From an uncultured Atopobiaceae bacterium (GTDB lineage Bacteria > Actinomycetota > Coriobacteriia > Coriobacteriales > Atopobiaceae), in the NCBI GenBank assembly GCA_934792625.1, contig CAKVON010000002.1:106462-170461 (forward strand): DNA of 64,000 nt. Direction: 5' to 3'. The position numbers and the translations under genes were made by a program. Numbering within the stretch: the stretch's first letter is position 1; each line of letters starts with the position of its first letter. This document shows positions 1 through 64,000 of the stretch, in pieces. The notes beneath the pieces were generated by a model that saw only the letters and a program-made list of their open reading frames with translations, had not been told where the DNA came from and did no database searches.

Positions 1-1069
1 TGCCCTGCTCGATGGTGAACTCGATGTCCATCATGTCGCGGTAGTGCTCCTCGAGCTTGACGAAGATCTCGTCGAGCTGCTTGCCAGCCTCCTCGAGGCC
101 GGGAAGCTTCTTGAGGTCGGCGATAGGCTCGGTGTTGCGAATGCCCGCGACGACGTCCTCGCCCTGGGCGTTGACCAGGAAGTCGCCGTAGAACTCCTTG
201 GTGCCGTCAGCGGGGTTGCGCGTGAAGGCAACGCCGGTAGCAGAGGTCTCGCCCTTGTTGCCGAAGACCATGACCTGGACGTTGACCGCGGTGCCGAGGT
301 CGTCGGAAATCTTGTTCTGCTTGCGATAGATGATGGCGCGCTCGTTCATCCAAGAACCGAAGACGGCCTCGATGGCAAGGCGGAGCTGCAGCATCGGGTC
401 CTGCGGGAAGGAAGCGCGGCCGTCGGGGGCAACCTCAGGGTGAGCCTGGGAGTCGACGTTGACGGCGAAGATGTTCTTGAAGGTCTCGACAAGGTCCTTG
501 AGGTCGTTTGCATCGAGCTCGGTGTCGAGCTTGACGCCCTTCTCGGCCTTCTTCTCGTTGATGGCCTCCTCGAAGAGGTCGCCGTCGATGCCCATGACGA
601 CGTTGGAGAACATCTGGACGAAACGACGGTAGGAATCGTAGGCGAAGCGCTCGTTGCCGGTCTGCTTGATGAGGCCCTGGACAGAGATGTCGTTGAGACC
701 AAGGTTGAGAACCGTGTCCATCATGCCGGGCATCGAGAAGGGGGCACCGGAGCGGACGGAGACGAGCAGCGGATCCTCGGCGTCACCGAGCTTCTTGCCC
801 ATGCGCTGCTCGAGGTTCTCGCGAGCGGCGTCGATCTCGTCGAGGACGCCGTCCTCCCAGGTGTTGCCGGAGTTGGCATACTTGACGCAGGTCTGGCAGG
901 TGATCGAGAAGCCAGGAGGCACGGGAAGGCCAATCTTGGCCATCTCGGCGAGGTTGGCGCCCTTGCCGCCGACGATCCACTTGGCCTGCTCGACGGTCTC
1001 GCCGGCGGGCTCGGTGGCGTTGACGCCATCGATGCCGGCACCGAAGCGGTACACATGCTTTTCAGCCAT
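1..1069 (-). CDS. ppdK: pyruvate, phosphate dikinase, N-terminal part (cut by window edge)
   Basis: Interconverts pyruvate + ATP + Pi with PEP + AMP + PPi; cytoplasmic. Only the first 356 codons are present; the phosphohistidine and PEP-binding domains lie beyond the left edge. The ATP-binding domain is clear: GGKGANLAEM at about residues 34-43 and SVRSGAPFSMPGMMDT at 104-119, both typical of PPDK. The ATG at 1069 has a good ribosome binding site (GGAGGAG, about 6 bases before it). It lies 270 bp downstream of the gene for its own regulatory protein, on the same strand. Assignment is secure; partial only because of the window. Confidence 0.96.
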   Translation of the reverse strand, partial: MAEKHVYRFGAGIDGVNATEPAGETVEQAKWIVGGKGANLAEMAKIGLPVPPGFSITCQTCVKYANSGNTWEDGVLDEIDAARENLEQRMGKKLGDAEDPLLVSVRSGAPFSMPGMMDTVLNLGLNDISVQGLIKQTGNERFAYDSYRRFVQMFSNVVMGIDGDLFEEAINEKKAEKGVKLDTELDANDLKDLVETFKNIFAVNVDSQAHPEVAPDGRASFPQDPMLQLRLAIEAVFGSWMNERAIIYRKQNKISDDLGTAVNVQVMVFGNKGETSATGVAFTRNPADGTKEFYGDFLVNAQGEDVVAGIRNTEPIADLKKLPGLEEAGKQLDEIFVKLEEHYRDMMDIEFTIEQG

Positions 1070-1276
1070 TTGCACTCCTCCTGTCGGGCGTGTCGTACGA
1101 CACGCAATCCTTTTGGGCTACCCGTGGTATAAAGCCGCAGGCACCGGGTCGCCCGGTCACTTGTTCCATATTCATTTATGAAACCGGCAAAATGCATCGT
1201 TATTACGGAAGCGGCCTAAAAAGGACCGTGGGCGGGATAGTGCGTTTTACCCATGTTGCACGACCGCTACAAAGTT

Positions 1277-1300
1277 GGGGTCGCCCCGAGGGACGACCCC
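1277..1300 (-). terminator. inverted repeat between PDRP gene and ppdK
   Basis: Seven-base arms GGGGTCG (1277-1283) and CGACCCC (1294-1300) with a 10-base loop that is itself GC-rich. It lies between the PDRP stop and the ppdK start. On the minus strand the downstream T tract is poor, so it may be a weak terminator, an attenuator before ppdK, or a processing site. Confidence 0.4.
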
Positions 1301-1339
1301 AAAAATCACTCAAATTGCGCGAATTGCTGACGAGAAGTA

Positions 1340-2203
1340 CTAGGCCTCGGTACCAAGCGCCTCGATGTGCTCAATGATCTCGGCGGCAATCTCCTCGACG
1401 GCCTTACCTTCGGTATGGATGACCTTGCAGCCAAGCTTATCCATGAACTTGCGAGCACCATCCTGCTCGATGTCAATCTCCTGGGGATCGGCGTAAGAGC
1501 CGGCGATGGCAAACGCGGCATCGTCGGAGAGCCTGCTCTGTCGGACGGACGCAAGCGAGCTCGAAGGAGCGACGAGACCGAACACGCGGCCCTTCTCGAC
1601 ATCCTCGAGCTGCGCGGGCGGCTCGACGCCGAGCGCCAGGGGCACGTTTGCGACCTTGTAGCCGAGGAAGGAGAGGTACATGGACAGAGGGGTCTTTGAG
1701 GTGCGCGAGACACCCACCAGGACGATATCGGCATCCGTGAGGTCACCGGGGTTGTGTCCGTCGTCGTGGTTGACGAAGAACTCCATGGCCTCTGCGCGGC
1801 GCAGGTAACGCATGTCCACGTTGTGGATGGCGCCCGGGATGTTCTTGGGGGCAAGCCCGGTGAGGGTGGACAGGACCGAGATGGCCGGACCGAGAAGGTC
1901 GATCGAGGGAATGCCATGACGGTCGAGCTCGCGACGGACCTCGGAACGCAGGCCCGAGTCGACGATCGTGTGGAAAACCGCGGTCGGGACCTCGGGGTCG
2001 GCATTCTTGTCGAAGTAATGACGCACCTGCTCGACGGAATCCACCTTGGCGAGGCGTTCGATGCGGATGGCACCCGCAGGGAACTGGGCCGCGGCGGCAT
2101 TGACGACCTCGGTGGCCGTCTCGCCGAGCGAGTCGGAGATGATGTGGATGACGGGAACCTTCTCGTCGGGAGAACCATCAACGCGATCGAAGTTAGCCTT
2201 CAC
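1340..2203 (-). CDS. PPDK regulatory protein (bifunctional kinase/pyrophosphorylase, DUF299)
   Basis: Controls PPDK by ADP-dependent phosphorylation and Pi-dependent dephosphorylation of a threonine next to the catalytic histidine. Family length is about 270-300 residues; this has 287. The P-loop GVSRTSKT is at about residues 164-171, and the N-terminal IHIISDSLGETA is family-typical. Two in-frame GTG starts exist: 2212 directly abuts the GGAAAGG ribosome binding site, whereas 2203 is nine bases from it, so 2203 is preferred. It lies between glyS and ppdK; a glyQ-glyS-(regulator)-PDRP order is also known in Firmicutes. Its target is the next gene downstream. Confidence 0.93.
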   Translation of the reverse strand: MKANFDRVDGSPDEKVPVIHIISDSLGETATEVVNAAAAQFPAGAIRIERLAKVDSVEQVRHYFDKNADPEVPTAVFHTIVDSGLRSEVRRELDRHGIPSIDLLGPAISVLSTLTGLAPKNIPGAIHNVDMRYLRRAEAMEFFVNHDDGHNPGDLTDADIVLVGVSRTSKTPLSMYLSFLGYKVANVPLALGVEPPAQLEDVEKGRVFGLVAPSSSLASVRQSRLSDDAAFAIAGSYADPQEIDIEQDGARKFMDKLGCKVIHTEGKAVEEIAAEIIEHIEALGTEA

Positions 2204-2268
2204 GAATGCCACCCTTTCCGTCTTGGGTTACAGGAATCGGGACGAACTTTGTTGCACAGTTATACCAG

Positions 2269-4365
2269 TTAGCGCTTCCTCGCGAGCGCGCCGATGTCTG
2301 CAACTCCATCGAAGACGCGTGCGAACCTGTTGAGCAGACGGAGCCTGTTGTTTCGAACGGCCTCGTCCTCGTCCATGACGAGAACCTCGTCGAAGAACGT
2401 GTCAATCGGCTCGCGCAGGCCGGCGAGGTCAGCCAGCGCCGCCTCGTAGTCCCCAGCGGCAAGGTGCGCCTGGACGCTGGCCTCGCCCGCGTCGCAGGCG
2501 GCAAGCAGACTGGACTCGGCACCGCCAAGCGAGTCAGCGTCGACGTCGCAGCCAAGAGCGGCGTCGCCCAGGTGGGAGGCGCGGGCATAGGCGGTGGCCA
2601 GGTCATCGAACAGCTCGGGCTCGTCGGCGCGGGCGTCCTCGAGCGCATGGGCGCGACGGAGGAACTCAGTCGGATCGATGATGTCGGCAGAAGCAAGGGC
2701 CTCGATGGTGTCGGGGCGCACACCCTCGTCACGGGCGATGCTCGCAAGCCTGCCGGAGAAGAACGTGGCGACGTCGCCCGCGACCTTCTCGGCATCGAAC
2801 TCGACGCCCTGGGCAGCCAGCGCATCAAGCGCGCAGGCGATGAGGTCGCGGAGGGCGAACCGGGGAAGCGCCCTGAGAAGCGCGATGACGCCGATGGCAG
2901 AGCGGCGGACGGCAAACGGGTCGGAAGAGCCCGTGGGCGGCTCGTTAATGGCAAAGATGCCGCAGACGGTATCGAGCTTGTCGGAGAGGGCCACGAGCTT
3001 GCCGACAGTGCCGGAAGGCAGCTCGTCACCGGCAAAGCGCGGGCGATAGTGCTCGGCGATGGCCTCGCAGACCTCGGCGGGCTCGCCGGCGGCCTTGGCG
3101 TAATAGCCACCCATGACGCCCTGCTGGCTCGTGAACTCGACGACGGCCTGACTCACCAGGTCGGCCTTGGCAAGGTGGGCGGCGCGCACGGTCTTCTCGG
3201 CATCCTCGGCCGAAAGTCCGCAGAGCTCGGCGGCGCGACGGGAGATGGCCTCCATGCGCTCGACCTTCTGCAGGACGGTACCGAGCTTCTCCTGGAAAAC
3301 GACCTTGTTCAGACGGGACGCGAACTCGTCGAGGGAGACCTTGAGGTCCTCCTCGTAGAAGAACTTCGCGTCGTCCAGGCGGGCGCGAACGACGCGCTCG
3401 TTACCGTCGACGATGGTCGCCGAGCAGTCGGGGTCGCCGTTGGAGACGACGACGAACTCTCGGGTGAGGTTGCCGTCACGGTCGTAGATCGGGAAGTAAC
3501 GCTGGTTGGAGAGCATGGACTCGCAGATGATCTCGTGCGGGACGTCCAGGAACTCCTCGTCGAACTTGCCGACAAGCACGGTAGGCCACTCGCAGAGGTT
3601 GACGACCTCGTCGAAGGTCTTCTTGGGGGTGTCGACGTGAGCGCCGTCACGCTCGGCCTCGACCTGGGCGATCTGCTCGCGGATCACACGGACGCGCTCT
3701 TCGGCCATGCGGACGCCAGCCGCCTCGAGCACGGATTCGTAGTCCTCGGGGCAGGCGACGACGTGCTCGCCGGGACCAAGGACGCGGTGGCCGCGGGTGA
3801 CGTTGGAGCTGGTGACGTCGGCGTAGGAGACGGGCACGACCTCACTGCCGAGAAGTGCGCAGATCCAGCGGACCGGTCGAACGAAGGTGGCGTGCTCGGA
3901 CCCCCAGCGCTGGCTGCGATAGTTGGGCCACTGCAGGCTGGCAATGACGTCCTGGGAGACCTTGGTCAGAATGGGGGTGGCGGGACGCGACTCGACGTTC
4001 TTCTCGGCAAAGACGTACTCGCGACCGTCGGAGTCCTCGCGGCGAACAAGGTCGGCCGCGTCGACACCGAACTTGCGACCAAAGCCGATCGCGGCCTTGG
4101 CAGGGTTGCCGTCGGCATCAAACGCAATGTTGGCCGCGGGGCCACGCTTGACCTCGTGGACCTCGTCGGTCTGCGTGGCGACATCGGACACGATGGCGGC
4201 GAGGCGACGCGGCGTCGAAAGGACGCGCACGTCGCCGTGGGCCAGGCCGGCCTCGTCAAGGCCGGCAGCGACCATCTTGCCGAGCTGCTTGACGGCGTTG
4301 ATGAGCGGGGCGGAAGGCATCTCCTCGGTGCCAATCTCCAGCAGGAAGCTCTTGGTCTGTGCCAT
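2269..4365 (-). CDS. glyS: glycine--tRNA ligase beta subunit
   Basis: Beta subunit of the alpha2beta2 bacterial glycyl-tRNA synthetase; binds and positions tRNA(Gly) for charging by the alpha subunit. 698 residues, normal for the family. It opens with FLLEIGTEEMPSA, the hallmark N-terminus, and ends with the helical DALR-type anticodon-binding region. The start ATG follows the glyQ stop directly (TAGATG), so the two are translationally coupled. About 65 bp separate it from the PDRP gene downstream. Confidence 0.97.
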   Translation of the reverse strand: MAQTKSFLLEIGTEEMPSAPLINAVKQLGKMVAAGLDEAGLAHGDVRVLSTPRRLAAIVSDVATQTDEVHEVKRGPAANIAFDADGNPAKAAIGFGRKFGVDAADLVRREDSDGREYVFAEKNVESRPATPILTKVSQDVIASLQWPNYRSQRWGSEHATFVRPVRWICALLGSEVVPVSYADVTSSNVTRGHRVLGPGEHVVACPEDYESVLEAAGVRMAEERVRVIREQIAQVEAERDGAHVDTPKKTFDEVVNLCEWPTVLVGKFDEEFLDVPHEIICESMLSNQRYFPIYDRDGNLTREFVVVSNGDPDCSATIVDGNERVVRARLDDAKFFYEEDLKVSLDEFASRLNKVVFQEKLGTVLQKVERMEAISRRAAELCGLSAEDAEKTVRAAHLAKADLVSQAVVEFTSQQGVMGGYYAKAAGEPAEVCEAIAEHYRPRFAGDELPSGTVGKLVALSDKLDTVCGIFAINEPPTGSSDPFAVRRSAIGVIALLRALPRFALRDLIACALDALAAQGVEFDAEKVAGDVATFFSGRLASIARDEGVRPDTIEALASADIIDPTEFLRRAHALEDARADEPELFDDLATAYARASHLGDAALGCDVDADSLGGAESSLLAACDAGEASVQAHLAAGDYEAALADLAGLREPIDTFFDEVLVMDEDEAVRNNRLRLLNRFARVFDGVADIGALARKR

Positions 4366-5274
4366 CTAGGCCACCTCCCCCTTCTTGGCGTCGTCGTCGC
4401 AGGCGGCAACCTCGGCCATGTAGGCCTCGCAGCACGCCTTGGCGACGGTGCGGACGCGCAGGATGTAGTTAGCTCGCTCGACCGCGGAGAGGGCACCTCG
4501 GCTGTCGAGCAGGTTGAACGCGTGACTGCACTTCATGACGCAGTCGTACGCGGGAAGCGGCAGGTGCGCCTCGAGGCAGCTGTGGCACTCGCGCTCGTAG
4601 TCGTCGAACTTCTGGCGCATCATCTCAACGTTGGCGACCTCGAAGTTGTAGGCGCTGAACTCGCGCTCGTTCTCGAGGAAGACCTCGCCGTAGGTCATGG
4701 GCGTGCCGTCGGGCAGGTAGCTCCAGACGAGGTCGTAGACGGAGTTGACGCCCTGGGCATACATGGCGATGCGCTCGAGGCCGTAGGTGATCTCGACAGG
4801 AACGGGATCGACCTCGATGCCGCCGACCTGCTGGAAGTACGTGAACTGCGTGACCTCCATGCCGTTGAGCCAAACCTCCCAGCCAAGGCCCCAGGCGCCC
4901 AGGGTCGGACTCTCCCAGTCATCCTCGACAAAGCGGACGTCGTGGTCGGCGGGATCGAGGCCGATGGCCGCGAGCGAGCCGAGATAGAGCTCCTGGGAGT
5001 CGACGGGCGACGGCTTGAGAAGGACCTGGAACTGGTAGTAGTGCTGCAGGCGGTTGGGGTTCTCGCCATAGCGGCCGTCGGCGGGACGGCGGCACGGCTG
5101 CGGGTAGCAGGTGCGCCAGGCCGCGGGGCCAAGCGAGCGCAGCGTGGTGGCGGTGTGGAAGGTGCCGGCGCCGACCTCGCTGTCGTACGGCTGCATGACG
5201 GTGCAACCCTGCTGCGCCCAATAGTGCTCGAGCGCGAGAATCATGTCTTGGAACGTCAGGGGCTTGTCGCTCAT
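4366..5274 (-). CDS. glyQ: glycine--tRNA ligase alpha subunit
   Basis: Catalytic alpha subunit of heterotetrameric GlyRS; 302 residues, usual length. The sequence begins [19 protein letters not shown] and contains [18 protein letters not shown], typical of class II GlyQ. The ATG at 5274 is preferred over an upstream in-frame start at 5331 because GGAGGAG lies about 9 bases before it and family homology begins there; the longer frame runs through the lepB terminator. First gene of glyQ-glyS-PDRP-ppdK. Confidence 0.96.
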
Positions 5275-5317
5275 GACCGAAAATCTCCTCCCAAGAAGCG
5301 GGCTAACGAACGTGGAT

Positions 5318-5346
5318 GGGCCTTGCGGCACTATGCCGCAAGGCCC
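5318..5346 (-). terminator. strong hairpin after lepB
   Basis: Perfect 13-bp stem (5318-5330 with 5334-5346) and a 3-base loop, starting at the base next to the lepB stop codon. It separates the rpsP-lepB operon from glyQ. There is no long T tract on the minus strand, so termination may be partial or factor-assisted. Confidence 0.6.
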
Positions 5347-5886
5347 CTAAAGCATACTCGCATCCGAGGGCGGCCAGAAGATGAACAGCGCCCTCGAGCT
5401 GACGGAGTGAAGCGGAACGGGACCAAAGTAGCGCGAGTCGAGCGAGTCGGTCCTGTTGTCGCCCATGACCCACACGTAGCCCTCGGGCACCGTGTAGGGA
5501 TAGCTGATGCCGCCCTGGACGGCGCAAACGTCCAGCGGCTCGGAGGGCTCGCCGTTGACATAGGGCTCGTCGAGCTTCTTACCGTCGACATAGACCGACC
5601 CGTCACGCAAGTCGACGGACTGGCCACCGGTCGCGATGACGCGCTTGATGAGCGTGACCCCCGGCTCGGCGGGACTGTCGAAGGTGATCACCTCGCCGGC
5701 CTGCGGCGTGCGGGTCAGATAGGTGATCTTCTCCCCCACCAGCCGGTCCTCGAGCTTGATGGTCGGAAGCATCGATCCCGTGGGCACGATGTAGGGCTCC
5801 GCGACGAACGTGCGGATGAGAAGTGCGACCGCCACGGCAAGCGTGACAACAATGAAATAGCGAACGACGCTCGACACTGTCTTCAT
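5347..5886 (-). CDS. lepB: signal peptidase I
   Basis: Membrane serine protease that removes signal peptides of Sec/Tat exported proteins. 179 residues, the short Gram-positive type. One N-terminal membrane segment (about residues 8-25) is followed by the catalytic Ser38 in PTGSMLPT and the general-base Lys81 in LIKRVI; the conserved MGDNRTDSLDSR box is present. The start ATG at 5886 shares a base with the trmD stop (TGATG) and has GGGGAGG upstream; a longer in-frame start at 6033 lies inside trmD and is rejected. Last gene of the rpsP operon. Confidence 0.95.
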   Translation of the reverse strand: MKTVSSVVRYFIVVTLAVAVALLIRTFVAEPYIVPTGSMLPTIKLEDRLVGEKITYLTRTPQAGEVITFDSPAEPGVTLIKRVIATGGQSVDLRDGSVYVDGKKLDEPYVNGEPSEPLDVCAVQGGISYPYTVPEGYVWVMGDNRTDSLDSRYFGPVPLHSVSSRALFIFWPPSDASML

Positions 5887-6650
5887 CACGCATCGGCCTC
5901 CCCCGTGCGTCCGAGGTCGGCCTTTGCGACCACCGTGCGGGCGAACTCGACCTCTTCGGGCGTAAGGCCAGCAGACTCGAGAAGGTCGGGCCTCAGCAAC
6001 GCGGTCCTCTCGATGGCGTTTGCGCGGCGCCACGCATCGACCTTCGCATGGTCGCCCGACAGAAGAACTTCTGGAACTGACATTCCGCGATACTCCGACG
6101 GCCTCGTGTACTGGGCGTACTCGAGCAGCCCAGAAGAGAAGGACTCGTCTTGCGCACTCATCTCGTCACCCAGGGCACCAGGCAGAAGTCGAACCACGGA
6201 GTCGATGACCACAAGCGCGGCAAGCTCCCCGCCCGTGAGAACGTAGTCGCCAAGCGATATGGTCTCGTCGGCGAGCGCGTAGGCGCGCTCGTCGATGCCC
6301 TCGTAGCGACCGCACACAAACAAGACGCGGTCCTCTCGCGAGAGCCTCTCGGCGACGGACTGGTCGAAGGGGGTGCCGCACGGGGTGAAGAAGACGACAT
6401 GCGGACGGGACCCCTCGGCGGAAATGTCGTCAAGCGCCTCGTATATCGGCGCGGGCTTCATGAGCATGCCCTGGCCGCCACCGAAGGGCGCGTCATCAAC
6501 GGTCCTGTGGCGGTCGTGCGTCCAGTCGCGCAAATCATGCGCCCTGAACTCGAATATGCCCCGCTCACGGGCGCGACCCATGATCGAGGCTGACAGGTAC
6601 GAATCGAAGACCTCGGGGAACACCGAGAGGACCTCGTAGAGCTTTGACAT
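5886..6650 (-). CDS. trmD: tRNA (guanine37-N1)-methyltransferase
   Basis: Methylates G37 next to the anticodon of a subset of tRNAs using S-adenosylmethionine, preventing +1 frameshifts. SPOUT/trefoil-knot family. 254 residues, as expected. Motifs seen: DDAPFGGGQGM (about 52-62), CGRYEGIDER (about 113-122) and SLGDYVLTGGELA (about 131-143). Sits in the conserved order rpsP-khpA-rimM-trmD and overlaps lepB by one base. Confidence 0.97.
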   Translation of the reverse strand: MSKLYEVLSVFPEVFDSYLSASIMGRARERGIFEFRAHDLRDWTHDRHRTVDDAPFGGGQGMLMKPAPIYEALDDISAEGSRPHVVFFTPCGTPFDQSVAERLSREDRVLFVCGRYEGIDERAYALADETISLGDYVLTGGELAALVVIDSVVRLLPGALGDEMSAQDESFSSGLLEYAQYTRPSEYRGMSVPEVLLSGDHAKVDAWRRANAIERTALLRPDLLESAGLTPEEVEFARTVVAKADLGRTGEADA

Positions 6651-6679
6651 GCTTTCCTCCAGAAAGCCGATCGCCTGCG

Positions 6680-7198
6680 TCAGTCGGACGCGCCGACGAG
6701 CCCGTCCGGAAGATCGACGTGCAAGACGCCCTCATCGTCGATGCCCAACACGAGATCGGGCACGGCAGGCACGAGAGTCTCGCCAGGCTCGCCGCGAACG
6801 ACCCAGATATCGTTGACGGGGCCCCTCATGACCTCCTCGACAAGGCCAATGTCGCCGTAGGCCTCGTCCATGACGGAAAGGCCGATGAGACCATCGGCGT
6901 CGAGCAGCTCGATGTCGTCGGGCAGGTCGGCATCACGCGCGAGAAGGGTCTTGCCCACAATCGCCTCGGCGGACGTGAGGTCATCACAGCCGGTAAGGCT
7001 GACGAGCTGCGCGGTATCCCCGTCGCCAGCGGAGCAGACACGCCTCCACCTGGGACCCTTGAGCTCGGGAGGGACGACGCAAACGTCCAGTCCCTCGTGC
7101 AGAAGAAGGGGAAGGCCGCCGACGGGAACCGTCACGACCTCCCCCTTTTTGCCATGTGTCTTTGAGACCGTGGCTATGGCACGAAGCTCCTCGTACAC
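6680..7198 (-). CDS. rimM: ribosome maturation factor RimM
   Basis: Binds ribosomal protein S19 and helps 30S head maturation. 172 residues: an N-terminal RimM domain (IATVSKTHGKKGEV) followed by a PRC-barrel domain (around DAYGDIGLVEEVM). Starts with GTG at 7198, ten bases after the khpA stop. Context between khpA and trmD supports the call. Confidence 0.93.
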   Translation of the reverse strand: MYEELRAIATVSKTHGKKGEVVTVPVGGLPLLLHEGLDVCVVPPELKGPRWRRVCSAGDGDTAQLVSLTGCDDLTSAEAIVGKTLLARDADLPDDIELLDADGLIGLSVMDEAYGDIGLVEEVMRGPVNDIWVVRGEPGETLVPAVPDLVLGIDDEGVLHVDLPDGLVGASD

Positions 7199-7207
7199 GG
7201 ATGTGCC

Positions 7208-7507
7208 CTAGCCCAGGACTTCCACGTCGACAGAGGTGCCGACGCGCTGGCCGAGCGCACGGGCGATCGTGCGAATGGCTTTAATGGTGCGACCACGACG
7301 GCCGATGACCTTGCCGGCATCGGCTTCGTCGCAGCTGACCTCGATCAGGGTGCCATCATCGCCGTCGGTGACGTCGAGCGACACGGAGTCGACATCGTCA
7401 ACCAAGCCGCACACGACGTACTCGACGAGATCGGCGACCTTGTCGGAGGGCAGCTCGGCCTCGACGGCCTCGTCGGTCTCCTCGGCCTCGATCCTCTCGG
7501 GATCCAT
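7208..7507 (-). CDS. khpA: KH-domain RNA-binding protein KhpA
   Basis: Small single-KH-domain RNA-binding protein, known in Gram-positives to act with KhpB in cell-elongation and RNA control. 99 residues. The GxxG loop is visible in GKVIGRRGRTIKAIR (about 66-80). The N-terminal 20 residues are acidic and longer than in the minimal ~75-residue family form. It follows rpsP by 3 bases. Confidence 0.9.
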   Translation of the reverse strand: MDPERIEAEETDEAVEAELPSDKVADLVEYVVCGLVDDVDSVSLDVTDGDDGTLIEVSCDEADAGKVIGRRGRTIKAIRTIARALGQRVGTSVDVEVLG

Positions 7508-7510
7508 GCG

Positions 7511-7846
7511 CTACTCGGCAGACTCGGCAGCAGCGGCCTCGGCAGCCTCGGCGTCCTTGGCGATCTGCTTCTTGGACTTCTTGGCCTTCTTCTCGGGCTC
7601 GGGAGCATCACCACGGGCGATGTCGATGAGGTGAGAGACGGCGTTGGTCGGCTGGGCGCCCTTGGCGATCCAGGCGTCGACCTTCTCGAGGTCCAGCTCG
7701 ATGGTCTTCGGGTTGGTCAGCGGGTTGTAGCGGCCGACCAGCTCGATGTAGCGACCGTCGCGGGGCATACGGCCGTCAGCGACGACGACGCGGTAGTACG
7801 GACGCTTCTTGGCACCGTGACGGGCCAGACGAATCTTGACTGCCAA
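7511..7846 (-). CDS. rpsP: 30S ribosomal protein S16
   Basis: Small-subunit ribosomal protein needed for 30S assembly. 111 residues; core [18 protein letters not shown] is diagnostic. A lysine/alanine/glutamate-rich C-terminal tail (about residues 83-111) extends beyond the ~80-residue core. Starts with an uncommon TTG at 7846, with GGAGGAG six bases upstream; no ATG or GTG fits. First gene of rpsP-khpA-rimM-trmD-lepB. Confidence 0.97.
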
Positions 7847-8117
7847 TTAAAACTCCTCCAGACGTGCGGCGCGAGTATTAGGGATGTTCGCCGCGTAGCC
7901 ACATAAAGCAGCTGATAATGATAGGACAAAGGACGCATGCTGAGAAGTGCGAATTTTGTGAAACGGTGAATGCCCAAGCATTCGAAACAGCATGTCTCAC
8001 CTCGCTTTAAGAGGTAATTCAGAGATTTGGGTACCATAGTTTTAAGCAACATGAGTATACGTTGCCAGGACGCATCCGCGTCCAACGACCACAACACGGA
8101 GCGTGGGGAGCCAAAAG

Positions 8118-8807
<690 letters not shown>

Positions 8808-8842
8808 GCTGTTAGGGTCCCAGCCGCGTCCCCGGAGGCCAC

Positions 8843-10099
8843 ATGCTCAAGAGACTGAGAAGGTCGTTCACGGCGATCACCTGCGCCCTGCTTGGATTTG
8901 TCATCCTGGTGATTCTCGGCACGTCGTTGTTCACGTCGTACACGACGCTGCGCGACAGCGTCACGAAAGCACTCGAGAGCTCGCTCGAGTCCACGGTCTA
9001 CGAGCCACCCACCCTGGGAATCCGCGAAAGGGGCGAACGGGAGCCTGGCTCCACACATGTCCTTCTCGCAAGGGTTGTCGTCTCCCCTGCAGGCGACGTC
9101 TCGAAGATGAACGAGTTTGCCGCCGACGTCGACGACGACACGCTGTCGGAGATCGTCTCGACGGCCCTGTCCAACCAGAATTTCACCTTCTACTCGACGC
9201 ACACCCATCTGGCCTGGGCCTCGAAAACCCAAAGGGGCGTGACGAGCATCGCCATCGCCGACACCACGGCCGTCGACGAGGCCATCAAGCGCCAGCTGCT
9301 CAATGATGTCGCCCTGTTCATCGGCCTCATGAGCGCCTCGTTCTTCGCTTGCTGGGAGCTATCCGCCTGGGCGCTGCGCCCGGTCGAGCGCTCCTGGGAG
9401 CAGCAGCGCCGCTTCGTCGCGGACGCCTCGCACGAGCTCAAGACCCCGCTCGCGGTGATCCTCGCGAACATGCAGATCCTCTCGAAGCAGAACTCGGGTA
9501 TCGACGACGACGCCAGGCGTTGGGTCGAGAGCACCTCCGAGGAGGCGGGACGCATGCGCAGCCTGGTCGAAGGCCTGCTCGAGCTTGCCAGAAGCGAGGA
9601 CGCAGCCGAGTCTCGCAACCATGCCAACCAGGAGAGGTTCGTCCTGTCCGAGCTCGTCGAAGGGGTCACGCTCCAGTACGACGCGGTCGCCTTCGAGTCG
9701 GGCACGTCCATCAGCTCGGAGATCACTCCGAAGATTGCCGTCAAGGGAAGCGCCGAGGAGCTCGAGCGAATGTTCAAGACGTTGCTTGACAACGCCCTCA
9801 AGTATGCTGAGAAGGGCACCGAGGTCCGCGTTCGGCTCACGCGCGAGGGAGCTCGCGCGATCTTCTCGGTAACCAACTTTGGCGAGCCCATCCCCGAGTC
9901 GGACCTTTCCCACGTCTTCGAACGCTTTTACCGCTCCGACAAGGCGCGCACGTCGGGCGCGCCTGGCGAGGCGGCGAGCTTTGGCCTGGGACTTGCCATC
10001 GCGAAGAGCATCGTCGAGGCCAACGAGGGTACCATCACGGCCACGAGCGACCGCGAGAATGGCACCACCTTCACGGTTTCGCTTCCCACCTGCCTGTAG
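8843..10099 (+). CDS. membrane sensor histidine kinase
   Basis: Partner of the preceding regulator. 418 residues: transmembrane segment 1 (about 10-33), an extracytoplasmic sensor of about 120 residues, transmembrane segment 2 (about 154-178), then almost directly the phospho-acceptor H box (DASHELKTP, His197), and the ATPase with N box LLDNALKYA and G box GLGLAIAK. There is little or no HAMP domain. Good GGAGG site upstream. The ligand cannot be inferred. Confidence 0.92.
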   Translation: MLKRLRRSFTAITCALLGFVILVILGTSLFTSYTTLRDSVTKALESSLESTVYEPPTLGIRERGEREPGSTHVLLARVVVSPAGDVSKMNEFAADVDDDTLSEIVSTALSNQNFTFYSTHTHLAWASKTQRGVTSIAIADTTAVDEAIKRQLLNDVALFIGLMSASFFACWELSAWALRPVERSWEQQRRFVADASHELKTPLAVILANMQILSKQNSGIDDDARRWVESTSEEAGRMRSLVEGLLELARSEDAAESRNHANQERFVLSELVEGVTLQYDAVAFESGTSISSEITPKIAVKGSAEELERMFKTLLDNALKYAEKGTEVRVRLTREGARAIFSVTNFGEPIPESDLSHVFERFYRSDKARTSGAPGEAASFGLGLAIAKSIVEANEGTITATSDRENGTTFTVSLPTCL

Positions 10100-10106
10100 G
10101 CCCGCA

Positions 10107-10112
10107 TATACT
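10107..10112 (+). promoter_or_regulatory. candidate -10 box for a leaderless dinB transcript
   Basis: TATACT ends six bases before the dinB ATG, and no ribosome binding site is visible in front of that ATG. This suggests a leaderless mRNA started here, or else translation coupled to the kinase 16 bp upstream. No convincing -35 box is seen. Confidence 0.3.
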
Positions 10113-10118
10113 CGGGTC

Positions 10119-11453
10119 ATGGACCCGCGAGACCGGACATACCACGACGGCAACCTGCCAAAACGACCCCCGCAAGCCGCAGGCGACGCCGAGGGGCCAG
10201 ACCTGGGAAGCGCACTTTCCGCGCTCGAGTGGAAGGGACGCGCCGTAGGCCTTTTGGACCTCGACGCGTTCTTTGCGTCCGTCGAGCAGCTCGACCATCC
10301 CGAATGGCGCGGCAAGCCCGTAATCGTGGGCGGCTCCGCCGACAAGCGAGGCGTGGTCTCGACCGCCTCGTACGAGGCACGACGTTACGGCGTACACTCG
10401 GCAATGCCCTCGGCCGAAGCCGCGAGGCTTTGCCCAAACGCCATCTGGACACGTGGAAACTTCGCGCGATACCGCGAGATGAGCGACCGCGTGATGCGAG
10501 TGCTCGGGGACGAGACGCCCTTCGTGGAACAGGTCTCCATCGACGAGGCGTTCTTCGACGTGACGCCCGGAAGGTATTCGCGTGAGAGTCCCGCGGCAAT
10601 CTGCGCGCGCATCCAGCGCAAGGTGGCCGAGCTCGGCGTAACCTGCTCGATTGGCATGGGCACCAGTAAGACCGTGGCAAAGATCGCCTCGGAGCGCGAG
10701 AAGCCCCGTGGCCTCACCGTGGTACCGCCAGGCTGCGAGGCCGACTTCCTCGCACCGCTTCCGGTCCGCTCGATGAGCGGTATCGGCGCGGCATCCGAGC
10801 AAAGGCTGCACTCGCTCGGAATCCGAACGCTCGGACAGCTCGCACGCATGACGGACGAGGCGGCGCTGCAAGCCATGGGCCAGGTGGGACCCATGATGGT
10901 TCGCAGGGCGGCCGGTCTCGAGCGGAGCGACGTTGCCGAGGCGTGCGCCGAGCAGGCGCCCAAGTCGGTGTCGAACGAACGGACCTTCTCGGCAGACCTG
11001 ACGCGCCCCGACGAGGTGAGGGCCGCACTCGCGCACCTGTCCGACATGGTGGCCATGCGCCTGATGCGACGCGACCTGAGGGGCACGACGATCACCGTGC
11101 GCGTAAAGTACGACTACTCGCACACAAGAAGCGCGCGCCGCATGCTGGACGAGCCCACTCGTGACCCAAAGACGATTCTCGACACGGCCTGGGAGCTCGC
11201 GAGGACGCTATGGAAGCCCGGTGTCGCGGTTCGGTTGCTGGGGGTCGGCGTGAGTGGGTTCGGCGGTGAGCCAACGGGCCAGATGAGCCTGTTCGGCGGC
11301 GATGACGACGGTATCGAGAAGCGCGAGAGCCTCATGGTCGCGACCGAGAGGCTGCGCAAGCGCTTTGGCGACGATGCACTGGCCTACGGTCACGACCTGA
11401 GGTTTAGGGATGCGACCACAGGAACGGCCCCCATGGGCAAGAAGGACTTTTAG
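10119..11453 (+). CDS. dinB: DNA polymerase IV (Y family)
   Basis: Error-prone translesion polymerase. 444 residues. An N-terminal extension of about 40 residues precedes the catalytic core GLLDLDAFFASVEQ. Catalytic acidic residues are in LDLDAFFA and VSIDEAFFD; VVSTASYEARRYGV is also family-typical. The little-finger domain follows, and the C-terminus carries QMSLFGG, a likely beta-clamp binding motif. A long upstream in-frame extension to 9879 overlaps the kinase and is rejected. Its stop is 10 bp from the convergent rsfS stop. Confidence 0.93.
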   Translation: MDPRDRTYHDGNLPKRPPQAAGDAEGPDLGSALSALEWKGRAVGLLDLDAFFASVEQLDHPEWRGKPVIVGGSADKRGVVSTASYEARRYGVHSAMPSAEAARLCPNAIWTRGNFARYREMSDRVMRVLGDETPFVEQVSIDEAFFDVTPGRYSRESPAAICARIQRKVAELGVTCSIGMGTSKTVAKIASEREKPRGLTVVPPGCEADFLAPLPVRSMSGIGAASEQRLHSLGIRTLGQLARMTDEAALQAMGQVGPMMVRRAAGLERSDVAEACAEQAPKSVSNERTFSADLTRPDEVRAALAHLSDMVAMRLMRRDLRGTTITVRVKYDYSHTRSARRMLDEPTRDPKTILDTAWELARTLWKPGVAVRLLGVGVSGFGGEPTGQMSLFGGDDDGIEKRESLMVATERLRKRFGDDALAYGHDLRFRDATTGTAPMGKKDF

Positions 11454-11463
11454 GGACGCGCCC

Positions 11464-11829
11464 CTACATGGCACCTTCGAGGTCGAGCTCGACGCGGGGG
11501 ACGTCGCCCCAAAGCGACTCGAGGCGGTAGTAGTCGCGCTGCTCGGGCATGAACACGTGGACGACGACGGGACCGAAGTCCATGAGCACCCAGGTGCCCT
11601 CGTCGCGACCCTCGATGGCCAGGGGGCGCTCGTCGCAGTTGACGCGGACCTTCTCCTCGACCTCGTCGACGATCGAATCGACCATGCGGGAGTTGCTGCC
11701 GGTGCAGATGACGAAGTAATCGCAGACGTCAGAGGCCTCGGTAAGGTCCAGGACGCAGATGTCGGTTGCCTTGCGGTCGTCTGCCGCGGTCGCGGCGACG
11801 CGGGCGATCTCCAGCGGAGTGACGCTCAT
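11464..11829 (-). CDS. rsfS: ribosomal silencing factor RsfS
   Basis: Binds L14 and blocks subunit joining in starvation. 121 residues, family length. Motifs: ATDICVLDLTE, CDYFVICTGSNSRMV and the C-terminal VVHVFMPEQRDYYRLESLW. The start overlaps the yqeK stop (TAATG), the usual nadD-yqeK-rsfS arrangement. Confidence 0.95.
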   Translation of the reverse strand: MSVTPLEIARVAATAADDRKATDICVLDLTEASDVCDYFVICTGSNSRMVDSIVDEVEEKVRVNCDERPLAIEGRDEGTWVLMDFGPVVVHVFMPEQRDYYRLESLWGDVPRVELDLEGAM

Positions 11830-12464
11830 TAGCTCTCCTTCTTGTTCGCTCGCTCCAATGCGAGTGAGTTGTAAATGTCAATCGTACCAGGATACAGGTA
11901 GCGCTCGGTCTCGATAACGTAGGCGACGCCACCCCGGAAGGACTCCCAGTAGAGGTCGTCGAGCGATGCCGTCCCGGCCATGCTGCGACACCGCTCGATA
12001 CCAGCAGAGCCGGGGCGCTCGGGCTCGATGCCGTCCGCGACGAAGACCACCTGGTCGAGCGGGGTAGGCGTGGCCGAGCCCAGGGTGTGGACGCGAATGG
12101 CCCGAAGCACGTCGTCGTCCAAGCCGGGAAAGACCGACGGGAGCTCCTCCGCGGCGACGATGCCGTGCAGAAGCGGCGCGACAAGCTCAAGGTCGACCCC
12201 AAGGTCGATTCCGAGCTCGCGGGACCTGGCGAGAAGTGCGTCGCGTGACATGGACTTCGACCAGTCATGCAGGGTACCCGCTACCCTCGCCTTGAACGGG
12301 TCGACGCCGTACGCCACCGCAAGCGCCTCGGCCGTGCGGGCAACCGAAAACGAGTGCGACAGCCGCCTGGGCTTGCGCATGAGCTGCTTTGAGAGGGCAT
12401 CCTCGATGTGTGAGAGGAACTCGCGCTGCCGCACATCGTAATCGATGGTAACGAAGTCAATCAT
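11829..12464 (-). CDS. yqeK: YqeK-type HD phosphohydrolase
   Basis: HD-domain protein; the family hydrolyses diadenosine tetraphosphate symmetrically. 211 residues. Metal ligands visible: His37 in RLSHSFSVA and His66-Asp67 in AGTLHDWSK, with a further His in LLHGIVAAE. Overlaps nadD upstream by four bases (ATGA) and rsfS downstream. Function by family and context. Confidence 0.88.
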   Translation of the reverse strand: MIDFVTIDYDVRQREFLSHIEDALSKQLMRKPRRLSHSFSVARTAEALAVAYGVDPFKARVAGTLHDWSKSMSRDALLARSRELGIDLGVDLELVAPLLHGIVAAEELPSVFPGLDDDVLRAIRVHTLGSATPTPLDQVVFVADGIEPERPGSAGIERCRSMAGTASLDDLYWESFRGGVAYVIETERYLYPGTIDIYNSLALERANKKES

Positions 12465-13147
12465 TCGTCGTCTCCCCCATCACGGACGTAAAGGCCTCGC
12501 TTGGCAATGTAGCCGACGACGGTGTTGGGCGTGAGATAGCTCAGCGACTGTCCGGCGGCACAACGCTCGCGCAGGTGGCTCGACGATATCGCGAGGGCAG
12601 GAACCTCGAGGTAGGTCACGTCGAAATCGATGCCCGACTCAAAGATCACGTCGGTGACGGCGTCGAGGTCGTAGCCGGGGCGTGTCGCGGCCACCAGCCG
12701 GGCAAGGCGGGCGATGCGCCTGGCGTCACGCCACTTGAGGATGTCCAGAATCGCGTCGGCGCCCGTGATGAAGTAGAGCTCGACGTTTTCGGGATACAGC
12801 TCGCGCAGACCGGCAAGCGTGTCGGCCGTGTAGGTGATGCCCTCGCGGTCAATCTCATAGCGGCTCACGGCAAACGAGGGGTTGTCCGCGGTGGCGAGCA
12901 GCGTCATGGCGTAGCGCTCCTCGGCCGAGCTCACGCGGCGGTCCTGCTTGAACGCGGGCGATCCCGCGGGCATGAAGACAACGGTGTCCAGGCCGAGGTC
13001 GCCAAGCGCCTGCTGGGCCGCGACGAGGTGACCATTGTGGATGGGGTCGAAGGTGCCACCCATGATGCCCAGGCGGTACGTGCGGGAGGCGTCGTCACCA
13101 AGCCTGGGAAGGTCCCCGAGGGCACCGAACTTCTCGACAGGGCTCAT
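12461..13147 (-). CDS. nadD: nicotinate-nucleotide adenylyltransferase
   Basis: Joins nicotinate mononucleotide and ATP to give deamido-NAD. 228 residues. The nucleotidyltransferase motif GGTFDPIHNGH is at about residues 30-40, and the C-terminal ISSSHLRER corresponds to the family ISSTxxR motif. The ATG at 13147 overlaps the proA stop (ATGA) and has a G-rich binding site; a longer start at 13252 lies inside proA and is rejected. Confidence 0.95.
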   Translation of the reverse strand: MSPVEKFGALGDLPRLGDDASRTYRLGIMGGTFDPIHNGHLVAAQQALGDLGLDTVVFMPAGSPAFKQDRRVSSAEERYAMTLLATADNPSFAVSRYEIDREGITYTADTLAGLRELYPENVELYFITGADAILDILKWRDARRIARLARLVAATRPGYDLDAVTDVIFESGIDFDVTYLEVPALAISSSHLRERCAAGQSLSYLTPNTVVGYIAKRGLYVRDGGDDE

Positions 13148-14400
13148 CGGGTCTGCCCGTCCCCCCTCAAGAGGTACTTGGTAGTGGTGAGCGCCTCCAC
13201 GCCCATGGGACCGCGGGCATGGATCTTCTGGGTCGAGATTCCGATCTCGCACCCCAAGCCAAAGACGCCGCCGTCGGTGAACCTGGTCGACGCGTTGACG
13301 TAGACCGCGGCGGCGTCGACGCCGGCGAGGAAGCGCTCGGACGCGGAATAGCTACTGGTGACGATGGCCTCGGAGTGTCCGGTGCCATAGCGGTTGATGT
13401 GCGCGATCGCCTCGTCGACGCCCGAGACGGCATGCACGCTCATCTTGAGGTCAAGGTACTCGCGGCCCCAGTCCTGCTCGTCGGCGACGCCCATCCGAAC
13501 GACATTGCCCTCGGCGACCGCCCGGCAACGCTCGTCGCCCACCAGCTCGACGCCACGCTCGCTCAGGGCGAGAAGGACGGCGGGCAGGAGCTCGTCGGCG
13601 GCGGCGTCATCAACGAGAAGCGACTCCGCGGCGTTGCATACGCCCGGCCTGCTGGTCTTGGCGTTCACGACGATGTCGACGGCCATCTGCACGTCGGCGG
13701 AGGACTCGAGGTAGATGTGGCAGTTGCCGACGCCCGTCTCGATGACGGGGACCGTCGACTCGCGGACGCAGGTCTGGATGAGGCTCGCGCCGCCACGCGG
13801 GATGAGGACGTCGACCAGTCCGTCGGCATGCATGAGCTCGCGGGTCTCGGCACGATCGGTCGAGTCGACCAGGCAGCAGGCGTCCGCGGGAAGCCCGGCC
13901 GCGACGAGGCCCTCACGACAGCACTCGACGATAGCGCGACAGGACATGCGAGCCGCGCTGCCGCCCTTGAGCACGCACGCGTTGCCCGAACGGGCGCACA
14001 GCGCGAACGCGTCGGCGGTGACGTTGGGACGTGCCTCATAGATCATGGCGACGACGCCCAAGGGGACGCTCACGCACTCAAGCCTGACGCCGGAGGCCAG
14101 GGTTCTGCCGCTATGAACGCTGCCGAGGGGGTCGTCCTGTCGGGCAACCTCCTCCATGGAGGAGGCGATGGCCTCGATGCGCTCCGAGGTCAGCTGGAGC
14201 CTGTCCACCAGGGGGGCGGCCATGCCGGCCTGCCTGGCGGCGCTGACATCGGCCTCGTTTGCGGAAAGGACGTCGCCCATGTGCTCGCGCAGCGCGGCGG
14301 CCGCGGCAACGACCGCCGCCCGGCGCACCGCATCGGGGGCAACCCCGACGAGCGGGGCCGCCGCATGAGCGAGCGTTGCCTTCTCGATTGCCTCGGACAT
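13144..14400 (-). CDS. proA: glutamate-5-semialdehyde dehydrogenase (gamma-glutamyl phosphate reductase)
   Basis: Second step of proline synthesis. 418 residues. The catalytic cysteine lies in KTSRPGVCNAAESLL; NADPH-binding region LKGGSAARMS is present. The ATG at 14400 has GGGAGGAAC just upstream. The frame stays open to 14751, but the extra 117 codons overlap proB out of frame and show no homology, so they are excluded. Follows proB by 44 bp. Confidence 0.95.
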   Translation of the reverse strand: MSEAIEKATLAHAAAPLVGVAPDAVRRAAVVAAAAALREHMGDVLSANEADVSAARQAGMAAPLVDRLQLTSERIEAIASSMEEVARQDDPLGSVHSGRTLASGVRLECVSVPLGVVAMIYEARPNVTADAFALCARSGNACVLKGGSAARMSCRAIVECCREGLVAAGLPADACCLVDSTDRAETRELMHADGLVDVLIPRGGASLIQTCVRESTVPVIETGVGNCHIYLESSADVQMAVDIVVNAKTSRPGVCNAAESLLVDDAAADELLPAVLLALSERGVELVGDERCRAVAEGNVVRMGVADEQDWGREYLDLKMSVHAVSGVDEAIAHINRYGTGHSEAIVTSSYSASERFLAGVDAAAVYVNASTRFTDGGVFGLGCEIGISTQKIHARGPMGVEALTTTKYLLRGDGQTR

Positions 14401-14444
14401 TGTTCCTCCCAAATGTCGTCCGCGCAGCCACGCGGCACTTCTCG

Positions 14445-15568
14445 TTAGAAGAGTAGCAGCTCGTCTCGGTGGATGAAGGGCTGTCCGGCAAGCTCGGGCA
14501 TGAAGCGCGCGATCACGTCGAGCCTCACGCCATGGGCCTTGCGGAGCTGGTCGGACGAGTAACGCGCGATGCCACGTCCCAGAAGCTGGCCGGACTCGTC
14601 GGCAACGCTCACGACGTCGCCGGCGGCGTAGGCGCCCGTGGTGGCGATGATCCCGACGGGCAGCAGGGAGCCGCCCTCGTCGACCAGCGCGCGGCGGGCG
14701 CCCTGGTCGACCGTGACCGTGCCGCGGGGGACGCCTGCCAGCCCGATCCACAGCTTGCGCGGGCTCTCGTGGCCCGGGTCATCGGCGGGACGGGAGAAGA
14801 TCGTGCCGACGGGCTCGCCCGAGGCAACGTCCGCCAGAACATGCTCGCGCCTGCCGCGAACGATCGCCATCGGAATGCCGGCGGCGAGCATCGCACGCGC
14901 GGCGCGCAGCTTGGTGACCATGCCGCCGGTGCCGACCGAAGAGCCCGCGCCGCCTGCCATGGACATGATCTTGGCGTCGATGTGGTCGACCCTGGGGATG
15001 AGACGTGCCGCGGGGTCGTCGGCCGGGTTCGCGGTGTACAGGCCGTCGATGTCGGACATGATCACGTAGAGGTCGGCGTCGACCAACGTGGCGACGATGG
15101 CGCCGAGGGTGTCGTTGTCGCCGAAGGAGAGCTCCGAGGAGGACAGCGCGTCGTTCTCGTTGACGACGGGAACGGCACCGAGGTCAAGCAGCGTGGAAAG
15201 CGTTCCACGGGCATTGAGGTAGCTCTCGCGCTCGACCACGTCTCCCCTGGTGAGAAGGACCTGGCCGCACGGGATGCCATGCTCGCCCAAGAGCTCCGCA
15301 TAGGTCTCAGTGAGCGATGCCTGTCCGGCGGAGCAGCATGCCTGCAACGTTGCCAAATCTGTCGGACGCTTGGAGAAGCCGAGTCTGCCCATGCCCGCGG
15401 CGGCGGCGCCGGAGCTGACGATTACGACGCGCATGCCACGGGAGACGAGCTCGGCGGCCTGGTCGCACAAAGACTCGATGAACGCGCGGTCGGGACGACC
15501 GTCGGAACCGACGACCGTGGACGAGCCGACCTTGACGACGATGGTGCGCGCGGCACCCTCCCCCGCCA

Positions 15569-15569
<1 letters not shown>
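14445..15569 (-). CDS. proB: glutamate 5-kinase
   Basis: First step of proline synthesis, feedback-inhibited by proline in the family. 374 residues: an amino-acid kinase domain (IVVKVGSSTVV near the start, VSSGAAAAGMGRLG) and a C-terminal PUA domain (about 280-360). GTG start at 15569 overlaps the obgE stop (TAGTG). Confidence 0.95.
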
Positions 15570-17035
<1,466 letters not shown>

Positions 17036-17069
17036 CTATGGGTCGGGCGCATCGCGCCTGGATAGACAA

Positions 17070-17100
17070 CGAGGCCCCCGAGCAAATGCCGGGGGCCTCG
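17070..17100 (-). terminator. hairpin after rpmA
   Basis: Perfect 11-bp stem (17070-17080 with 17090-17100) with a 9-base loop, 21 bp after the rpmA stop and before obgE. The minus-strand tail (ttgtctat) is only moderately T-rich, so read-through into obgE is plausible. Confidence 0.6.
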
Positions 17101-17121
17101 CAAGACGGTTCCGTTGAGGGC

Positions 17122-17376
17122 CTAAGCCTCCGTCGGGATGACGGAAACGGTGTGCTTGGCGCCCTTCTTGAACTCTACAGTGCCGTTGCACAGGGCGAAC
17201 AGGGTGTCGTCCTTGCCGCGACCAACGTTAGCGCCCGGCGTGATGTGCGTGCCGCGCTGGCGAACGATGATCTGACCGGTCTTGATGGCCTGGCCGCCGA
17301 AGATCTTGGTGCCCAGTCGCTGGGCGTGGGAGTCGCGGCCGTTACGGGAGGAGCCGAGACCTTTCTTGTGTGCCAT
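17122..17376 (-). CDS. rpmA: 50S ribosomal protein L27
   Basis: Large-subunit protein whose N-terminus reaches the peptidyl-transferase centre. 84 residues, opening [16 protein letters not shown]. There is no Firmicute-style N-terminal cleavable extension. Follows rplU by 45 bp in the conserved rplU-rpmA pair. Confidence 0.98.
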
Positions 17377-17421
17377 TGTGGTACCTGCCTATCTGCTCGA
17401 AATGCGAGTCGACGCTTCTGG

Positions 17422-17778
17422 TTACTCGGACTGCTCGTCGGAGGCCTCGTCGGCCTTCTTGGCGGCGGTCATGCGCGGGAGAGAAGAGACCTCGAGCTTG
17501 GTGAGGTTCTGCCTGTGACCGTTGCAGCGGTGGTAGCGCTTGCGCTTCTTGAACTTGAAGACGAGCTGCTTCTCGCCCTTGAACTGCTCGACCACCGTGC
17601 AGGTGACCTTCTTCTTGGCAAGTGCGGAGGCGTCAGCGACGATCTTCTTGCCGTCGGAGAGCATGAGAACGTCAAGCTTGACCTTCTCGCCAGGCTGCGC
17701 GTCGAGCTTCTCGACGTCGATGACGTCGCCCTTGGCAACCTTGTACTGCTTGCCGCCAGTCGAAACGATTGCGTACAT
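17422..17778 (-). CDS. rplU: 50S ribosomal protein L21
   Basis: Binds 23S rRNA. 118 residues; MYAIVSTGGKQYKVAKGD and the basic stretch FKFKKRKRYHRCNGHRQ are diagnostic. It has a short acidic/alanine C-terminal extension beyond the ~103-residue core. Transcribed from a clear promoter at 17821-17849. Confidence 0.98.
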   Translation of the reverse strand: MYAIVSTGGKQYKVAKGDVIDVEKLDAQPGEKVKLDVLMLSDGKKIVADASALAKKKVTCTVVEQFKGEKQLVFKFKKRKRYHRCNGHRQNLTKLEVSSLPRMTAAKKADEASDEQSE

Positions 17779-17820
17779 GTTAGAAACCCTTCATTGCTGG
17801 GGTGAGTGCAACAGCTGGAT

Positions 17821-17849
17821 ACTTTACCAGCTACCACCAGCTCGGTCAA
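17821..17849 (-). promoter_or_regulatory. sigma-A type promoter of rplU-rpmA
   Basis: On the minus strand TTGACC (17844-17849) and TAAAGT (17821-17826) are separated by exactly 17 bp; 5/6 and 4/6 matches to consensus. Predicted start of transcription is about 35 bases before the rplU ATG. Confidence 0.65.
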
Positions 17850-17951
17850 CGAGTTTTACCCGTCACCTGCGCGATTCGTCACAAAAACCGCGGACGGACG
17901 CTGGAGATGCCGCCGATGGATAGGATAGCCGCGTCTTTTGCCTGCTCCGCC

Positions 17952-18638
17952 CTATCCAAGCGGTTCCACAAGACGCCCATCTTCCTCTCCCCACTGGCCG
18001 CGGCGGCAGACCGACAGCATGGTGTCCGGCGAGGCACCCATTCGGTCGAGCGCGGTAGTGACGAGCAGGCTGGGTCTGAGCGAGCCCGTGGGGGTCGTGC
18101 GCGTGTCGAGCGTCACGAGCGTACCTCCCTCGCGACGCTCGCAGACCCACCCCACAAGCGTCGGACCAAGGTCGACGGTCTTTTCCTTGGTGCCACGGAG
18201 GTAGGTGATGGACCCCTCGTCGCGCACGGTTCCGATGGCGGCGTCAAGCGCGCCGGGCTCAATCCTGGAGACGTCAACCGTCCAGCGCATGCGCGTGAGC
18301 CAGGACTCGATGGCGGGCAGCTTGGTGCTCACGTATCCCGCGCGGACGGGCGCGAGGTCGGCGGGCGTGGAGCCGAGAAGTGCCGAGAAGGCCGCGGCCT
18401 CATCGACCTTCTCGCGAAGGAACAGGTCGTACCACTCGCAATCTGACGCGGCCGCCACGGGAAGCGCGGACGAGAACTGCATGCGCATGCGGGGCGAGAA
18501 GCCATTGGTCACGTCGAACGGAAGGCCGCTTCGACGGACGCAGCGGTCGATGGTGCCAAGGACCTCGAGGTGGCCGAGGTAGCGAAGGCGGTCGTGCTTG
18601 ACATAGTGGACCCTGAGTCGGAACAGTCCCTCGTTCAC
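17952..18638 (-). CDS. TIGR03936/DUF2344 family protein (radical-SAM associated)
   Basis: 228 residues; the opening LRVHYVKHDRLRYLGHLE and RSGLPFDVTNGFSPRMRM are typical of the DUF2344 family, found beside or fused to TIGR03960 radical SAM proteins. Biochemical role unknown. The GTG start at 18638 overlaps the stop of the radical SAM gene (GTGA). The gene carries a tandem copy of the GAGAAG motif discussed under findings. Confidence 0.85.
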   Translation of the reverse strand: MNEGLFRLRVHYVKHDRLRYLGHLEVLGTIDRCVRRSGLPFDVTNGFSPRMRMQFSSALPVAAASDCEWYDLFLREKVDEAAAFSALLGSTPADLAPVRAGYVSTKLPAIESWLTRMRWTVDVSRIEPGALDAAIGTVRDEGSITYLRGTKEKTVDLGPTLVGWVCERREGGTLVTLDTRTTPTGSLRPSLLVTTALDRMGASPDTMLSVCRRGQWGEEDGRLVEPLG

Positions 18639-20509
18639 GAGCGATCACCCACCAAGACGTTGGAGACACCGAGCGTGGGGCAGACGCCACAGCCGGTGCA
18701 CGAGGTGCGGGTGCAGTCGGCGGTCGTCTGGCCAAGCATGGCGCGACGCCACTCCCTCTCGAGGTAGCCCATGCTGACGCCGGGCGAGGTGTGTTCCCAG
18801 GGGAGGCGCACGCCGATCTCGTAGGGTGTGGAGGCGATTGCCTCGAGGTCCATCCCGACCTCCTCGGCGGCAGCCCGCCACTTGGAGTAGTCGAACTCGT
18901 CCTGCCAGGCGTCGAAGCGGCTGCCGTGGCGCCAGGCCGAGTAGATGAGCTCGAACGCGGCACGGCCGGAGCGAGACAGGACCGCCTCGACCTGAGAGGT
19001 CTCGGCATCGTGATACGCGATTCGCACGGCGCGGTCCGGGGCGGACGCGAGCAGCAGGCGCTGACGCTCGCGAACCTCGGCGAGCGGGAGCTGGCCCGCC
19101 CACTGGAACGGCGTGTAGGCCTTCGGGACGAAGACCGCGACGGAGATGGAGACCGACACTCCCCCGCGCTGGCCCTTGGGGACGATGCCGCGCGCGATGT
19201 CGAGCACGTGGCCCGCGAGACGTGGAATGGCGACGATGTCCTCATCGGTCTCGGTCGGCAGTCCCATCATGAAGTAGAGCTTCATGCGCCGCCAGCCATT
19301 CTCGAAGGCGTTGGTCGCGGCCCTCTCGAGGTCGAGCTCGGTGACGTTCTTGTTGATGACGTCGCGAAGGCGCTGGGACCCCGCCTCCGGGGCGAAGGTG
19401 AGGCCTCCCTTCTTGCCGCCCGCGACCTCGAGCGCCATGTCGACGCCGAATGAGTCGAGTCGCTGCGAGGGGATCGACATGCGAACGCCGCGGTTGCGGA
19501 CGCCCTCGTTGACCCGGTGGATCATCTCCGCGCAGCAGGAATGGTCGGTGGTCGACAGCGAGGTAAGCGACACCTCGTCGTAGCCGGTCGAGGCAAGGCC
19601 GCGCTCGCAGGCCTCGACGACCTGGTCGGCGCTACGCTCGCGCACCGGGCGATAGGTCATGCCGGCCTGGCAGAACCTGCAGCCGCGGGCGCAGCCGCGA
19701 AGCACTTCGATGGAGAGGCGGTCGAAGACCGTCTTCATGTACGGGACGATGTCGGTGTTGAGCGGCTCGGTCGCGCCCAGGTCGGCTATGACGCGCTTGA
19801 GGACGCGCTCGGGTGCGGACGGGTCGCGGGGAACCGCATAGCCCCACTCGGTCGAGGTCTCGTCCACGCGCACGTCGTAAAGCGACGGCACGTAGAGTCC
19901 CTCGACCTTGGCGAGGCGGCGCAAGATCTCGTCTCGCGAGACGCCCTCGGCACGCGCGTCGCGAACGACGAGGCAGGCCTCGCAGAGGAGCTCCTCGCCG
20001 TCGCCCAGGCAGACGGCGTCGAACATCGGGGCGACGGGCTCGCAGTTCCACACCGAGGGACCGCCGCCCATGATGATGGCGTCGTCTTCGGCGCGGTCAC
20101 ACGCACGCACGGGGATACGGGCAAGATCAAGCGTCTCGACGATGTTCGTGCAAGCCATCTCGTGGGCGATCGTAAAGCCCACGACGTCGAAGGAGGCCAA
20201 CGGGGCCGCACTCTCGAGGGCGAGCATAGGGATGTCGTGCTCGCGCATGAGGTCCGCCATGTCATGCCACGGCAGGTAGCCGCGCTCGCAGGAAATGCCA
20301 TCGATGCGGTTGAGCGAGTTCCTCAGGATTGCAAGGCCCATGTTGGGCAACCCGACCTCATAGGTGTCGGGGTAGACGAGACACACGTGGAATGGGCCGT
20401 CCAACTCGCGGCAGGACCCCCACTCATGATCGAGATAGCGCGTGGGCTTCTCGACACGATCGAGAAGAGGCGCAATCTCCTCGAACCTATCGCGACGCTC
20501 AAGCCTCAC
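18635..20509 (-). CDS. TIGR03960 family B12-binding-like radical SAM protein
   Basis: 624 residues. An N-terminal cobalamin-binding-like domain (about 40-170) precedes the radical SAM core, with the [4Fe-4S] cysteines C273-x3-C277-x2-C280 (RGCARGCRFC). The C-terminal tail is cysteine-rich (CTRTSCTGCGVCP). The family is widespread next to rplU-rpmA in Gram-positives, but the substrate is not established. GTG start overlapping the upstream gene's stop (GTGA). Confidence 0.88.
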   Translation of the reverse strand: MRLERRDRFEEIAPLLDRVEKPTRYLDHEWGSCRELDGPFHVCLVYPDTYEVGLPNMGLAILRNSLNRIDGISCERGYLPWHDMADLMREHDIPMLALESAAPLASFDVVGFTIAHEMACTNIVETLDLARIPVRACDRAEDDAIIMGGGPSVWNCEPVAPMFDAVCLGDGEELLCEACLVVRDARAEGVSRDEILRRLAKVEGLYVPSLYDVRVDETSTEWGYAVPRDPSAPERVLKRVIADLGATEPLNTDIVPYMKTVFDRLSIEVLRGCARGCRFCQAGMTYRPVRERSADQVVEACERGLASTGYDEVSLTSLSTTDHSCCAEMIHRVNEGVRNRGVRMSIPSQRLDSFGVDMALEVAGGKKGGLTFAPEAGSQRLRDVINKNVTELDLERAATNAFENGWRRMKLYFMMGLPTETDEDIVAIPRLAGHVLDIARGIVPKGQRGGVSVSISVAVFVPKAYTPFQWAGQLPLAEVRERQRLLLASAPDRAVRIAYHDAETSQVEAVLSRSGRAAFELIYSAWRHGSRFDAWQDEFDYSKWRAAAEEVGMDLEAIASTPYEIGVRLPWEHTSPGVSMGYLEREWRRAMLGQTTADCTRTSCTGCGVCPTLGVSNVLVGDRS

Positions 20510-21351
20510 CTGGTACCCCCTACTCTCTTTCCGAACTCAGAGACGAAACCTACCGCAACTCCGCAAGCCACGGTGCCCACATAGGCGACCATCGCGCGAA
20601 CGGCGGGAGAAAGCGGGCCACACGACCTCGTTACGCGCCTTGCCACGGCGCGAGAGCCAAAGGCGCACGCGAGGACGCATCCCGCGACGCAGGCCATCGA
20701 CGATGCGGACGCCGCCCGTTCGCGAGGGACGCGGACGCGACGCAGCCTGGACGCCATCGCAATCTGGTTGGCGGCCATCACGGGAAGGTCTGCGCCGCCC
20801 AAAAAGCCAACGAGTCCGACCGCGGCGTTGGTCGCGGCGCACGAACGCACGAGCCTCGCGGACTCGGCGGCGCGGACGAACGGGAATGCCGCCGCGACCT
20901 CGACGTCGTGGCGACAGGATTCGCTCAGCCACAGGGCCAACTTACCGAGAAGAGCCTCGTCGCTCGACCCCGCGATGACGGACACGGGGGCGCCCGCGGC
21001 GCCCGCGTCGAAGGGCGAGGGCGCCTCGACGCTCGACTCGACGAGAAGCGCGCACGGCACGCCACAGCCGGACGCGACGGACGCCAGCCGGCGTGCCGCC
21101 TCGTCATGCCCGACGACGACCAGGACGGCATCGTAGCCGGACAGCGGGGCCGCGCAGGCGAGATCGCATGTCGTGACGTCGACATTGGCAAGCGTCGTGT
21201 CCGGAACGAATGCGTCGCGCAACGCCGAGACGAGCGAGGCGGGGGCTCCATCGCCCACGGCCACGAGCAGGCAGCACTGCTCGCCAGCGTCACCTGCGGC
21301 CCTGCGGGCCGCGTCGGCGATGCCGAGCGCATCGGAGATGGGCAGCTTCAC
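20506..21351 (-). CDS. DUF697-like membrane-associated protein
   Basis: 281 residues from a GTG at 21351 with GGGAGA eight bases upstream. The N-terminal half looks like a Rossmann-type alpha/beta domain (YDAVLVVVGHDEAA) without a P-loop. The C-terminal half resembles DUF697 (GGADLPVMAANQIAMASRL, then two hydrophobic helices). The frame stays open upstream to 22443 but that part is out of frame with rodA and is not real. Lies between rodA and the TIGR03960 gene, four-base overlap with the latter. Function unknown; position suggests co-expression with the elongation machinery. Confidence 0.7.
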   Translation of the reverse strand: MKLPISDALGIADAARRAAGDAGEQCCLLVAVGDGAPASLVSALRDAFVPDTTLANVDVTTCDLACAAPLSGYDAVLVVVGHDEAARRLASVASGCGVPCALLVESSVEAPSPFDAGAAGAPVSVIAGSSDEALLGKLALWLSESCRHDVEVAAAFPFVRAAESARLVRSCAATNAAVGLVGFLGGADLPVMAANQIAMASRLRRVRVPRERAASASSMACVAGCVLACAFGSRAVARRVTRSCGPLSPAVRAMVAYVGTVACGVAVGFVSEFGKRVGGTR

Positions 21352-21404
21352 GTGGAAGTCTCCCTTCGAGGTCGAAATGGCTTGCGGACACGTGGACGAG
21401 GCGA

Positions 21405-22637
21405 CTACGCCGACTTCGTCCTGTGGTGGTAGACAGACTGTACTATTCCCACCGCCGCCAGCTGGGTGATGAGCGAGGAGGAGCCAAAGCTGATGAACGG
21501 CAGCGGGATGCCCGTGATGGGCATGATACCCAGGCACATGCCCACGTTCTCCAACAACTGGAACGACCACATCGCCACGACGCCGACGAGGCACAGCCTT
21601 CCGAACGGCGAGTCGGTGCGAAGGGCGAGCATGGTCGTGGCAAGAAGCAGCCAACCAAACAAAAGCAGGAGCAAAAACGCGCCGGCAAAGCCAAATTCCT
21701 CGGAGAGAAGGGCAAAGATGAAGTCCGTGTGCGCCTCGGGAAGGAAGCCCTGGCCAGCCTGGGTTGCCTTGCCGATGCCCTTGCCCAGAAGACCGCCCGA
21801 GCCGACCGCAATCTGCGCCTGCTGCAGGTTGTAGCCGTCTCCCGTCGGGTCGACCGAAGGGTCGACGAAGACGATGAGGCGCTTGAGCTGATACGGCTTG
21901 AGGATGTTGGGCAACCCCTCGGTCATTGAGCAAAAGATCACGAGCGTGGCAGCAGCCACGATGAGCCCGACCGTGGGCAGGACCCAGCGCATGGGGGCAC
22001 CGCCGCACACGATGATCAACGCGCCCGCGAAGAAGATGACCAGGCCCGTGCCCAGGTCCTGCGTCAGGATCAGCAGCAGCGGGACGAGCAGCGTTCCGCA
22101 GAGGCGGGCGTAGTCGCGGAACGTGTCGATCTTGCCGTTGTACTGGGCCACGATCGACGCCATGAGGAAGATGACGACGATCTTGCAGGGCTCCGAGGGC
22201 TGGAACCTGAAGCCGATCAAGGGGATCTTGACCCAGCCGGTCATTCCCTTTGCGGTGATGCCCAGGCCGGGAATCTTTGGCATCAGGATGAGAAAGACCG
22301 CCACGCCCAAAAGGACGTTCGTGTAGTTGGCGAGTACCCGATAGTCGTAGTGCCACAGGACGGTGGCGCCCGCCAGGCCCATCAGGGCGCCCACGAGCTG
22401 CCTGGGAAGCGATGCCTCCGCAATGGTGAGCGAGGCGGACCACACGGTGAGAAGGCCGTAGGCCAGAAGCAGCAACGCGGGCAGCAGGGTGGGCAGGCTG
22501 AGCTTGGCGCGCAGGCCCCGCTTGTGCGACACCTTCGCATGCGTCGGGGACTTGCCGGCATCCCCGCCGAACATCGACGAGATCGCGGCGCCGAAGCCGA
22601 TGTCGGATAGCGACGCCTTTGGCGTTTCGTGTGGCAT
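21405..22637 (-). CDS. rodA: rod-shape determining glycosyltransferase RodA (SEDS family)
   Basis: Polymerises peptidoglycan glycan strands during elongation with PBP2. 410 residues with about ten membrane helices. Signatures: GWVKIPLIGFRFQPSEPCKI (lipid II/SEDS region), LTQDLGTG and the C-terminal GIPLPFISFGSSS. Fifteen bp after mrdA in the mreBCD-mrdA-rodA block. A cytoplasmic N-tail of about 45 residues precedes helix 1. Confidence 0.93.
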   Translation of the reverse strand: MPHETPKASLSDIGFGAAISSMFGGDAGKSPTHAKVSHKRGLRAKLSLPTLLPALLLLAYGLLTVWSASLTIAEASLPRQLVGALMGLAGATVLWHYDYRVLANYTNVLLGVAVFLILMPKIPGLGITAKGMTGWVKIPLIGFRFQPSEPCKIVVIFLMASIVAQYNGKIDTFRDYARLCGTLLVPLLLILTQDLGTGLVIFFAGALIIVCGGAPMRWVLPTVGLIVAAATLVIFCSMTEGLPNILKPYQLKRLIVFVDPSVDPTGDGYNLQQAQIAVGSGGLLGKGIGKATQAGQGFLPEAHTDFIFALLSEEFGFAGAFLLLLLFGWLLLATTMLALRTDSPFGRLCLVGVVAMWSFQLLENVGMCLGIMPITGIPLPFISFGSSSLITQLAAVGIVQSVYHHRTKSA

Positions 22638-22651
22638 GTCCTCCCCCTTCG

Positions 22652-24694
22652 CTAGTTCAGGCTCGTGTCGGATCCGCTCGAGGCGTTGTCCGGCTGGTCG
22701 TAGATGGCTCCAAGCGTGTCGCGGACGGCATACATGGCAGACGTCGCGCCGAAGCCGCCCTTCTCGACGACCGCCGCGATGACGTACTTGGGATCGTCCG
22801 CCGGCGCGTAGGCGCAGAACCAGCCCGTCGCGGCCTCGCCAGGCTTCTCGCCCGAACCCGTCTTGCCCGCGACGCGGACGGAGAGGTTGGTGAAATGGGC
22901 CGTGGTCGACTCGTCCTCCTCGTAGATCACGCCCTCGAGACCGGCGTGGACGAGGCTGAAGTACGACTTGTCCTCGGACGCGTCGAAGTGCTTCTGCGCC
23001 TTGGTCGTGACGACCGTGCCGTCACCCGAGCGCGAAAGGACGCTCTTGAGGACATGGGGCCTCCAGACGGAGCCCCCATTAGCGACGCCCGCGTAGACGC
23101 AGGCCATCTGGATGGGAGTGACGAGAAGGTCGCCCTGGCCGATGGCGATGTTGGTGTTGTCGCCGCCCTTCCAGGTGCGGTCGTCCTCGGAGTAACTGGA
23201 GTAGTGCTCGTACTTCCAGTCGGGCGTGGGGACGCGGCCCACAGACTCGCTGGGCAGGTCGACGCCCGTCTTGGTGCCAAGGCCCCACTTCTCGAAGGTC
23301 TTCTGCATACCGAGCTTCTTGTCCTCGTCGGCATACCAGAAACCCTTGCCGATCTCGTAGAAGACGACGTCGCATGAGAACGTGATTCCCGTCTGCAGGG
23401 TCATGTAGCCATGGCCGTTGTGGTTCCAACACCACTGGCCGGACGCCTTGCCGAAGCCGGTCCAGAAGCCCGTGCAGTCGTAGCCCGAGTCGACCGTGGC
23501 GATGCCGTAGTCGAGAGCGGCAAACGTCGTGAGCGGCTTGATCGTGGACGCGGACATGTACTGGCCCGCGACGGCACGGTTCATCATCGGGTAACCGCTG
23601 CCCTCGGAGGACAAGGCCTCCCAGTCGTCGTTGGAGATGCCGCCGATGAAGACGCTCGGGTCAAACGTCGGGGCGCTCGCCATAGCGAGGACCTCGCCGT
23701 TCGTGACGTCCATCACCACGACGGCACCGGAGTTACAGTCCGAGTTGCCCTTCTCGCGAGACGCGGAGATGGCGTGCGCGAGGCCATCCTCGGCACCCTT
23801 CTGGATCTTGGAGTCGATCGTGAGCATGATGTCGGAGCCGCCCACCGGCGGGATGGAGGTCGAGTAATCCAGGATGTTGCCATTGGCGTCGACGTGCACC
23901 TGCTGCTGGCCGCGCACGCCTTGCAGGATGGACTCGTACTGGTACTCGACTCCCGCCTGGCCGACGATGTCACCCATCTCGTAGGCGATCGCGGAGTCCT
24001 CGGTCGACTTGTCCGCCTCCTCACGCATCTCCTGCGTGATGCTGCCCGTGTAGCCCAGGATGTGCGCGGCGAGGTTGCCCTTGGGGTAGTGGCGCTGCGA
24101 GCGTTCCTCCACGGAGACGCCGGGAAATACGTCGGGATGCTCGCCGATGAACGCGACGGTCCTGCGGTCGACGTCGACGCACACCTCGCGCGCGCTCTGG
24201 GCGCCCGCGCTGCTGTCCTGGATCTTGCGCTTGACGGCGATCTTGGGCATGCCAAGCAGGTTGGCGAGAAGTTCCATCTCAAGCTCGTCGTCAAGAACCG
24301 AGGACTCCGCGACGACGGTGAGGCTCGGGCGGTTGTTCACCAGCTCCTCGCCGTTGCGATCGAGGATTCGGCCGCGAGTGGCCGCGAGCGAGATCGTCCT
24401 GGTGCGGTTGCTCTCTGCCATCTTGGTGTATTTGTCGCTCGATACGAGCTGCATGCTCCAGACCTTGCCCAGAAGCACGGCGACGACACCGGCCGAGAAC
24501 GCCGCGAGGCCATAGAGGCGTCCCCTGACGTTCGTTTCCGAGGACGTGTCGTCCCCGCCCGCCGCGCGCGGCGCGGCACCACCGATGTCGAGCTTGAACT
24601 TGCCCGAGGTCCCATGCAGCACGAAGACCGCCGCGACGAGAGCGGCGACGACTGCGACTATGAGGATGATGACGACGATCTGGCCAAGACTCAA
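22652..24694 (-). CDS. mrdA: penicillin-binding protein 2 (class B transpeptidase)
   Basis: Cross-links peptidoglycan for elongation with RodA. 680 residues. Active-site motifs: S383-T-I-K386, S440-C-D and K611-T-G-S. A dimerisation/pedestal domain precedes the transpeptidase. Two N-terminal hydrophobic segments (about 5-27 and 58-79) are predicted instead of the usual one. The start is TTG at 24694, 12 bp after the mreD stop with a GGGG site; no better start is seen upstream of the second segment. Confidence 0.92.
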   Translation of the reverse strand: MSLGQIVVIILIVAVVAALVAAVFVLHGTSGKFKLDIGGAAPRAAGGDDTSSETNVRGRLYGLAAFSAGVVAVLLGKVWSMQLVSSDKYTKMAESNRTRTISLAATRGRILDRNGEELVNNRPSLTVVAESSVLDDELEMELLANLLGMPKIAVKRKIQDSSAGAQSAREVCVDVDRRTVAFIGEHPDVFPGVSVEERSQRHYPKGNLAAHILGYTGSITQEMREEADKSTEDSAIAYEMGDIVGQAGVEYQYESILQGVRGQQQVHVDANGNILDYSTSIPPVGGSDIMLTIDSKIQKGAEDGLAHAISASREKGNSDCNSGAVVVMDVTNGEVLAMASAPTFDPSVFIGGISNDDWEALSSEGSGYPMMNRAVAGQYMSASTIKPLTTFAALDYGIATVDSGYDCTGFWTGFGKASGQWCWNHNGHGYMTLQTGITFSCDVVFYEIGKGFWYADEDKKLGMQKTFEKWGLGTKTGVDLPSESVGRVPTPDWKYEHYSSYSEDDRTWKGGDNTNIAIGQGDLLVTPIQMACVYAGVANGGSVWRPHVLKSVLSRSGDGTVVTTKAQKHFDASEDKSYFSLVHAGLEGVIYEEDESTTAHFTNLSVRVAGKTGSGEKPGEAATGWFCAYAPADDPKYVIAAVVEKGGFGATSAMYAVRDTLGAIYDQPDNASSGSDTSLN

Positions 24695-24706
24695 ACCGAC
24701 CGCCCC

Positions 24707-25267
24707 TTAGAGCCCCTTGGTGCTGAACCTGGCACCACGCTTGCCCGGCTTGCCGCCACCAAAGCCCCCACCGGACGCCGCCCTGCGACGAATCACAAAG
24801 GCAACCGCAGCAAAGGCGAGCATGTCGAGAAGAGCCGAGGGGATGGTCCTGAGGCCAAGCACCTGGAAGAAGCCGCCCGCGTTGCCGACGGCCACCATCG
24901 CGACGCCATAGACGAGCTCGACGACGACGATCGTGGCGGCGGTGATCTGGGCGGACCCCACCTTGTCATCGGAGAGCCTGTTGCGCCCCTCCATGCCAAG
25001 CATGAAGGAGGCGAGCGTGAGCTCGAAGGACATGAGGCCGACCGGCCCCGTGGTAACGAGGTCGTAGAAGAGTCCCGAGAAGAAGCCGAACACGACGGCG
25101 GGGGTACCGCCGGTGGAGAGCGCGAAGCACGCCGCGGCGACAAGGCACAGGTTCGCCCTGCCGTCGCCAAGACCGACGTTCGGGGCGACGGCAAGCTGCA
25201 GCACCGCACAGACAAGCGCGAGGGCGATCAGGCTCCTACGGCTCTTGTGACTGTCCTTGACCTGCAT
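24707..25267 (-). CDS. mreD: rod-shape determining membrane protein MreD
   Basis: Small integral membrane partner of MreC. 186 residues with about five hydrophobic segments; GFFSGLFYDLVTTGPVGLMSFE is the typical MreD region. Identity rests on this and on its place between mreC and mrdA. A glycine/arginine/lysine-rich C-terminal tail (last ~25 residues) is cytoplasmic. Confidence 0.88.
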   Translation of the reverse strand: MQVKDSHKSRRSLIALALVCAVLQLAVAPNVGLGDGRANLCLVAAACFALSTGGTPAVVFGFFSGLFYDLVTTGPVGLMSFELTLASFMLGMEGRNRLSDDKVGSAQITAATIVVVELVYGVAMVAVGNAGGFFQVLGLRTIPSALLDMLAFAAVAFVIRRRAASGGGFGGGKPGKRGARFSTKGL

Positions 25268-25275
25268 GCTCGCAC

Positions 25276-26274
25276 CTACCCTTCCTGTGAGTCGCCGTCG
25301 GCCTCGGCGGCAGTCGCCGCGTCGGAGACCTCGTCGGTCGTGGCGGCGCTCGTGGAGGCAGACGTGTCCTGCTTGTTGGCGGCAGCCGCATCGTCGGCAG
25401 TGGCCTTCTGATCCTGCTTGAGCGCAGTGATCACGAGCACCTCCTCGAAGCTCCCGGTCGAGGAGAAGGGCTTCACGGTAATCGTGTAATACATCGACCC
25501 GGAGGTCCGCTCGACGTTCGTGACCTTGCCCAGCGGCAGACCCTTGGGAAAGACACCGCCGAGGCCGCTGGTAACGACGAGGTCACCCGTCTTCACGGTC
25601 TGGTCCGTACGGACGAGCGTGAGCCTAAGGGTTCCGTCAGCGGAACCACGGAGCATACCCTGCGCCCTGCTCGACTGGATCATCGCGGAGACGGACGAAG
25701 ACTCGTCGGTGATCAGGCGCACGGTCGAGGAGCTGACGCCGCACTCGATGATCTGCCCGATGACGCCGGCGGAGTCGGTCACGGGCATCCCGACGGTAAG
25801 GCCGGAGGACGTGCCCTTGTCGATCGTGACGGTCGAGGTCCACGTGTCGGTTGAGCCCGAGATCACATGCGCGGCAGTCGACTCGAGGCTATAGGTGCTC
25901 TGGAGGTTGAGAAGGTCCTGCAGGCGCGCGGCCGTCTCATCGGCCTCCTTCAACTTGGCGTTCTCGGCCGTGAGCTTTTCATTCTCTTCCTTCAGCTCGG
26001 ACAGGGTCTTCTCGTCAGCCGTGAGGTTGCTGAATACGTTGGCAAGACCCGAGAATGGCGCGCTCACCACGGAGCCGACATAGCGAACGGGCGTGGTGAC
26101 GACGGTGAAGGCACCCTTGACCGTCGAGATCGGGCCAGTACCCGCCTCACGGCAGCTCAGGGTGAACAGGATGACGGACAGCGCACACAGAACCGCGGCC
26201 ACACGCCCGGCTCCCACACCGGACCTGCGGCCGAGTCCCGACCCGCGACCGGGCATGCTTGGCATCTGGGGCAC
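25276..26274 (-). CDS. mreC: rod-shape determining protein MreC
   Basis: Periplasmic-side scaffold of the elongasome. 332 residues: short basic cytoplasmic tail, one membrane segment (about 24-40), a coiled coil (about 87-120, ELKEENEKLTAENAKLKE) and the beta-barrel MreC domain. The last ~45 residues are low-complexity Ala/Thr/Asp/Ser. GTG start four bases after the mreB stop; an ATG nine bases later is an alternative. Confidence 0.92.
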   Translation of the reverse strand: MPQMPSMPGRGSGLGRRSGVGAGRVAAVLCALSVILFTLSCREAGTGPISTVKGAFTVVTTPVRYVGSVVSAPFSGLANVFSNLTADEKTLSELKEENEKLTAENAKLKEADETAARLQDLLNLQSTYSLESTAAHVISGSTDTWTSTVTIDKGTSSGLTVGMPVTDSAGVIGQIIECGVSSSTVRLITDESSSVSAMIQSSRAQGMLRGSADGTLRLTLVRTDQTVKTGDLVVTSGLGGVFPKGLPLGKVTNVERTSGSMYYTITVKPFSSTGSFEEVLVITALKQDQKATADDAAAANKQDTSASTSAATTDEVSDAATAAEADGDSQEG

Positions 26275-26277
26275 GGT

Positions 26278-27321
26278 CTACTGACCCGCGCTCTGGACGA
26301 AACCACCGGACAGCGCATTGGCCTCGAGGACCTTCGCGCATCCCGCGACGACGTTCTCGAGCGCCGTGGGGCTGACGTTGACGGGGACGCCCGTCTCGTC
26401 GCGAAGCCTGGCGTCGAGGCCACGGAGAAGGCCGCCGCCGCCCGTGAGCAGGATGCCGTAGTACATGAGGTCGGAGGCAAGATCGGGCGGGGTCACATCG
26501 AGGGCATCCTTGACCGCCTTGGTGACTTCGTCAAGAGGCCTGTCGAGGGCGCGGCGAATCTCCTCGGACTCGATGCGGACGGTCTTGGGGAGGCCGTTTA
26601 TGACATCGCGACCGTTGACCTCGACGTCGAGCTCCTCGCGCAGGGGCGCGGCGGAACCCACCTTGATTTTGATGTCCTCGGCGGTGCGCTCTCCGATGGA
26701 CAGGTTGTATGCGTCGCGGACATGCTCGAGAATCGTCTGGTCGAACTCGTCGCCCGCGGTGCGGATGGACTGGGAGACAACGATGCCCCCCATGGCGATG
26801 ACCGCAACCTCGGTGGTGCCGCCACCGATGTCGACGACCATCGAGCCGGTCGGGTCCTCAATGGGCAGGTCGGCACCGATCGCAGCGGCCATGGGCTCCT
26901 CGATGAGGAATGCCTGGCGCGCGCCAGCCTGAATCGTGGCCTCGAAGACCGCTCGCTTCTCGACGGAAGTGACGCCCGAGGGGACGCAGACGACGACACG
27001 AGGGCGCGGGGACCACGGGTAGCGACGCTCGCGGGCCTTCTCGATGAAGTAGCGGAGCATGACCTCGGTGACGTCAAAGTCGGCGATGACGCCGTCCTTT
27101 AGGGGGCGGACCGCCATGATGGAGCCGGGAGTACGACCGACCATGCGCTTGGCATCGGCGCCGACGGCAAGCACGCGCTCGGCGTCCTTGTCGATGGCCA
27201 CGACCGAGGGCTCGTTCAGGACGATGCCCTGACCGCGAACGGACACCAGCGTGTTGGCGGTGCCCAGGTCAATCGCGAGGTCTCCCCCGTATTCGCCGAA
27301 TATCGAGTCGAAGAACGACAT
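26278..27321 (-). CDS. mreB: actin-like cell-shape protein MreB
   Basis: Filament-forming actin homologue that guides lateral wall synthesis. 347 residues. Phosphate-1 DLAIDLGTANT, phosphate-2 VVDIGGGTTEVAVI and the adenosine motif LTGGGGLLRGLD are intact. First gene of mreB-C-D-mrdA-rodA. A perfect 8-bp hairpin (27342-27363) lies in its leader. Confidence 0.97.
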   Translation of the reverse strand: MSFFDSIFGEYGGDLAIDLGTANTLVSVRGQGIVLNEPSVVAIDKDAERVLAVGADAKRMVGRTPGSIMAVRPLKDGVIADFDVTEVMLRYFIEKARERRYPWSPRPRVVVCVPSGVTSVEKRAVFEATIQAGARQAFLIEEPMAAAIGADLPIEDPTGSMVVDIGGGTTEVAVIAMGGIVVSQSIRTAGDEFDQTILEHVRDAYNLSIGERTAEDIKIKVGSAAPLREELDVEVNGRDVINGLPKTVRIESEEIRRALDRPLDEVTKAVKDALDVTPPDLASDLMYYGILLTGGGGLLRGLDARLRDETGVPVNVSPTALENVVAGCAKVLEANALSGGFVQSAGQ

Positions 27322-27341
27322 TGTTTCCTATCCCCGAGTCA

Positions 27342-27363
27342 GCCGGAAGAATACCCTTCCGGC
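27342..27363 (-). promoter_or_regulatory. leader hairpin before mreB
   Basis: GCCGGAAG (27342-27349) and CTTCCGGC (27356-27363), loop of six. It starts 21 bp upstream of the mreB ATG and could affect mRNA stability or translation; it has no T tract of a terminator. Confidence 0.4.
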
Positions 27364-27414
27364 TCATGTTCGTCTTGCAGAGCAACGCGATGTTGCGCAC
27401 ACCAGTCTAGAGCA

Positions 27415-27441
27415 AGGCCGACGCACCGCGCACGTCGGCCT
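27415..27441 (-). terminator. hairpin after the TPR protein gene
   Basis: Nine-base perfect arms (27415-27423 with 27433-27441), extendable by the outer AGCAA/TTGCT pair, immediately after the stop at 27450. The tail is only weakly T-rich (ttgctctag). Confidence 0.5.
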
Positions 27442-27449
27442 GGCATTGC

Positions 27450-28907
27450 TTACTCAGTAGGCTGATCGGCCTCGACGCCATCGGCGGAGGCGGTGGTCGC
27501 AGCCTCGTCGGTGGTGGCGGCCTCGTCCGTGGTGGCGGCCTCCTGAGTGGTCACGGCCTCGTCGGTCGTGGCGGAGAGGGTGCCGGTAGATGTCGTGGTG
27601 CCATTGTCGACCTGCGAGGGATACTCGACGGTCAGGCCGGAGACCTTCCAGCCAATGCCGACGCGGACCATCTCGATGGTGTAGTTGGCGGTGCCGCCGG
27701 CAGAAAGGCTTGCGGTGGCAAACACCGTGGACTTGGACATGCTGCGGTTGACGCCATCAACCTTGACGGTGGAGCCGGTGGGAATCGAAGCGACGATTTC
27801 CTTGGCGGCCTCGTCAGAAACGGAGTCGGCAAGCACCGAGGAGGCATCGCCGCTGTTGGACACGGACGAGAAGAGCTCCTCGGTGACAGACTCCTGGGTC
27901 GGCCATCCATAGCCCTTGTAGTACGCGAAGCCGGCGGCGCCACCAATGACGACAAGCAGGAACAGGATGAAGAAGAACACCTTGAGGCCCGTGTGCTTGT
28001 GCTTGCGGCGCATCTTGCGGTCATCGGCCTCGGCCTGCATGAGGTCGGACTCGGTGACGGAGAAGAAGCCCGTGTCCTCGGGAGAGGGCATGAGCTCGCC
28101 CGACTTGCCGAGCGGGTCAAGCGGATCGAAGGAGCCGGTACCGGTCGCGCCGTCGCCAAAGCCGGCGGCGGCGAGCATGGCGTCGGTCTCGGAGGGCTGG
28201 CGCGCGGAGATGGCGGCGACGGCCTTCTGGGCGGCGTTGTAGGATGCCTGCTGCTCGGCGGTCAGCTGGAAGGAGCCGTCGGCGACGGCCTTCCCGAAGG
28301 CGTCGATAGCCTCGTTCATGCGGTTGGCGGCAACGTAGGCGCTGCCGAGGGAGGCATAGATCTGGGACTGGTTGGCCAGCGGCGTCGAGAAGTCCAGGGC
28401 GGTGCGAAGGGCCTCGATGGCGTCGACGGGACGGCCCAGACCCATGAAGCAGTCGCCCAGCTTGAGAAGGGCCTTGGCGGGCTCGGGGTTGGACTCGTCG
28501 ATGGCGGCGTTTCGATAGGCGATGCCCGCCTCACGAAGGTCGCCGAGCATGGTCTTGGCAGTGCCCAAGGCCATCTGCGCCTTGTACGGCGTTGCATAGT
28601 CGGCATCGGCGGTGGCTGCGACGAGCGGCGCGACGGCGTCGGCCGGGCGACCGGCGGCGAGAAGCGCGCGGCCCTGGTTGCAGGAGAGCGCGCCACGCTT
28701 GCCATACGCCGTGTCGAGAAGGGCGTCGGCGTACGCCTCGGCGGCGTCGGAGTAACGGCCGAGCTTCATGAGCGCGTTGCCCTTGAGGTGGTCCGACGCA
28801 CCGCAAACCTCGCCGGGCTGCCTGACGACGGAGGCGGCAGAGACGACAGCCGCCCAATCACCGTTCTGATAGGCGGTGCGCGCCGCCTCGAATGCCTGCT
28901 GATCCAT
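27450..28907 (-). CDS. TPR-repeat membrane protein of unknown function
   Basis: 485 residues. A cytoplasmic N-terminal half has tetratricopeptide-like helical repeats (about 1-235), then a linker, a basic stop-transfer (RKMRRKHKHTGLK), one membrane segment (309-330), and an extracytoplasmic domain of about 120 residues resembling a DUF4878/lumazine-like fold only in size. The C-terminus is a threonine-rich tail built of six-residue repeats. ATG at 28907 with GAGAGAGGG upstream. I do not recognise a specific family; it may sense or scaffold at the envelope, given mreB next door. Confidence 0.7.
   Translation of the reverse strand: MDQQAFEAARTAYQNGDWAAVVSAASVVRQPGEVCGASDHLKGNALMKLGRYSDAAEAYADALLDTAYGKRGALSCNQGRALLAAGRPADAVAPLVAATADADYATPYKAQMALGTAKTMLGDLREAGIAYRNAAIDESNPEPAKALLKLGDCFMGLGRPVDAIEALRTALDFSTPLANQSQIYASLGSAYVAANRMNEAIDAFGKAVADGSFQLTAEQQASYNAAQKAVAAISARQPSETDAMLAAAGFGDGATGTGSFDPLDPLGKSGELMPSPEDTGFFSVTESDLMQAEADDRKMRRKHKHTGLKVFFFILFLLVVIGGAAGFAYYKGYGWPTQESVTEELFSSVSNSGDASSVLADSVSDEAAKEIVASIPTGSTVKVDGVNRSMSKSTVFATASLSAGGTANYTIEMVRVGIGWKVSGLTVEYPSQVDNGTTTSTGTLSATTDEAVTTQEAATTDEAATTDEAATTASADGVEADQPTE
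27493..27573 (-). repeat. 18-bp tandem repeat encoding TTDEAA-type units
   Basis: Four consecutive 18-bp units (27493, 27511, 27529, 27547) plus half a unit, consensus GTGGTSGCGGCCTCGTCS on the plus strand. They encode TTDEAV, TTQEAA, TTDEAA and TTDEAA at the extracytoplasmic C-terminus. In-frame tandem units like this commonly vary in number between strains. Confidence 0.8.
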
Positions 28908-28933
28908 GTTGCTCCCTCTCTCGGAGACCTGCG

Positions 28934-29482
28934 CTACGCGCGGTCATGCTCGATTCGCACGGAGTTGATGACGTCGCCGGCACGCAGCTCGGAAATGACG
29001 TCAAAGCCCTCGACGCAGGTGCCGAAGACCGTATATCCGCTGTCCAGGCCATGCTGGGGGCCCAGGCAGAAGTAGAACTGCGAACCCGCGGAGTCGGGCG
29101 CGGCGGAGCGGGCCATGGCCAGCGCGCCGTCGACATGGCTGTTACGCGGGTTGGTGTCGTACTCGTGCTTGATGCGATAGCCGGGGCCACCGGTCCCGGG
29201 CTGGCCGAAGGGCCCAGGCTTGCCTGCGGCAACGTCCGCAGGGCTCATCTCGCGCGTGTTGGGACAGCCGCCCTGGATGACGAAGCCGGGGACGTAACGG
29301 TGGAACTTGAGGTCGTCATAGAAGCCGGAGCCCGCAAGCTCGCAGAAGTTGGCAACGTGAATGGGCGCACCGTCGCCGTCGAGCTTGGCACGGATGGTGC
29401 CCCTGCTCGTATCGAAGACGGCGACCTCGTCGCCAGCGACCTCGTAGGTCGGGGTGTACATAGGCTCACCAAAAAGACCCAT
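28934..29482 (-). CDS. cyclophilin-type peptidyl-prolyl cis-trans isomerase
   Basis: Catalyses proline isomerisation in protein folding. 182 residues, no signal peptide, so cytoplasmic. Active-site features: FHRYVPGFVIQGGCP, the Arg in ALAMARS, SQFYFCLG and YTVFGTCVEGFDV. The HEYDTNPRNSHVDGALAMAR region matches the short Gram-positive PpiB type. Followed by the TPR gene on the same strand. Confidence 0.92.
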   Translation of the reverse strand: MGLFGEPMYTPTYEVAGDEVAVFDTSRGTIRAKLDGDGAPIHVANFCELAGSGFYDDLKFHRYVPGFVIQGGCPNTREMSPADVAAGKPGPFGQPGTGGPGYRIKHEYDTNPRNSHVDGALAMARSAAPDSAGSQFYFCLGPQHGLDSGYTVFGTCVEGFDVISELRAGDVINSVRIEHDRA

Positions 29483-29543
29483 GCGTAATCATCTCCCAGG
29501 GGCCGGGTCGGGCCGGCCGTCTCAACTACGTATCAACCCAAAG

Positions 29544-29549
29544 ATTCTA
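29544..29549 (-). promoter_or_regulatory. candidate -10 box for the cyclophilin gene
   Basis: Minus-strand TAGAAT, about 60 bp upstream of the ATG; the -35 region 17 bp further is weak (CTGTGA). Confidence 0.35.
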
Positions 29550-29610
29550 CCGGGATGGCGTGCTTTTCACAGTTTGAGCAGAACGCTCGGCTCGCAGACG
29601 GATGGACGCG

Positions 29611-30726
29611 CTAGTCGGACGAGCCCTTCTCGGCAGGCTTCCACGCATCGTAGTTTTGGTCGAACAACACCTTGTAAGTATTGGTTCCGTTGGCGTTCTC
29701 GGCCGCCTTGAGCGGGGCCTCGATGCTCGAACGGTCGGAAGACGGGTCGTCGGAGGCAACATCGGCCTGCCATGCCTCGTTGAGCGCGTCGACACGGTTG
29801 CGCAGCCAGTTTCCGAGGGTCTGGAGATGCTCGAGGTCGGCGGCATACGTGCCGGAGGTGACGTCGATGCCGGAGATGTCATCGATGAGGTTTGAGGCCT
29901 CGTACGAGAGGGACTTTGCCGTAGAGGCGCCCTTCTTGCGCTGCTCGAGGCTTCCGGAAAAGGCGACGTCGTCGAAGGTGTCGGCATTGTCGTCGATCTT
30001 CTCGGCAAGCTTGCCGAGCTTCTCGTAGGCATCCGAGAGGTCCGAGAGCGTCTGCTCGTCGCCGGAGATCTGGGCGCTTGTGTCTTCTGCGGAGCTGTCC
30101 TGCCCCGTGAGCTTGTCACGCTCGCCAGGGAAACCCGCCTTCGAGGTGTCGCGCTCGGTGGTGTTGTGGGTCACGTAGGCGTTTGGATCCCAGGGGTGCG
30201 AGATGAGAAGCACCGAGCCGCCCACGAGCACGAGCGAGGCAAGGGCACCCGCGAGCACTGCCTTGGTCCTGGGAAGCCTGTCATCGGAATGGGCGCTGCG
30301 CGACTCCGAGGGGATGGCGCTCTCGATGCGCGGCATCGAGTTGGTCTCCTCTGCCGCGGACGACTCGATCGCGGCAGCCTGGCCATCGCCTTCCGACTTC
30401 GGGTCGGGGCCGATGTCGGGCAGGTCGAGGACGCGAATGTGGCGCGGCGGCGCGGGCTCGGTGGGAACCGACTTAGGCGTGACGCGCTCGGTCTCGAGGC
30501 CCTTCTCGGCAGCGATGCCAAAGGGGTCCGACACGGACTGACCCGTGGCGACGGGCATGCCGCAGGCAGGGCATGCGTCGGCCCCGGCAGGCAACAACGC
30601 GCCGCAGCAAGTGCAGTAGCTGACGTCAATCCTGCTCATGACCTGCGTGAGGTCGAGCTCTGCGTGGCATGCGGGACAAACCTGCGCGCCATCGTCGATG
30701 TGAGTTCCGCAGTACGGGCAGACCAC
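29611..30726 (-). CDS. zinc-ribbon single-pass membrane protein, function unknown
   Basis: 371 residues. Two CxxC zinc-ribbon pairs at the N-terminus: C3/C6 with C17/C20, and C38-C41 with C52/C55. Then a proline-rich linker, one membrane segment (about 154-176) and an extracytoplasmic helical domain of about 190 residues with a coiled-coil-like stretch (SDLSDAYEKLGKLAEKIDD). GTG start at 30726 with GGAGAGGGG upstream. Resembles zinc-ribbon membrane proteins of Actinobacteria and Firmicutes with no assigned role. Confidence 0.7.
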   Translation of the reverse strand: MVCPYCGTHIDDGAQVCPACHAELDLTQVMSRIDVSYCTCCGALLPAGADACPACGMPVATGQSVSDPFGIAAEKGLETERVTPKSVPTEPAPPRHIRVLDLPDIGPDPKSEGDGQAAAIESSAAEETNSMPRIESAIPSESRSAHSDDRLPRTKAVLAGALASLVLVGGSVLLISHPWDPNAYVTHNTTERDTSKAGFPGERDKLTGQDSSAEDTSAQISGDEQTLSDLSDAYEKLGKLAEKIDDNADTFDDVAFSGSLEQRKKGASTAKSLSYEASNLIDDISGIDVTSGTYAADLEHLQTLGNWLRNRVDALNEAWQADVASDDPSSDRSSIEAPLKAAENANGTNTYKVLFDQNYDAWKPAEKGSSD

Positions 30727-30759
30727 GTGCCCCTCTCCCCTCCTTGAGGTGCCTGCCGC

Positions 30760-30781
30760 GCCCGGCGGAAGTCCGCCGGGC
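30760..30781 (-). terminator. hairpin after aconitase gene
   Basis: Nine-bp perfect stem GCCCGGCGG/CCGCCGGGC with an AAGT loop (30769-30772), 11 bp after the acnA stop. No clear T tract follows. Confidence 0.5.
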
Positions 30782-30792
30782 GGGCGAGCGCT

Positions 30793-33454
<2,662 letters not shown>

Positions 33455-33483
<29 letters not shown>

Positions 33484-35893
33484 GTTCCCTCTCCTCGATG
33501 CGGTCGACCAGACGCGAGAACGCTCCGTCGCTCGACCCGAGGTCGGCGGCGAACGCGGTAGACAAATGATTAAACGCGAAGACGCCCAGGCAGGCGGCAA
33601 GCACGAAATGCAACAGCATTGAAACGCTCGGCGTGGCCATCGAGAAGAACGGGCCCGCCCACGTGAAGCCCGACGCCATGAACGCGAGAACGAAGCCAAG
33701 AAGCAGCTTGCGCAGCACGGAGAGGGGCACCGAGATGCGGACGATGAGGGCGATGCCCACCACCGCCGCAAGCATGGTGCACACCGTCGACGTCTGGCGG
33801 AAGTCCCAGCCCGCGAAATGGCGTCCGACCAGAAGGGTCAGGGCGAGGCATACCAGGATGGAGATCGATGCGGGCATCGAGCGCGACAGCACGTTGGCGA
33901 GGAAGCGGCCGCGGACGCGGTCGTGGTTGGGCTCGAGCGCCAGGACGAACGACGGGATTCCGATGATGCCGGCGGAGACGAGCGCCATCTGCACGGGCAG
34001 GAACGGGTAGGGCGGGAAGAACACGCACACGAAGGCCAGCGCCGCCGAGAAGACCGTCTTGACGAGGAACAGTGACGCCGAGCGCTGCAGGTTGTTGATG
34101 GAGCGGCGTCCCTCGGCGACGACCTCGGGCATGTGGGCGAAGTCGTTGTCGACGAGGACCACCTCGGCGACGTTGCGCGCAGCGTCCGAGCCGGACGCCA
34201 TGGCGACCGAGCAGTCGGCACGCTTGAGGGCGAGCACGTCGTTGACGCCGTCGCCCGTCATGGCGACGGTGTGGCCGGCCTCCTGCAGGATTCGGACGAG
34301 CTCGCGCTTCTGCTGGGGGGTCACGCGTCCGAAGACATGGCAGTCGGCGGCGGCGCGGGCGAGCTTCTCGGGGGTGTCCAGGGTCGTGGCGTCGACCCAG
34401 CGCCCGGCCCCGGGCACGCCGACGCTCGCGGCGATGGCCGAGACGGTCGCGGGGTCGTCGCCCGAGACGACGTTGAGGGTGACGCCCTGCTCGACGAAGT
34501 AGGCGACCGTCCGGGCGGCGGTGTCGCGGACCTGGTCGCGAATACCGACGAAGCCGACGACGCGCGGAACGCCCACGATGGCGCCGTCGCCGTCGAAGCC
34601 GTCGACCTCGCAGGCCACGAGCACTCGCTCGAGCGAGTCGAACGAGCGCACGGACGCCTCGTGCGCGGCGAAGGCGTCGCCGAGCACGAACTGCGATGCC
34701 CCCATGGCGAGGCACGTGCCGTCTGCCAGGACGCACCCCGAGTACTTGCGCGCGGACGAGAAGGGCACGACCCGCGCGATCTTCTCGCCAGCCAACAGGT
34801 CGGCGGGGACGCGGGCCGCGATGGCACGGGAGGTGTCGTTTGCGTCGGCCTCGTTTGCCCGGGCCACAAGGCCCAGAACGCGCAGCAGGTCGTCGTCGGT
34901 GTTTGGCGCCTCGGGAAGAAGCGAGCTGACCTCCATCGCGCCCGTGGTGATGGTGCCCGTCTTGTCCAGGCACAAGACGTCGACGCGGGCCAGCGTCTCG
35001 ATGCAGTAGAGCTGCTGTACGAGGACGTTGGAGCGGGCGAGCCTGGTCGTGGCGATGGCAAGCACCGTGCTGGTGAGAAGGACGAGCCCCTGCGGGATCA
35101 TGCCGACGACTGCCGCCACGGTGGTGAGCGCCGCGTCCTGGGGCGTCGAACCGTCGAGAAGCGTCCTGACGAACAGCGCGCCGCCAAGGGGCAGAAGCAC
35201 GCTCGTGCCCAGGCGGATGATCATGCGCAGCGTCTCGAGGATCTCGGAGCGGACGGGCTTGACGTACTTTGCCTCGGCGTTGATCTTGGCGGCGAAGCCG
35301 TCGGCGCCGACGCGCGTGACGCGGGCGAGCAGGCTGCCGCTGGACACGAAGCTGCCGCTGAGGAGCTCGTCGCCCGCCACCTTTCTGACCAGGCGGCTTT
35401 CGCCCGTGAGCAGGCTCTCGTCCATCAGGACGTCGCCCGTCAGGATGACGGAGTCCGCGGGAACCTGGTCGCCGTGCGAGAGGCGCACGAGGTCGTCGAG
35501 CACAAGCCCGCTCGCCGCGACCTCGGCCTCACCCGAGGCGCGTACGACCCTCACGGGCCGCTCCGCCAGGATCGAGAGCCTGTCGATGGTCAGCTTGGAG
35601 CGGACCTCCTGGAACACGCCGATGACGAGGTTGGCCAGAACGACCAGCATGAACAGCAGGTTTCGGTACTGGCCCGTGGAGACGACCACCAGCGCCAGGA
35701 AGAGGTTGACGCCGTTGAAAAGCGTGAGGACGTGCTCGCGCACGATGGTGGGCACGCTCTTGGTGCGCACGTCGGTGTTGACGTTGGCGCGGCCGTCGGC
35801 GAGCCGCTCGGCGACCTCGCGGTCGGTCAGGCCGCGCGGGGCGGCTTCGGCCCCGTCGTTCTTCTCGGCATCGTCGTTCGTGGCGTAAGGCAT
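33455..35893 (-). CDS. P-type cation-transporting ATPase (CtpE-like)
   Basis: ATP-driven cation pump. 812 residues. Actuator motif LLTGES at 161-166, phosphorylation site DKTGT at Asp310, hinge TGDGVND. The fourth-helix motif is PQGL (267-270) rather than the PEGL of SERCA-type calcium pumps, as in the CtpE-like group; CtpE of mycobacteria transports calcium. No heavy-metal CxxC domain and no CPx motif, so a copper/zinc exporter is unlikely. The ion is inferred only. Its 3' end overlaps acnA by 29 bp. Confidence 0.85.
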
Positions 35894-35939
35894 GGGAGGG
35901 TCCTCCCCGCTCGGGTCCCGGCGACCGCGATATAGAAGA

Positions 35940-35965
35940 GGGCCCCCGCGCGACGGCGGGGGCCC
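35940..35965 (-). terminator. terminator of tRNA-Arg
   Basis: Perfect 10-bp GC stem (35940-35949 with 35956-35965) and six-base loop, 10 bp after the tRNA 3' end and before the ATPase start. Minus-strand tail is tcttctat. Confidence 0.65.
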
Positions 35966-35975
35966 GTCAAGGTCC

Positions 35976-36052
35976 TGGTGCCCTCAGAGGGATTCGAACC
36001 CGCGACCTTTCGCTCCGGAGGCGAACGCTCTGATCCACTGAGCTATGAGGGC
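35976..36052 (-). tRNA. tRNA-Arg (anticodon CCG)
   Basis: 77 bases including encoded CCA. Acceptor arms GCCCTCA/TGAGGGC pair fully; D-arm GCTC/GAGC; anticodon loop CTCCGGA giving anticodon CCG (reads CGG); T-arm GCGGG-TTCGAAT-CCCTC. Cloverleaf folded by eye. Confidence 0.97.
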
Positions 36053-36062
36053 AAGCGCGTCG

Positions 36063-36068
36063 ATTATA
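36063..36068 (-). promoter_or_regulatory. -10 box of tRNA-Arg
   Basis: Perfect TATAAT on the minus strand, 10 bp upstream of the tRNA 5' end. The -35 region is poor (TGTAAC at 18 bp spacing). Confidence 0.65.
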
Positions 36069-36184
36069 GCCCATGCGTTTCGATTCGTTACACGTATCCG
36101 GAAAACAACCGCGATGTAGTAGGATTATCCGACTTGCATAGGCATATACGTGCAGGACGCGACTCGGGAACGGACACAACTCAC

Positions 36185-37219
36185 ATGATTGTTGCACTCA
36201 ACAACAGCGCCACCGACGGCCAGATCGACCAGTTCGTCGACTGGGTCGAGGCCAAGGGCCTCAAGACCGACGTCTCCAAGGGCCAAGACGTCACCATCGT
36301 CGGCCTCATCGGCGACACCACCAAGATCGACCCTTACCTCATCGAGAGCATGGACATCGTCGATCACGTCCAGCGCGTGACGGAGCCCTTCAAGAGGGCC
36401 AACCGCAAGTTCCACCCCGCCGACACCGTCGTCGACTGCGGCCACGGCGCGCTGATCGGCGGCGGCCACTTCCAGGTCATCGCCGGCCCCTGCTCGGTGG
36501 AGGGCGACAACCTCGCAACCATCGCCCGCGCCGTGCGCGCGTCGGGCGCCACGATGCTTCGCGGCGGAGCCTACAAGCCCCGTACCAGCCCCTACTCGTA
36601 CCAGGGGATGGGCGAGAAGGGCCTCGACCTTCTCTGCGCCGCGCGCGACGAGCTGGACATGCCCATCGTCACCGAGATCATGGACGCACGCGACATCCAG
36701 AAGTTCGTCGACCGCAAGATCGACGTCCTTCAGATCGGCGCCCGCAACTCGCAGAACTTCACCCTGCTGAAGGAGGTCGGCAAGTCCGGCATCCCCGTCC
36801 TTCTTAAGAGGGGCATCTCGGGCACCATCGACGAGCTGCTCATGGCCGCCGAATACGTGATGAGCGAGGGTAACCCCAACGTCATCCTGTGCGAGCGCGG
36901 CATCCGCACCTACGAGACCCGCACGCGCAACACCTTCGACCTGTCCGCCGTGGCCGTGCTGCACCACCTGACGCACCTGCCCGTGGTCGCCGACCCGAGC
37001 CACGCCACCGGATACACCCGCTACGTGGCCCCCATGGCGCTCGCCGCCACGGCCGCCGGCGCCGACGGCCTCGAGGTCGAGGTCCACGACTGCCCGAGCC
37101 GGGCCTGGTCCGACGGCGCCCAGGCGCTCACGCCCGACATGTTCGACGACATGATGGGCAAGGTCCGCGGCATCCGCTCCGTCATCTGCCCCGAGCCCGA
37201 CGCCGAGGGCGGTCGATAG
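36185..37219 (+). CDS. aroF: 3-deoxy-7-phosphoheptulonate synthase
   Basis: First step of the shikimate pathway: PEP + erythrose 4-phosphate to DAHP. 344 residues. An N-terminal ferredoxin-like regulatory domain (about 1-85, [17 protein letters not shown]) precedes the class Ibeta catalytic barrel with [25 protein letters not shown] and [11 protein letters not shown] at 36185; the ribosome binding site is weak. A start at 35978 lies in the tRNA and is rejected. First gene of aroF-tyrA-aroB-aroA-aroC-pheA, one base before tyrA. Confidence 0.95.
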
Positions 37220-37220
37220 C

Positions 37221-38129
37221 ATGGTTGCAGAGAAGGACCTCGAGCCCACTATCACTTACGAGCCGGAGCCCTGCCCCACCTTTGTGCCCGGGCGGGTCGG
37301 CGTCGTCGGCCTGGGCCTCATGGGCGGCTCGTTCGCCAAGGCCATGCACGAGGGCGGGCGTGAGGTCTACGCGTGGAACCGCACGCGCTCCACGCTCGAG
37401 CTCGCCATGATCGAGACCGTCGACGGAGAGCTCGACGACCGCACGATCCCCACCTGCGAGCTCATCATCCTGGCCGGCTACCCCCAGTTCAGCATCGACT
37501 GGCTCGCCGACATGGCCGACAAGATCTCGGGCGGCGCGATCGTCATCGACGCCGTCGGCGTCAAGCGCGTCATCTGCGAGCGCTGCTTCGACATCGCCAA
37601 GGGCCGCGACTGGACCTTCGTCGGCTGCCACCCCATGGCGGGCACCCAGTACTCCGGCTACGGCCGCTCGCGCGCCAACATGTTCCACAGGGCGCCCATG
37701 GTCGTCGTCCCTCCCCAGATGGAGGACATCAAGCGCCTCGACCTTCTCGACAGGCTCAAGGACCTGCTCGAGCCCTGCGGCTTCGGGTCGTTCACGCTTG
37801 CCTCGGCCGACTTCCACGACCGCCAGATCGCATACACCAGCCAGCTCGCGCACGTCGTGTCCAACGCCTACGTCAAGAGCCCGGCCGCGCAGGAGCACAA
37901 GGGCTTCTCGGCGGGCTCGTACAAGGACCTCACGCGCGTGGCGCGCCTGAACGCGCCCATGTGGACTGAGCTGTTCCTCGACAACGCCGACCACCTGTCG
38001 CGCGAGGTCGGGACCCTCATCGACAACCTGCAGGCGTACAAGGACGCGCTCGACGCACGCGACGCCGGCCGCCTCGAAGCCCTTCTTGCGGAGGGCGACA
38101 GGCTCAAGAGGGAGGCCGAGGCCCGATGA
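37221..38129 (+). CDS. tyrA: prephenate dehydrogenase
   Basis: Converts prephenate to 4-hydroxyphenylpyruvate for tyrosine. 302 residues: NAD(P)-binding VGVVGLGLMGGSFAKA near residue 26, catalytic-region GCHPMAGTQYSGYG, then a helical dimerisation domain. No ACT domain. Lies between aroF and aroB, with a four-base overlap (ATGA) with the latter. Confidence 0.93.
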   Translation: MVAEKDLEPTITYEPEPCPTFVPGRVGVVGLGLMGGSFAKAMHEGGREVYAWNRTRSTLELAMIETVDGELDDRTIPTCELIILAGYPQFSIDWLADMADKISGGAIVIDAVGVKRVICERCFDIAKGRDWTFVGCHPMAGTQYSGYGRSRANMFHRAPMVVVPPQMEDIKRLDLLDRLKDLLEPCGFGSFTLASADFHDRQIAYTSQLAHVVSNAYVKSPAAQEHKGFSAGSYKDLTRVARLNAPMWTELFLDNADHLSREVGTLIDNLQAYKDALDARDAGRLEALLAEGDRLKREAEAR

Positions 38130-39223
38130 GCGTCGTCGAGACCGTGCGCGTATCCACCCCCTCCCGCTCCTACGACGTCCTCGTTGGCAGCGGCATCCTC
38201 GGCGAGGTCGGCCGCGTCACGCGCGAGTCCTGCGCGGGAACCCGCTGCTGCGTCGTGAGCGACTCCAACGTCGCCCCGCTCTATGCGGACCGGGCCATGT
38301 GCTCGCTTCGCGACGCGGGGTACGCGGTCACGCTGCGCACCTTCGAGGCTGGCGAGAAGAACAAGCGACTCGCGACCCTCTCGGGCATTCTCGAGGGCCT
38401 CGCCGCCGACGGACTGTCCCGCGACGACTGCGTGGTCGCCCTCGGCGGTGGCGTCACCGGCGACATGGCCGGCCTTGCCGCGGCACTCTACCTGCGCGGC
38501 ATTCGCGTGGTGCAGGTCCCCACGTCGCTTCTTGCCATGGTCGACTCCTCCGTCGGCGGCAAGACCGCCGTCGACCTCGAGGCCGGCAAGAACCTGTGCG
38601 GCGCCTTCTTCCAACCCAACGCCGTCGTCGCCGACGTCGACTGCCTCAACACCATCTCACACGACCTGTTCACCGACAGCTGCGGCGAGCTCATCAAGCA
38701 CGGCGTCATCGCCGACCCCGAGCTGTTCGACCTGCTGGCGAGCGACCCCATCAACCGCGGGGGCTACGACCGCGCGAGTCTCGCGCGCGTCATCGCCCGC
38801 AACGTCCGGATCAAGCGCGACGTGGTCGACGCCGACGAGCGCGAGAGCGGCGTGCGCCAGACGCTCAACTTCGGCCACACCCTCGGCCACGCCGTCGAGG
38901 CCGCAAGCGACTTCTCGCTGGGCCACGGCTCGAGCGTCGCCTGCGGAATGTGCTGCATCGCGAGGGCCTCGCACGCGCTCGGTTGGTGCGATGCCTCCGT
39001 CCCAGCCCGCATCGAGGCCGCGGTCACGGCATACGGCCTGCCCGTCGACACCGACCTCGACCACGACGTCATCTTCGAGTACGCCACGCACGACAAGAAG
39101 CGCCACGGCGAGACCATGAACGTGGTCGTCCCCCGCGCCATCGGCGAGGTCGAGGTCAGAAACGTCGGCTGGGACACCCTCCGAAAGATCATCTCCGCGG
39201 GCTGCGGCACATACGCCCGCTAG
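38126..39223 (+). CDS. aroB: 3-dehydroquinate synthase
   Basis: Cyclises DAHP to 3-dehydroquinate, NAD and metal dependent. 365 residues. Motifs: VALGGGVTGDMAGLAAALYLRG, PTSLLAMVDSSVGGKTAV and the metal-binding NFGHTLGHAVE. Overlaps tyrA by four bases. Confidence 0.96.
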   Translation: MSVVETVRVSTPSRSYDVLVGSGILGEVGRVTRESCAGTRCCVVSDSNVAPLYADRAMCSLRDAGYAVTLRTFEAGEKNKRLATLSGILEGLAADGLSRDDCVVALGGGVTGDMAGLAAALYLRGIRVVQVPTSLLAMVDSSVGGKTAVDLEAGKNLCGAFFQPNAVVADVDCLNTISHDLFTDSCGELIKHGVIADPELFDLLASDPINRGGYDRASLARVIARNVRIKRDVVDADERESGVRQTLNFGHTLGHAVEAASDFSLGHGSSVACGMCCIARASHALGWCDASVPARIEAAVTAYGLPVDTDLDHDVIFEYATHDKKRHGETMNVVVPRAIGEVEVRNVGWDTLRKIISAGCGTYAR

Positions 39224-39250
39224 ACAAGGCAACCGAAAGGGAACAGCACC

Positions 39251-40555
39251 TTGAAGGCAATCGTCACCCCGTCGCCGCTCGGCGGCTCCATCCGTGGCAT
39301 CGCGTCCAAGTCGATCGCGCACCGCCAGCTCATCTGCGCCGCGCTGTCCGACACGCCCTGCGAGGTAGTCTGCGCCACCACCTCGCAGGACATCGAGGCC
39401 ACGGCGGCATGCCTTCGCGCGCTCGGGGCCGGAGTCACCCGCACCGCGCGCGGCTTCCGCGTGCGCCCCGTGCGCCGCGGCCCGCGCGACCCGCGTTGGT
39501 CGGGCGCGCCCGCGCTTCTCGACTGCGGCGAGTCCGGCTCCACGCTGCGCTTCATCCTGCCGGTCGCCTGCGCCCTGGGCGACGAGGTCCGCATCGCCGG
39601 CCACGGAAGGCTTGTCGAGCGACCGCTCTCCCCCCTCTACGAGGAGCTCATTGCCGCAGGCGCCGACATCTCCGAGCAGGGCCACTTCCCCCTGCGGGCA
39701 AGGGGCCCCATCCGCCCGGGCCGTTTCATCCTGCCGGGCGACGTCTCCTCGCAGTACGTGAGCGGCCTGCTCATGGCCGCGCCGCTGCTCGGTGGCCGCA
39801 CCGAGGTCGTCGTGACCGACCCGTTCGAGTCACGCTCCTACGTCAACCTGACCATCGACGCCCTCGCGCAGTTCGGCGTCGACGTCCGGGTCACAAAAAC
39901 TGTCGAGAAGGACGCCGAGGCAACGAGCCTCACCGTCGAGTCCGCGGGCTACTCGTCCCCCGGCGGCGTCGAGGTCGAGGGCGACTGGTCCAACGCGGCC
40001 TTCTGGCTTGCCGCAGGCGCCCTGGGCAACGGCATTAGCGTCACGGGCCTCAACCTCTCCAGCTCGCAGGGCGACCGCGTCATCATGGGCGCGTTGGCAC
40101 GCCTGGGCGCCCGCGTCTCGCGCTCGGGCGACACCGCCACCGTCTCCCCCGACATCCTCAGGGGCTGCGAGATAAACGTGAGCGACTGCCCCGACCTCGT
40201 GCCACCCATCGCCGCCGTCGCCGCCCTCGCCCATGGCACGACCACCATCACCGGGGCCGAGAGGCTTCGCCTGAAGGAGTCCGACCGACTCCAGACGGTC
40301 TCCGCCGCCATCAACGCCATGGGTGGACGCATCCAGGTAACAAACGACGGCCTGGTAATCGATGGTGTCGAGTCACTTTCTGGTGGCACGGTCGACGCCG
40401 CCAACGACCACCGCATCGCGATGATGTCGGCCGTGGCAGCCTCCCGCGCGACCTCCCCGGTCGCGATTCGGGGCGCCGAGTGCGTCCGCAAGTCCTACCC
40501 GGCCTTCTTCGAGGACCTTGCCAGGCTCGGCGGCATGGTCAGGATGGAGGGATAG
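39251..40555 (+). CDS. aroA: 3-phosphoshikimate 1-carboxyvinyltransferase (EPSP synthase)
   Basis: Adds the enolpyruvyl group of PEP to shikimate 3-phosphate. 434 residues. SKSIAHRQLICAALS, LDCGESGSTLRF and VKESDR-type motif (LRLKESDRLQTV) are intact. TTG start at 39251 with GAAAGGG nine bases upstream; no alternative start fits. 27 bp after aroB. Confidence 0.95.
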   Translation: MKAIVTPSPLGGSIRGIASKSIAHRQLICAALSDTPCEVVCATTSQDIEATAACLRALGAGVTRTARGFRVRPVRRGPRDPRWSGAPALLDCGESGSTLRFILPVACALGDEVRIAGHGRLVERPLSPLYEELIAAGADISEQGHFPLRARGPIRPGRFILPGDVSSQYVSGLLMAAPLLGGRTEVVVTDPFESRSYVNLTIDALAQFGVDVRVTKTVEKDAEATSLTVESAGYSSPGGVEVEGDWSNAAFWLAAGALGNGISVTGLNLSSSQGDRVIMGALARLGARVSRSGDTATVSPDILRGCEINVSDCPDLVPPIAAVAALAHGTTTITGAERLRLKESDRLQTVSAAINAMGGRIQVTNDGLVIDGVESLSGGTVDAANDHRIAMMSAVAASRATSPVAIRGAECVRKSYPAFFEDLARLGGMVRMEG

Positions 40556-40557
40556 CG

Positions 40558-41688
40558 TTGGCTTCCACCTTCGGCAAAACCCTTCGCGTGAGCGTCTTCG
40601 GACAGTCGCACTCCCCCGCCATCGGCTGCGTGGTCGAGGGCCTGCCATCGGGCTTTCGCGTCGACACCGACGAGCTCGCTGCCTTCATGGCGAGGCGCGC
40701 CCCCGGACGTGACCCCTGGTCGACGCCTCGCAAGGAGGCCGACGCGCCCAGGATCGTCTCGGGCCTCAACCCAGACGGCCGCACGTGCGGGGCACCACTG
40801 GCCGCAATCATCGAGAACACCAACACGCGCTCACACGACTACGACGAGCTGCGGCGCGTTCCCAGGCCTGGCCACGCCGACTGGCCCGCGCAGGTCAAAT
40901 GGTCTGGCGAGCAGGACGTGGCGGGTGGCGGGCACTTCTCGGGAAGGCTGACCGCACCGGTGTGCGTGGCCGGGGGCATCGCCCTGCAGATGCTCGCGAG
41001 CCGCGGCGTGCGCGTCTCGGCACACCTGCTCGAGGTCGCGGGCGAGCCCGACGAGCCCTTCTGCGCGACCGAGCTCGACCCCACGTCGCGTGCCAGGCTC
41101 CACTCCCAGATGGACGCCCTCGCCGATGGGCGCACCTTCCCCGCGATCGACCCCGATGCCGCCACGGCCATGCGAGCCGAGATCGAGGCCGCCCGCAAGG
41201 TGGGAGACTCCGTCGGCGGCGTGATCGAGTGCGTTTGCTGCGGCCTTCCCGCCGGCATCGGTGGCCCCATGTTCGACGGCATCGAGTCCGTCATCGCGCG
41301 CGCCGTCTTTGGCATCCCCGCGGTCAAGGGCCTCGAGTTCGGCAGCGGCTTCGACGCCGCCATCATGTACGGCTCGGAGAACAACGACCCGTATCGCATG
41401 GTCGACGGCCGTGTGGAGCCCACCAAAAACGACGCTGGCGGCAACCTTGGCGGCATCACCACCGGCGCGCCGCTGCTCTTCCGCATGGCGGTCAAGCCCA
41501 CCTCCTCGATCGCTCGCGAGCAGGACTCCGTCGACCTCGTGGCGAACACCGACGCCCGCCTGGGCGTTCGTGGCCGCCACGACCCCTGCATCGCCCCCAG
41601 GGCGGTGCCCGTGGCAGAGGCCGTCATGGCACTCGCGGTCCTCGACAGCTGGCTTTCCTTCCCGCCCGACACTGGTTGGACCCGCTAG
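40558..41688 (+). CDS. aroC: chorismate synthase
   Basis: Eliminates phosphate from EPSP to give chorismate, needs reduced FMN. 376 residues. GQSHSPAIGCVVEGLPSG at the N-terminus, GGGHFSGRLTAP and the C-terminal RGRHDPCIAPRAVPVAEA are diagnostic. Start is TTG at 40558, two bases after the aroA stop and with GGAGGG seven bases upstream; there is no usable ATG nearby. Confidence 0.95.
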   Translation: MASTFGKTLRVSVFGQSHSPAIGCVVEGLPSGFRVDTDELAAFMARRAPGRDPWSTPRKEADAPRIVSGLNPDGRTCGAPLAAIIENTNTRSHDYDELRRVPRPGHADWPAQVKWSGEQDVAGGGHFSGRLTAPVCVAGGIALQMLASRGVRVSAHLLEVAGEPDEPFCATELDPTSRARLHSQMDALADGRTFPAIDPDAATAMRAEIEAARKVGDSVGGVIECVCCGLPAGIGGPMFDGIESVIARAVFGIPAVKGLEFGSGFDAAIMYGSENNDPYRMVDGRVEPTKNDAGGNLGGITTGAPLLFRMAVKPTSSIAREQDSVDLVANTDARLGVRGRHDPCIAPRAVPVAEAVMALAVLDSWLSFPPDTGWTR

Positions 41689-41715
41689 AACCGCGCCAAG
41701 ACAAGAGGCTAGAGC

Positions 41716-42861
41716 ATGAGCGACATCACCGAGATCCGCGACAGGATCGACCACATCGACAGCCAGATCTGCGACCTGTTCAGGCAGCGCATGGACTGCG
41801 CCCTTGAGGTTGCCGAGTACAAGCGCGAGCACGGCCTGCCCGTGCTCGACAAGACGCGCGAGCGCGCCAAGCTGCGCCGCGTTGCCGACTCGATGCCCGA
41901 GGACCTGCGTGACTACAGCCAGGTGCTCTTCTCGCTGTTGATGGACCTTGCCAAGTCCGGCGAGGCCAGGCGCCTGCAGGCGGACGACGGCCTGGTCGGC
42001 CAGATTCGCTCGGCGCGCAAGGCAACGCCCGACCTCTTCCCACCCTCGGCAAAGGTCGCTTGTCAGGGCGTCGAGGGCGCCTACTCCCAGGCTGCGGCCG
42101 ACAGGCTCTTCCGCCATCCCGACATCTCCTATTACGAGACGTGGGAGGAGGTCTTCGCCTCGGTCGTCGACGGCACGAGCCGCTATGGCGTGTTGCCGGT
42201 CGAGAATTCGACCGCGGGAACCGTCAACAAGGTGTACGACCTGATGATGCAGCACGACTTCCACATCGTGCGCACGCTACGCCTCAAGGTCGACCACAAC
42301 CTGCTGGCCAAGCCCGGCACCCGCATCGACGACGTGCGAGACATCTACAGCCATGCCCAGGCGATCCGCCAGTGCTCCGACTTCCTCGACGGCCTGGGGG
42401 ACGTCAACGTCCACGTCGTCGAGAACACCGCCGTCGCGGCGAAGATGGTCGCCGAGTCTGACCGCACGGACGTCGCGGCGCTCTCCAGCCGCATCTGCGC
42501 CGACCTCTACGGCCTCGACCTGTTGTCCCGAAGCGTCCAGAACAGCTCGAGCAACTACACGCGCTTCGCCTGCATCGCACGCGACCTCGAGATTTACCCC
42601 GGCGCCGACCACACCTCGCTCATGATGGTCATCAACCACGAGCCCGGCTCGCTGTACAAGGTGCTTGCGCGCTTCTACGCCCTGGGAATCAACCTCATCA
42701 AGCTCGAGAGCCGCCCCATCCCCGACGAGGACTTCGAGTTCATGTTCTACTTCGACGTCGACTGCCCCGTCGCCGCGCCCGAGTTCGAGACGCTCCTCTC
42801 GTCGCTCGACGACGTCTGCGAGGAGTACCGCTACCTTGGCTCCTACTCCGAGATCATATAG
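41716..42861 (+). CDS. pheA: bifunctional chorismate mutase/prephenate dehydratase (P-protein)
   Basis: Chorismate to phenylpyruvate via prephenate. 381 residues: AroQ-type chorismate mutase helices (1-90, IRDRIDHIDSQICDLF), prephenate dehydratase (about 105-285, QGVEGAYSQAA, LPVENSTAGTV, SSNYTRF) and an ACT domain (about 298-375) with the Phe-sensing ESRP motif. Feedback control by Phe is expected. Last gene of the uninterrupted aro operon. Confidence 0.95.
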   Translation: MSDITEIRDRIDHIDSQICDLFRQRMDCALEVAEYKREHGLPVLDKTRERAKLRRVADSMPEDLRDYSQVLFSLLMDLAKSGEARRLQADDGLVGQIRSARKATPDLFPPSAKVACQGVEGAYSQAAADRLFRHPDISYYETWEEVFASVVDGTSRYGVLPVENSTAGTVNKVYDLMMQHDFHIVRTLRLKVDHNLLAKPGTRIDDVRDIYSHAQAIRQCSDFLDGLGDVNVHVVENTAVAAKMVAESDRTDVAALSSRICADLYGLDLLSRSVQNSSSNYTRFACIARDLEIYPGADHTSLMMVINHEPGSLYKVLARFYALGINLIKLESRPIPDEDFEFMFYFDVDCPVAAPEFETLLSSLDDVCEEYRYLGSYSEII

Positions 42862-42957
42862 AGAAGACCCGCATGAGCCGACAACCATGAATTCTTCCAT
42901 GGCACGACGGTCGAAGCATTCGGCTTAGTGGGGTCACCACAGCATTGAGCAGCAGCA

Positions 42958-43228
42958 CTAAGTGACGTCTGAGACAATGCCCAGCATCCCGACGAACTTC
43001 AGCACTGGCGAGAAAGCCCACATACGAGTCGTTACGCTTGCGCGCGGTCTGGACAAGCTCGGCCACCATGATGCCCAGACACAGGTAGTTGCTGAGGTTG
43101 GTGAACTTGGTGTAGAAGCTCGCATCGAATCGCGCCTCAAACATGCCGAAACTACCGACAACAGCCACCAGCCCAAACGCGCAGTACATTGCCTGAACAA
43201 CCAGCTGCACCGTCCTGTTTTCGCTCAT
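42958..43228 (-). pseudogene. remnant of a Pr6Pr-like membrane protein gene
   Basis: From an ATG at 43228 the frame reads MSENRTVQLVVQAMY and continues with two hydrophobic helices and FTNLSNYLCLGIMVAEL, like the N-terminus of small Pr6Pr-type membrane proteins. Near 43010-43016 homology moves to another frame (SPVLKFVGMLGI), consistent with a one-base insertion, and it then ends at a stop at 42958. The remaining helices are missing. Lies between pheA and the dimethylargininase gene, opposite strand to the aro genes. Family call is by recall. Confidence 0.6.
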
Positions 43229-43364
43229 TCGAATCACGAATCCCTTCGCTAAACCAGCGTGCCCATCCAGACACACGGGGCTGACGAGGGTTCGTTTTAC
43301 TCTCATGTTGTTGATGAACAATCGTTACGGAACACGACGGGAGGCAGCTGCCAGACACAACAAT

Positions 43365-43397
43365 GGGGCCGACGCCGCACCAAGCGACATCGGCCCC
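43365..43397 (-). terminator. terminator of the dimethylargininase gene
   Basis: GGGGCCGA (43365-43372) pairs with TCGGCCCC (43390-43397); flanking AT/AT can extend it. The minus-strand tail attgttgtgt is T-rich. It lies about 30 bp after the stop. Confidence 0.65.
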
Positions 43398-43425
43398 CCA
43401 TGGCAAAACAAATCGAGCAAATACC

Positions 43426-44202
43426 CTAGAAACGCAACGACATGCAGCTCAGGCCGCCGTCGACCTTGCGGTACTCGGAGGTGTCGACGACCAGGGTCTT
43501 GTAGCCCAGGTCCTGGACCGCCTTCAGGACGGTCGGGTAGCCCTCGGCCACAATCACCGTGCCGTTAACCCAGATGCAGTTGGCGCCATACGCCTCCTCG
43601 GCAGGAACGACGATCTTGTTGTACTGGGCAAAGTCGGGCTTGTCGACAAACTCGCCAGAGACCAGCATGTTGTTGTCCTCGATGTAGTTGACACCCGTCT
43701 TGAGGTGCAGGACCTCCGACAGCGGGACCTCGGAGCCCTCGAGGCTCCAACCAGCCAGAATCTCGCAGAACTGGCGGATGCCCTCCTCGTTGGTACGAGC
43801 GGAACGGCCGATGTAGAAGTGGTCGCCGACCATCATGACATCGCCGCCCTCGAGCGTGCCGGGAGCCTCGATGTAGGCGATGTGGTCGTCGTCAAAGAAG
43901 CGACGGACGACGGCCTCGATCTCGTTCTTCTCGCCATTGCGGCTTGCCGCGCCGGGGTTGGTGATGATGGCGCCACAGCGGGTGATGACGGCGGGGTCCT
44001 CGACGAAGACGCTGTCGGGGTACTGTTCGAGCGCGGGCAGGACGGTGACGTCGACGCCGCACTTCTCGAGGGCGTGTTCGTAGTCGTAATGCTCCTCGAT
44101 GGCGCGCTCGTAGACGGGACGGCCGAGCTCCGGGGCGCTGGTGATGCCGTCGGAGAGCGACTTTCCGGGACGACGGATGATGACGTGGCTGAACTTTGCC
44201 AT
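43426..44202 (-). CDS. dimethylarginine dimethylaminohydrolase-like protein
   Basis: Guanidino-group modifying superfamily; DDAH hydrolyses methylated arginine to citrulline and a methylamine. 258 residues, DDAH length (arginine deiminases are ~410). Visible: LEGGDVMMVGDHFYIG, the His in HLKTGVNYIEDN, and nucleophile Cys253 in GGLSCMSLRF at the C-terminus. Alternatively a different small amidinohydrolase. Sits alone on the minus strand inside the shikimate cluster. Confidence 0.85.
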   Translation of the reverse strand: MAKFSHVIIRRPGKSLSDGITSAPELGRPVYERAIEEHYDYEHALEKCGVDVTVLPALEQYPDSVFVEDPAVITRCGAIITNPGAASRNGEKNEIEAVVRRFFDDDHIAYIEAPGTLEGGDVMMVGDHFYIGRSARTNEEGIRQFCEILAGWSLEGSEVPLSEVLHLKTGVNYIEDNNMLVSGEFVDKPDFAQYNKIVVPAEEAYGANCIWVNGTVIVAEGYPTVLKAVQDLGYKTLVVDTSEYRKVDGGLSCMSLRF

Positions 44203-44511
44203 TGCGCTGCCTTTCCCAAATGCGCCCCCGGCCTGCGCGTCATTGCCATGCGCGCCTTTGGGAGACGACTTGTTGCCTTGTCGCGGTCGCTTCCGTCAAA
44301 TGCCGAGAAGGACCTCGGATCGAGTATCCCCCATTCGCGGCTCGACCGGCTCCCCGTGACACACGGGTTTCCCGTTTCGATTCACGGCGGTTACACAGCG
44401 GCCCTTCTCGGCACCTGGGTCGCGGGCATTTGCTATCTTCGACGGCATACGACTACGGGGCGCGCATCATCGCCCGTCCCGACCGAAACAGGAAACGGAC
44501 ACCAGGACATC
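44203..44511. other. intergenic region between divergent dimethylargininase gene and aroE-aroK
   Basis: 309 bp without a gene. It must hold both promoters. The only marked structure is an 11-base inverted pair of the GAGAAG motif, 44301-44311 and 44403-44413. TATCTT at 44434-44439 is a possible -10 for aroE-aroK, without a good -35. Confidence 0.6.
44301..44413. promoter_or_regulatory. inverted pair of GAGAAG motif before aroE-aroK
   Basis: TGCCGAGAAGG at 44301-44311 and its exact complement CCTTCTCGGCA at 44403-44413, 91 bp apart; the right copy ends 98 bp before the aroE-aroK ATG. It could be two operator half-sites or a long-range RNA stem in the leader. Function not known. Confidence 0.45.
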
Positions 44512-45807
44512 ATGGTCGCCAACCCATCCGCCGACACCGGCTGCGCCCCCTTCGGCCTTCTTGGTCGAAAGCTTGGGCACAGCTGGTCCCCACAGATCCA
44601 TGCGAGCCTCGGAAGCGTGCCGTACGAGCTTCATGAGCTTGAGCCCGACGAGCTCGAGCCATTCGTGCGCGGACGCGCATGGCGCGGGCTCAATGTGACG
44701 ATCCCCTACAAGACCGACGTCATCGCGCTTGCCGACGAGCTGTCGCCTGCGGCGAGCAGACTCGGCGCCTCCAATACGCTCGTCCGCCGCGAGGACGGCT
44801 CGATCTTCGCCGACAACACCGACCTTGCCGGATTTGCCTGGATGTTGCGTCGCTTCTGCGTGCGCCGACTCGGCCTTGCCGACGAGCGAGAGCTGTTGGA
44901 TGGAAACAAGACCCTGGTATTTGGCTCGGGTGGCGCAAGCAGGGCCGTCCGCGCGGCTCTCGAGGATGCTGGCGCGAGGGCGATCGTGATCTCCCGACAC
45001 GGAAGCGAGACGTACGAGACGCTGGTAGAGCGCCATGCCGATGCCGTGCTCGTCGTTAACACCACACCGCTCGGGATGTACCCCAATGTGGACGCCTCTC
45101 CCGTGGACGAGAAGACCCTTGCCGGACTGAAGTCCCTGCATGGCGTGCTCGACATCGTCTATAACCCCAGGCAGACCAAGATCTGCCAGCTGGCGGAACA
45201 CCTTGGCATCCCCTCGGAAAGCGGGCTTGCCATGCTCGTGGCTCAGGCGAAGTGCTCGAGCGAGCTCTTCCAGTCCCGCAGGCTCGACGACTCGCTCGTC
45301 GATTCGATCGAGTCTGCAATCACCGCACAAACCCTCAACGTCGCGCTTATCGGCATGCCGGGCTCGGGCAAGACGACGGCGGGCCGCAGGCTCGCGCGCC
45401 TGACCGGACGCCCCTTCGTCGACCTCGACGACGCAAGCGCACTCGCATGCGGTATGCCGGTTGCCGACTACATCACACGATACGGGGAACCCGCCTTCCG
45501 GGAGGTCGAGACCCGCGTCCTGTCCGACTACTCGGGTCGCTCCGGCCTTGTCATGGCGTGTGGCGGCGGCGTGGTCACCCGACCCGAGAACCATGACCTG
45601 CTCAGGCGCAACTCCGTCGTGGTCATGCTCGACAGACCGATTGACCAACTCTCCTGCACCGGGCGCCCCGTCTCCCAGAAGAAGGGCGTGGAACGGCTCG
45701 CGGCGGAGCGGATGGACCTCTACAAGGCATGGTCGGACCATATCCTGCGCTGCACGGGCTCGGCGGCGGGCGATGCCGAGGCGCTTCGGGCGCTACTGGG
45801 CATCTAG
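44512..45807 (+). CDS. fused shikimate dehydrogenase/shikimate kinase
   Basis: Two successive shikimate steps in one 431-residue chain. The AroE part (1-265) has LLGRKLGHSWSPQIH, catalytic Lys67 in NVTIPYK, DNTD at 101-104 and the NADP-binding FGSGGASRA. The AroK part (275-431) has P-loop GMPGSGKTT (281-289), DLDD at 304-307, CGGGVV and TGRP. The ATG at 44512 has AGGA five bases before it. Frame is continuous with no stop between domains. It is separated from aroF-pheA by the remnant and the dimethylargininase gene. Confidence 0.93.
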   Translation: MVANPSADTGCAPFGLLGRKLGHSWSPQIHASLGSVPYELHELEPDELEPFVRGRAWRGLNVTIPYKTDVIALADELSPAASRLGASNTLVRREDGSIFADNTDLAGFAWMLRRFCVRRLGLADERELLDGNKTLVFGSGGASRAVRAALEDAGARAIVISRHGSETYETLVERHADAVLVVNTTPLGMYPNVDASPVDEKTLAGLKSLHGVLDIVYNPRQTKICQLAEHLGIPSESGLAMLVAQAKCSSELFQSRRLDDSLVDSIESAITAQTLNVALIGMPGSGKTTAGRRLARLTGRPFVDLDDASALACGMPVADYITRYGEPAFREVETRVLSDYSGRSGLVMACGGGVVTRPENHDLLRRNSVVVMLDRPIDQLSCTGRPVSQKKGVERLAAERMDLYKAWSDHILRCTGSAAGDAEALRALLGI

Positions 45808-45968
45808 GCCGATGACCACGCGAAACGTCACGAAACCGCTCGTACGTCAAATCCGCCGCCCACAGAATGGGAACGTTTTCATAACCCAACTTTCAGGTTC
45901 TACCTAATAATTTTGACATGCACGAACAGACCGACACACATCCCACGAAGACACACCGAGGAGCCCCA

Positions 45969-46946
45969 ATGAGCGAGTCGCAAATCGCACAGGACGTCAT
46001 CGCAGCCATCGGCGGCGCATCGAACGTCATCGCGAGCGCAAAGTGCATGACGAGGCTCCGCCTCACGCTGCACGATGCCAGCCTGGCGGACAGCGATGCC
46101 CTTGCCTCCATCCGTGGCGTGCTGGGCTCCGTCCCACGCGGCACTCGCGGGCTCGAGGTCGTGTTCGGCCCCAGCGTTATCGACGGCATCTACGACTCCT
46201 TCAAGCAAATCGTCGTAAACAGCAAGGACGAGGAAGCCCCGCTCGAACGTCCCGAGGGTTCGATGCGCGTGCTCATCTCCCCCGCAAGAAAGCGCAGCTA
46301 CGCCGCGCAGGCCAACGCCAACACGCGTCGCCTTACCCTCGAGGGCGAGGACGAGGCGGGCATCCAGGCGCTCACCGAGCTCCTGGGCGAGACCACGCCA
46401 ACAGCACCCACCGACGCCCCGACGACAACCACCCTCCAGCACAACGCTGCCGAGAAGGACCGCGAGGCAGACCACCCCGCCAAGACGCATGCCACCGACG
46501 CCGGGCCCAAGCTGCTGGTGGTCAACGGGCCCAACATCAATATGGTCGGCATCCGCGAGCCAGGCATCTACGGCACCAGGACCTACGCCGACATCGTCTC
46601 CACCTGCAAGGAGACTGCCGCCCAAGAAGGCTTCTCCGAGTGCGTCGTCTACCAGTCGAACCACGAGGGCGACCTGGTGGACAAGATCCAGGAGGCGTAC
46701 CAGGCCTTCGACGGCATCGTCATCAACCCCGGCGCCTACACCCACACCTCGATAGCGATTCTCGACGCCCTCAAGGCCGTCGCCATCCCCACCGTCGAGG
46801 TCCACATCTCCGCGGTCGAGGACCGCGAGGACTTCCGTCAGGTGTCCTACGTCAGGCTCGCCTGCTTCGAGACCATCACCGGCGAGGGCATCGACGGCTA
46901 CGCGCACGCCATCCGCGACATGGCTGGGCACCTGCAGCTCCTTTAG
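45969..46946 (+). CDS. PTS EIIB domain fused to type II 3-dehydroquinate dehydratase
   Basis: 325 residues. Residues 1-80 are a glucose-type PTS EIIB domain (IAAIGGASNV, phospho-Cys26 in CMTRLRL, GVLGSVPRG, VVFGPSV). Residues 81-178 are a linker with a possible small domain (98-140) and a Thr/Pro/Ala-rich stretch. Residues 181-320 are a complete AroQ: NGPNINMVGIREPGIYG (Arg196, Tyr201), QSNHEGDLVD, INPGAYTHTS (His259), VEVHISAVEDREDFR. The ATG at 45969 has GAGGAG seven bases upstream and is preferred over an ATG at 45918 with no binding site. No EIIC or EIIA is encoded nearby. Completes the chorismate pathway in this cluster. Confidence 0.92.
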   Translation: MSESQIAQDVIAAIGGASNVIASAKCMTRLRLTLHDASLADSDALASIRGVLGSVPRGTRGLEVVFGPSVIDGIYDSFKQIVVNSKDEEAPLERPEGSMRVLISPARKRSYAAQANANTRRLTLEGEDEAGIQALTELLGETTPTAPTDAPTTTTLQHNAAEKDREADHPAKTHATDAGPKLLVVNGPNINMVGIREPGIYGTRTYADIVSTCKETAAQEGFSECVVYQSNHEGDLVDKIQEAYQAFDGIVINPGAYTHTSIAILDALKAVAIPTVEVHISAVEDREDFRQVSYVRLACFETITGEGIDGYAHAIRDMAGHLQLL

Positions 46947-46964
46947 CCCAACAGGCACAGCGCG

Positions 46965-47711
46965 ATGGATGCCCTCGGATCAAGCCAGACGATTTCCGTC
47001 GACGGCCTCACCGTCATTCTGCGCAGAAAGCGGGTCAAGAACGTCAACCTGCGCGTCACCAGGGACTGCCGGGTCTGCGTGAGCGCCCCGCCACATGTCC
47101 CCACCTCACGCATCAAGGACTTCGTCCGCGATCGGCGTCCCTGGATCGAGCGACAGCTCACCCCGCAAACCGTCCTCGACGCCGCCCGCTCCGTCAGGAC
47201 ATATTCGCCTGGCGAGAAGACCTACGTTTGGGGCACCCCATGTGACCTGCGCCTTGTTTGCGACGACTCGTTGCGCAAGGCCCGCGCGTTAGTCAGGACC
47301 GACGACTGCGTCGAGATAGTCGGCCCCAGCCTGACGCTCGGCGGCACGCCCCTCTCCATCGAGGCACGACGCGACGCGCTGCGCGAGATGCGCCTCCGCC
47401 TTATGCGCGATGAGCTCGACGCCATACGCGACGAGGCCCAGGACATCACGGGCCTTGTTGCCACGGAATGGAGGCCCCGCCGGATGACGAGTCGCTGGGG
47501 AAGCTGCTCGGTCGCGCGCAAGCGCATCTGGCTCTCCACCGAGCTTGCGAAATACCCGCGCGAGTGCGCCTCCTACGTTGCCATACATGAGCTGTGCCAC
47601 CTGGTCGAGGCAAACCATGGGAACAGGTTCCATGCGCTTCAGGAACGCTACTGTCCCAATTGGCGCAAGCTCAAGGCGATTCTGGACGAGGGTTCCCGCC
47701 GCGGTATCTGA
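46965..47711 (+). CDS. YgjP-like (DUF45) zinc metallopeptidase
   Basis: 248 residues. The zinc site HELCHLVEANHG (HExxH with a third His) is in the C-terminal third, after RMTSRWGSCSVARKRIWLS, the conserved DUF45 stretch. N-terminal half is a beta-rich domain. Cytoplasmic, no signal peptide. Substrate unknown. Starts 18 bp after the EIIB-AroQ stop, probably in the same transcript. Confidence 0.85.
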   Translation: MDALGSSQTISVDGLTVILRRKRVKNVNLRVTRDCRVCVSAPPHVPTSRIKDFVRDRRPWIERQLTPQTVLDAARSVRTYSPGEKTYVWGTPCDLRLVCDDSLRKARALVRTDDCVEIVGPSLTLGGTPLSIEARRDALREMRLRLMRDELDAIRDEAQDITGLVATEWRPRRMTSRWGSCSVARKRIWLSTELAKYPRECASYVAIHELCHLVEANHGNRFHALQERYCPNWRKLKAILDEGSRRGI

Positions 47712-47789
47712 CACCCAAACGCACCGGTCGGCAAGACTGGGGCAAGCCACCTAACCAGCCCGGTTACATGACCGCCACACACTGACGAA

Positions 47790-47820
47790 GCCCTGCCACA
47801 CCACACGTGTGTGACAGGGC
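47790..47820. terminator. bidirectional terminator between convergent genes
   Basis: GCCCTG (47790-47795) pairs with CAGGGC (47815-47820), and an inner CACAC/GTGTG stem continues it with a small internal loop. It sits between the convergent YgjP-like gene and phosphomannomutase gene. Confidence 0.6.
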
Positions 47821-47867
47821 CTCGAATCGAATTGCGTAGGCAGGTCAAAGTCTAGGCGCTGTGCCGA

Positions 47868-49196
47868 CTAGTCAATCTTGACCTGGAGCTTCTCGGCAGC
47901 GCGGGCCTTGAGGGCGGCAAGGCCCTCGTCAGAAGCAGCCTCGAAGCGCATGGTGAACGCCGGCTCGGTGATCGAGCGACGCAGCAGCGCCCAGCTGCCG
48001 TCGGCGAACTCCAGGCGGACGCCGTCGACTCGAACGGGCTCGATGCCCTCATCGGCCGCCCAGGCCTCCATGCGCTCGAAAACGGCGTCAATCTCGTCGG
48101 GCGTGGCACGCACGCGGATGTCGGGCGTGATCGAGGTGTAGGTGACATCGGACAGCTCGCCACGGATGCTACGATCGCTGTTGGTGAGGATGTCAGCCAT
48201 CACGACGGTCGCATACAGGCCGTCGTCTCCATGCAGCTCGTTGAAGAAGTAGTGGCCCGAGACCTCGCCGCCGAGCACGGAGTTCGCGCGGATGAGGTGG
48301 CCGCGGATGAAGCCGTGGCCCGAGCGCTCCATGATGGGCTCGCCACCGTGGGCCAAGACGGCGTTCTTGACGATGGAGCTGCACTTGAGGTCGTAGACGA
48401 CCGAGTCACCGGGCTTGACCAGGTGATTGACGTAGATGACGAGGGCCTCCTCGGCGATCAGCGCCTTGCCGTTCTCGTCGACGAAGATCGCACGGTCGCC
48501 GTCACCGTCGAAGGCAACGCCGAAGTCGGCCCCGACCTCGGCGACCTTCTCGCACAGGGGCACCGTGGCCTCGGCAAGCGCCGGGTTCGGGTTGCGGTTG
48601 GGGAAGGTGCCGTCATACTCGCAGAACAGGGGCACGACGTCGAAGCCGAGCTTGGCCATGACCTCGGGGGCGACGACGCTCATCGCACCGTTGCCGGCGT
48701 CGACGACGACCTTGAGCTTGCGGCCCATGCCACCAAAGCGACCAACGAGCATCTTCTCGTACTCGTCGGTGGTGTCGACGGTGTGCAGCGTGCCCTCGCC
48801 CGCGGGGAACTCGCCCTTCTCGGCCAGCTCCTGGACGCGACCGATCGTGTCCGCAAGGGCGGGCTGCTCGCCGAACATGAGCTTCACGCCGTTGTACTTG
48901 GCGGGGTTGTGCGAGGCGGTCACCTGCGCGCTGGCATAGGTGCCCAGGAAGCGCTTCGAGAAGTACAGCTGCGGGGTCGAGACCTGGCCGACGTCGTACA
49001 CGTCGGCGCCGGCCGCCAGCAGCGCGTCGACGAAGGCCTTCTTGAGCTGCGGGGTGTGCGTACGGTAGTCACCACCCACGACGATGCTCTTGCCCTCCAG
49101 CATCTGCGCGACGGCGCCGCCGATGGTGGCGACGACCTCCTCCGTAAGGTCCTCGCCGTAGACGCCGCGGATGTCGCAGTCCTTATAGATTCCCAT
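47868..49196 (-). CDS. phosphomannomutase/phosphoglucomutase
   Basis: Interconverts hexose 1- and 6-phosphates. 442 residues of the alpha-D-phosphohexomutase family: catalytic Ser95 in TASHNP, metal-binding FDGDGDR, sugar-binding GEVSGHYFF (the PMM/PGM type), and the C-terminal phosphate-binding domain. ATG at 49196 with GAGGGG nine bases upstream; it overlaps the 3' end of the FGGY kinase gene by 14 bp. Exact sugar preference cannot be read. Confidence 0.9.
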   Translation of the reverse strand: MGIYKDCDIRGVYGEDLTEEVVATIGGAVAQMLEGKSIVVGGDYRTHTPQLKKAFVDALLAAGADVYDVGQVSTPQLYFSKRFLGTYASAQVTASHNPAKYNGVKLMFGEQPALADTIGRVQELAEKGEFPAGEGTLHTVDTTDEYEKMLVGRFGGMGRKLKVVVDAGNGAMSVVAPEVMAKLGFDVVPLFCEYDGTFPNRNPNPALAEATVPLCEKVAEVGADFGVAFDGDGDRAIFVDENGKALIAEEALVIYVNHLVKPGDSVVYDLKCSSIVKNAVLAHGGEPIMERSGHGFIRGHLIRANSVLGGEVSGHYFFNELHGDDGLYATVVMADILTNSDRSIRGELSDVTYTSITPDIRVRATPDEIDAVFERMEAWAADEGIEPVRVDGVRLEFADGSWALLRRSITEPAFTMRFEAASDEGLAALKARAAEKLQVKID

Positions 49197-50646
49197 CGAT
49201 GTATCCCCTCTCGACACATTCGGACTTGAACTCTTCGTACAGCTTGTCGTAGGCGGCATGCGCCACCGGATCGGGCTCGAACATGCGCTCATAGCGCACC
49301 ATCTCGCGGGCCGACGCGGTGAGCGTGCGGTCGAGCGCCACGGTGCCCGCAACGATGGCCGACCCGAATGCCGCCTCGACGATCCTGGGCTCCATCAGGC
49401 GCTTGCCCAGGATGTTTGCCCTGATCTGCGACCAGACGGGGGCCTTTGCGGCACCGCCGGCGATCGTGATCTCGTCACCGACCTCACAGCCGAGCGCGGC
49501 AAGCGTGTCGAAGCACAGGCGCTCGCAGTAGCCGACGCCCTCCATGGTGCCCGCATAGCGGCTCGCCTCGTCGTCCTTGCGAATGACCTCGAACTTCTCG
49601 GCATCGGGGCGGACGAACGGGAAGCGCTCGCCGGTGGTGGTAAGCGGGTAGACGATGTTGCCCGTGGGGGTGACGCCGGGGACAAGCTCGTTCAGACGGT
49701 CGAAGTTCTCCTTGCCGAACCAGAGGTTGAGGCACAGGCCACCCACGTTGCCGGCGCCGCCGGGGTACCAGTAGCCCTCGGGGTGCTTGTGGCAGTAGAC
49801 CCTACCCGCCGCGTCGCGGATGAAGTCCTTGGAGACGCCCTTCATGACGAGCGTCGTGCCGATGGTCGAGTTGAACTGGCCGGGCGCGACGACGCCGGAG
49901 GCGATGCAGGACGCGTAGCCGTCGGTCGCACCCGCGACCACCGTCGTGTTTGCGGGTAGGCCGGTCTGGCTGGCGACGGACGACAGGATGCGCGCGATGG
50001 GCTGGCCGGGGCGCACGACCACGGGCAGCAGCTCGGGCTCGATCCCCACGGCGCGCAGGACCTCGCTCGGCCACTCGTCGTCGATCAGGTCGTAGCCGCT
50101 CTTGAGGGCGTTCGAGTAGTCGCTCACGCGATACTCCCCCGTCAGGGTGCCCACGATGAAGTCGGTCTGGTGCGAGAAGAGCCTCGTCCTCTCGAACACC
50201 TCGGGCTCGTTCCTGCGAATCCAGACCATCTTGGGCAGCGCGTACGAGGCGCCCATACGGTAGCCGAGCTTCTCCTCGAGGTCGGCCGTCCTCTCGTGAA
50301 CCTCGACGACCAGGTCCTTGGCGCGCGAGTCGTTGTACATGATCGCGTTGCGCAGCGGGCGCATCTCCTCGTCCAGGGGAACGATGGTTCCGCTCGTGCC
50401 ATCGACGCAGAGAAGGACGCGCCCGGTCGACGCCGACGCGGGAAGCCCCTTGGCAAGCCTGGTCAGCACGGTCAACGCCGCGCTGCGCCAGTGGGCGGGG
50501 TCCTGCTCCTTCAGCGGGTCGACGGCAGCGTTGATCGCCTCATAGGGCTCCGATGCGCTTGCTAGCACCTCTCCCGTGGGCGTGGAGGCAATCGCGCGCA
50601 CCCCCTGGGTGCCAAGGTCCAGTCCGATGAGCGTCACATCTTCCAT
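49183..50646 (-). CDS. FGGY-family carbohydrate kinase
   Basis: ATP-dependent sugar kinase, xylulokinase-like. 487 residues. N-terminal phosphate loop GLDLGTQGVRAIA, catalytic Asp in VVAGATDGYASC, C-terminal ATP-binding GGAAKAPVWSQI. GGAGGGG site 11 bases before the ATG at 50646; an open frame to 50931 crosses the nrdG terminator and is rejected. No pentose isomerase or transporter is adjacent, so the substrate remains open. Confidence 0.87.
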   Translation of the reverse strand: MEDVTLIGLDLGTQGVRAIASTPTGEVLASASEPYEAINAAVDPLKEQDPAHWRSAALTVLTRLAKGLPASASTGRVLLCVDGTSGTIVPLDEEMRPLRNAIMYNDSRAKDLVVEVHERTADLEEKLGYRMGASYALPKMVWIRRNEPEVFERTRLFSHQTDFIVGTLTGEYRVSDYSNALKSGYDLIDDEWPSEVLRAVGIEPELLPVVVRPGQPIARILSSVASQTGLPANTTVVAGATDGYASCIASGVVAPGQFNSTIGTTLVMKGVSKDFIRDAAGRVYCHKHPEGYWYPGGAGNVGGLCLNLWFGKENFDRLNELVPGVTPTGNIVYPLTTTGERFPFVRPDAEKFEVIRKDDEASRYAGTMEGVGYCERLCFDTLAALGCEVGDEITIAGGAAKAPVWSQIRANILGKRLMEPRIVEAAFGSAIVAGTVALDRTLTASAREMVRYERMFEPDPVAHAAYDKLYEEFKSECVERGYIDGNL

Positions 50647-50745
50647 TCGCAGCCATCCCCTCCGGTACGTATACGGGCCGTAGCTATTGTGGCGCTTCTT
50701 ACCCACCTTTTGTGCGCTCGAAGACAAATAGGCCCGGATTGCCCT

Positions 50746-50760
50746 TGCCGAGAAGTACCG
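50746..50760 (+). promoter_or_regulatory. GAGAAG motif copy downstream of nrdG
   Basis: TGCCGAGAAGTACCG. Its first ten bases are the exact complement of the loop of the hairpin at 50788-50823, so on the minus-strand transcript an H-type pseudoknot of up to 10 bp is possible. Confidence 0.45.
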
Positions 50761-50787
50761 GCCGCTTGCGACCCCCACGAAACAGGA

Positions 50788-50823
50788 GACGTGGCGCACG
50801 CCCTTCTCGGCATGCGCCACGTC
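50788..50823 (-). terminator. hairpin after nrdG with GAGAAG motif in the loop
   Basis: Perfect 11-bp stem GACGTGGCGCA/TGCGCCACGTC and a 14-base loop that reads TGCCGAGAAGGGCG on the minus strand. It begins about 30 bp after the nrdG stop; the tail tctcctgtttcg is modestly T-rich. By position a terminator, but the loop sequence is shared with other intergenic sites. Confidence 0.6.
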
Positions 50824-50854
50824 CCTCGATACGCCATGTGACCCGCGACGTCCG

Positions 50855-51403
50855 CTAGTCCATCGTATGGGTGGAGTAGACCCGCTGGTCGTGCCACTCC
50901 ACGACCTCGCTCGCGGCGAGCGAGGCGGCAACGTCGATCAGGCGCTGGTTGGACGAGCCCCGAAAGCGCAGGGTGATGTCGTGAAGGTCGCGTTCGAAGG
51001 CACCGTCCACCAGCACGTCGATGCAGGCGAGCATTCGGTCGGTGACCTCGGTGTGATGGAAGCCGCCCTCCTGGAACTCATCCCAGACGTCGCCCGTGTA
51101 GCACCAAACGTCCTTCTGGGGCAGCTCGCGCTTGACCCGCTCCAGAAGGTCGACGAGACCTCGCTGGTTCTCGGGTTCCATCGGCTCGCCACCCAGAAGC
51201 GACAGCCCCTCCACATGGGCGGGCCTCAGGCTCTCCACCACGGCATCGGCGACGTCGTCGTCGAAGGGCTCGCCATAGTCGAAGGGCCACGCCACGGAGT
51301 TGAAGCACTCGGGGCAATGCCTGCGGCAGCCGGAGACAAAGAGGCTGGTGCGCACTCCGGTGCCGTTGGCAATGTCGCAGTATTTGATGTTCGCGTAGTT
51401 CAC
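50855..51403 (-). CDS. nrdG: anaerobic ribonucleoside-triphosphate reductase activating protein
   Basis: Radical SAM enzyme that makes the glycyl radical on NrdD. 182 residues. [4Fe-4S] cysteines C26-x3-C30-x2-C33 (SGCRRHCPEC) and the SAM-binding LLGGEPM. GTG start at 51403 with GGGGAGGA eight bases upstream, 21 bp after nrdD. Confidence 0.95.
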   Translation of the reverse strand: MNYANIKYCDIANGTGVRTSLFVSGCRRHCPECFNSVAWPFDYGEPFDDDVADAVVESLRPAHVEGLSLLGGEPMEPENQRGLVDLLERVKRELPQKDVWCYTGDVWDEFQEGGFHHTEVTDRMLACIDVLVDGAFERDLHDITLRFRGSSNQRLIDVAASLAASEVVEWHDQRVYSTHTMD

Positions 51404-51424
51404 AGCTCGAGTCCTCCCCGACCG

Positions 51425-53656
51425 CTACAGGTGCATGACGCGGTCGCGAATCTCCTCGGTGCGACCCTGGTTCCAGAACTGGGTTCCGATGTAGCCGCAG
51501 GTACGCCTCGCGACGTTGAGGGTGGCCTGGTCGCGGTTGCCGCAGTGCGGGCACTCCCACACGAGCTTGCCATCGTCCTCCACGATCTTGATCTCGCCGT
51601 CGTAGCCGCACACCTGGCAGTAGTCGCTCTTGGTGTTGAGCTCGGCGTACATGATGTTGTCGTAGATGTAGCGCAGCAGGCTCATGACCGCCTCGAGGTT
51701 GTCCTGCATGTTGGGGACCTCGACGTAGGAGATGGCGCCGCCCGGCGACAGGCGCTGGAACTCGCTCTCGAACTTAAGCTTGGTGAAGGCGTCAATCTCC
51801 TCGCGGACGTTGACGTGGTAGCTGTTGGTGATGTAGCCGTGGTCGGTGATACCGGGCACGATGCCAAAGCGGCGCTGCAAGCACTTGGAGAACTTGTAGG
51901 TGGTCGACTCGAGCGGGGTGCCGTAGATCGAGTAGTCGATGTTCTCGGCCTCCTTCCACTCCGCGCACTTGTCGTTCATGCGCTGCATGACCGACAGGGC
52001 GAACGGGGTGGCCTCGGGGTCGGTGTGCGAGTGACCGGTCATGAACTTGACGCACTCGTACAGGCCCGCATAGCCCAGGCTGATCGTGGAGTAGCCGCCA
52101 TACAGGAGGGGGTCGATGGGCTCGCCCTTGGGCAGGCGCGCCAGGGCACCGTACTGCCACAGGATGGGCGCCGCGTCGGACAGCGTGCCCTTGAGGCGCT
52201 CGTGACGGCAGCGCAGGGCGCGGTGGCACAGCTCCAGGCGCTCGTCGAAGATCTTCCAGAACTCGTCCATGTTGCCCTCGGACGAAAGTGCGACGTCCGG
52301 CAGGTTGATGGTGACGACGCCCTGGTTGAAGCGACCGTAGTACTTGGGCTTTCCGGGCTCGTAGTTACCCGCGTTGGCAATGTTGTCATAGCCGTTGCCC
52401 GTTCGGTCGGGCGTGAGGAAGCTGCGGCAGCCCATGCAGGTGTAGCAGTCGCCGTTGCCAGCGGTCTCCCCCTTCGAGAGCTTGAGCTCGCGCATCTTCT
52501 TCTCGGAGATGTAGTCGGGCACCATGCGCTTGGCGGTGCACTTGGCGGCAAGCTGCGTGAGGTAGTAGTAGGGCTGACCCGGCTCGATGTTGTCGTCCTC
52601 GAGAACGTAGATGAGCTTGGGGAACGCGGGCGTGATCCAGACGCCCTTCTCGTTCTTGACGCCCTCGTAGCGCTGTCGCAGGGTCTCCTCGATGATCAGC
52701 GCGAGGTCGTGCTTCGTGCGCTCGTCGGAAGCCTCGTTGAGGTACATGAAGACGGTGACGAACGGCGCCTGGCCGTTGGTGGTCATGAGGGTGACGACCT
52801 GGTACTGGATCGTCTGGACGCCACGGCGGATCTCGTCGCGCAGGCGACGCTCGACGATCTCGTCGAGCTTGCTCATGTCGGGCTCGACGCCGAGCTCGTT
52901 GGTCTCGTCGATGACCTGGCGGCGGATCTTGCGACGGCTGACCTCGACGAAGGGCGCCAGGTGCGTGAGCGAGATGGACTGACCGCCATACTGCGACGAG
53001 GCCACCTGGGCGATGATCTGCGTGGCGATGTTGCAGGCGGTGCTGAAGCTGTGGGGCTTCTCGATGAGCGTGCCGGAGATGACCGTGCCGTTCTGGAGCA
53101 TGTCCTCGAGGTTGACCAGGTCGCAGTTGTGCATGTGCTGCGCATAGTAGTCGGCATCGTGGAAGTGGATGATGCCCTCCTGGTGGGCACGCACGACCTC
53201 CTCGGGAAGGAGCATGCGCATGGTAAGGTCCTTGGAGACCTCGCCGGCCATGTAGTCGCGCTGGACCGAGTTGACGGTCGGGTTCTTGTTGGAGTTCTCC
53301 TGCTTGACGTCCTCGTTGTTGCACTCGATGAGCGACAGGATCTTGTCGTCGGTGGTGTTCTTCTGGCGCTTGAGGCTCTGCACGTAGCGATAGATGATGT
53401 AACGACGCGCGACGTCATAGCAGTCCAGAGCCATGATCTCGTCCTCGACCATGTCCTGGATCTCCTCGACCGTAACGGTGTGACCCGCGGCCTCGCAACG
53501 GTCGCGGACGTTCTCGGAGGCGTAGACGATCTGACGCTGCGTCAGCCTCTCATCGACAGGCGCCTCGGCGTTGGCCCCCGCGATGGCGTTCGAAATCTTC
53601 TCGATATCGAAGGTAACCTCGGAACCGTTGCGCTTGATGATCTTCACGTGTCTCAC
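51425..53656 (-). CDS. nrdD: anaerobic ribonucleoside-triphosphate reductase
   Basis: Class III RNR; makes dNTPs without oxygen using a glycyl radical. 743 residues: N-terminal ATP-cone (about 1-95), catalytic barrel, C-terminal zinc site (CQVCG and CPHCG) and the glycyl-radical loop RRTCGYIGTQF with radical Gly721. GTG at 53656; a GTG nine bases later is an alternative. Its 167-bp leader holds a GAGAAG-loop hairpin, a 14-bp palindrome and an NrdR box. Confidence 0.96.
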   Translation of the reverse strand: MRHVKIIKRNGSEVTFDIEKISNAIAGANAEAPVDERLTQRQIVYASENVRDRCEAAGHTVTVEEIQDMVEDEIMALDCYDVARRYIIYRYVQSLKRQKNTTDDKILSLIECNNEDVKQENSNKNPTVNSVQRDYMAGEVSKDLTMRMLLPEEVVRAHQEGIIHFHDADYYAQHMHNCDLVNLEDMLQNGTVISGTLIEKPHSFSTACNIATQIIAQVASSQYGGQSISLTHLAPFVEVSRRKIRRQVIDETNELGVEPDMSKLDEIVERRLRDEIRRGVQTIQYQVVTLMTTNGQAPFVTVFMYLNEASDERTKHDLALIIEETLRQRYEGVKNEKGVWITPAFPKLIYVLEDDNIEPGQPYYYLTQLAAKCTAKRMVPDYISEKKMRELKLSKGETAGNGDCYTCMGCRSFLTPDRTGNGYDNIANAGNYEPGKPKYYGRFNQGVVTINLPDVALSSEGNMDEFWKIFDERLELCHRALRCRHERLKGTLSDAAPILWQYGALARLPKGEPIDPLLYGGYSTISLGYAGLYECVKFMTGHSHTDPEATPFALSVMQRMNDKCAEWKEAENIDYSIYGTPLESTTYKFSKCLQRRFGIVPGITDHGYITNSYHVNVREEIDAFTKLKFESEFQRLSPGGAISYVEVPNMQDNLEAVMSLLRYIYDNIMYAELNTKSDYCQVCGYDGEIKIVEDDGKLVWECPHCGNRDQATLNVARRTCGYIGTQFWNQGRTEEIRDRVMHL

Positions 53657-53699
53657 CCATTCTTCGGAGTACGTACTCAGTACGACTTCGCCTATTAAA

Positions 53700-53730
53700 G
53701 GCGACGTGCCGAGAAGTACCGCACGTCGCC
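53700..53730 (-). promoter_or_regulatory. nrdD leader hairpin with GAGAAG motif in the loop
   Basis: Perfect 10-bp stem GGCGACGTGC/GCACGTCGCC around the 11-base loop CGAGAAGTACC (plus-strand reading), 44 bp before the nrdD start. Same architecture as the hairpin after nrdG, with the motif in the opposite orientation relative to transcription. Confidence 0.55.
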
Positions 53731-53750
53731 ATCTCTACGGAAATCAACTG

Positions 53751-53764
53751 TACCAGTACTGGTA
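53751..53764. promoter_or_regulatory. 14-bp palindrome upstream of nrdD
   Basis: TACCAGTACTGGTA is perfectly symmetrical and overlaps a possible minus-strand -10 (TACAGT). Likely operator; the binding protein is unknown. Confidence 0.45.
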
Positions 53765-53822
53765 GACCAAAATAGCGAGGAACTCAAAAATACCGCTAGA
53801 GGTTGGGCCTATCAGATAAGCG

Positions 53823-53840
53823 GCCACAATATATTGTGGC
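53823..53840. promoter_or_regulatory. NrdR box
   Basis: GCCACAATATATTGTGGC is a perfect 18-bp palindrome closely matching the known NrdR consensus acaCwAtATaTwGtgt. It lies about 170 bp before nrdD, as expected for repression of ribonucleotide reductase genes by NrdR-ATP/dATP. NrdR boxes usually come in pairs about 31 bp apart; only a poor partner (53792-53803) is seen. Confidence 0.8.
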
Positions 53841-53846
53841 TAGTTT

Positions 53847-53874
53847 ACCTGCGGCGTTACAAGCACCCGCAGGT
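53847..53874 (+). promoter_or_regulatory. hairpin in trpS upstream region
   Basis: ACCTGCGG/CCGCAGGT 8-bp stem with a 12-base loop. No T tract. Together with the 9-bp inverted repeat GGGCTTGCC/GGCAAGCCC that follows, it could form a structured leader if transcription of trpS starts upstream of it. Confidence 0.35.
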
Positions 53875-54050
53875 AGCGGGCTTGCCGGTAATTGCGGTCC
53901 CGACGACTCGAAACACAACGTATGGTATTTCGGTCTATGGCAAGCCCCAATCACCAGAGAGATGGGTCGTCAACCAAACCTACACGACATGCTCGCGTAC
54001 AATAAATGTATCTGTGGCGGCACGGTGCCGCACATGACGAAAGGAATCCC

Positions 54051-55100
54051 ATGCCCAACGAGGGAAGCTACGAGGCTGCGCTGCGCCGCAGCAACGAGAT
54101 CCAGGCCGACCTGCCCAACAACCCAGACAAGTACACCATGCTCACCGGCGACCGTCCGACCGGCCGCCTTCACCTCGGCCACTACTTCGGCACGATTCGT
54201 GAGCGCGTCCGCCTGCAGGACCTCGGCGTCCACAGCAACATCATCATCGCCGACTATCAGGTGATCACCGACCGCGACACGACGAAGAACATCGCCGACA
54301 ACGTCCACAACATGGTGATGGACTACCTCGCGTGCGGCATTGACCCCGAGAAGACGATGATCTTCACCCACTCCGCCGTCCCCGCGGCAAACCAGCTCAT
54401 GCTTCCGTTCCTCTCGCTCGTCTCCGAGGCGGAGCTCCTTCGCAATCCCACCGTCAAGGCCGAGCAGGAGGCCTCGGGTCACACAATGACCGGGCTCCTA
54501 CTCACCTACCCTGTGCACCAGGCCTGCGACATCCTCTTCTGCAAGGGCAACATCGTCCCCGTCGGCCGCGACCAGCTTCCCCACATCGAGATCACCTCGA
54601 AGATCGCCCGTCGCTTCAACGAGCGTTATGGCAAGGTCTTCCCCGAGGTCGCGGGTCTTCTTACCTCCACGCCTCTCCTGCCTGGCCTAGACGGTCGCAA
54701 GATGAGCAAGTCCTACGGAAACGCCATTTCCCTGTCGATGAGCGCCGAGGAGACCGCCAAGCTTATCAAGAAGTCCAAGACCGATGGCGAACGCAACATC
54801 ACCTTCGATCCCGAGAATCGCCCCGGCGTCTCCGCCCTTCTCACCACGGCAGGCATCTGCTCCGGCCGTGACCCGAAGGAGATTGCGGACGAAATCGGCA
54901 TGGGCGGCTCCGGCCAGCTCAAGAAGTACGTCACCGAGCAGGTCAACGAGTACCTCGCCCCCATTCGCGAGCGCAGGCAGCAGTTCGAGAAGGACCTCGA
55001 CTACGTGCGCGACGTCCTGGCGGACGGCAACCGACGCGCCAACGAGATTGCCAACGAGACCCTTGCGGAGGTCACCGACGCAATGGGCATGCGCTACTAG
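54051..55100 (+). CDS. trpS: tryptophan--tRNA ligase
   Basis: Class I aminoacyl-tRNA synthetase. 349 residues. HIGH-type motif HLGH (41-44) after DRPTGRL, and KMSKS (217-221). The ATG at 54051 has AAAGGA six bases upstream; the in-frame ATG at 54006 precedes a hairpin and has no binding site. TATA-like TACAAT at 53998-54003 may be the -10 box. Confidence 0.95.
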   Translation: MPNEGSYEAALRRSNEIQADLPNNPDKYTMLTGDRPTGRLHLGHYFGTIRERVRLQDLGVHSNIIIADYQVITDRDTTKNIADNVHNMVMDYLACGIDPEKTMIFTHSAVPAANQLMLPFLSLVSEAELLRNPTVKAEQEASGHTMTGLLLTYPVHQACDILFCKGNIVPVGRDQLPHIEITSKIARRFNERYGKVFPEVAGLLTSTPLLPGLDGRKMSKSYGNAISLSMSAEETAKLIKKSKTDGERNITFDPENRPGVSALLTTAGICSGRDPKEIADEIGMGGSGQLKKYVTEQVNEYLAPIRERRQQFEKDLDYVRDVLADGNRRANEIANETLAEVTDAMGMRY

Positions 55101-55125
55101 CACTCCCCTCTCATCGCACAACCAA

Positions 55126-55157
55126 TGCGGCCCCGTCGGATGATCGACGAGGCCGCA
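55126..55157 (+). terminator. terminator of trpS
   Basis: TGCGGCC-C-CGTCG pairs with CGACG-A-GGCCGCA (12 bp, one mismatch), loop gatgat, followed by atttag. 25 bp after the trpS stop. Confidence 0.7.
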
Positions 55158-55211
55158 ATTTAGTTACCGACCAAAGGACGGCAAGACGCACACACGACAG
55201 CCCACACGAGA

Positions 55212-55244
55212 AAGGGCCGCCCCACAAGTTGTGGGACGGCCCTT
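55212..55244 (-). terminator. terminator of the arginine antiporter gene
   Basis: AAGGGCCG-C-CCCAC pairs with GTGGG-A-CGGCCCTT, loop aagtt. The minus-strand tail ttctcgtg follows. 30 bp after the antiporter stop. Confidence 0.7.
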
Positions 55245-55274
55245 CTCAAGGGGTTGTGCTCGTGTGTCGCTTGC

Positions 55275-56843
55275 TTAGAGAGCGAGCATGGCGACGGTGA
55301 GGATGATGACGCAGACCACGGACATGACTGCGACAACCTTGAGCGCGAACTTGACCCAGGTGCTGTACTCAACACGGGACAGGGCCAGACCACCCATGAT
55401 GGCGCCGGAGGTCGGGGTGATCAGGTTGACCACGCCAGAGGCGGCGGAGAAGATCATGACCATGACAGCCGGGTTGAAGCCGAGCTTGAGGGCCAGCGGT
55501 CCCATGATCGGCATGGAGACGGTAGCCATGCCAGAGGTGGACGGGATGAGGAAGGACAGGACGAAGTAGAGCAGGAAGCTGCCGATGGCGAAGACCGGGC
55601 CAGAGGTGCCGGCAAGGGCGGCGGCCGCGGAGTTCAGGAAGTAATCGGAGAGACCGGTGGCGCTCATGACGACGGAAACGCCACGGGACAGGGCGATGAT
55701 CATGACAACGGACATCATGTCGCCAGCGCCGAGCATGAACTCGTCGACGATCTCACGCTCGGAGAGGCCACCAACGATGCCGATGACGATGGCGAGCAGC
55801 AGGAACCAGGTGGTGGACTCAGCGAAGTACCACTGGCCGAGCGGGGTGCCGGTCAGGAACTCAGACCACGCGGGAGCAGTCTCCTCGCTGGAGACGAGGG
55901 TGCCGGTGACGGTCTCGGGGTCGAGGGTCAGGTCGCCATCGTCGGAATACTTGCCAATGATGTCGTCAGCAGAGACCTCGGTGGTGACATCCTCGAACTG
56001 CTGGCCAGCGACGAAGGCGTTGACGCCCAGGTCCTCCCAGGGAATGAAGGAGATGACCATGACGATGAAGGCGGCGGCGAAGATGCCAAGGCAGGCCTTC
56101 TGACGGCCGGTGAGCTTCTTCTCCTCGTGGACGGCAGCGGAAGCCTCGCCGTAAGCCTCCTGAGAGTGCTTGATCTCGGCAGCGCTCAGCAGGGTGCGGT
56201 TGGGATCGGCCTTGACGCGCTTGGCGTACTGCAGGACGAAGAAGACCGCGACGAGGTAGGCAGCGACGAGCAGGACGGCACCGAGGCCGATGACGACGCC
56301 CTGGTCAACGGCGATGCCCATGTCGGTCAGAGCCGAGGAGGCGATGCCGGTGGCGAACGGGTTGACCGTGGAGCCGAGGCAGCCGACGCCAGCACCCAGC
56401 AGGACGATCATGGCACCGGTGAGGGTGTCGAAGCCAGCGGCCATCATCGTGGCGGACAGCAGGGCGTAGAAACCAACGGTCTCCTCGCACATGCCGTAGG
56501 TGCTGCCGCAGAAGGCGAACAGAGCCATGAGGATGGGGATGAGGCGAGTCTCCTTGCCGCCCATCTTCTGGACGAGCACGGCGATGCCGTCGGAGAGCGC
56601 GTTCGTCTTGTTCATGATGCCGAGGAAGCCACCAAGAACCATGACGAACAGGCAGACGTCAATAGCGTCCGCGAAGCCCTTTGCGGGGGCCATGAGGAAA
56701 TCGGAGAGCGAAGCACCCGTAACCTCGGTGGTGATACCAGAGACGATGACCGTGATGACACACACGATCGCGAGCAGGATGAAGATGATGGAGAATGAGG
56801 TAAGCATTCCCCTCTTCTTCTTGCCCTGGGCCTGATCAGACAT
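55275..56843 (-). CDS. YfcC/ArcD-type basic amino-acid antiporter
   Basis: Integral membrane protein, 522 residues, about 12 membrane helices. The sequences GSTYGMCEETVGFYAL, GCLGSTVNPFATGIASS and SGMATVSMPIMGPLA are typical of the YfcC/DUF3360-like C4-dicarboxylate/arginine carrier superfamily. Next to arginine deiminase and OTC it most likely exchanges arginine for ornithine (inference from context). An extracytoplasmic loop of about 70 residues lies near 260-330. ATG at 56843 with AAAGGAG upstream. Confidence 0.82.
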   Translation of the reverse strand: MSDQAQGKKKRGMLTSFSIIFILLAIVCVITVIVSGITTEVTGASLSDFLMAPAKGFADAIDVCLFVMVLGGFLGIMNKTNALSDGIAVLVQKMGGKETRLIPILMALFAFCGSTYGMCEETVGFYALLSATMMAAGFDTLTGAMIVLLGAGVGCLGSTVNPFATGIASSALTDMGIAVDQGVVIGLGAVLLVAAYLVAVFFVLQYAKRVKADPNRTLLSAAEIKHSQEAYGEASAAVHEEKKLTGRQKACLGIFAAAFIVMVISFIPWEDLGVNAFVAGQQFEDVTTEVSADDIIGKYSDDGDLTLDPETVTGTLVSSEETAPAWSEFLTGTPLGQWYFAESTTWFLLLAIVIGIVGGLSEREIVDEFMLGAGDMMSVVMIIALSRGVSVVMSATGLSDYFLNSAAAALAGTSGPVFAIGSFLLYFVLSFLIPSTSGMATVSMPIMGPLALKLGFNPAVMVMIFSAASGVVNLITPTSGAIMGGLALSRVEYSTWVKFALKVVAVMSVVCVIILTVAMLAL

Positions 56844-56973
56844 TTGACCGCTCCTTTCAATGCGACGAGCCATTTGTCTTTTACTGGGTCAGTCCGCCGC
56901 AACGGACCACTAGCTCGGCAACTAGCTTACGGTTCCGTGCATCATATTGTTTCCATTACGTGGCGAACGGTAT

Positions 56974-56983
56974 TCAATATTCG
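56974..56983 (-). promoter_or_regulatory. arginine-cluster box 1 (antiporter)
   Basis: TTCAATATTC on the plus strand (GAATATTGAA in the direction of transcription), 131 bp before the antiporter ATG. The identical decamer is found before the aminotransferase gene and a variant before arcA. Confidence 0.5.
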
Positions 56984-57234
56984 GAGAAACGGTGCAGAAG
57001 TCAATCCACGTTCGATTAGCTACCGTTCGCGGTTTTCTCGTTCACATACAGACATATTGCTGATTTGTTACGCCGCAGGTAAAAAATGTGAATCAACAAC
57101 ACGTGCGCAATATCAGACCGAATTCTGCAAAGAATGAATTATGGCCTTCAGATACGTGTAAATTCGTATGACAGAAATCAACGTATTCAATTTTCCCAGA
57201 CGTGTATTCATTCCAAAATAAGCTTAGAAGAAAA

Positions 57235-57267
57235 ATCGGCCAACGCCTCTTCCGATGGCGTTGGCCG
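57235..57267 (-). terminator. intrinsic terminator of the aminotransferase gene
   Basis: Perfect 12-bp stem (57235-57246 with 57256-57267), nine-base loop, then tttttcttct on the minus strand. A textbook intrinsic terminator 36 bp after the stop. Confidence 0.9.
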
Positions 57268-57302
57268 AACCAAAGAGCAGGCGGCGATGAATATGCAGAG
57301 CG

Positions 57303-58427
57303 CTACTTATCGAACTCGGCGAGCGCGTCGGCAAGAAGCGAGAGGCCCTTCTCAAGAGTGTCGGTGGGTGCGCAGTAGCCAAGGCGAGCGCCGCAAGGCA
57401 GCTCAAAGCGGCTGCCAGGAACCAACAGGACCCCGCGATCCCTCAGGAGGCGCAAGCAGAAGTCCTCATCGGGCTCCGGAATATCAAAGCGGATATATGA
57501 GGTCGACACGCCCTGGGGCGCAACCCAACTCACACGGGGCTGTGAGTCGATCCAGGCCTGGGCAATCTGTGCGTTGTTTTCGACGATGGCTCGGTTCCTC
57601 TCCAAGACACGCTCGCGATTCTCAAGCACATAGGTGGCGGCGACGTCATTTGCCACGCCTGCGCTAATCATCGTGTAGTCACGCATCGTCCTGATTCGAT
57701 CGGAAACCTCACGATCGGCAATAACCCAGCCAGCGCGCGTAGCAGGCGCTGAGAAGGTCTTGGAGACCGAATTGGTAACGATGGCGCGGTCGTAAGCATC
57801 AGCCATCGAGAGGAACTCCACGCCCCTCTCGAGAGGCATATACACCTCGTCGCTCAGAACGTAGGCCCCAACAGACTTGGCAATCTCGGCGATGGCGCGA
57901 ACCGTCTCAGGGTCTAGAACGGTTCCCGTGGGGTTTGAGGCGTTATTGATGCAAATCAAACGGGTGTCAGGGCGAACCAAACGCTCGAGGCCGGAGATGT
58001 CCGGCCTCCAACCGAGCTCCTCCTTCAGCTCCCAGTACTCAACCTCCGCACCAAGCGAGCGGGGAATCTCGTAGAGGGGGGCATAGGTCGGCCACTCGGC
58101 AATGACATGGTCCCCGGGACGCACGACAGCCATGATCGCGTTGAGGTTAGCGCCGGTGCAGCCGTTGGTCTGCAAGATGTTATAGGGGTCAATCTCATGG
58201 CGATAGAGAGAGGAGACCTGGGACTTAAACTCAGGGGAACCCTCGATCCAACCGTAGTTCAAGCGTTCGTCCCTCAGCTTCGAGAGAAGCGTCTCTCCCC
58301 CACGGCCATCAAGGGACAGAAGCTCGTCAACGGAAAGCGACGCCACGGTTGACTGGGCGATGTCCCACGTTGCGTCCCTCTCCCAAGTGTTAAGCCATTC
58401 CTCAACTCCGATGACGCTGATGTCCAT
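57303..58427 (-). CDS. PLP-dependent class I/II aminotransferase
   Basis: 374 residues from the ATG at 58427, which has GGGAG nine bases upstream (an ATG six bases earlier is too close to it). PLP lysine K223 in SVSKTFSAP, NASNPTG at 162-168, Asp193 and Tyr196 in LSDEVYMP, and a C-terminal substrate-binding arginine region (PCGARLGYC). Fold type I. It lies between the antiporter and OTC genes with its own terminator and a shared upstream box, so a role in arginine, ornithine or citrulline metabolism is likely, but the substrate is not known. Confidence 0.82.
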   Translation of the reverse strand: MDISVIGVEEWLNTWERDATWDIAQSTVASLSVDELLSLDGRGGETLLSKLRDERLNYGWIEGSPEFKSQVSSLYRHEIDPYNILQTNGCTGANLNAIMAVVRPGDHVIAEWPTYAPLYEIPRSLGAEVEYWELKEELGWRPDISGLERLVRPDTRLICINNASNPTGTVLDPETVRAIAEIAKSVGAYVLSDEVYMPLERGVEFLSMADAYDRAIVTNSVSKTFSAPATRAGWVIADREVSDRIRTMRDYTMISAGVANDVAATYVLENRERVLERNRAIVENNAQIAQAWIDSQPRVSWVAPQGVSTSYIRFDIPEPDEDFCLRLLRDRGVLLVPGSRFELPCGARLGYCAPTDTLEKGLSLLADALAEFDK

Positions 58428-58470
58428 GAGCATGCACTCCCATCAAAATAGACGCGCTCACACTGAGCCA

Positions 58471-58480
58471 TTCAATATTC
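58471..58480 (-). promoter_or_regulatory. arginine-cluster box 2 (aminotransferase)
   Basis: Exact TTCAATATTC decamer, 44 bp before the ATG at 58427. See the finding on the shared box. Confidence 0.5.
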
Positions 58481-58523
58481 CCGATGGTATATGAGACTCG
58501 ACCCTGCTCGCCGCTCATAAAAG

Positions 58524-58556
58524 AAGGGTCACCCCGAACGCATCGGGGTGACCCTT
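58524..58556 (-). terminator. intrinsic terminator of OTC gene
   Basis: Perfect 14-bp stem (58524-58537 with 58543-58556), loop acgca, followed on the minus strand by cttttat. 25 bp after the OTC stop. Confidence 0.9.
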
Positions 58557-58581
58557 CGAAAGGCGCTATATGAAGCAGAAT

Positions 58582-59577
58582 TTACTTCAGGGTAGCGTAC
58601 ATGACAGCCTTGATGGTGTGCATGCGGTTCTCGGCCTCGTCGAAGACCTTGGACTGCGGGGACTCGAAGACGGCGTCCTCGACCTCCATCTCGGTGATGC
58701 CGAACTGCTTGGCCTTCTCGGCACCGATGACGGTGTTGGTGTCGTGGAAGGAGGGCAGGCAGTGCAGGAAGATGGCCTCGGGCTTAGCCATGGCCATGAC
58801 CTCGGTGGTGACACGGTACGGGGTGAGAGCCTCGATGCGCTCAGCCCAGACCTCGTCGGGCTCGCCCATGGAGACCCAGACGTCGGTGTAGATGACGTCG
58901 GCGCCGGTGCAGCCGTCCTTGACGTCGGAGGTCAGCTTGATGGTGCAGCCGTTGGCCTCGGCGATCGGGGTGCAGGCGTCGATGACGTCCTGGGCGGGCA
59001 TGCAGTTCTCGGGGCCACAGGCGACGAAGTTCATGCCGAGCTTGGCGCAGACGACCATCAGGGAACGGGCAACGTTGTTCTTGCAGTCGCCCATGAAGAC
59101 CAGGGTGCGGCCCTTGATGTCGTAGTTGAAGTTCTCCTGGACGGTCAGGATGTCAGCGAGCATCTGGGTCGGGTGCCAGAGGTCGGTGAGGCCGTTCCAG
59201 ACGGGAACGCCAGCCTTGGCGGCGAGCTCCTCGACGTCCTCCTGATCGAAGCCACGGAACTCAATGCCGTCATACATGCGGCCGAGAACGCGGGCGGTGT
59301 CCTCGATGGACTCCTTCTTGCCCATCTGCGACGAGCCGGGATCCAGGTAGGTGACGCCCATGCCCAGGTCCATGCCGCCGACCTCGAAGGCGCAGCGGGT
59401 GCGCGTGGAGGTCTTCTGGAAGAGAAGGACGATGTTCTTGCCCTCGAGGTAACGGTGGGGAACGCCGGCGCGCTTCAGATCCTTGAGGTTCTTGGAGAGC
59501 TTGAGCATGTACTCGATCTCCTCGGTGGAGAAGTCAAGGAGCCTGAGGAAGCTACGGCCGCTGAGGTTAACACCCAT
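58582..59577 (-). CDS. ornithine carbamoyltransferase
   Basis: Here probably catabolic: citrulline + Pi to ornithine + carbamoyl phosphate in the arginine deiminase pathway. 331 residues. Carbamoyl-phosphate site STRTR (57-61), DLWHPTQ, ornithine-binding SMGE loop, and HCLPSFHD. AAAGGAA before the ATG. Between arcA and a strong terminator; a carbamate kinase gene is not in the window. Confidence 0.94.
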   Translation of the reverse strand: MGVNLSGRSFLRLLDFSTEEIEYMLKLSKNLKDLKRAGVPHRYLEGKNIVLLFQKTSTRTRCAFEVGGMDLGMGVTYLDPGSSQMGKKESIEDTARVLGRMYDGIEFRGFDQEDVEELAAKAGVPVWNGLTDLWHPTQMLADILTVQENFNYDIKGRTLVFMGDCKNNVARSLMVVCAKLGMNFVACGPENCMPAQDVIDACTPIAEANGCTIKLTSDVKDGCTGADVIYTDVWVSMGEPDEVWAERIEALTPYRVTTEVMAMAKPEAIFLHCLPSFHDTNTVIGAEKAKQFGITEMEVEDAVFESPQSKVFDEAENRMHTIKAVMYATLK

Positions 59578-59659
59578 GTTGCAGTTCCTTTCTGTCTATG
59601 CGTGCTTGTGGGCACGCACTAGCTTACCCGGCCAGGGCCGGTGATTACAAAAGAGAATA

Positions 59660-59690
59660 GGTCCGAGGGCGAATTTTACGCCCTCGGACC
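59660..59690 (-). terminator. intrinsic terminator of arcA
   Basis: Perfect 12-bp stem (59660-59671 with 59679-59690), loop aatttta, then tattctctttt on the minus strand. It lies between arcA and the OTC gene, so OTC needs read-through or its own promoter in the remaining ~80 bp. Confidence 0.9.
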
Positions 59691-59714
59691 AGACGCGGAA
59701 AACCTAACGCAAGA

Positions 59715-60965
59715 TTAGATGTCCTCGCGGACGAAGGGCATGCTCATGCAGCGGGGGCCGCCACGGCCACGAGAGAGCTCGGCGGAGGGAACGACCAGGA
59801 GATCCAGGCCCTCCTTGTAGAGCACGTCGTTGGTGACATCGTTGCGCTGGTAGACGCAGATCTTGCCGGGGGCAACGGCGAGGGTGTTGGAGCCGTCGTT
59901 CCACTGCTCGCGGGCAGCGGCCACAGGGTCGCCACCGCCGCAGGGGATCAGCTTGACGGCGTCGAGGTCGAGAGCCTTGGCGAGAACGTGCTCGAGGGTG
60001 TCGTTCATCTCCTCGATGTTGATCTGGCCCTGCTCAGCGCCCTTGGTCAGCTTGAAGACCTGCAGGGTGCCCATGATGCCCGGGTGGATGGTGAACTTGT
60101 CAACATCGATCTGGGTGAAGACGGTGTCGAGGTGCATGAAGGCACGGGACGACGGGATGTTGAAGGCGTAAATCGTGTCGATCTCGCACTCGTCACCCTT
60201 CTCCCAGAACATGTTCTGGGCGAGAGCGTCGATGGCGGCAGCCTGGGTGCGCTGCGAGATGCCGATGGCGAGGCTGTGGGCGTTGAGGTTGAGAACGTCG
60301 CCACCCTCGGTGTGGAACGCGCTGTCGCGGCGGTACCACAGCGGAGCGTCATTGTAATCGGGGTGATCGCGGAAGATGTACTTGCCGAAGAGGGTCTCGC
60401 GGTTACGAGTGACGGAGTACATGCGGTTCAGGTTGACGCCGCGGCCAACGATCGCGAACGGGTCGCGGGTGAAGTAGGTGTTGGTCATCGGGTCGATGAG
60501 CAGGTCGGTCTCGCCGTCCTGGTCAGCGCCGACGAGCTCGGCGAGAACGCTCGAGGAGGCGTGCGGGAGCTCCAGCTCGGTCTTGCGGATACCGGCGATG
60601 CACTTGTCGACGAAGGCGCGGGTGTCGGTGATGGAATCCATGAACTCCTTGACGGCAGCACGAGCGGCGGCACCGTGGAGACCGGACTCGTCGAGCCACT
60701 GGTTGGTGAACTCCTCACGGGAGCCAGCGGCCTCGAGGGCCTCGGCGACGAGGTTCTCGAGGTAGACAACCTCGGTGCCGTTCTCACGGAGCAGCTCAGC
60801 GAACTTGTCGTGCTCGGCCTGAGCGACCTCGAGGAAGGGGATGTCGTCGAACAGAAGGCGCTCGAGATCGTCCGGCGTGAGGTTGAGGAGCTCCTCGCCG
60901 GGGCGGTGCAGGCAGACCTTCTTCAGGGCGCCAATCTCGCTGTGGACGTAAAGTCCGTTAGCCAT
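59715..60965 (-). CDS. arcA: arginine deiminase
   Basis: Arginine to citrulline + ammonia; first step of arginine fermentation. 416 residues. Motifs: FTRDPFAIVG, HTEGGDVLNL, the catalytic His in AFMHLDTVF, and nucleophile Cys406 in GGPRCMSMPF. The ATG at 60965 has GAAGGAGGAA just upstream; an open frame to 61052 is rejected. GlyGlyAsp substrate loop intact. Confidence 0.96.
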   Translation of the reverse strand: MANGLYVHSEIGALKKVCLHRPGEELLNLTPDDLERLLFDDIPFLEVAQAEHDKFAELLRENGTEVVYLENLVAEALEAAGSREEFTNQWLDESGLHGAAARAAVKEFMDSITDTRAFVDKCIAGIRKTELELPHASSSVLAELVGADQDGETDLLIDPMTNTYFTRDPFAIVGRGVNLNRMYSVTRNRETLFGKYIFRDHPDYNDAPLWYRRDSAFHTEGGDVLNLNAHSLAIGISQRTQAAAIDALAQNMFWEKGDECEIDTIYAFNIPSSRAFMHLDTVFTQIDVDKFTIHPGIMGTLQVFKLTKGAEQGQINIEEMNDTLEHVLAKALDLDAVKLIPCGGGDPVAAAREQWNDGSNTLAVAPGKICVYQRNDVTNDVLYKEGLDLLVVPSAELSRGRGGPRCMSMPFVREDI

Positions 60966-61096
60966 GGTTCCTCCTTCTAATTCTCCCGCGTCTCGTTTGA
61001 TTGACGCGAGTCGATCTTTGCATGCCTTCGGGCATGCGCGTTGGTGTAACACGAGAGCGCCTCTTGATCTTGTTCGGCGGCACTCGTCCTGACGCG

Positions 61097-61108
61097 TTCA
61101 ATATATCC
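61097..61108 (-). promoter_or_regulatory. arginine-cluster box 3 (arcA)
   Basis: TTCAATATATCC, a two-base-longer variant of the decamer, 132 bp before the arcA ATG, nearly the same distance as box 1 from the antiporter ATG. It is followed by a second ATATCC. Confidence 0.45.
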
Positions 61109-61196
61109 GAGATATCCAATAAAAAAAGGACCGCGGGCGAACGGTCAATTTAGTTCCGTTAACGGTTACGAAACACTCAGAAATACGAATCAATCG

Positions 61197-61261
61197 TGAA
61201 TTGCAAGTATGAATTCGGTGGATTTACCTGGTCATTTACCGAATTATTACTTGTAATTTCA
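61197..61261. promoter_or_regulatory. long imperfect dyad between arcA and ppk
   Basis: The 23-base arm at 61197-61219 and the 24-base arm at 61238-61261 are near-complements (shared core ACAAGTA/TACTTGT-type and AATTCGGT/ACCGAATT), with an 18-base spacer. The left arm contains TGAATT twice, resembling ArgR half-sites. Candidate operator or cruciform. Confidence 0.5.
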
Positions 61262-61382
61262 GTGAAGTCACTCGTTATTGGTACAGAAATGCTATAGACA
61301 TACCTCCCTTCATGTTTTTTGAACCACTTCTAATATTTATTGGATAACAATCACCTTTTGTAAAGTCTTATGCATATATTGC

Positions 61383-61411
61383 TTGCGACGTTATTCAGGT
61401 CCTTATATACG
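61383..61411 (+). promoter_or_regulatory. ppk promoter
   Basis: TTGCGA (61383-61388) and TATACG (61406-61411) with a 17-bp spacer; start of transcription expected near 61418, giving a leader of about 40 bases. Confidence 0.55.
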
Positions 61412-61458
61412 CGGTACTATCGATTCAGCAAGTGCCAGACACGGGGAACGGAATACGC

Positions 61459-64000
61459 ATGTCGAAGAAGCGGAACGAGAAGGACGGCCGTCACGACGGC
61501 TCCGAGGAACTTGAGGGAGCCGCACGCGAGCACGATCTTCAGAGCGCGGCAAGAAGAGAGGCCAAGTACTCCGACAAGAATCCCGACGGCACTCGCCGCA
61601 CTCGCGACTACGAATACACGCAGAATCGCGAGATCAGTTGGCTTCGTTTTGACGAGAGGGTTCTCGACGAGGCGCTCGACGAGAACGTGCCCCTGTTCGA
61701 GCGTATGAAGTTCGTCTCGATCTTCTCGAGCAACCTGGACGAGTGGTTCATGATCCGCGTGGGCGGACTGTCTGAGCTTGCGGACCTCAAGCGCCAACCC
61801 CGTGACAACAAGTCGAACGAGACCCCCACCGAGCAGCTCGACGGCATCTATGCGACCCTGCCGGCACTTCTCGACAGGCACCGTGTGGCCTTCCACGACA
61901 TCGAGGACAAGCTGGCCGAATGCGGGCTCATCCGTGTGACTGCGGCCAACGCGACCGACGCCGACAGGTCCGCCTGCGCCAAGTACTACAGGCAGACGCT
62001 CTCCCCCATCATCTCGCCCATGATCGTCGACCCGCGCCACCCCTTCCCCAACCTGAGGAACGGCATGCTCTACGTGGTGTGCTCGCTTGAGGGCCCCGAC
62101 GAGGCCGGCCTTCTGGGCATGGTCGAGGTCCCGCCCTCGCTCGATCGCGTGGTCAGGCTCTCCACCAGCGCCGAGCAGACGCGCTACGCGCTGGTGGAGG
62201 ATATCATCGCCTCGAGGCTCGACGGCTGCTTCGGGCAGTACACCCCCACCGATGCCGCCGTCATACGAGTGACGCGCAACGCCGACATCGATCCCGACGG
62301 TGAGGGCGTCGAGGAGGAAGAGGACTACCGCCAGCACATGAAGAAGGTGCTCAAGCGCCGCCAGCGCCTCGAGCCCATCAGGCTGGAGATGTCGGGCACG
62401 CTCGACCCGTCGCTCACCAAGTTCATCCGCCAGGAGCTCGGACTGTCCCGCAGGGCCGTCTCCACCACCGACATCCCGCTGGACCTGTCCTATGTCTTCG
62501 CGCTGGAGGGCATGCTGCCCAAGCCCGTCAAGTCGAGGCTCGTCTTCGAGCCGTTCGAGCCGCAGCCGTCGCCGCAGGTCGAGCCCGGCGTCCCGATGCG
62601 TCGCCAGGTCGAGGACCACGACATCCTGCTGTTCTATCCCTATGAGTCGATGTCGCCGCTTCTGGACCTCGTCCGCGAGGCCTCGACCGACGACGACTGC
62701 ATCTCGATTCGCATAACGCTGTATCGAGTTGCCCGCCAGTCGCGCCTGTGCGAGAGTCTGGTGGCCGCCGCCGAGAACGGCAAGGACGTCACCGTGCTCA
62801 TGGAGCTGCGTGCCCGCTTTGACGAGCAGAACAACATCGAGTGGGCGGAGCGCCTCGAGGAGGCTGGCTGCACGGTCATCTACGGCTCCGAGGGCTTCAA
62901 GTGCCACTCGAAGATCTGCCAGATCACCTATCACGACCAGGGGCAGATCTCGCGCATCACGTGCCTGGGCACGGGCAACTTCAACGAGAAGACCGCACGT
63001 CTCTACAGTGACTTCATGCTCATGACCGCCCACGAGGGCATCGGCAACGACGGCAACGCCTTCTTCCGCAACCTCTCGATCGGAAACCTCAAGGGCAGCT
63101 ACGACTACCTCGGCGTGGCGCCCGCGGGACTCAAGCCGCTCGTCATGCGCGGCATCGACCGCGAGATCGCACGCGCGCAGGCAGGCGAGCCCGCGCAGGT
63201 CTTCCTCAAGATGAACTCGCTCACCGACCGCGACGTCATCGACAAGCTTGCGGCCGCCTCGCAGGCGGGCGTACGCGTCGTCATGATAATCCGCGGCATC
63301 TGCTGCATGCGTCCCGGCGTTCCGGGAAAGACCGACGGGATCGAGATCCACCAGGTCGTCGGCCGCCTGCTGGAGCACTCGCGCGTCTACGCGTTTGGCG
63401 CCGACGTCGACACGATCTACCTTTCGAGCGCCGACATGATGACGAGAAACACCGAGCGGCGCGTCGAGATCGCATACCCCGTGCTCGACCCCACCTGCCG
63501 CAAGATGGTCATCCAGGCGATGAACCTGCAGCTTGCGGACAACGTCAAGGCACGCCTGCTTGCCGAGGACGGCGCCTGGCACAAGGTGCAGACCGCCGAC
63601 GACGAGCCCAAGGTGGACTGCCAGGACATCCTGATCTCGATCGCATACCGTCGATCCGCCGACGCGCGAGCCGGCCACAGGGCAGCCCTGTACCCGCTCT
63701 CCTCTGTTCTGCCAGAGCTTTCCCACTCGGCCCTCAGCGGTCTTCTCAGTATGTCGACCTCGGCCGAGACGCACCCCACGCTTGCCGGCGGGGAGTCTGC
63801 GGCCTCGGACGACGACGCCGAGCCCGTTTCGCCTGCCGAGAAGAGCGCACAGGTCGTCATCGCCACAATCATCGATCCCAAGACGAAGGACGTGAGTGGC
63901 GACGGCACTGCCAGGCCCCGAAAGTCCGCCGGCACGGCCAAGCCTTCCGCCGCCGCCAACCGACCCGCCTCGACTACAATCAGTGTGCGCAAGCCTGGCA
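61459..64000 (+). CDS. ppk1: polyphosphate kinase, 3' end cut by window edge
   Basis: Reversible transfer of ATP gamma-phosphate to polyphosphate. 847 codons visible and still open. A charged N-terminal tail of about 50 residues precedes the PPK1 core (NREISWLRFDERVLDEA, HPFPNLRN, IYGSEGFKCHSK, GTGNFNEKTARLYSD, LLEHSRVYAFG). Phospho-acceptor histidines correspond to His483 and His640. The recognisable core ends near residue 725; at least 120 further residues are low-complexity Ala/Ser/Lys-rich sequence, more than the usual PPK1 length. ATG at 61459 with GGGGAACGG upstream. Confidence 0.94.
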   Translation, partial: MSKKRNEKDGRHDGSEELEGAAREHDLQSAARREAKYSDKNPDGTRRTRDYEYTQNREISWLRFDERVLDEALDENVPLFERMKFVSIFSSNLDEWFMIRVGGLSELADLKRQPRDNKSNETPTEQLDGIYATLPALLDRHRVAFHDIEDKLAECGLIRVTAANATDADRSACAKYYRQTLSPIISPMIVDPRHPFPNLRNGMLYVVCSLEGPDEAGLLGMVEVPPSLDRVVRLSTSAEQTRYALVEDIIASRLDGCFGQYTPTDAAVIRVTRNADIDPDGEGVEEEEDYRQHMKKVLKRRQRLEPIRLEMSGTLDPSLTKFIRQELGLSRRAVSTTDIPLDLSYVFALEGMLPKPVKSRLVFEPFEPQPSPQVEPGVPMRRQVEDHDILLFYPYESMSPLLDLVREASTDDDCISIRITLYRVARQSRLCESLVAAAENGKDVTVLMELRARFDEQNNIEWAERLEEAGCTVIYGSEGFKCHSKICQITYHDQGQISRITCLGTGNFNEKTARLYSDFMLMTAHEGIGNDGNAFFRNLSIGNLKGSYDYLGVAPAGLKPLVMRGIDREIARAQAGEPAQVFLKMNSLTDRDVIDKLAAASQAGVRVVMIIRGICCMRPGVPGKTDGIEIHQVVGRLLEHSRVYAFGADVDTIYLSSADMMTRNTERRVEIAYPVLDPTCRKMVIQAMNLQLADNVKARLLAEDGAWHKVQTADDEPKVDCQDILISIAYRRSADARAGHRAALYPLSSVLPELSHSALSGLLSMSTSAETHPTLAGGESAASDDDAEPVSPAEKSAQVVIATIIDPKTKDVSGDGTARPRKSAGTAKPSAAANRPASTTISVRKPG

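What the first reader, a model, noticed from the sequence alone, without database searches (positions are those of the whole stretch)
45969..46946. PTS EIIB domain fused to dehydroquinase: a possible PEP-state sensor on the shikimate pathway
One continuous 325-codon frame joins a glucose-type EIIB domain with intact phospho-cysteine motif (Cys26, CMTRLRL) to a complete type II 3-dehydroquinate dehydratase. No EIIC or EIIA lies nearby, so transport is unlikely. EIIB would be phosphorylated by EIIA only when PEP/pyruvate is high, and PEP is the substrate of AroF and AroA in the same cluster. The parsimonious hypothesis is that phosphorylation of Cys26 tunes AroQ activity or oligomer state. The domain identities are read from sequence; the regulatory idea is inference.
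Basis: partly seen in the sequence, partly recalled or inferred. Interest (0 to 1): 0.88.

Follow-up and report, generated by a model that had tools for sequence, protein, structure and literature searches.

The report
Sugar-sensing domain fused to dehydroquinase
A gut-bacterial gene joins a sugar-uptake phosphorylation domain to an enzyme that makes aromatic amino acids; the domain stays intact even in relatives where the enzyme half has lost its active site, which suggests a control protein linking sugar supply to amino-acid synthesis.

Summary
One 325-codon frame (45969-46946, +) joins a glucose-family PTS EIIB domain (PF00367) to a complete type II dehydroquinase (PF01220). It is the last aro gene of a shikimate operon; none of 48 other window ORFs scanned has a PTS domain.

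The fusion is a large family of Coriobacteriia. I identified it in 90 of 396 sampled class genomes (lower bound); all 90 carry a glucose-type EIIA (173 of 396 overall). In 11 of 69 tested, the fusion is the only PF00367 EIIB, and the best EIIC is lactose/cellobiose or fructose type (none in one), yet EI and EIIA are kept. Cys26 is kept in 141/143 fusions with an intact AroQ active site. E. coli Gln456 is Glu63 in nearly all fusions.

The decisive new fact: 61 fusions lack key dehydroquinase residues (R196, H259, R290) but keep the EIIB phosphosite (60/60 with a residue there), and there EIIB is better conserved than AroQ. All six such genomes tested carry a type I dehydroquinase; two controls do not.

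So EIIB is selected for a function beyond catalysis: most likely a PTS-phosphorylated regulator of the shikimate operon. Phosphotransfer, target and direction of control are untested. My paper searches found no description.

The parts
45969..46946 (+). EIIB::AroQ fusion gene, 325 aa plus stop
45958..45963 (+). GAGGAG, ribosome-binding-like site 5 nt before the ATG at 45969
   Evidence: read from sequence
45969..46217 (+). glucose-family PTS EIIB domain, residues 1-83 (PF00367 core 8-41)
   Evidence: AlphaFold2 pLDDT 94-97 over residues 1-80
46044..46046 (+). Cys26 codon, equivalent of E. coli EIICB-Glc Cys421
   Evidence: aligned; conserved in 117/119, 64/64, 141/143 intact and 60/60 active-site-lost rows with a residue (the rows are part of this set)
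46155..46157 (+). Glu63 codon, Gln456 in E. coli EIICB-Glc; family signature
   Evidence: E in 64/64 fusions, Q in 20/20 transporter EIIBs; 141/143 and 61/61; numbering worked out from the alignment
46257..46283 (+). linker motif, residues 97-105 (window GSMRVLISP; family pattern h-x-V/I-x-I/V)
   Evidence: columns 101 and 103; low model confidence
46347..46391 (+). linker acidic/hydrophobic helix-like motif, residues 127-141 (L135 nearly invariant)
   Evidence: L135 in 140/143 intact and 60/61 active-site-lost fusions; predicted helix 129-139, low confidence
46506..46943 (+). type II 3-dehydroquinate dehydratase domain, residues 180-325, catalytic residues present (R196, Y201, H259, E277, H279, R290)
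35978..37219 (+). DAHP synthase (AroF type, with ferredoxin-like domain), uses PEP
37221..38129 (+). tyrA, prephenate dehydrogenase
38126..39223 (+). aroB, dehydroquinate synthase
39251..40555 (+). aroA, EPSP synthase, uses PEP
40480..41688 (+). aroC, chorismate synthase (longest ORF; domain starts at residue 35)
41716..42861 (+). pheA, chorismate mutase and prephenate dehydratase
44512..45807 (+). AroE::AroK fusion (shikimate dehydrogenase N-domain plus shikimate kinase); start 44512 is my choice

Best explanation
The protein is a PTS-phosphorylated control protein of the shikimate operon. A soluble glucose-family EIIB is tethered by a long flexible linker to an AroQ body, which in most lineages (this window included) is also the pathway's dehydroquinase. 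Inferred chain: PEP to EI to HPr to EIIA(Glc type) to Cys26. In the 11 single-EIIB genomes, where the best EIIC is not of the glucose family, nothing found would pass the phosphate on to sugar, so the phospho-state of Cys26 would follow PEP supply and EIIA phosphorylation. I infer that phosphorylated and free EIIB, displayed many-fold on the AroQ oligomer, bind partners differently (as free E. coli EIIB-Glc binds the repressor Mlc, recalled), possibly with the two conserved linker motifs, so that flux through the aro enzymes is matched to PEP and sugar supply. Shown here: architecture, conservation, operon linkage, EIIA co-occurrence, single-EIIB genomes, and retention of EIIB after loss of the AroQ active site. 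Inferred: phosphotransfer, partner, direction of control.
For: Cys26 kept in 117/119, 64/64 genome-derived and window domains, and 141/143 intact plus 60/60 active-site-lost fusions that have a residue there (overlaps). It is among 17 of 83 EIIB columns at 98% or more, against a mean top-residue share of 62% (204 rows). EIIA_1 in 69/69 fusion genomes and in all 90 identified, against 173/396 sampled. 11/69 genomes have one PF00367 match and it is the fusion; all 11 have EIIA_1 (24 hits), a His-containing H-[VI]-G-type motif was seen in at least one EIIA of each, and each has a 570-600 aa EI-sized PEP-utilizer frame. Their best EIIC is lactose/cellobiose (9) or fructose (1) family in 10/10, and none in G093. 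Same aro-operon position in most loci long enough to show it. All 61 active-site-lost fusions lack R196, H259 and R290, yet their EIIB identity (0.68, 1830 pairs) exceeds AroQ identity (0.52), the reverse of intact ones (0.51, 0.72; 10153 pairs). Six of six tested such genomes have type I AroD and no other PF01220 over cut-off; 0 of 2 controls have AroD. Glucose-family EIIAs of B. subtilis phosphorylate non-cognate glucose-family EIIBs (PMC6148471, abstract and passages seen).
Against: No phosphotransfer, partner or kinetic effect is shown. P0065 and P0077 have R and H in place of Cys26 and are intact in AroQ (classes). The active-site-lost group is not uniformly stripped: H279 and E277 remain in 31/61 each, R286 in 7, Y201 in 1; loss of activity is inferred from sequence. 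Models give no confident domain arrangement (pTM 0.51 both; linker pLDDT mostly under 70). EIIA co-occurrence (log10 P -40) ignores shared ancestry. 58/69 fusion genomes also hold other EIIBs, and EIIA has other roles of its own. Genome completeness is not stated and several are MAGs, so absences are soft. AroD was tested in only eight genomes. The two protein sets were gathered by similarity to one intact and one lost query, which biases identity comparisons. HPr was not searched.
Confidence: 0.5

Rival explanations
1. Cis control only: phosphorylation of Cys26 changes the activity or oligomer state of the attached dehydroquinase. Fusions with a lost active site are late derivatives that found another use.
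For: AroQ catalytic residues are intact in this window and in 60 of 66 fusion rows and 143 of 206 proteins; one polypeptide.
Against: 61 fusions keep the EIIB site without the active site. The tether is long and mostly low-confidence. Dehydroquinase is not the usual control point of the pathway (recalled; DAHP synthase is).
Confidence: 0.22
2. Reverse flow: AroQ, sensing a shikimate-pathway ligand, changes how EIIB takes or returns phosphate, so the fusion adjusts EIIA phosphorylation and hence sugar uptake and EIIA-dependent control.
For: The fusion is the only PF00367 EIIB beside EIIA in 11 genomes. AroQ bodies with a lost active site keep N189 and N253 in 61/61 and the VNGPN and QSNHEGD segments, so a modified ligand pocket is possible.
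Against: No ligand evidence; R196, Y201 and H259 positions vary freely in the lost group.
Confidence: 0.15
3. The fusion supplies a soluble EIIB to a glucose-family EIIC elsewhere, so it is a transport part after all.
For: R29 and R31, invariant here, equal E. coli Arg424 and Arg426, which are needed for transfer to sugar (recalled).
Against: G093 has no PF02378 match; the best EIIC in the other ten single-EIIB genomes is lactose/cellobiose or fructose type (weaker EIIC hits were not typed). Gln456 is replaced by Glu.
Confidence: 0.05
4. Historical accident: an EIIB fragment fused and is carried as a solubility or assembly tag with no phospho-function.
For: Two metagenome proteins have lost Cys26.
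Against: The phosphosite is among the best conserved EIIB columns and outlasts the AroQ active site.
Confidence: 0.04

Closest known systems
Glucose-family PTS EIIB (PF00367), e.g. E. coli EIICB-Glc domain (PDB 1o2f, 3bp3; sequence matches)
   Same: Sequence match, phospho-Cys motif C-x-T-R-L-R, GG..N
   Different: No EIIC; Glu63 in place of Gln456; hydrophobic residue before Cys where the sampled Coriobacteriia transporters have His in 16/20; fused to AroQ
Type II 3-dehydroquinate dehydratase AroQ (PF01220; S. coelicolor 1d0i, C. glutamicum 8idu)
   Different: N-terminal EIIB plus linker; 61 relatives lack key catalytic residues
Triosephosphate isomerase fused to PTS EIIB (NCBIfam NF011497)
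   Same: A glucose-type EIIB fused to a cytosolic metabolic enzyme; the name comes
   Different: Glycolytic enzyme; EIIB at the C-terminal end of that model (positions 276-354 of 357); the window protein scores 22.5 bits against a cut-off of 485
EIIB-Glc / Mlc interaction (PDB 3bp3, 3bp8; mechanism recalled)
   Same: Free EIIB as a switchable protein-binding surface
   Different: There EIIB belongs to a transporter and the partner is a repressor
PTS control domains on other proteins, such as PRD regulators and the IIA domain of LacS (recalled)
   Same: PTS phosphorylation used for control, not transport
   Different: Regulators or transporters, not a biosynthetic enzyme or pseudoenzyme

Membership tests
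Glucose-family PTS EIIB (PF00367) | Match over the Pfam gathering score | tested here: met
   46.5 bits against 27
Glucose-family PTS EIIB (PF00367) | Active-site Cys in C-x-T-R-L-R | tested here: met
   Cys26 in CMTRLR; family 141/143 and 60/60 with a residue
Glucose-family PTS EIIB (PF00367) | Gln at the E. coli 456 position (my own comparison, not a formal criterion of PF00367) | tested here: not met
   Glu63; 20/20 sampled transporter EIIBs have Gln
Glucose-family PTS EIIB (PF00367) | Accepts phosphate from EIIA | not testable with these tools
   needs biochemistry
PTS sugar transporter EII complex | EIIC domain in the protein or a neighbouring gene | tested here: not met
   none in the fusion nor in 48 scanned window ORFs
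Type II dehydroquinase (PF01220) | Match over the Pfam gathering score | tested here: met
   180.1 bits against 23.3
Type II dehydroquinase (PF01220) | Catalytic Arg, Tyr and His residues (S. coelicolor Arg23, Tyr28 equivalents; roles recalled) | tested here: met
   R196, Y201, H259, H279, R290 present in the window protein; R196 and H259 in 0 of 61 lost relatives
Type II dehydroquinase (PF01220) | Dodecameric assembly and activity | not testable with these tools
   needs biochemistry
TIM-EIIB fusion (NF011497) | Score over the model cut-off | tested here: not met
   22.5 bits against 485

The most novel reading that the evidence does not exclude
EIIB::AroQ is a new kind of PTS output: a multi-copy, phosphocysteine-switched hub built on a dehydroquinase body that couples PEP and sugar state to aromatic amino-acid synthesis. 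In some Coriobacteriia type I AroD took over the chemistry and the fusion became a pure signalling pseudoenzyme.
Probability: 0.35. Interest if true: 0.9.

Novelty: new variant of a known kind. Interest (0 to 1): 0.78.

Why it matters
PTS and shikimate pathway both spend PEP (recalled), but no protein that physically joins their control was found in my paper searches. Here nature seems to have run the separation-of-function experiment: enzyme active site lost, PTS phosphosite kept, chemistry available from AroD. That makes a PTS-to-aromatics link directly testable with purified parts, in gut and rumen actinobacteria whose genes are labelled only 'type II 3-dehydroquinate dehydratase', a label that is probably wrong for the forms without an active site.

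Tried and rejected
Foreign AroQ replacement in the divergent fusions (38-49% identity AroQ, EIIB scores of 110-121 bits): not supported; the six form one supported branch (98/99) in an AroQ tree of 143 rows, within the Coriobacteriia part (whose bootstrap had not settled); the likelier cause is loss of active-site constraint. Number of losses: FastTree parsimony gives 4 changes (all columns), 3 (AroQ), 8 (EIIB); long branches leave 'once or several times' open. P0190 (intact) shares a linker pattern with P0210 (lost), and P0026, P0099, P0139 (intact) share DALFPMSRQ with the main lost group.

Linker regular expressions were crude: strand motif in 119/143 intact but only 36/61 lost rows; I rely on column counts instead. 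In one search the aroE_aroK query was translated out of frame with stops written X; I ignore that column. Also, L179 and L083 are rearranged (aroC-aroA-aroB-tyrA, or pheA, reversed downstream), L026 and L038 have extra sequence before the fusion, and loci of about 4 kb are too short to tell. Intermediate proteins P0145 and P0194 were left out of both classes, and 4 of 210 proteins under 255 aa were dropped. The pairwise identities used only the first 6000 of 10153 intact pairs; one search uses all and changes 0.506 to 0.508.

One search lists only about 150 matches, so further fusions, above all active-site-lost ones, may be missed; 90 is a lower bound (69 full-length; 18 more and one cut by a contig end, G347, by my own HMM; G289 and G341 through). 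Genomes without EIIA were not searched for PF00367 one by one. The EIIA status of G398 (L026) was not tested. L120 and L142 EIIAs did not match my His-motif pattern, and the pattern hit a wrong site in L131 and L135. VIA-align rows cover only residues 178-325, so EIIB fold was not tested there. Structure alignments used 72 of the 121 proteins then held and 58 rows, five of them intact fusions.

Paper searches (all ten used): bear on PTS-domain fusions or EIIB with the shikimate pathway; two were about EIIB-Glc residues and Mlc. No title or abstract listed describes EIIB::AroQ; listings (20 of 25; 12 of 19) were partial, and the papers found (two; one, each term once) were not read. PMC11393339 held none of my residue terms. 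PMC2405797 passages describe other PTS fusions, none with AroQ.

Full report

Surroundings. The operon reads aroF, tyrA, aroB, aroA, aroC, pheA, (an inserted arginine-deiminase-like gene on the other strand), aroE::aroK, EIIB::aroQ, then a YgjP-like metallopeptidase. Of 48 other window ORFs scanned, none has a PTS domain, and a six-frame scan with the fusion's own EIIB HMM finds only the fusion. In most fetched loci long enough to show it, the fusion sits at the end of the same operon; L179 and L083 are rearranged. Unfused aroQ takes the same place in Collinsella, and in Slackia lies beside aroB and aroC (the aroE_aroK column of that call is invalid).

How widespread. A search of 5.8 billion proteins gave 1775 hits; of the 120 listed, 118 carry both domains. 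Names given by sources include Atopobium, Olsenella, Tractidigestivibacter, Parafannyhessea, Atopobiaceae, Coriobacteriaceae and Coriobacteriales. In a class sample of 396 genomes I identified 90 with the fusion: 69 full-length in the listing, 18 more plus one cut by a contig end found with an EIIB HMM, and G289 and G341 through. This is a lower bound.

Is the phosphosite under selection? In 119 homologues Cys26 is C in 117, and T28, R29, L30, R31 are invariant. In 64 distinct EIIB domains (63 from fetched loci, plus the window) C is 64/64. The exceptions are P0065 (R) and P0077 (H), two similar sequences. Against 20 transporter EIIBs from the class, position 63 is E in 64/64 fusions and Q in 20/20 transporters, and the residue before Cys is I, L or V in 59/64 fusions but H in 16/20 transporters. 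The 20 were taken mostly from the top PF00367 matches, not at random.

Is the PTS there to feed it? All 69 fusion genomes tested have PTS_EIIA_1, as do the other 21 identified (read from the list), against 173 of 396 sampled. Chance would give log10 P of -40, but this ignores common descent. In 11 of 69 the only PF00367 match at E of 0.001 or better is the fusion. These 11 have 24 EIIA_1 hits and each has an EI-sized PEP-utilizer frame. Their best EIIC matches are lactose/cellobiose family in nine and fructose in one, and G093 has none (weaker EIIC hits were not typed). So in these genomes no PF00367 partner for the glucose-type EIIA was found but EIIB::AroQ. In B. subtilis glucose-family EIIAs phosphorylate non-cognate EIIBs of the family (PMC6148471, abstract and passages). 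HPr was not searched.

The separation-of-function result. Six divergent fusions (L026, L038, L043, L174, L175, L193) lack R196, Y201, H259, H279, R286 and R290 of AroQ, while 60 of 66 fusion rows and 77 of 77 unfused rows keep them (one of the 77 is the truncated fusion L166). R196 and Y201 equal Arg23 and Tyr28 of the S. coelicolor enzyme by the offset; that these are essential is recalled. A second protein search (120 of 168 listed) widened this: of 206 fusions, 143 are intact (at least 4 of R196, Y201, H259, H279, R290), 61 lost (at most 1), 2 intermediate. In the lost group R196, H259 and R290 are kept in 0 of 61 (R290 is a gap in 50), Y201 in 1, R286 in 7, but E277 and H279 in 31 each, so decay is uneven. 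In the same group Cys26 is 60/60 where a residue is present, R29, L30, R31, E63 and P68 are 61/61, and mean pairwise identity is 0.68 in EIIB but 0.52 in AroQ; intact fusions show 0.51 and 0.72. The fold is kept: PF01220 still matches P0131, P0149 and P0210, and the model of P0131 matches type II dehydroquinases (1d0i_E, E 4e-13). N189 and N253 are kept in 61/61 and QSNHEGD nearly so. All six genomes have no other PF01220 match over cut-off but do have a type I dehydroquinase (PF01487, E 8e-60 to 6e-63); the two intact-fusion controls have none. The simplest reading is that AroD took over the chemistry, AroQ lost it, and what selection kept is EIIB on an AroQ body.

How it most likely works. 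Inferred: EIIA hands phosphate to Cys26; the phospho-state, and so PEP and sugar-uptake status, changes which proteins EIIB (and perhaps the two linker motifs around residues 97-105 and 127-141) binds; the AroQ oligomer (type II enzymes are dodecamers, recalled; one title says so) shows many copies. Whether it restrains or promotes aromatic synthesis, and whether control may run back to EIIA, is open. Tuning of the attached enzyme may still happen in intact forms such as this window's, but cannot be the whole function of the family.

Known or new. PTS domains used for control are known (recalled), and NCBIfam holds a TIM-EIIB fusion. EIIB::AroQ sits in public databases, where named, as type II 3-dehydroquinate dehydratase. 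Eight of my ten paper searches bore on it and none lists a description, within an open-licence library only. I call it a new variant of a known kind.

Noticed in passing
P0144, P0149: Fusions without key dehydroquinase catalytic residues are named 'type II 3-dehydroquinate dehydratase' by NCBI; probable misannotation.
   Followed up: yes
window 44512-45807 (+): Shikimate dehydrogenase and shikimate kinase lie in one frame (AroE::AroK), directly before EIIB::AroQ.
   Followed up: partly
window 43426-44202 (-): An ADI/DDAH-like gene on the opposite strand sits between pheA and aroE; a full arginine deiminase (59715-61052, -), a carbamoyltransferase (58582-59577, -) and a DcuC-type carrier (55275-56873, -) lie further on.
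   Followed up: no
window 1340-2212 (-): A kinase/pyrophosphorylase (PF03618) gene; this family includes regulators of PEP-making enzymes (recalled), 44 kb from the fusion.
   Followed up: no
window 46965-47711 (+): YgjP-like metallopeptidase follows the fusion; similar genes lie about 1.4 kb downstream in many fusion loci.
   Followed up: no
L248:3922-5635 (G212): The end of the type I aroD gene overlaps the start of an EamA-family transporter gene.
   Followed up: no
P0065, P0077: Two similar metagenome fusions have R or H in place of Cys26 while AroQ is intact.
   Followed up: no
P0145, P0194: Fusions with partly lost dehydroquinase residues, possible intermediates.
   Followed up: partly
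L242 (G250): In one single-EIIB genome the standalone EIIA lies about 1.3 kb downstream of the EI-sized frame, with one opposite-strand ORF between.
   Followed up: partly
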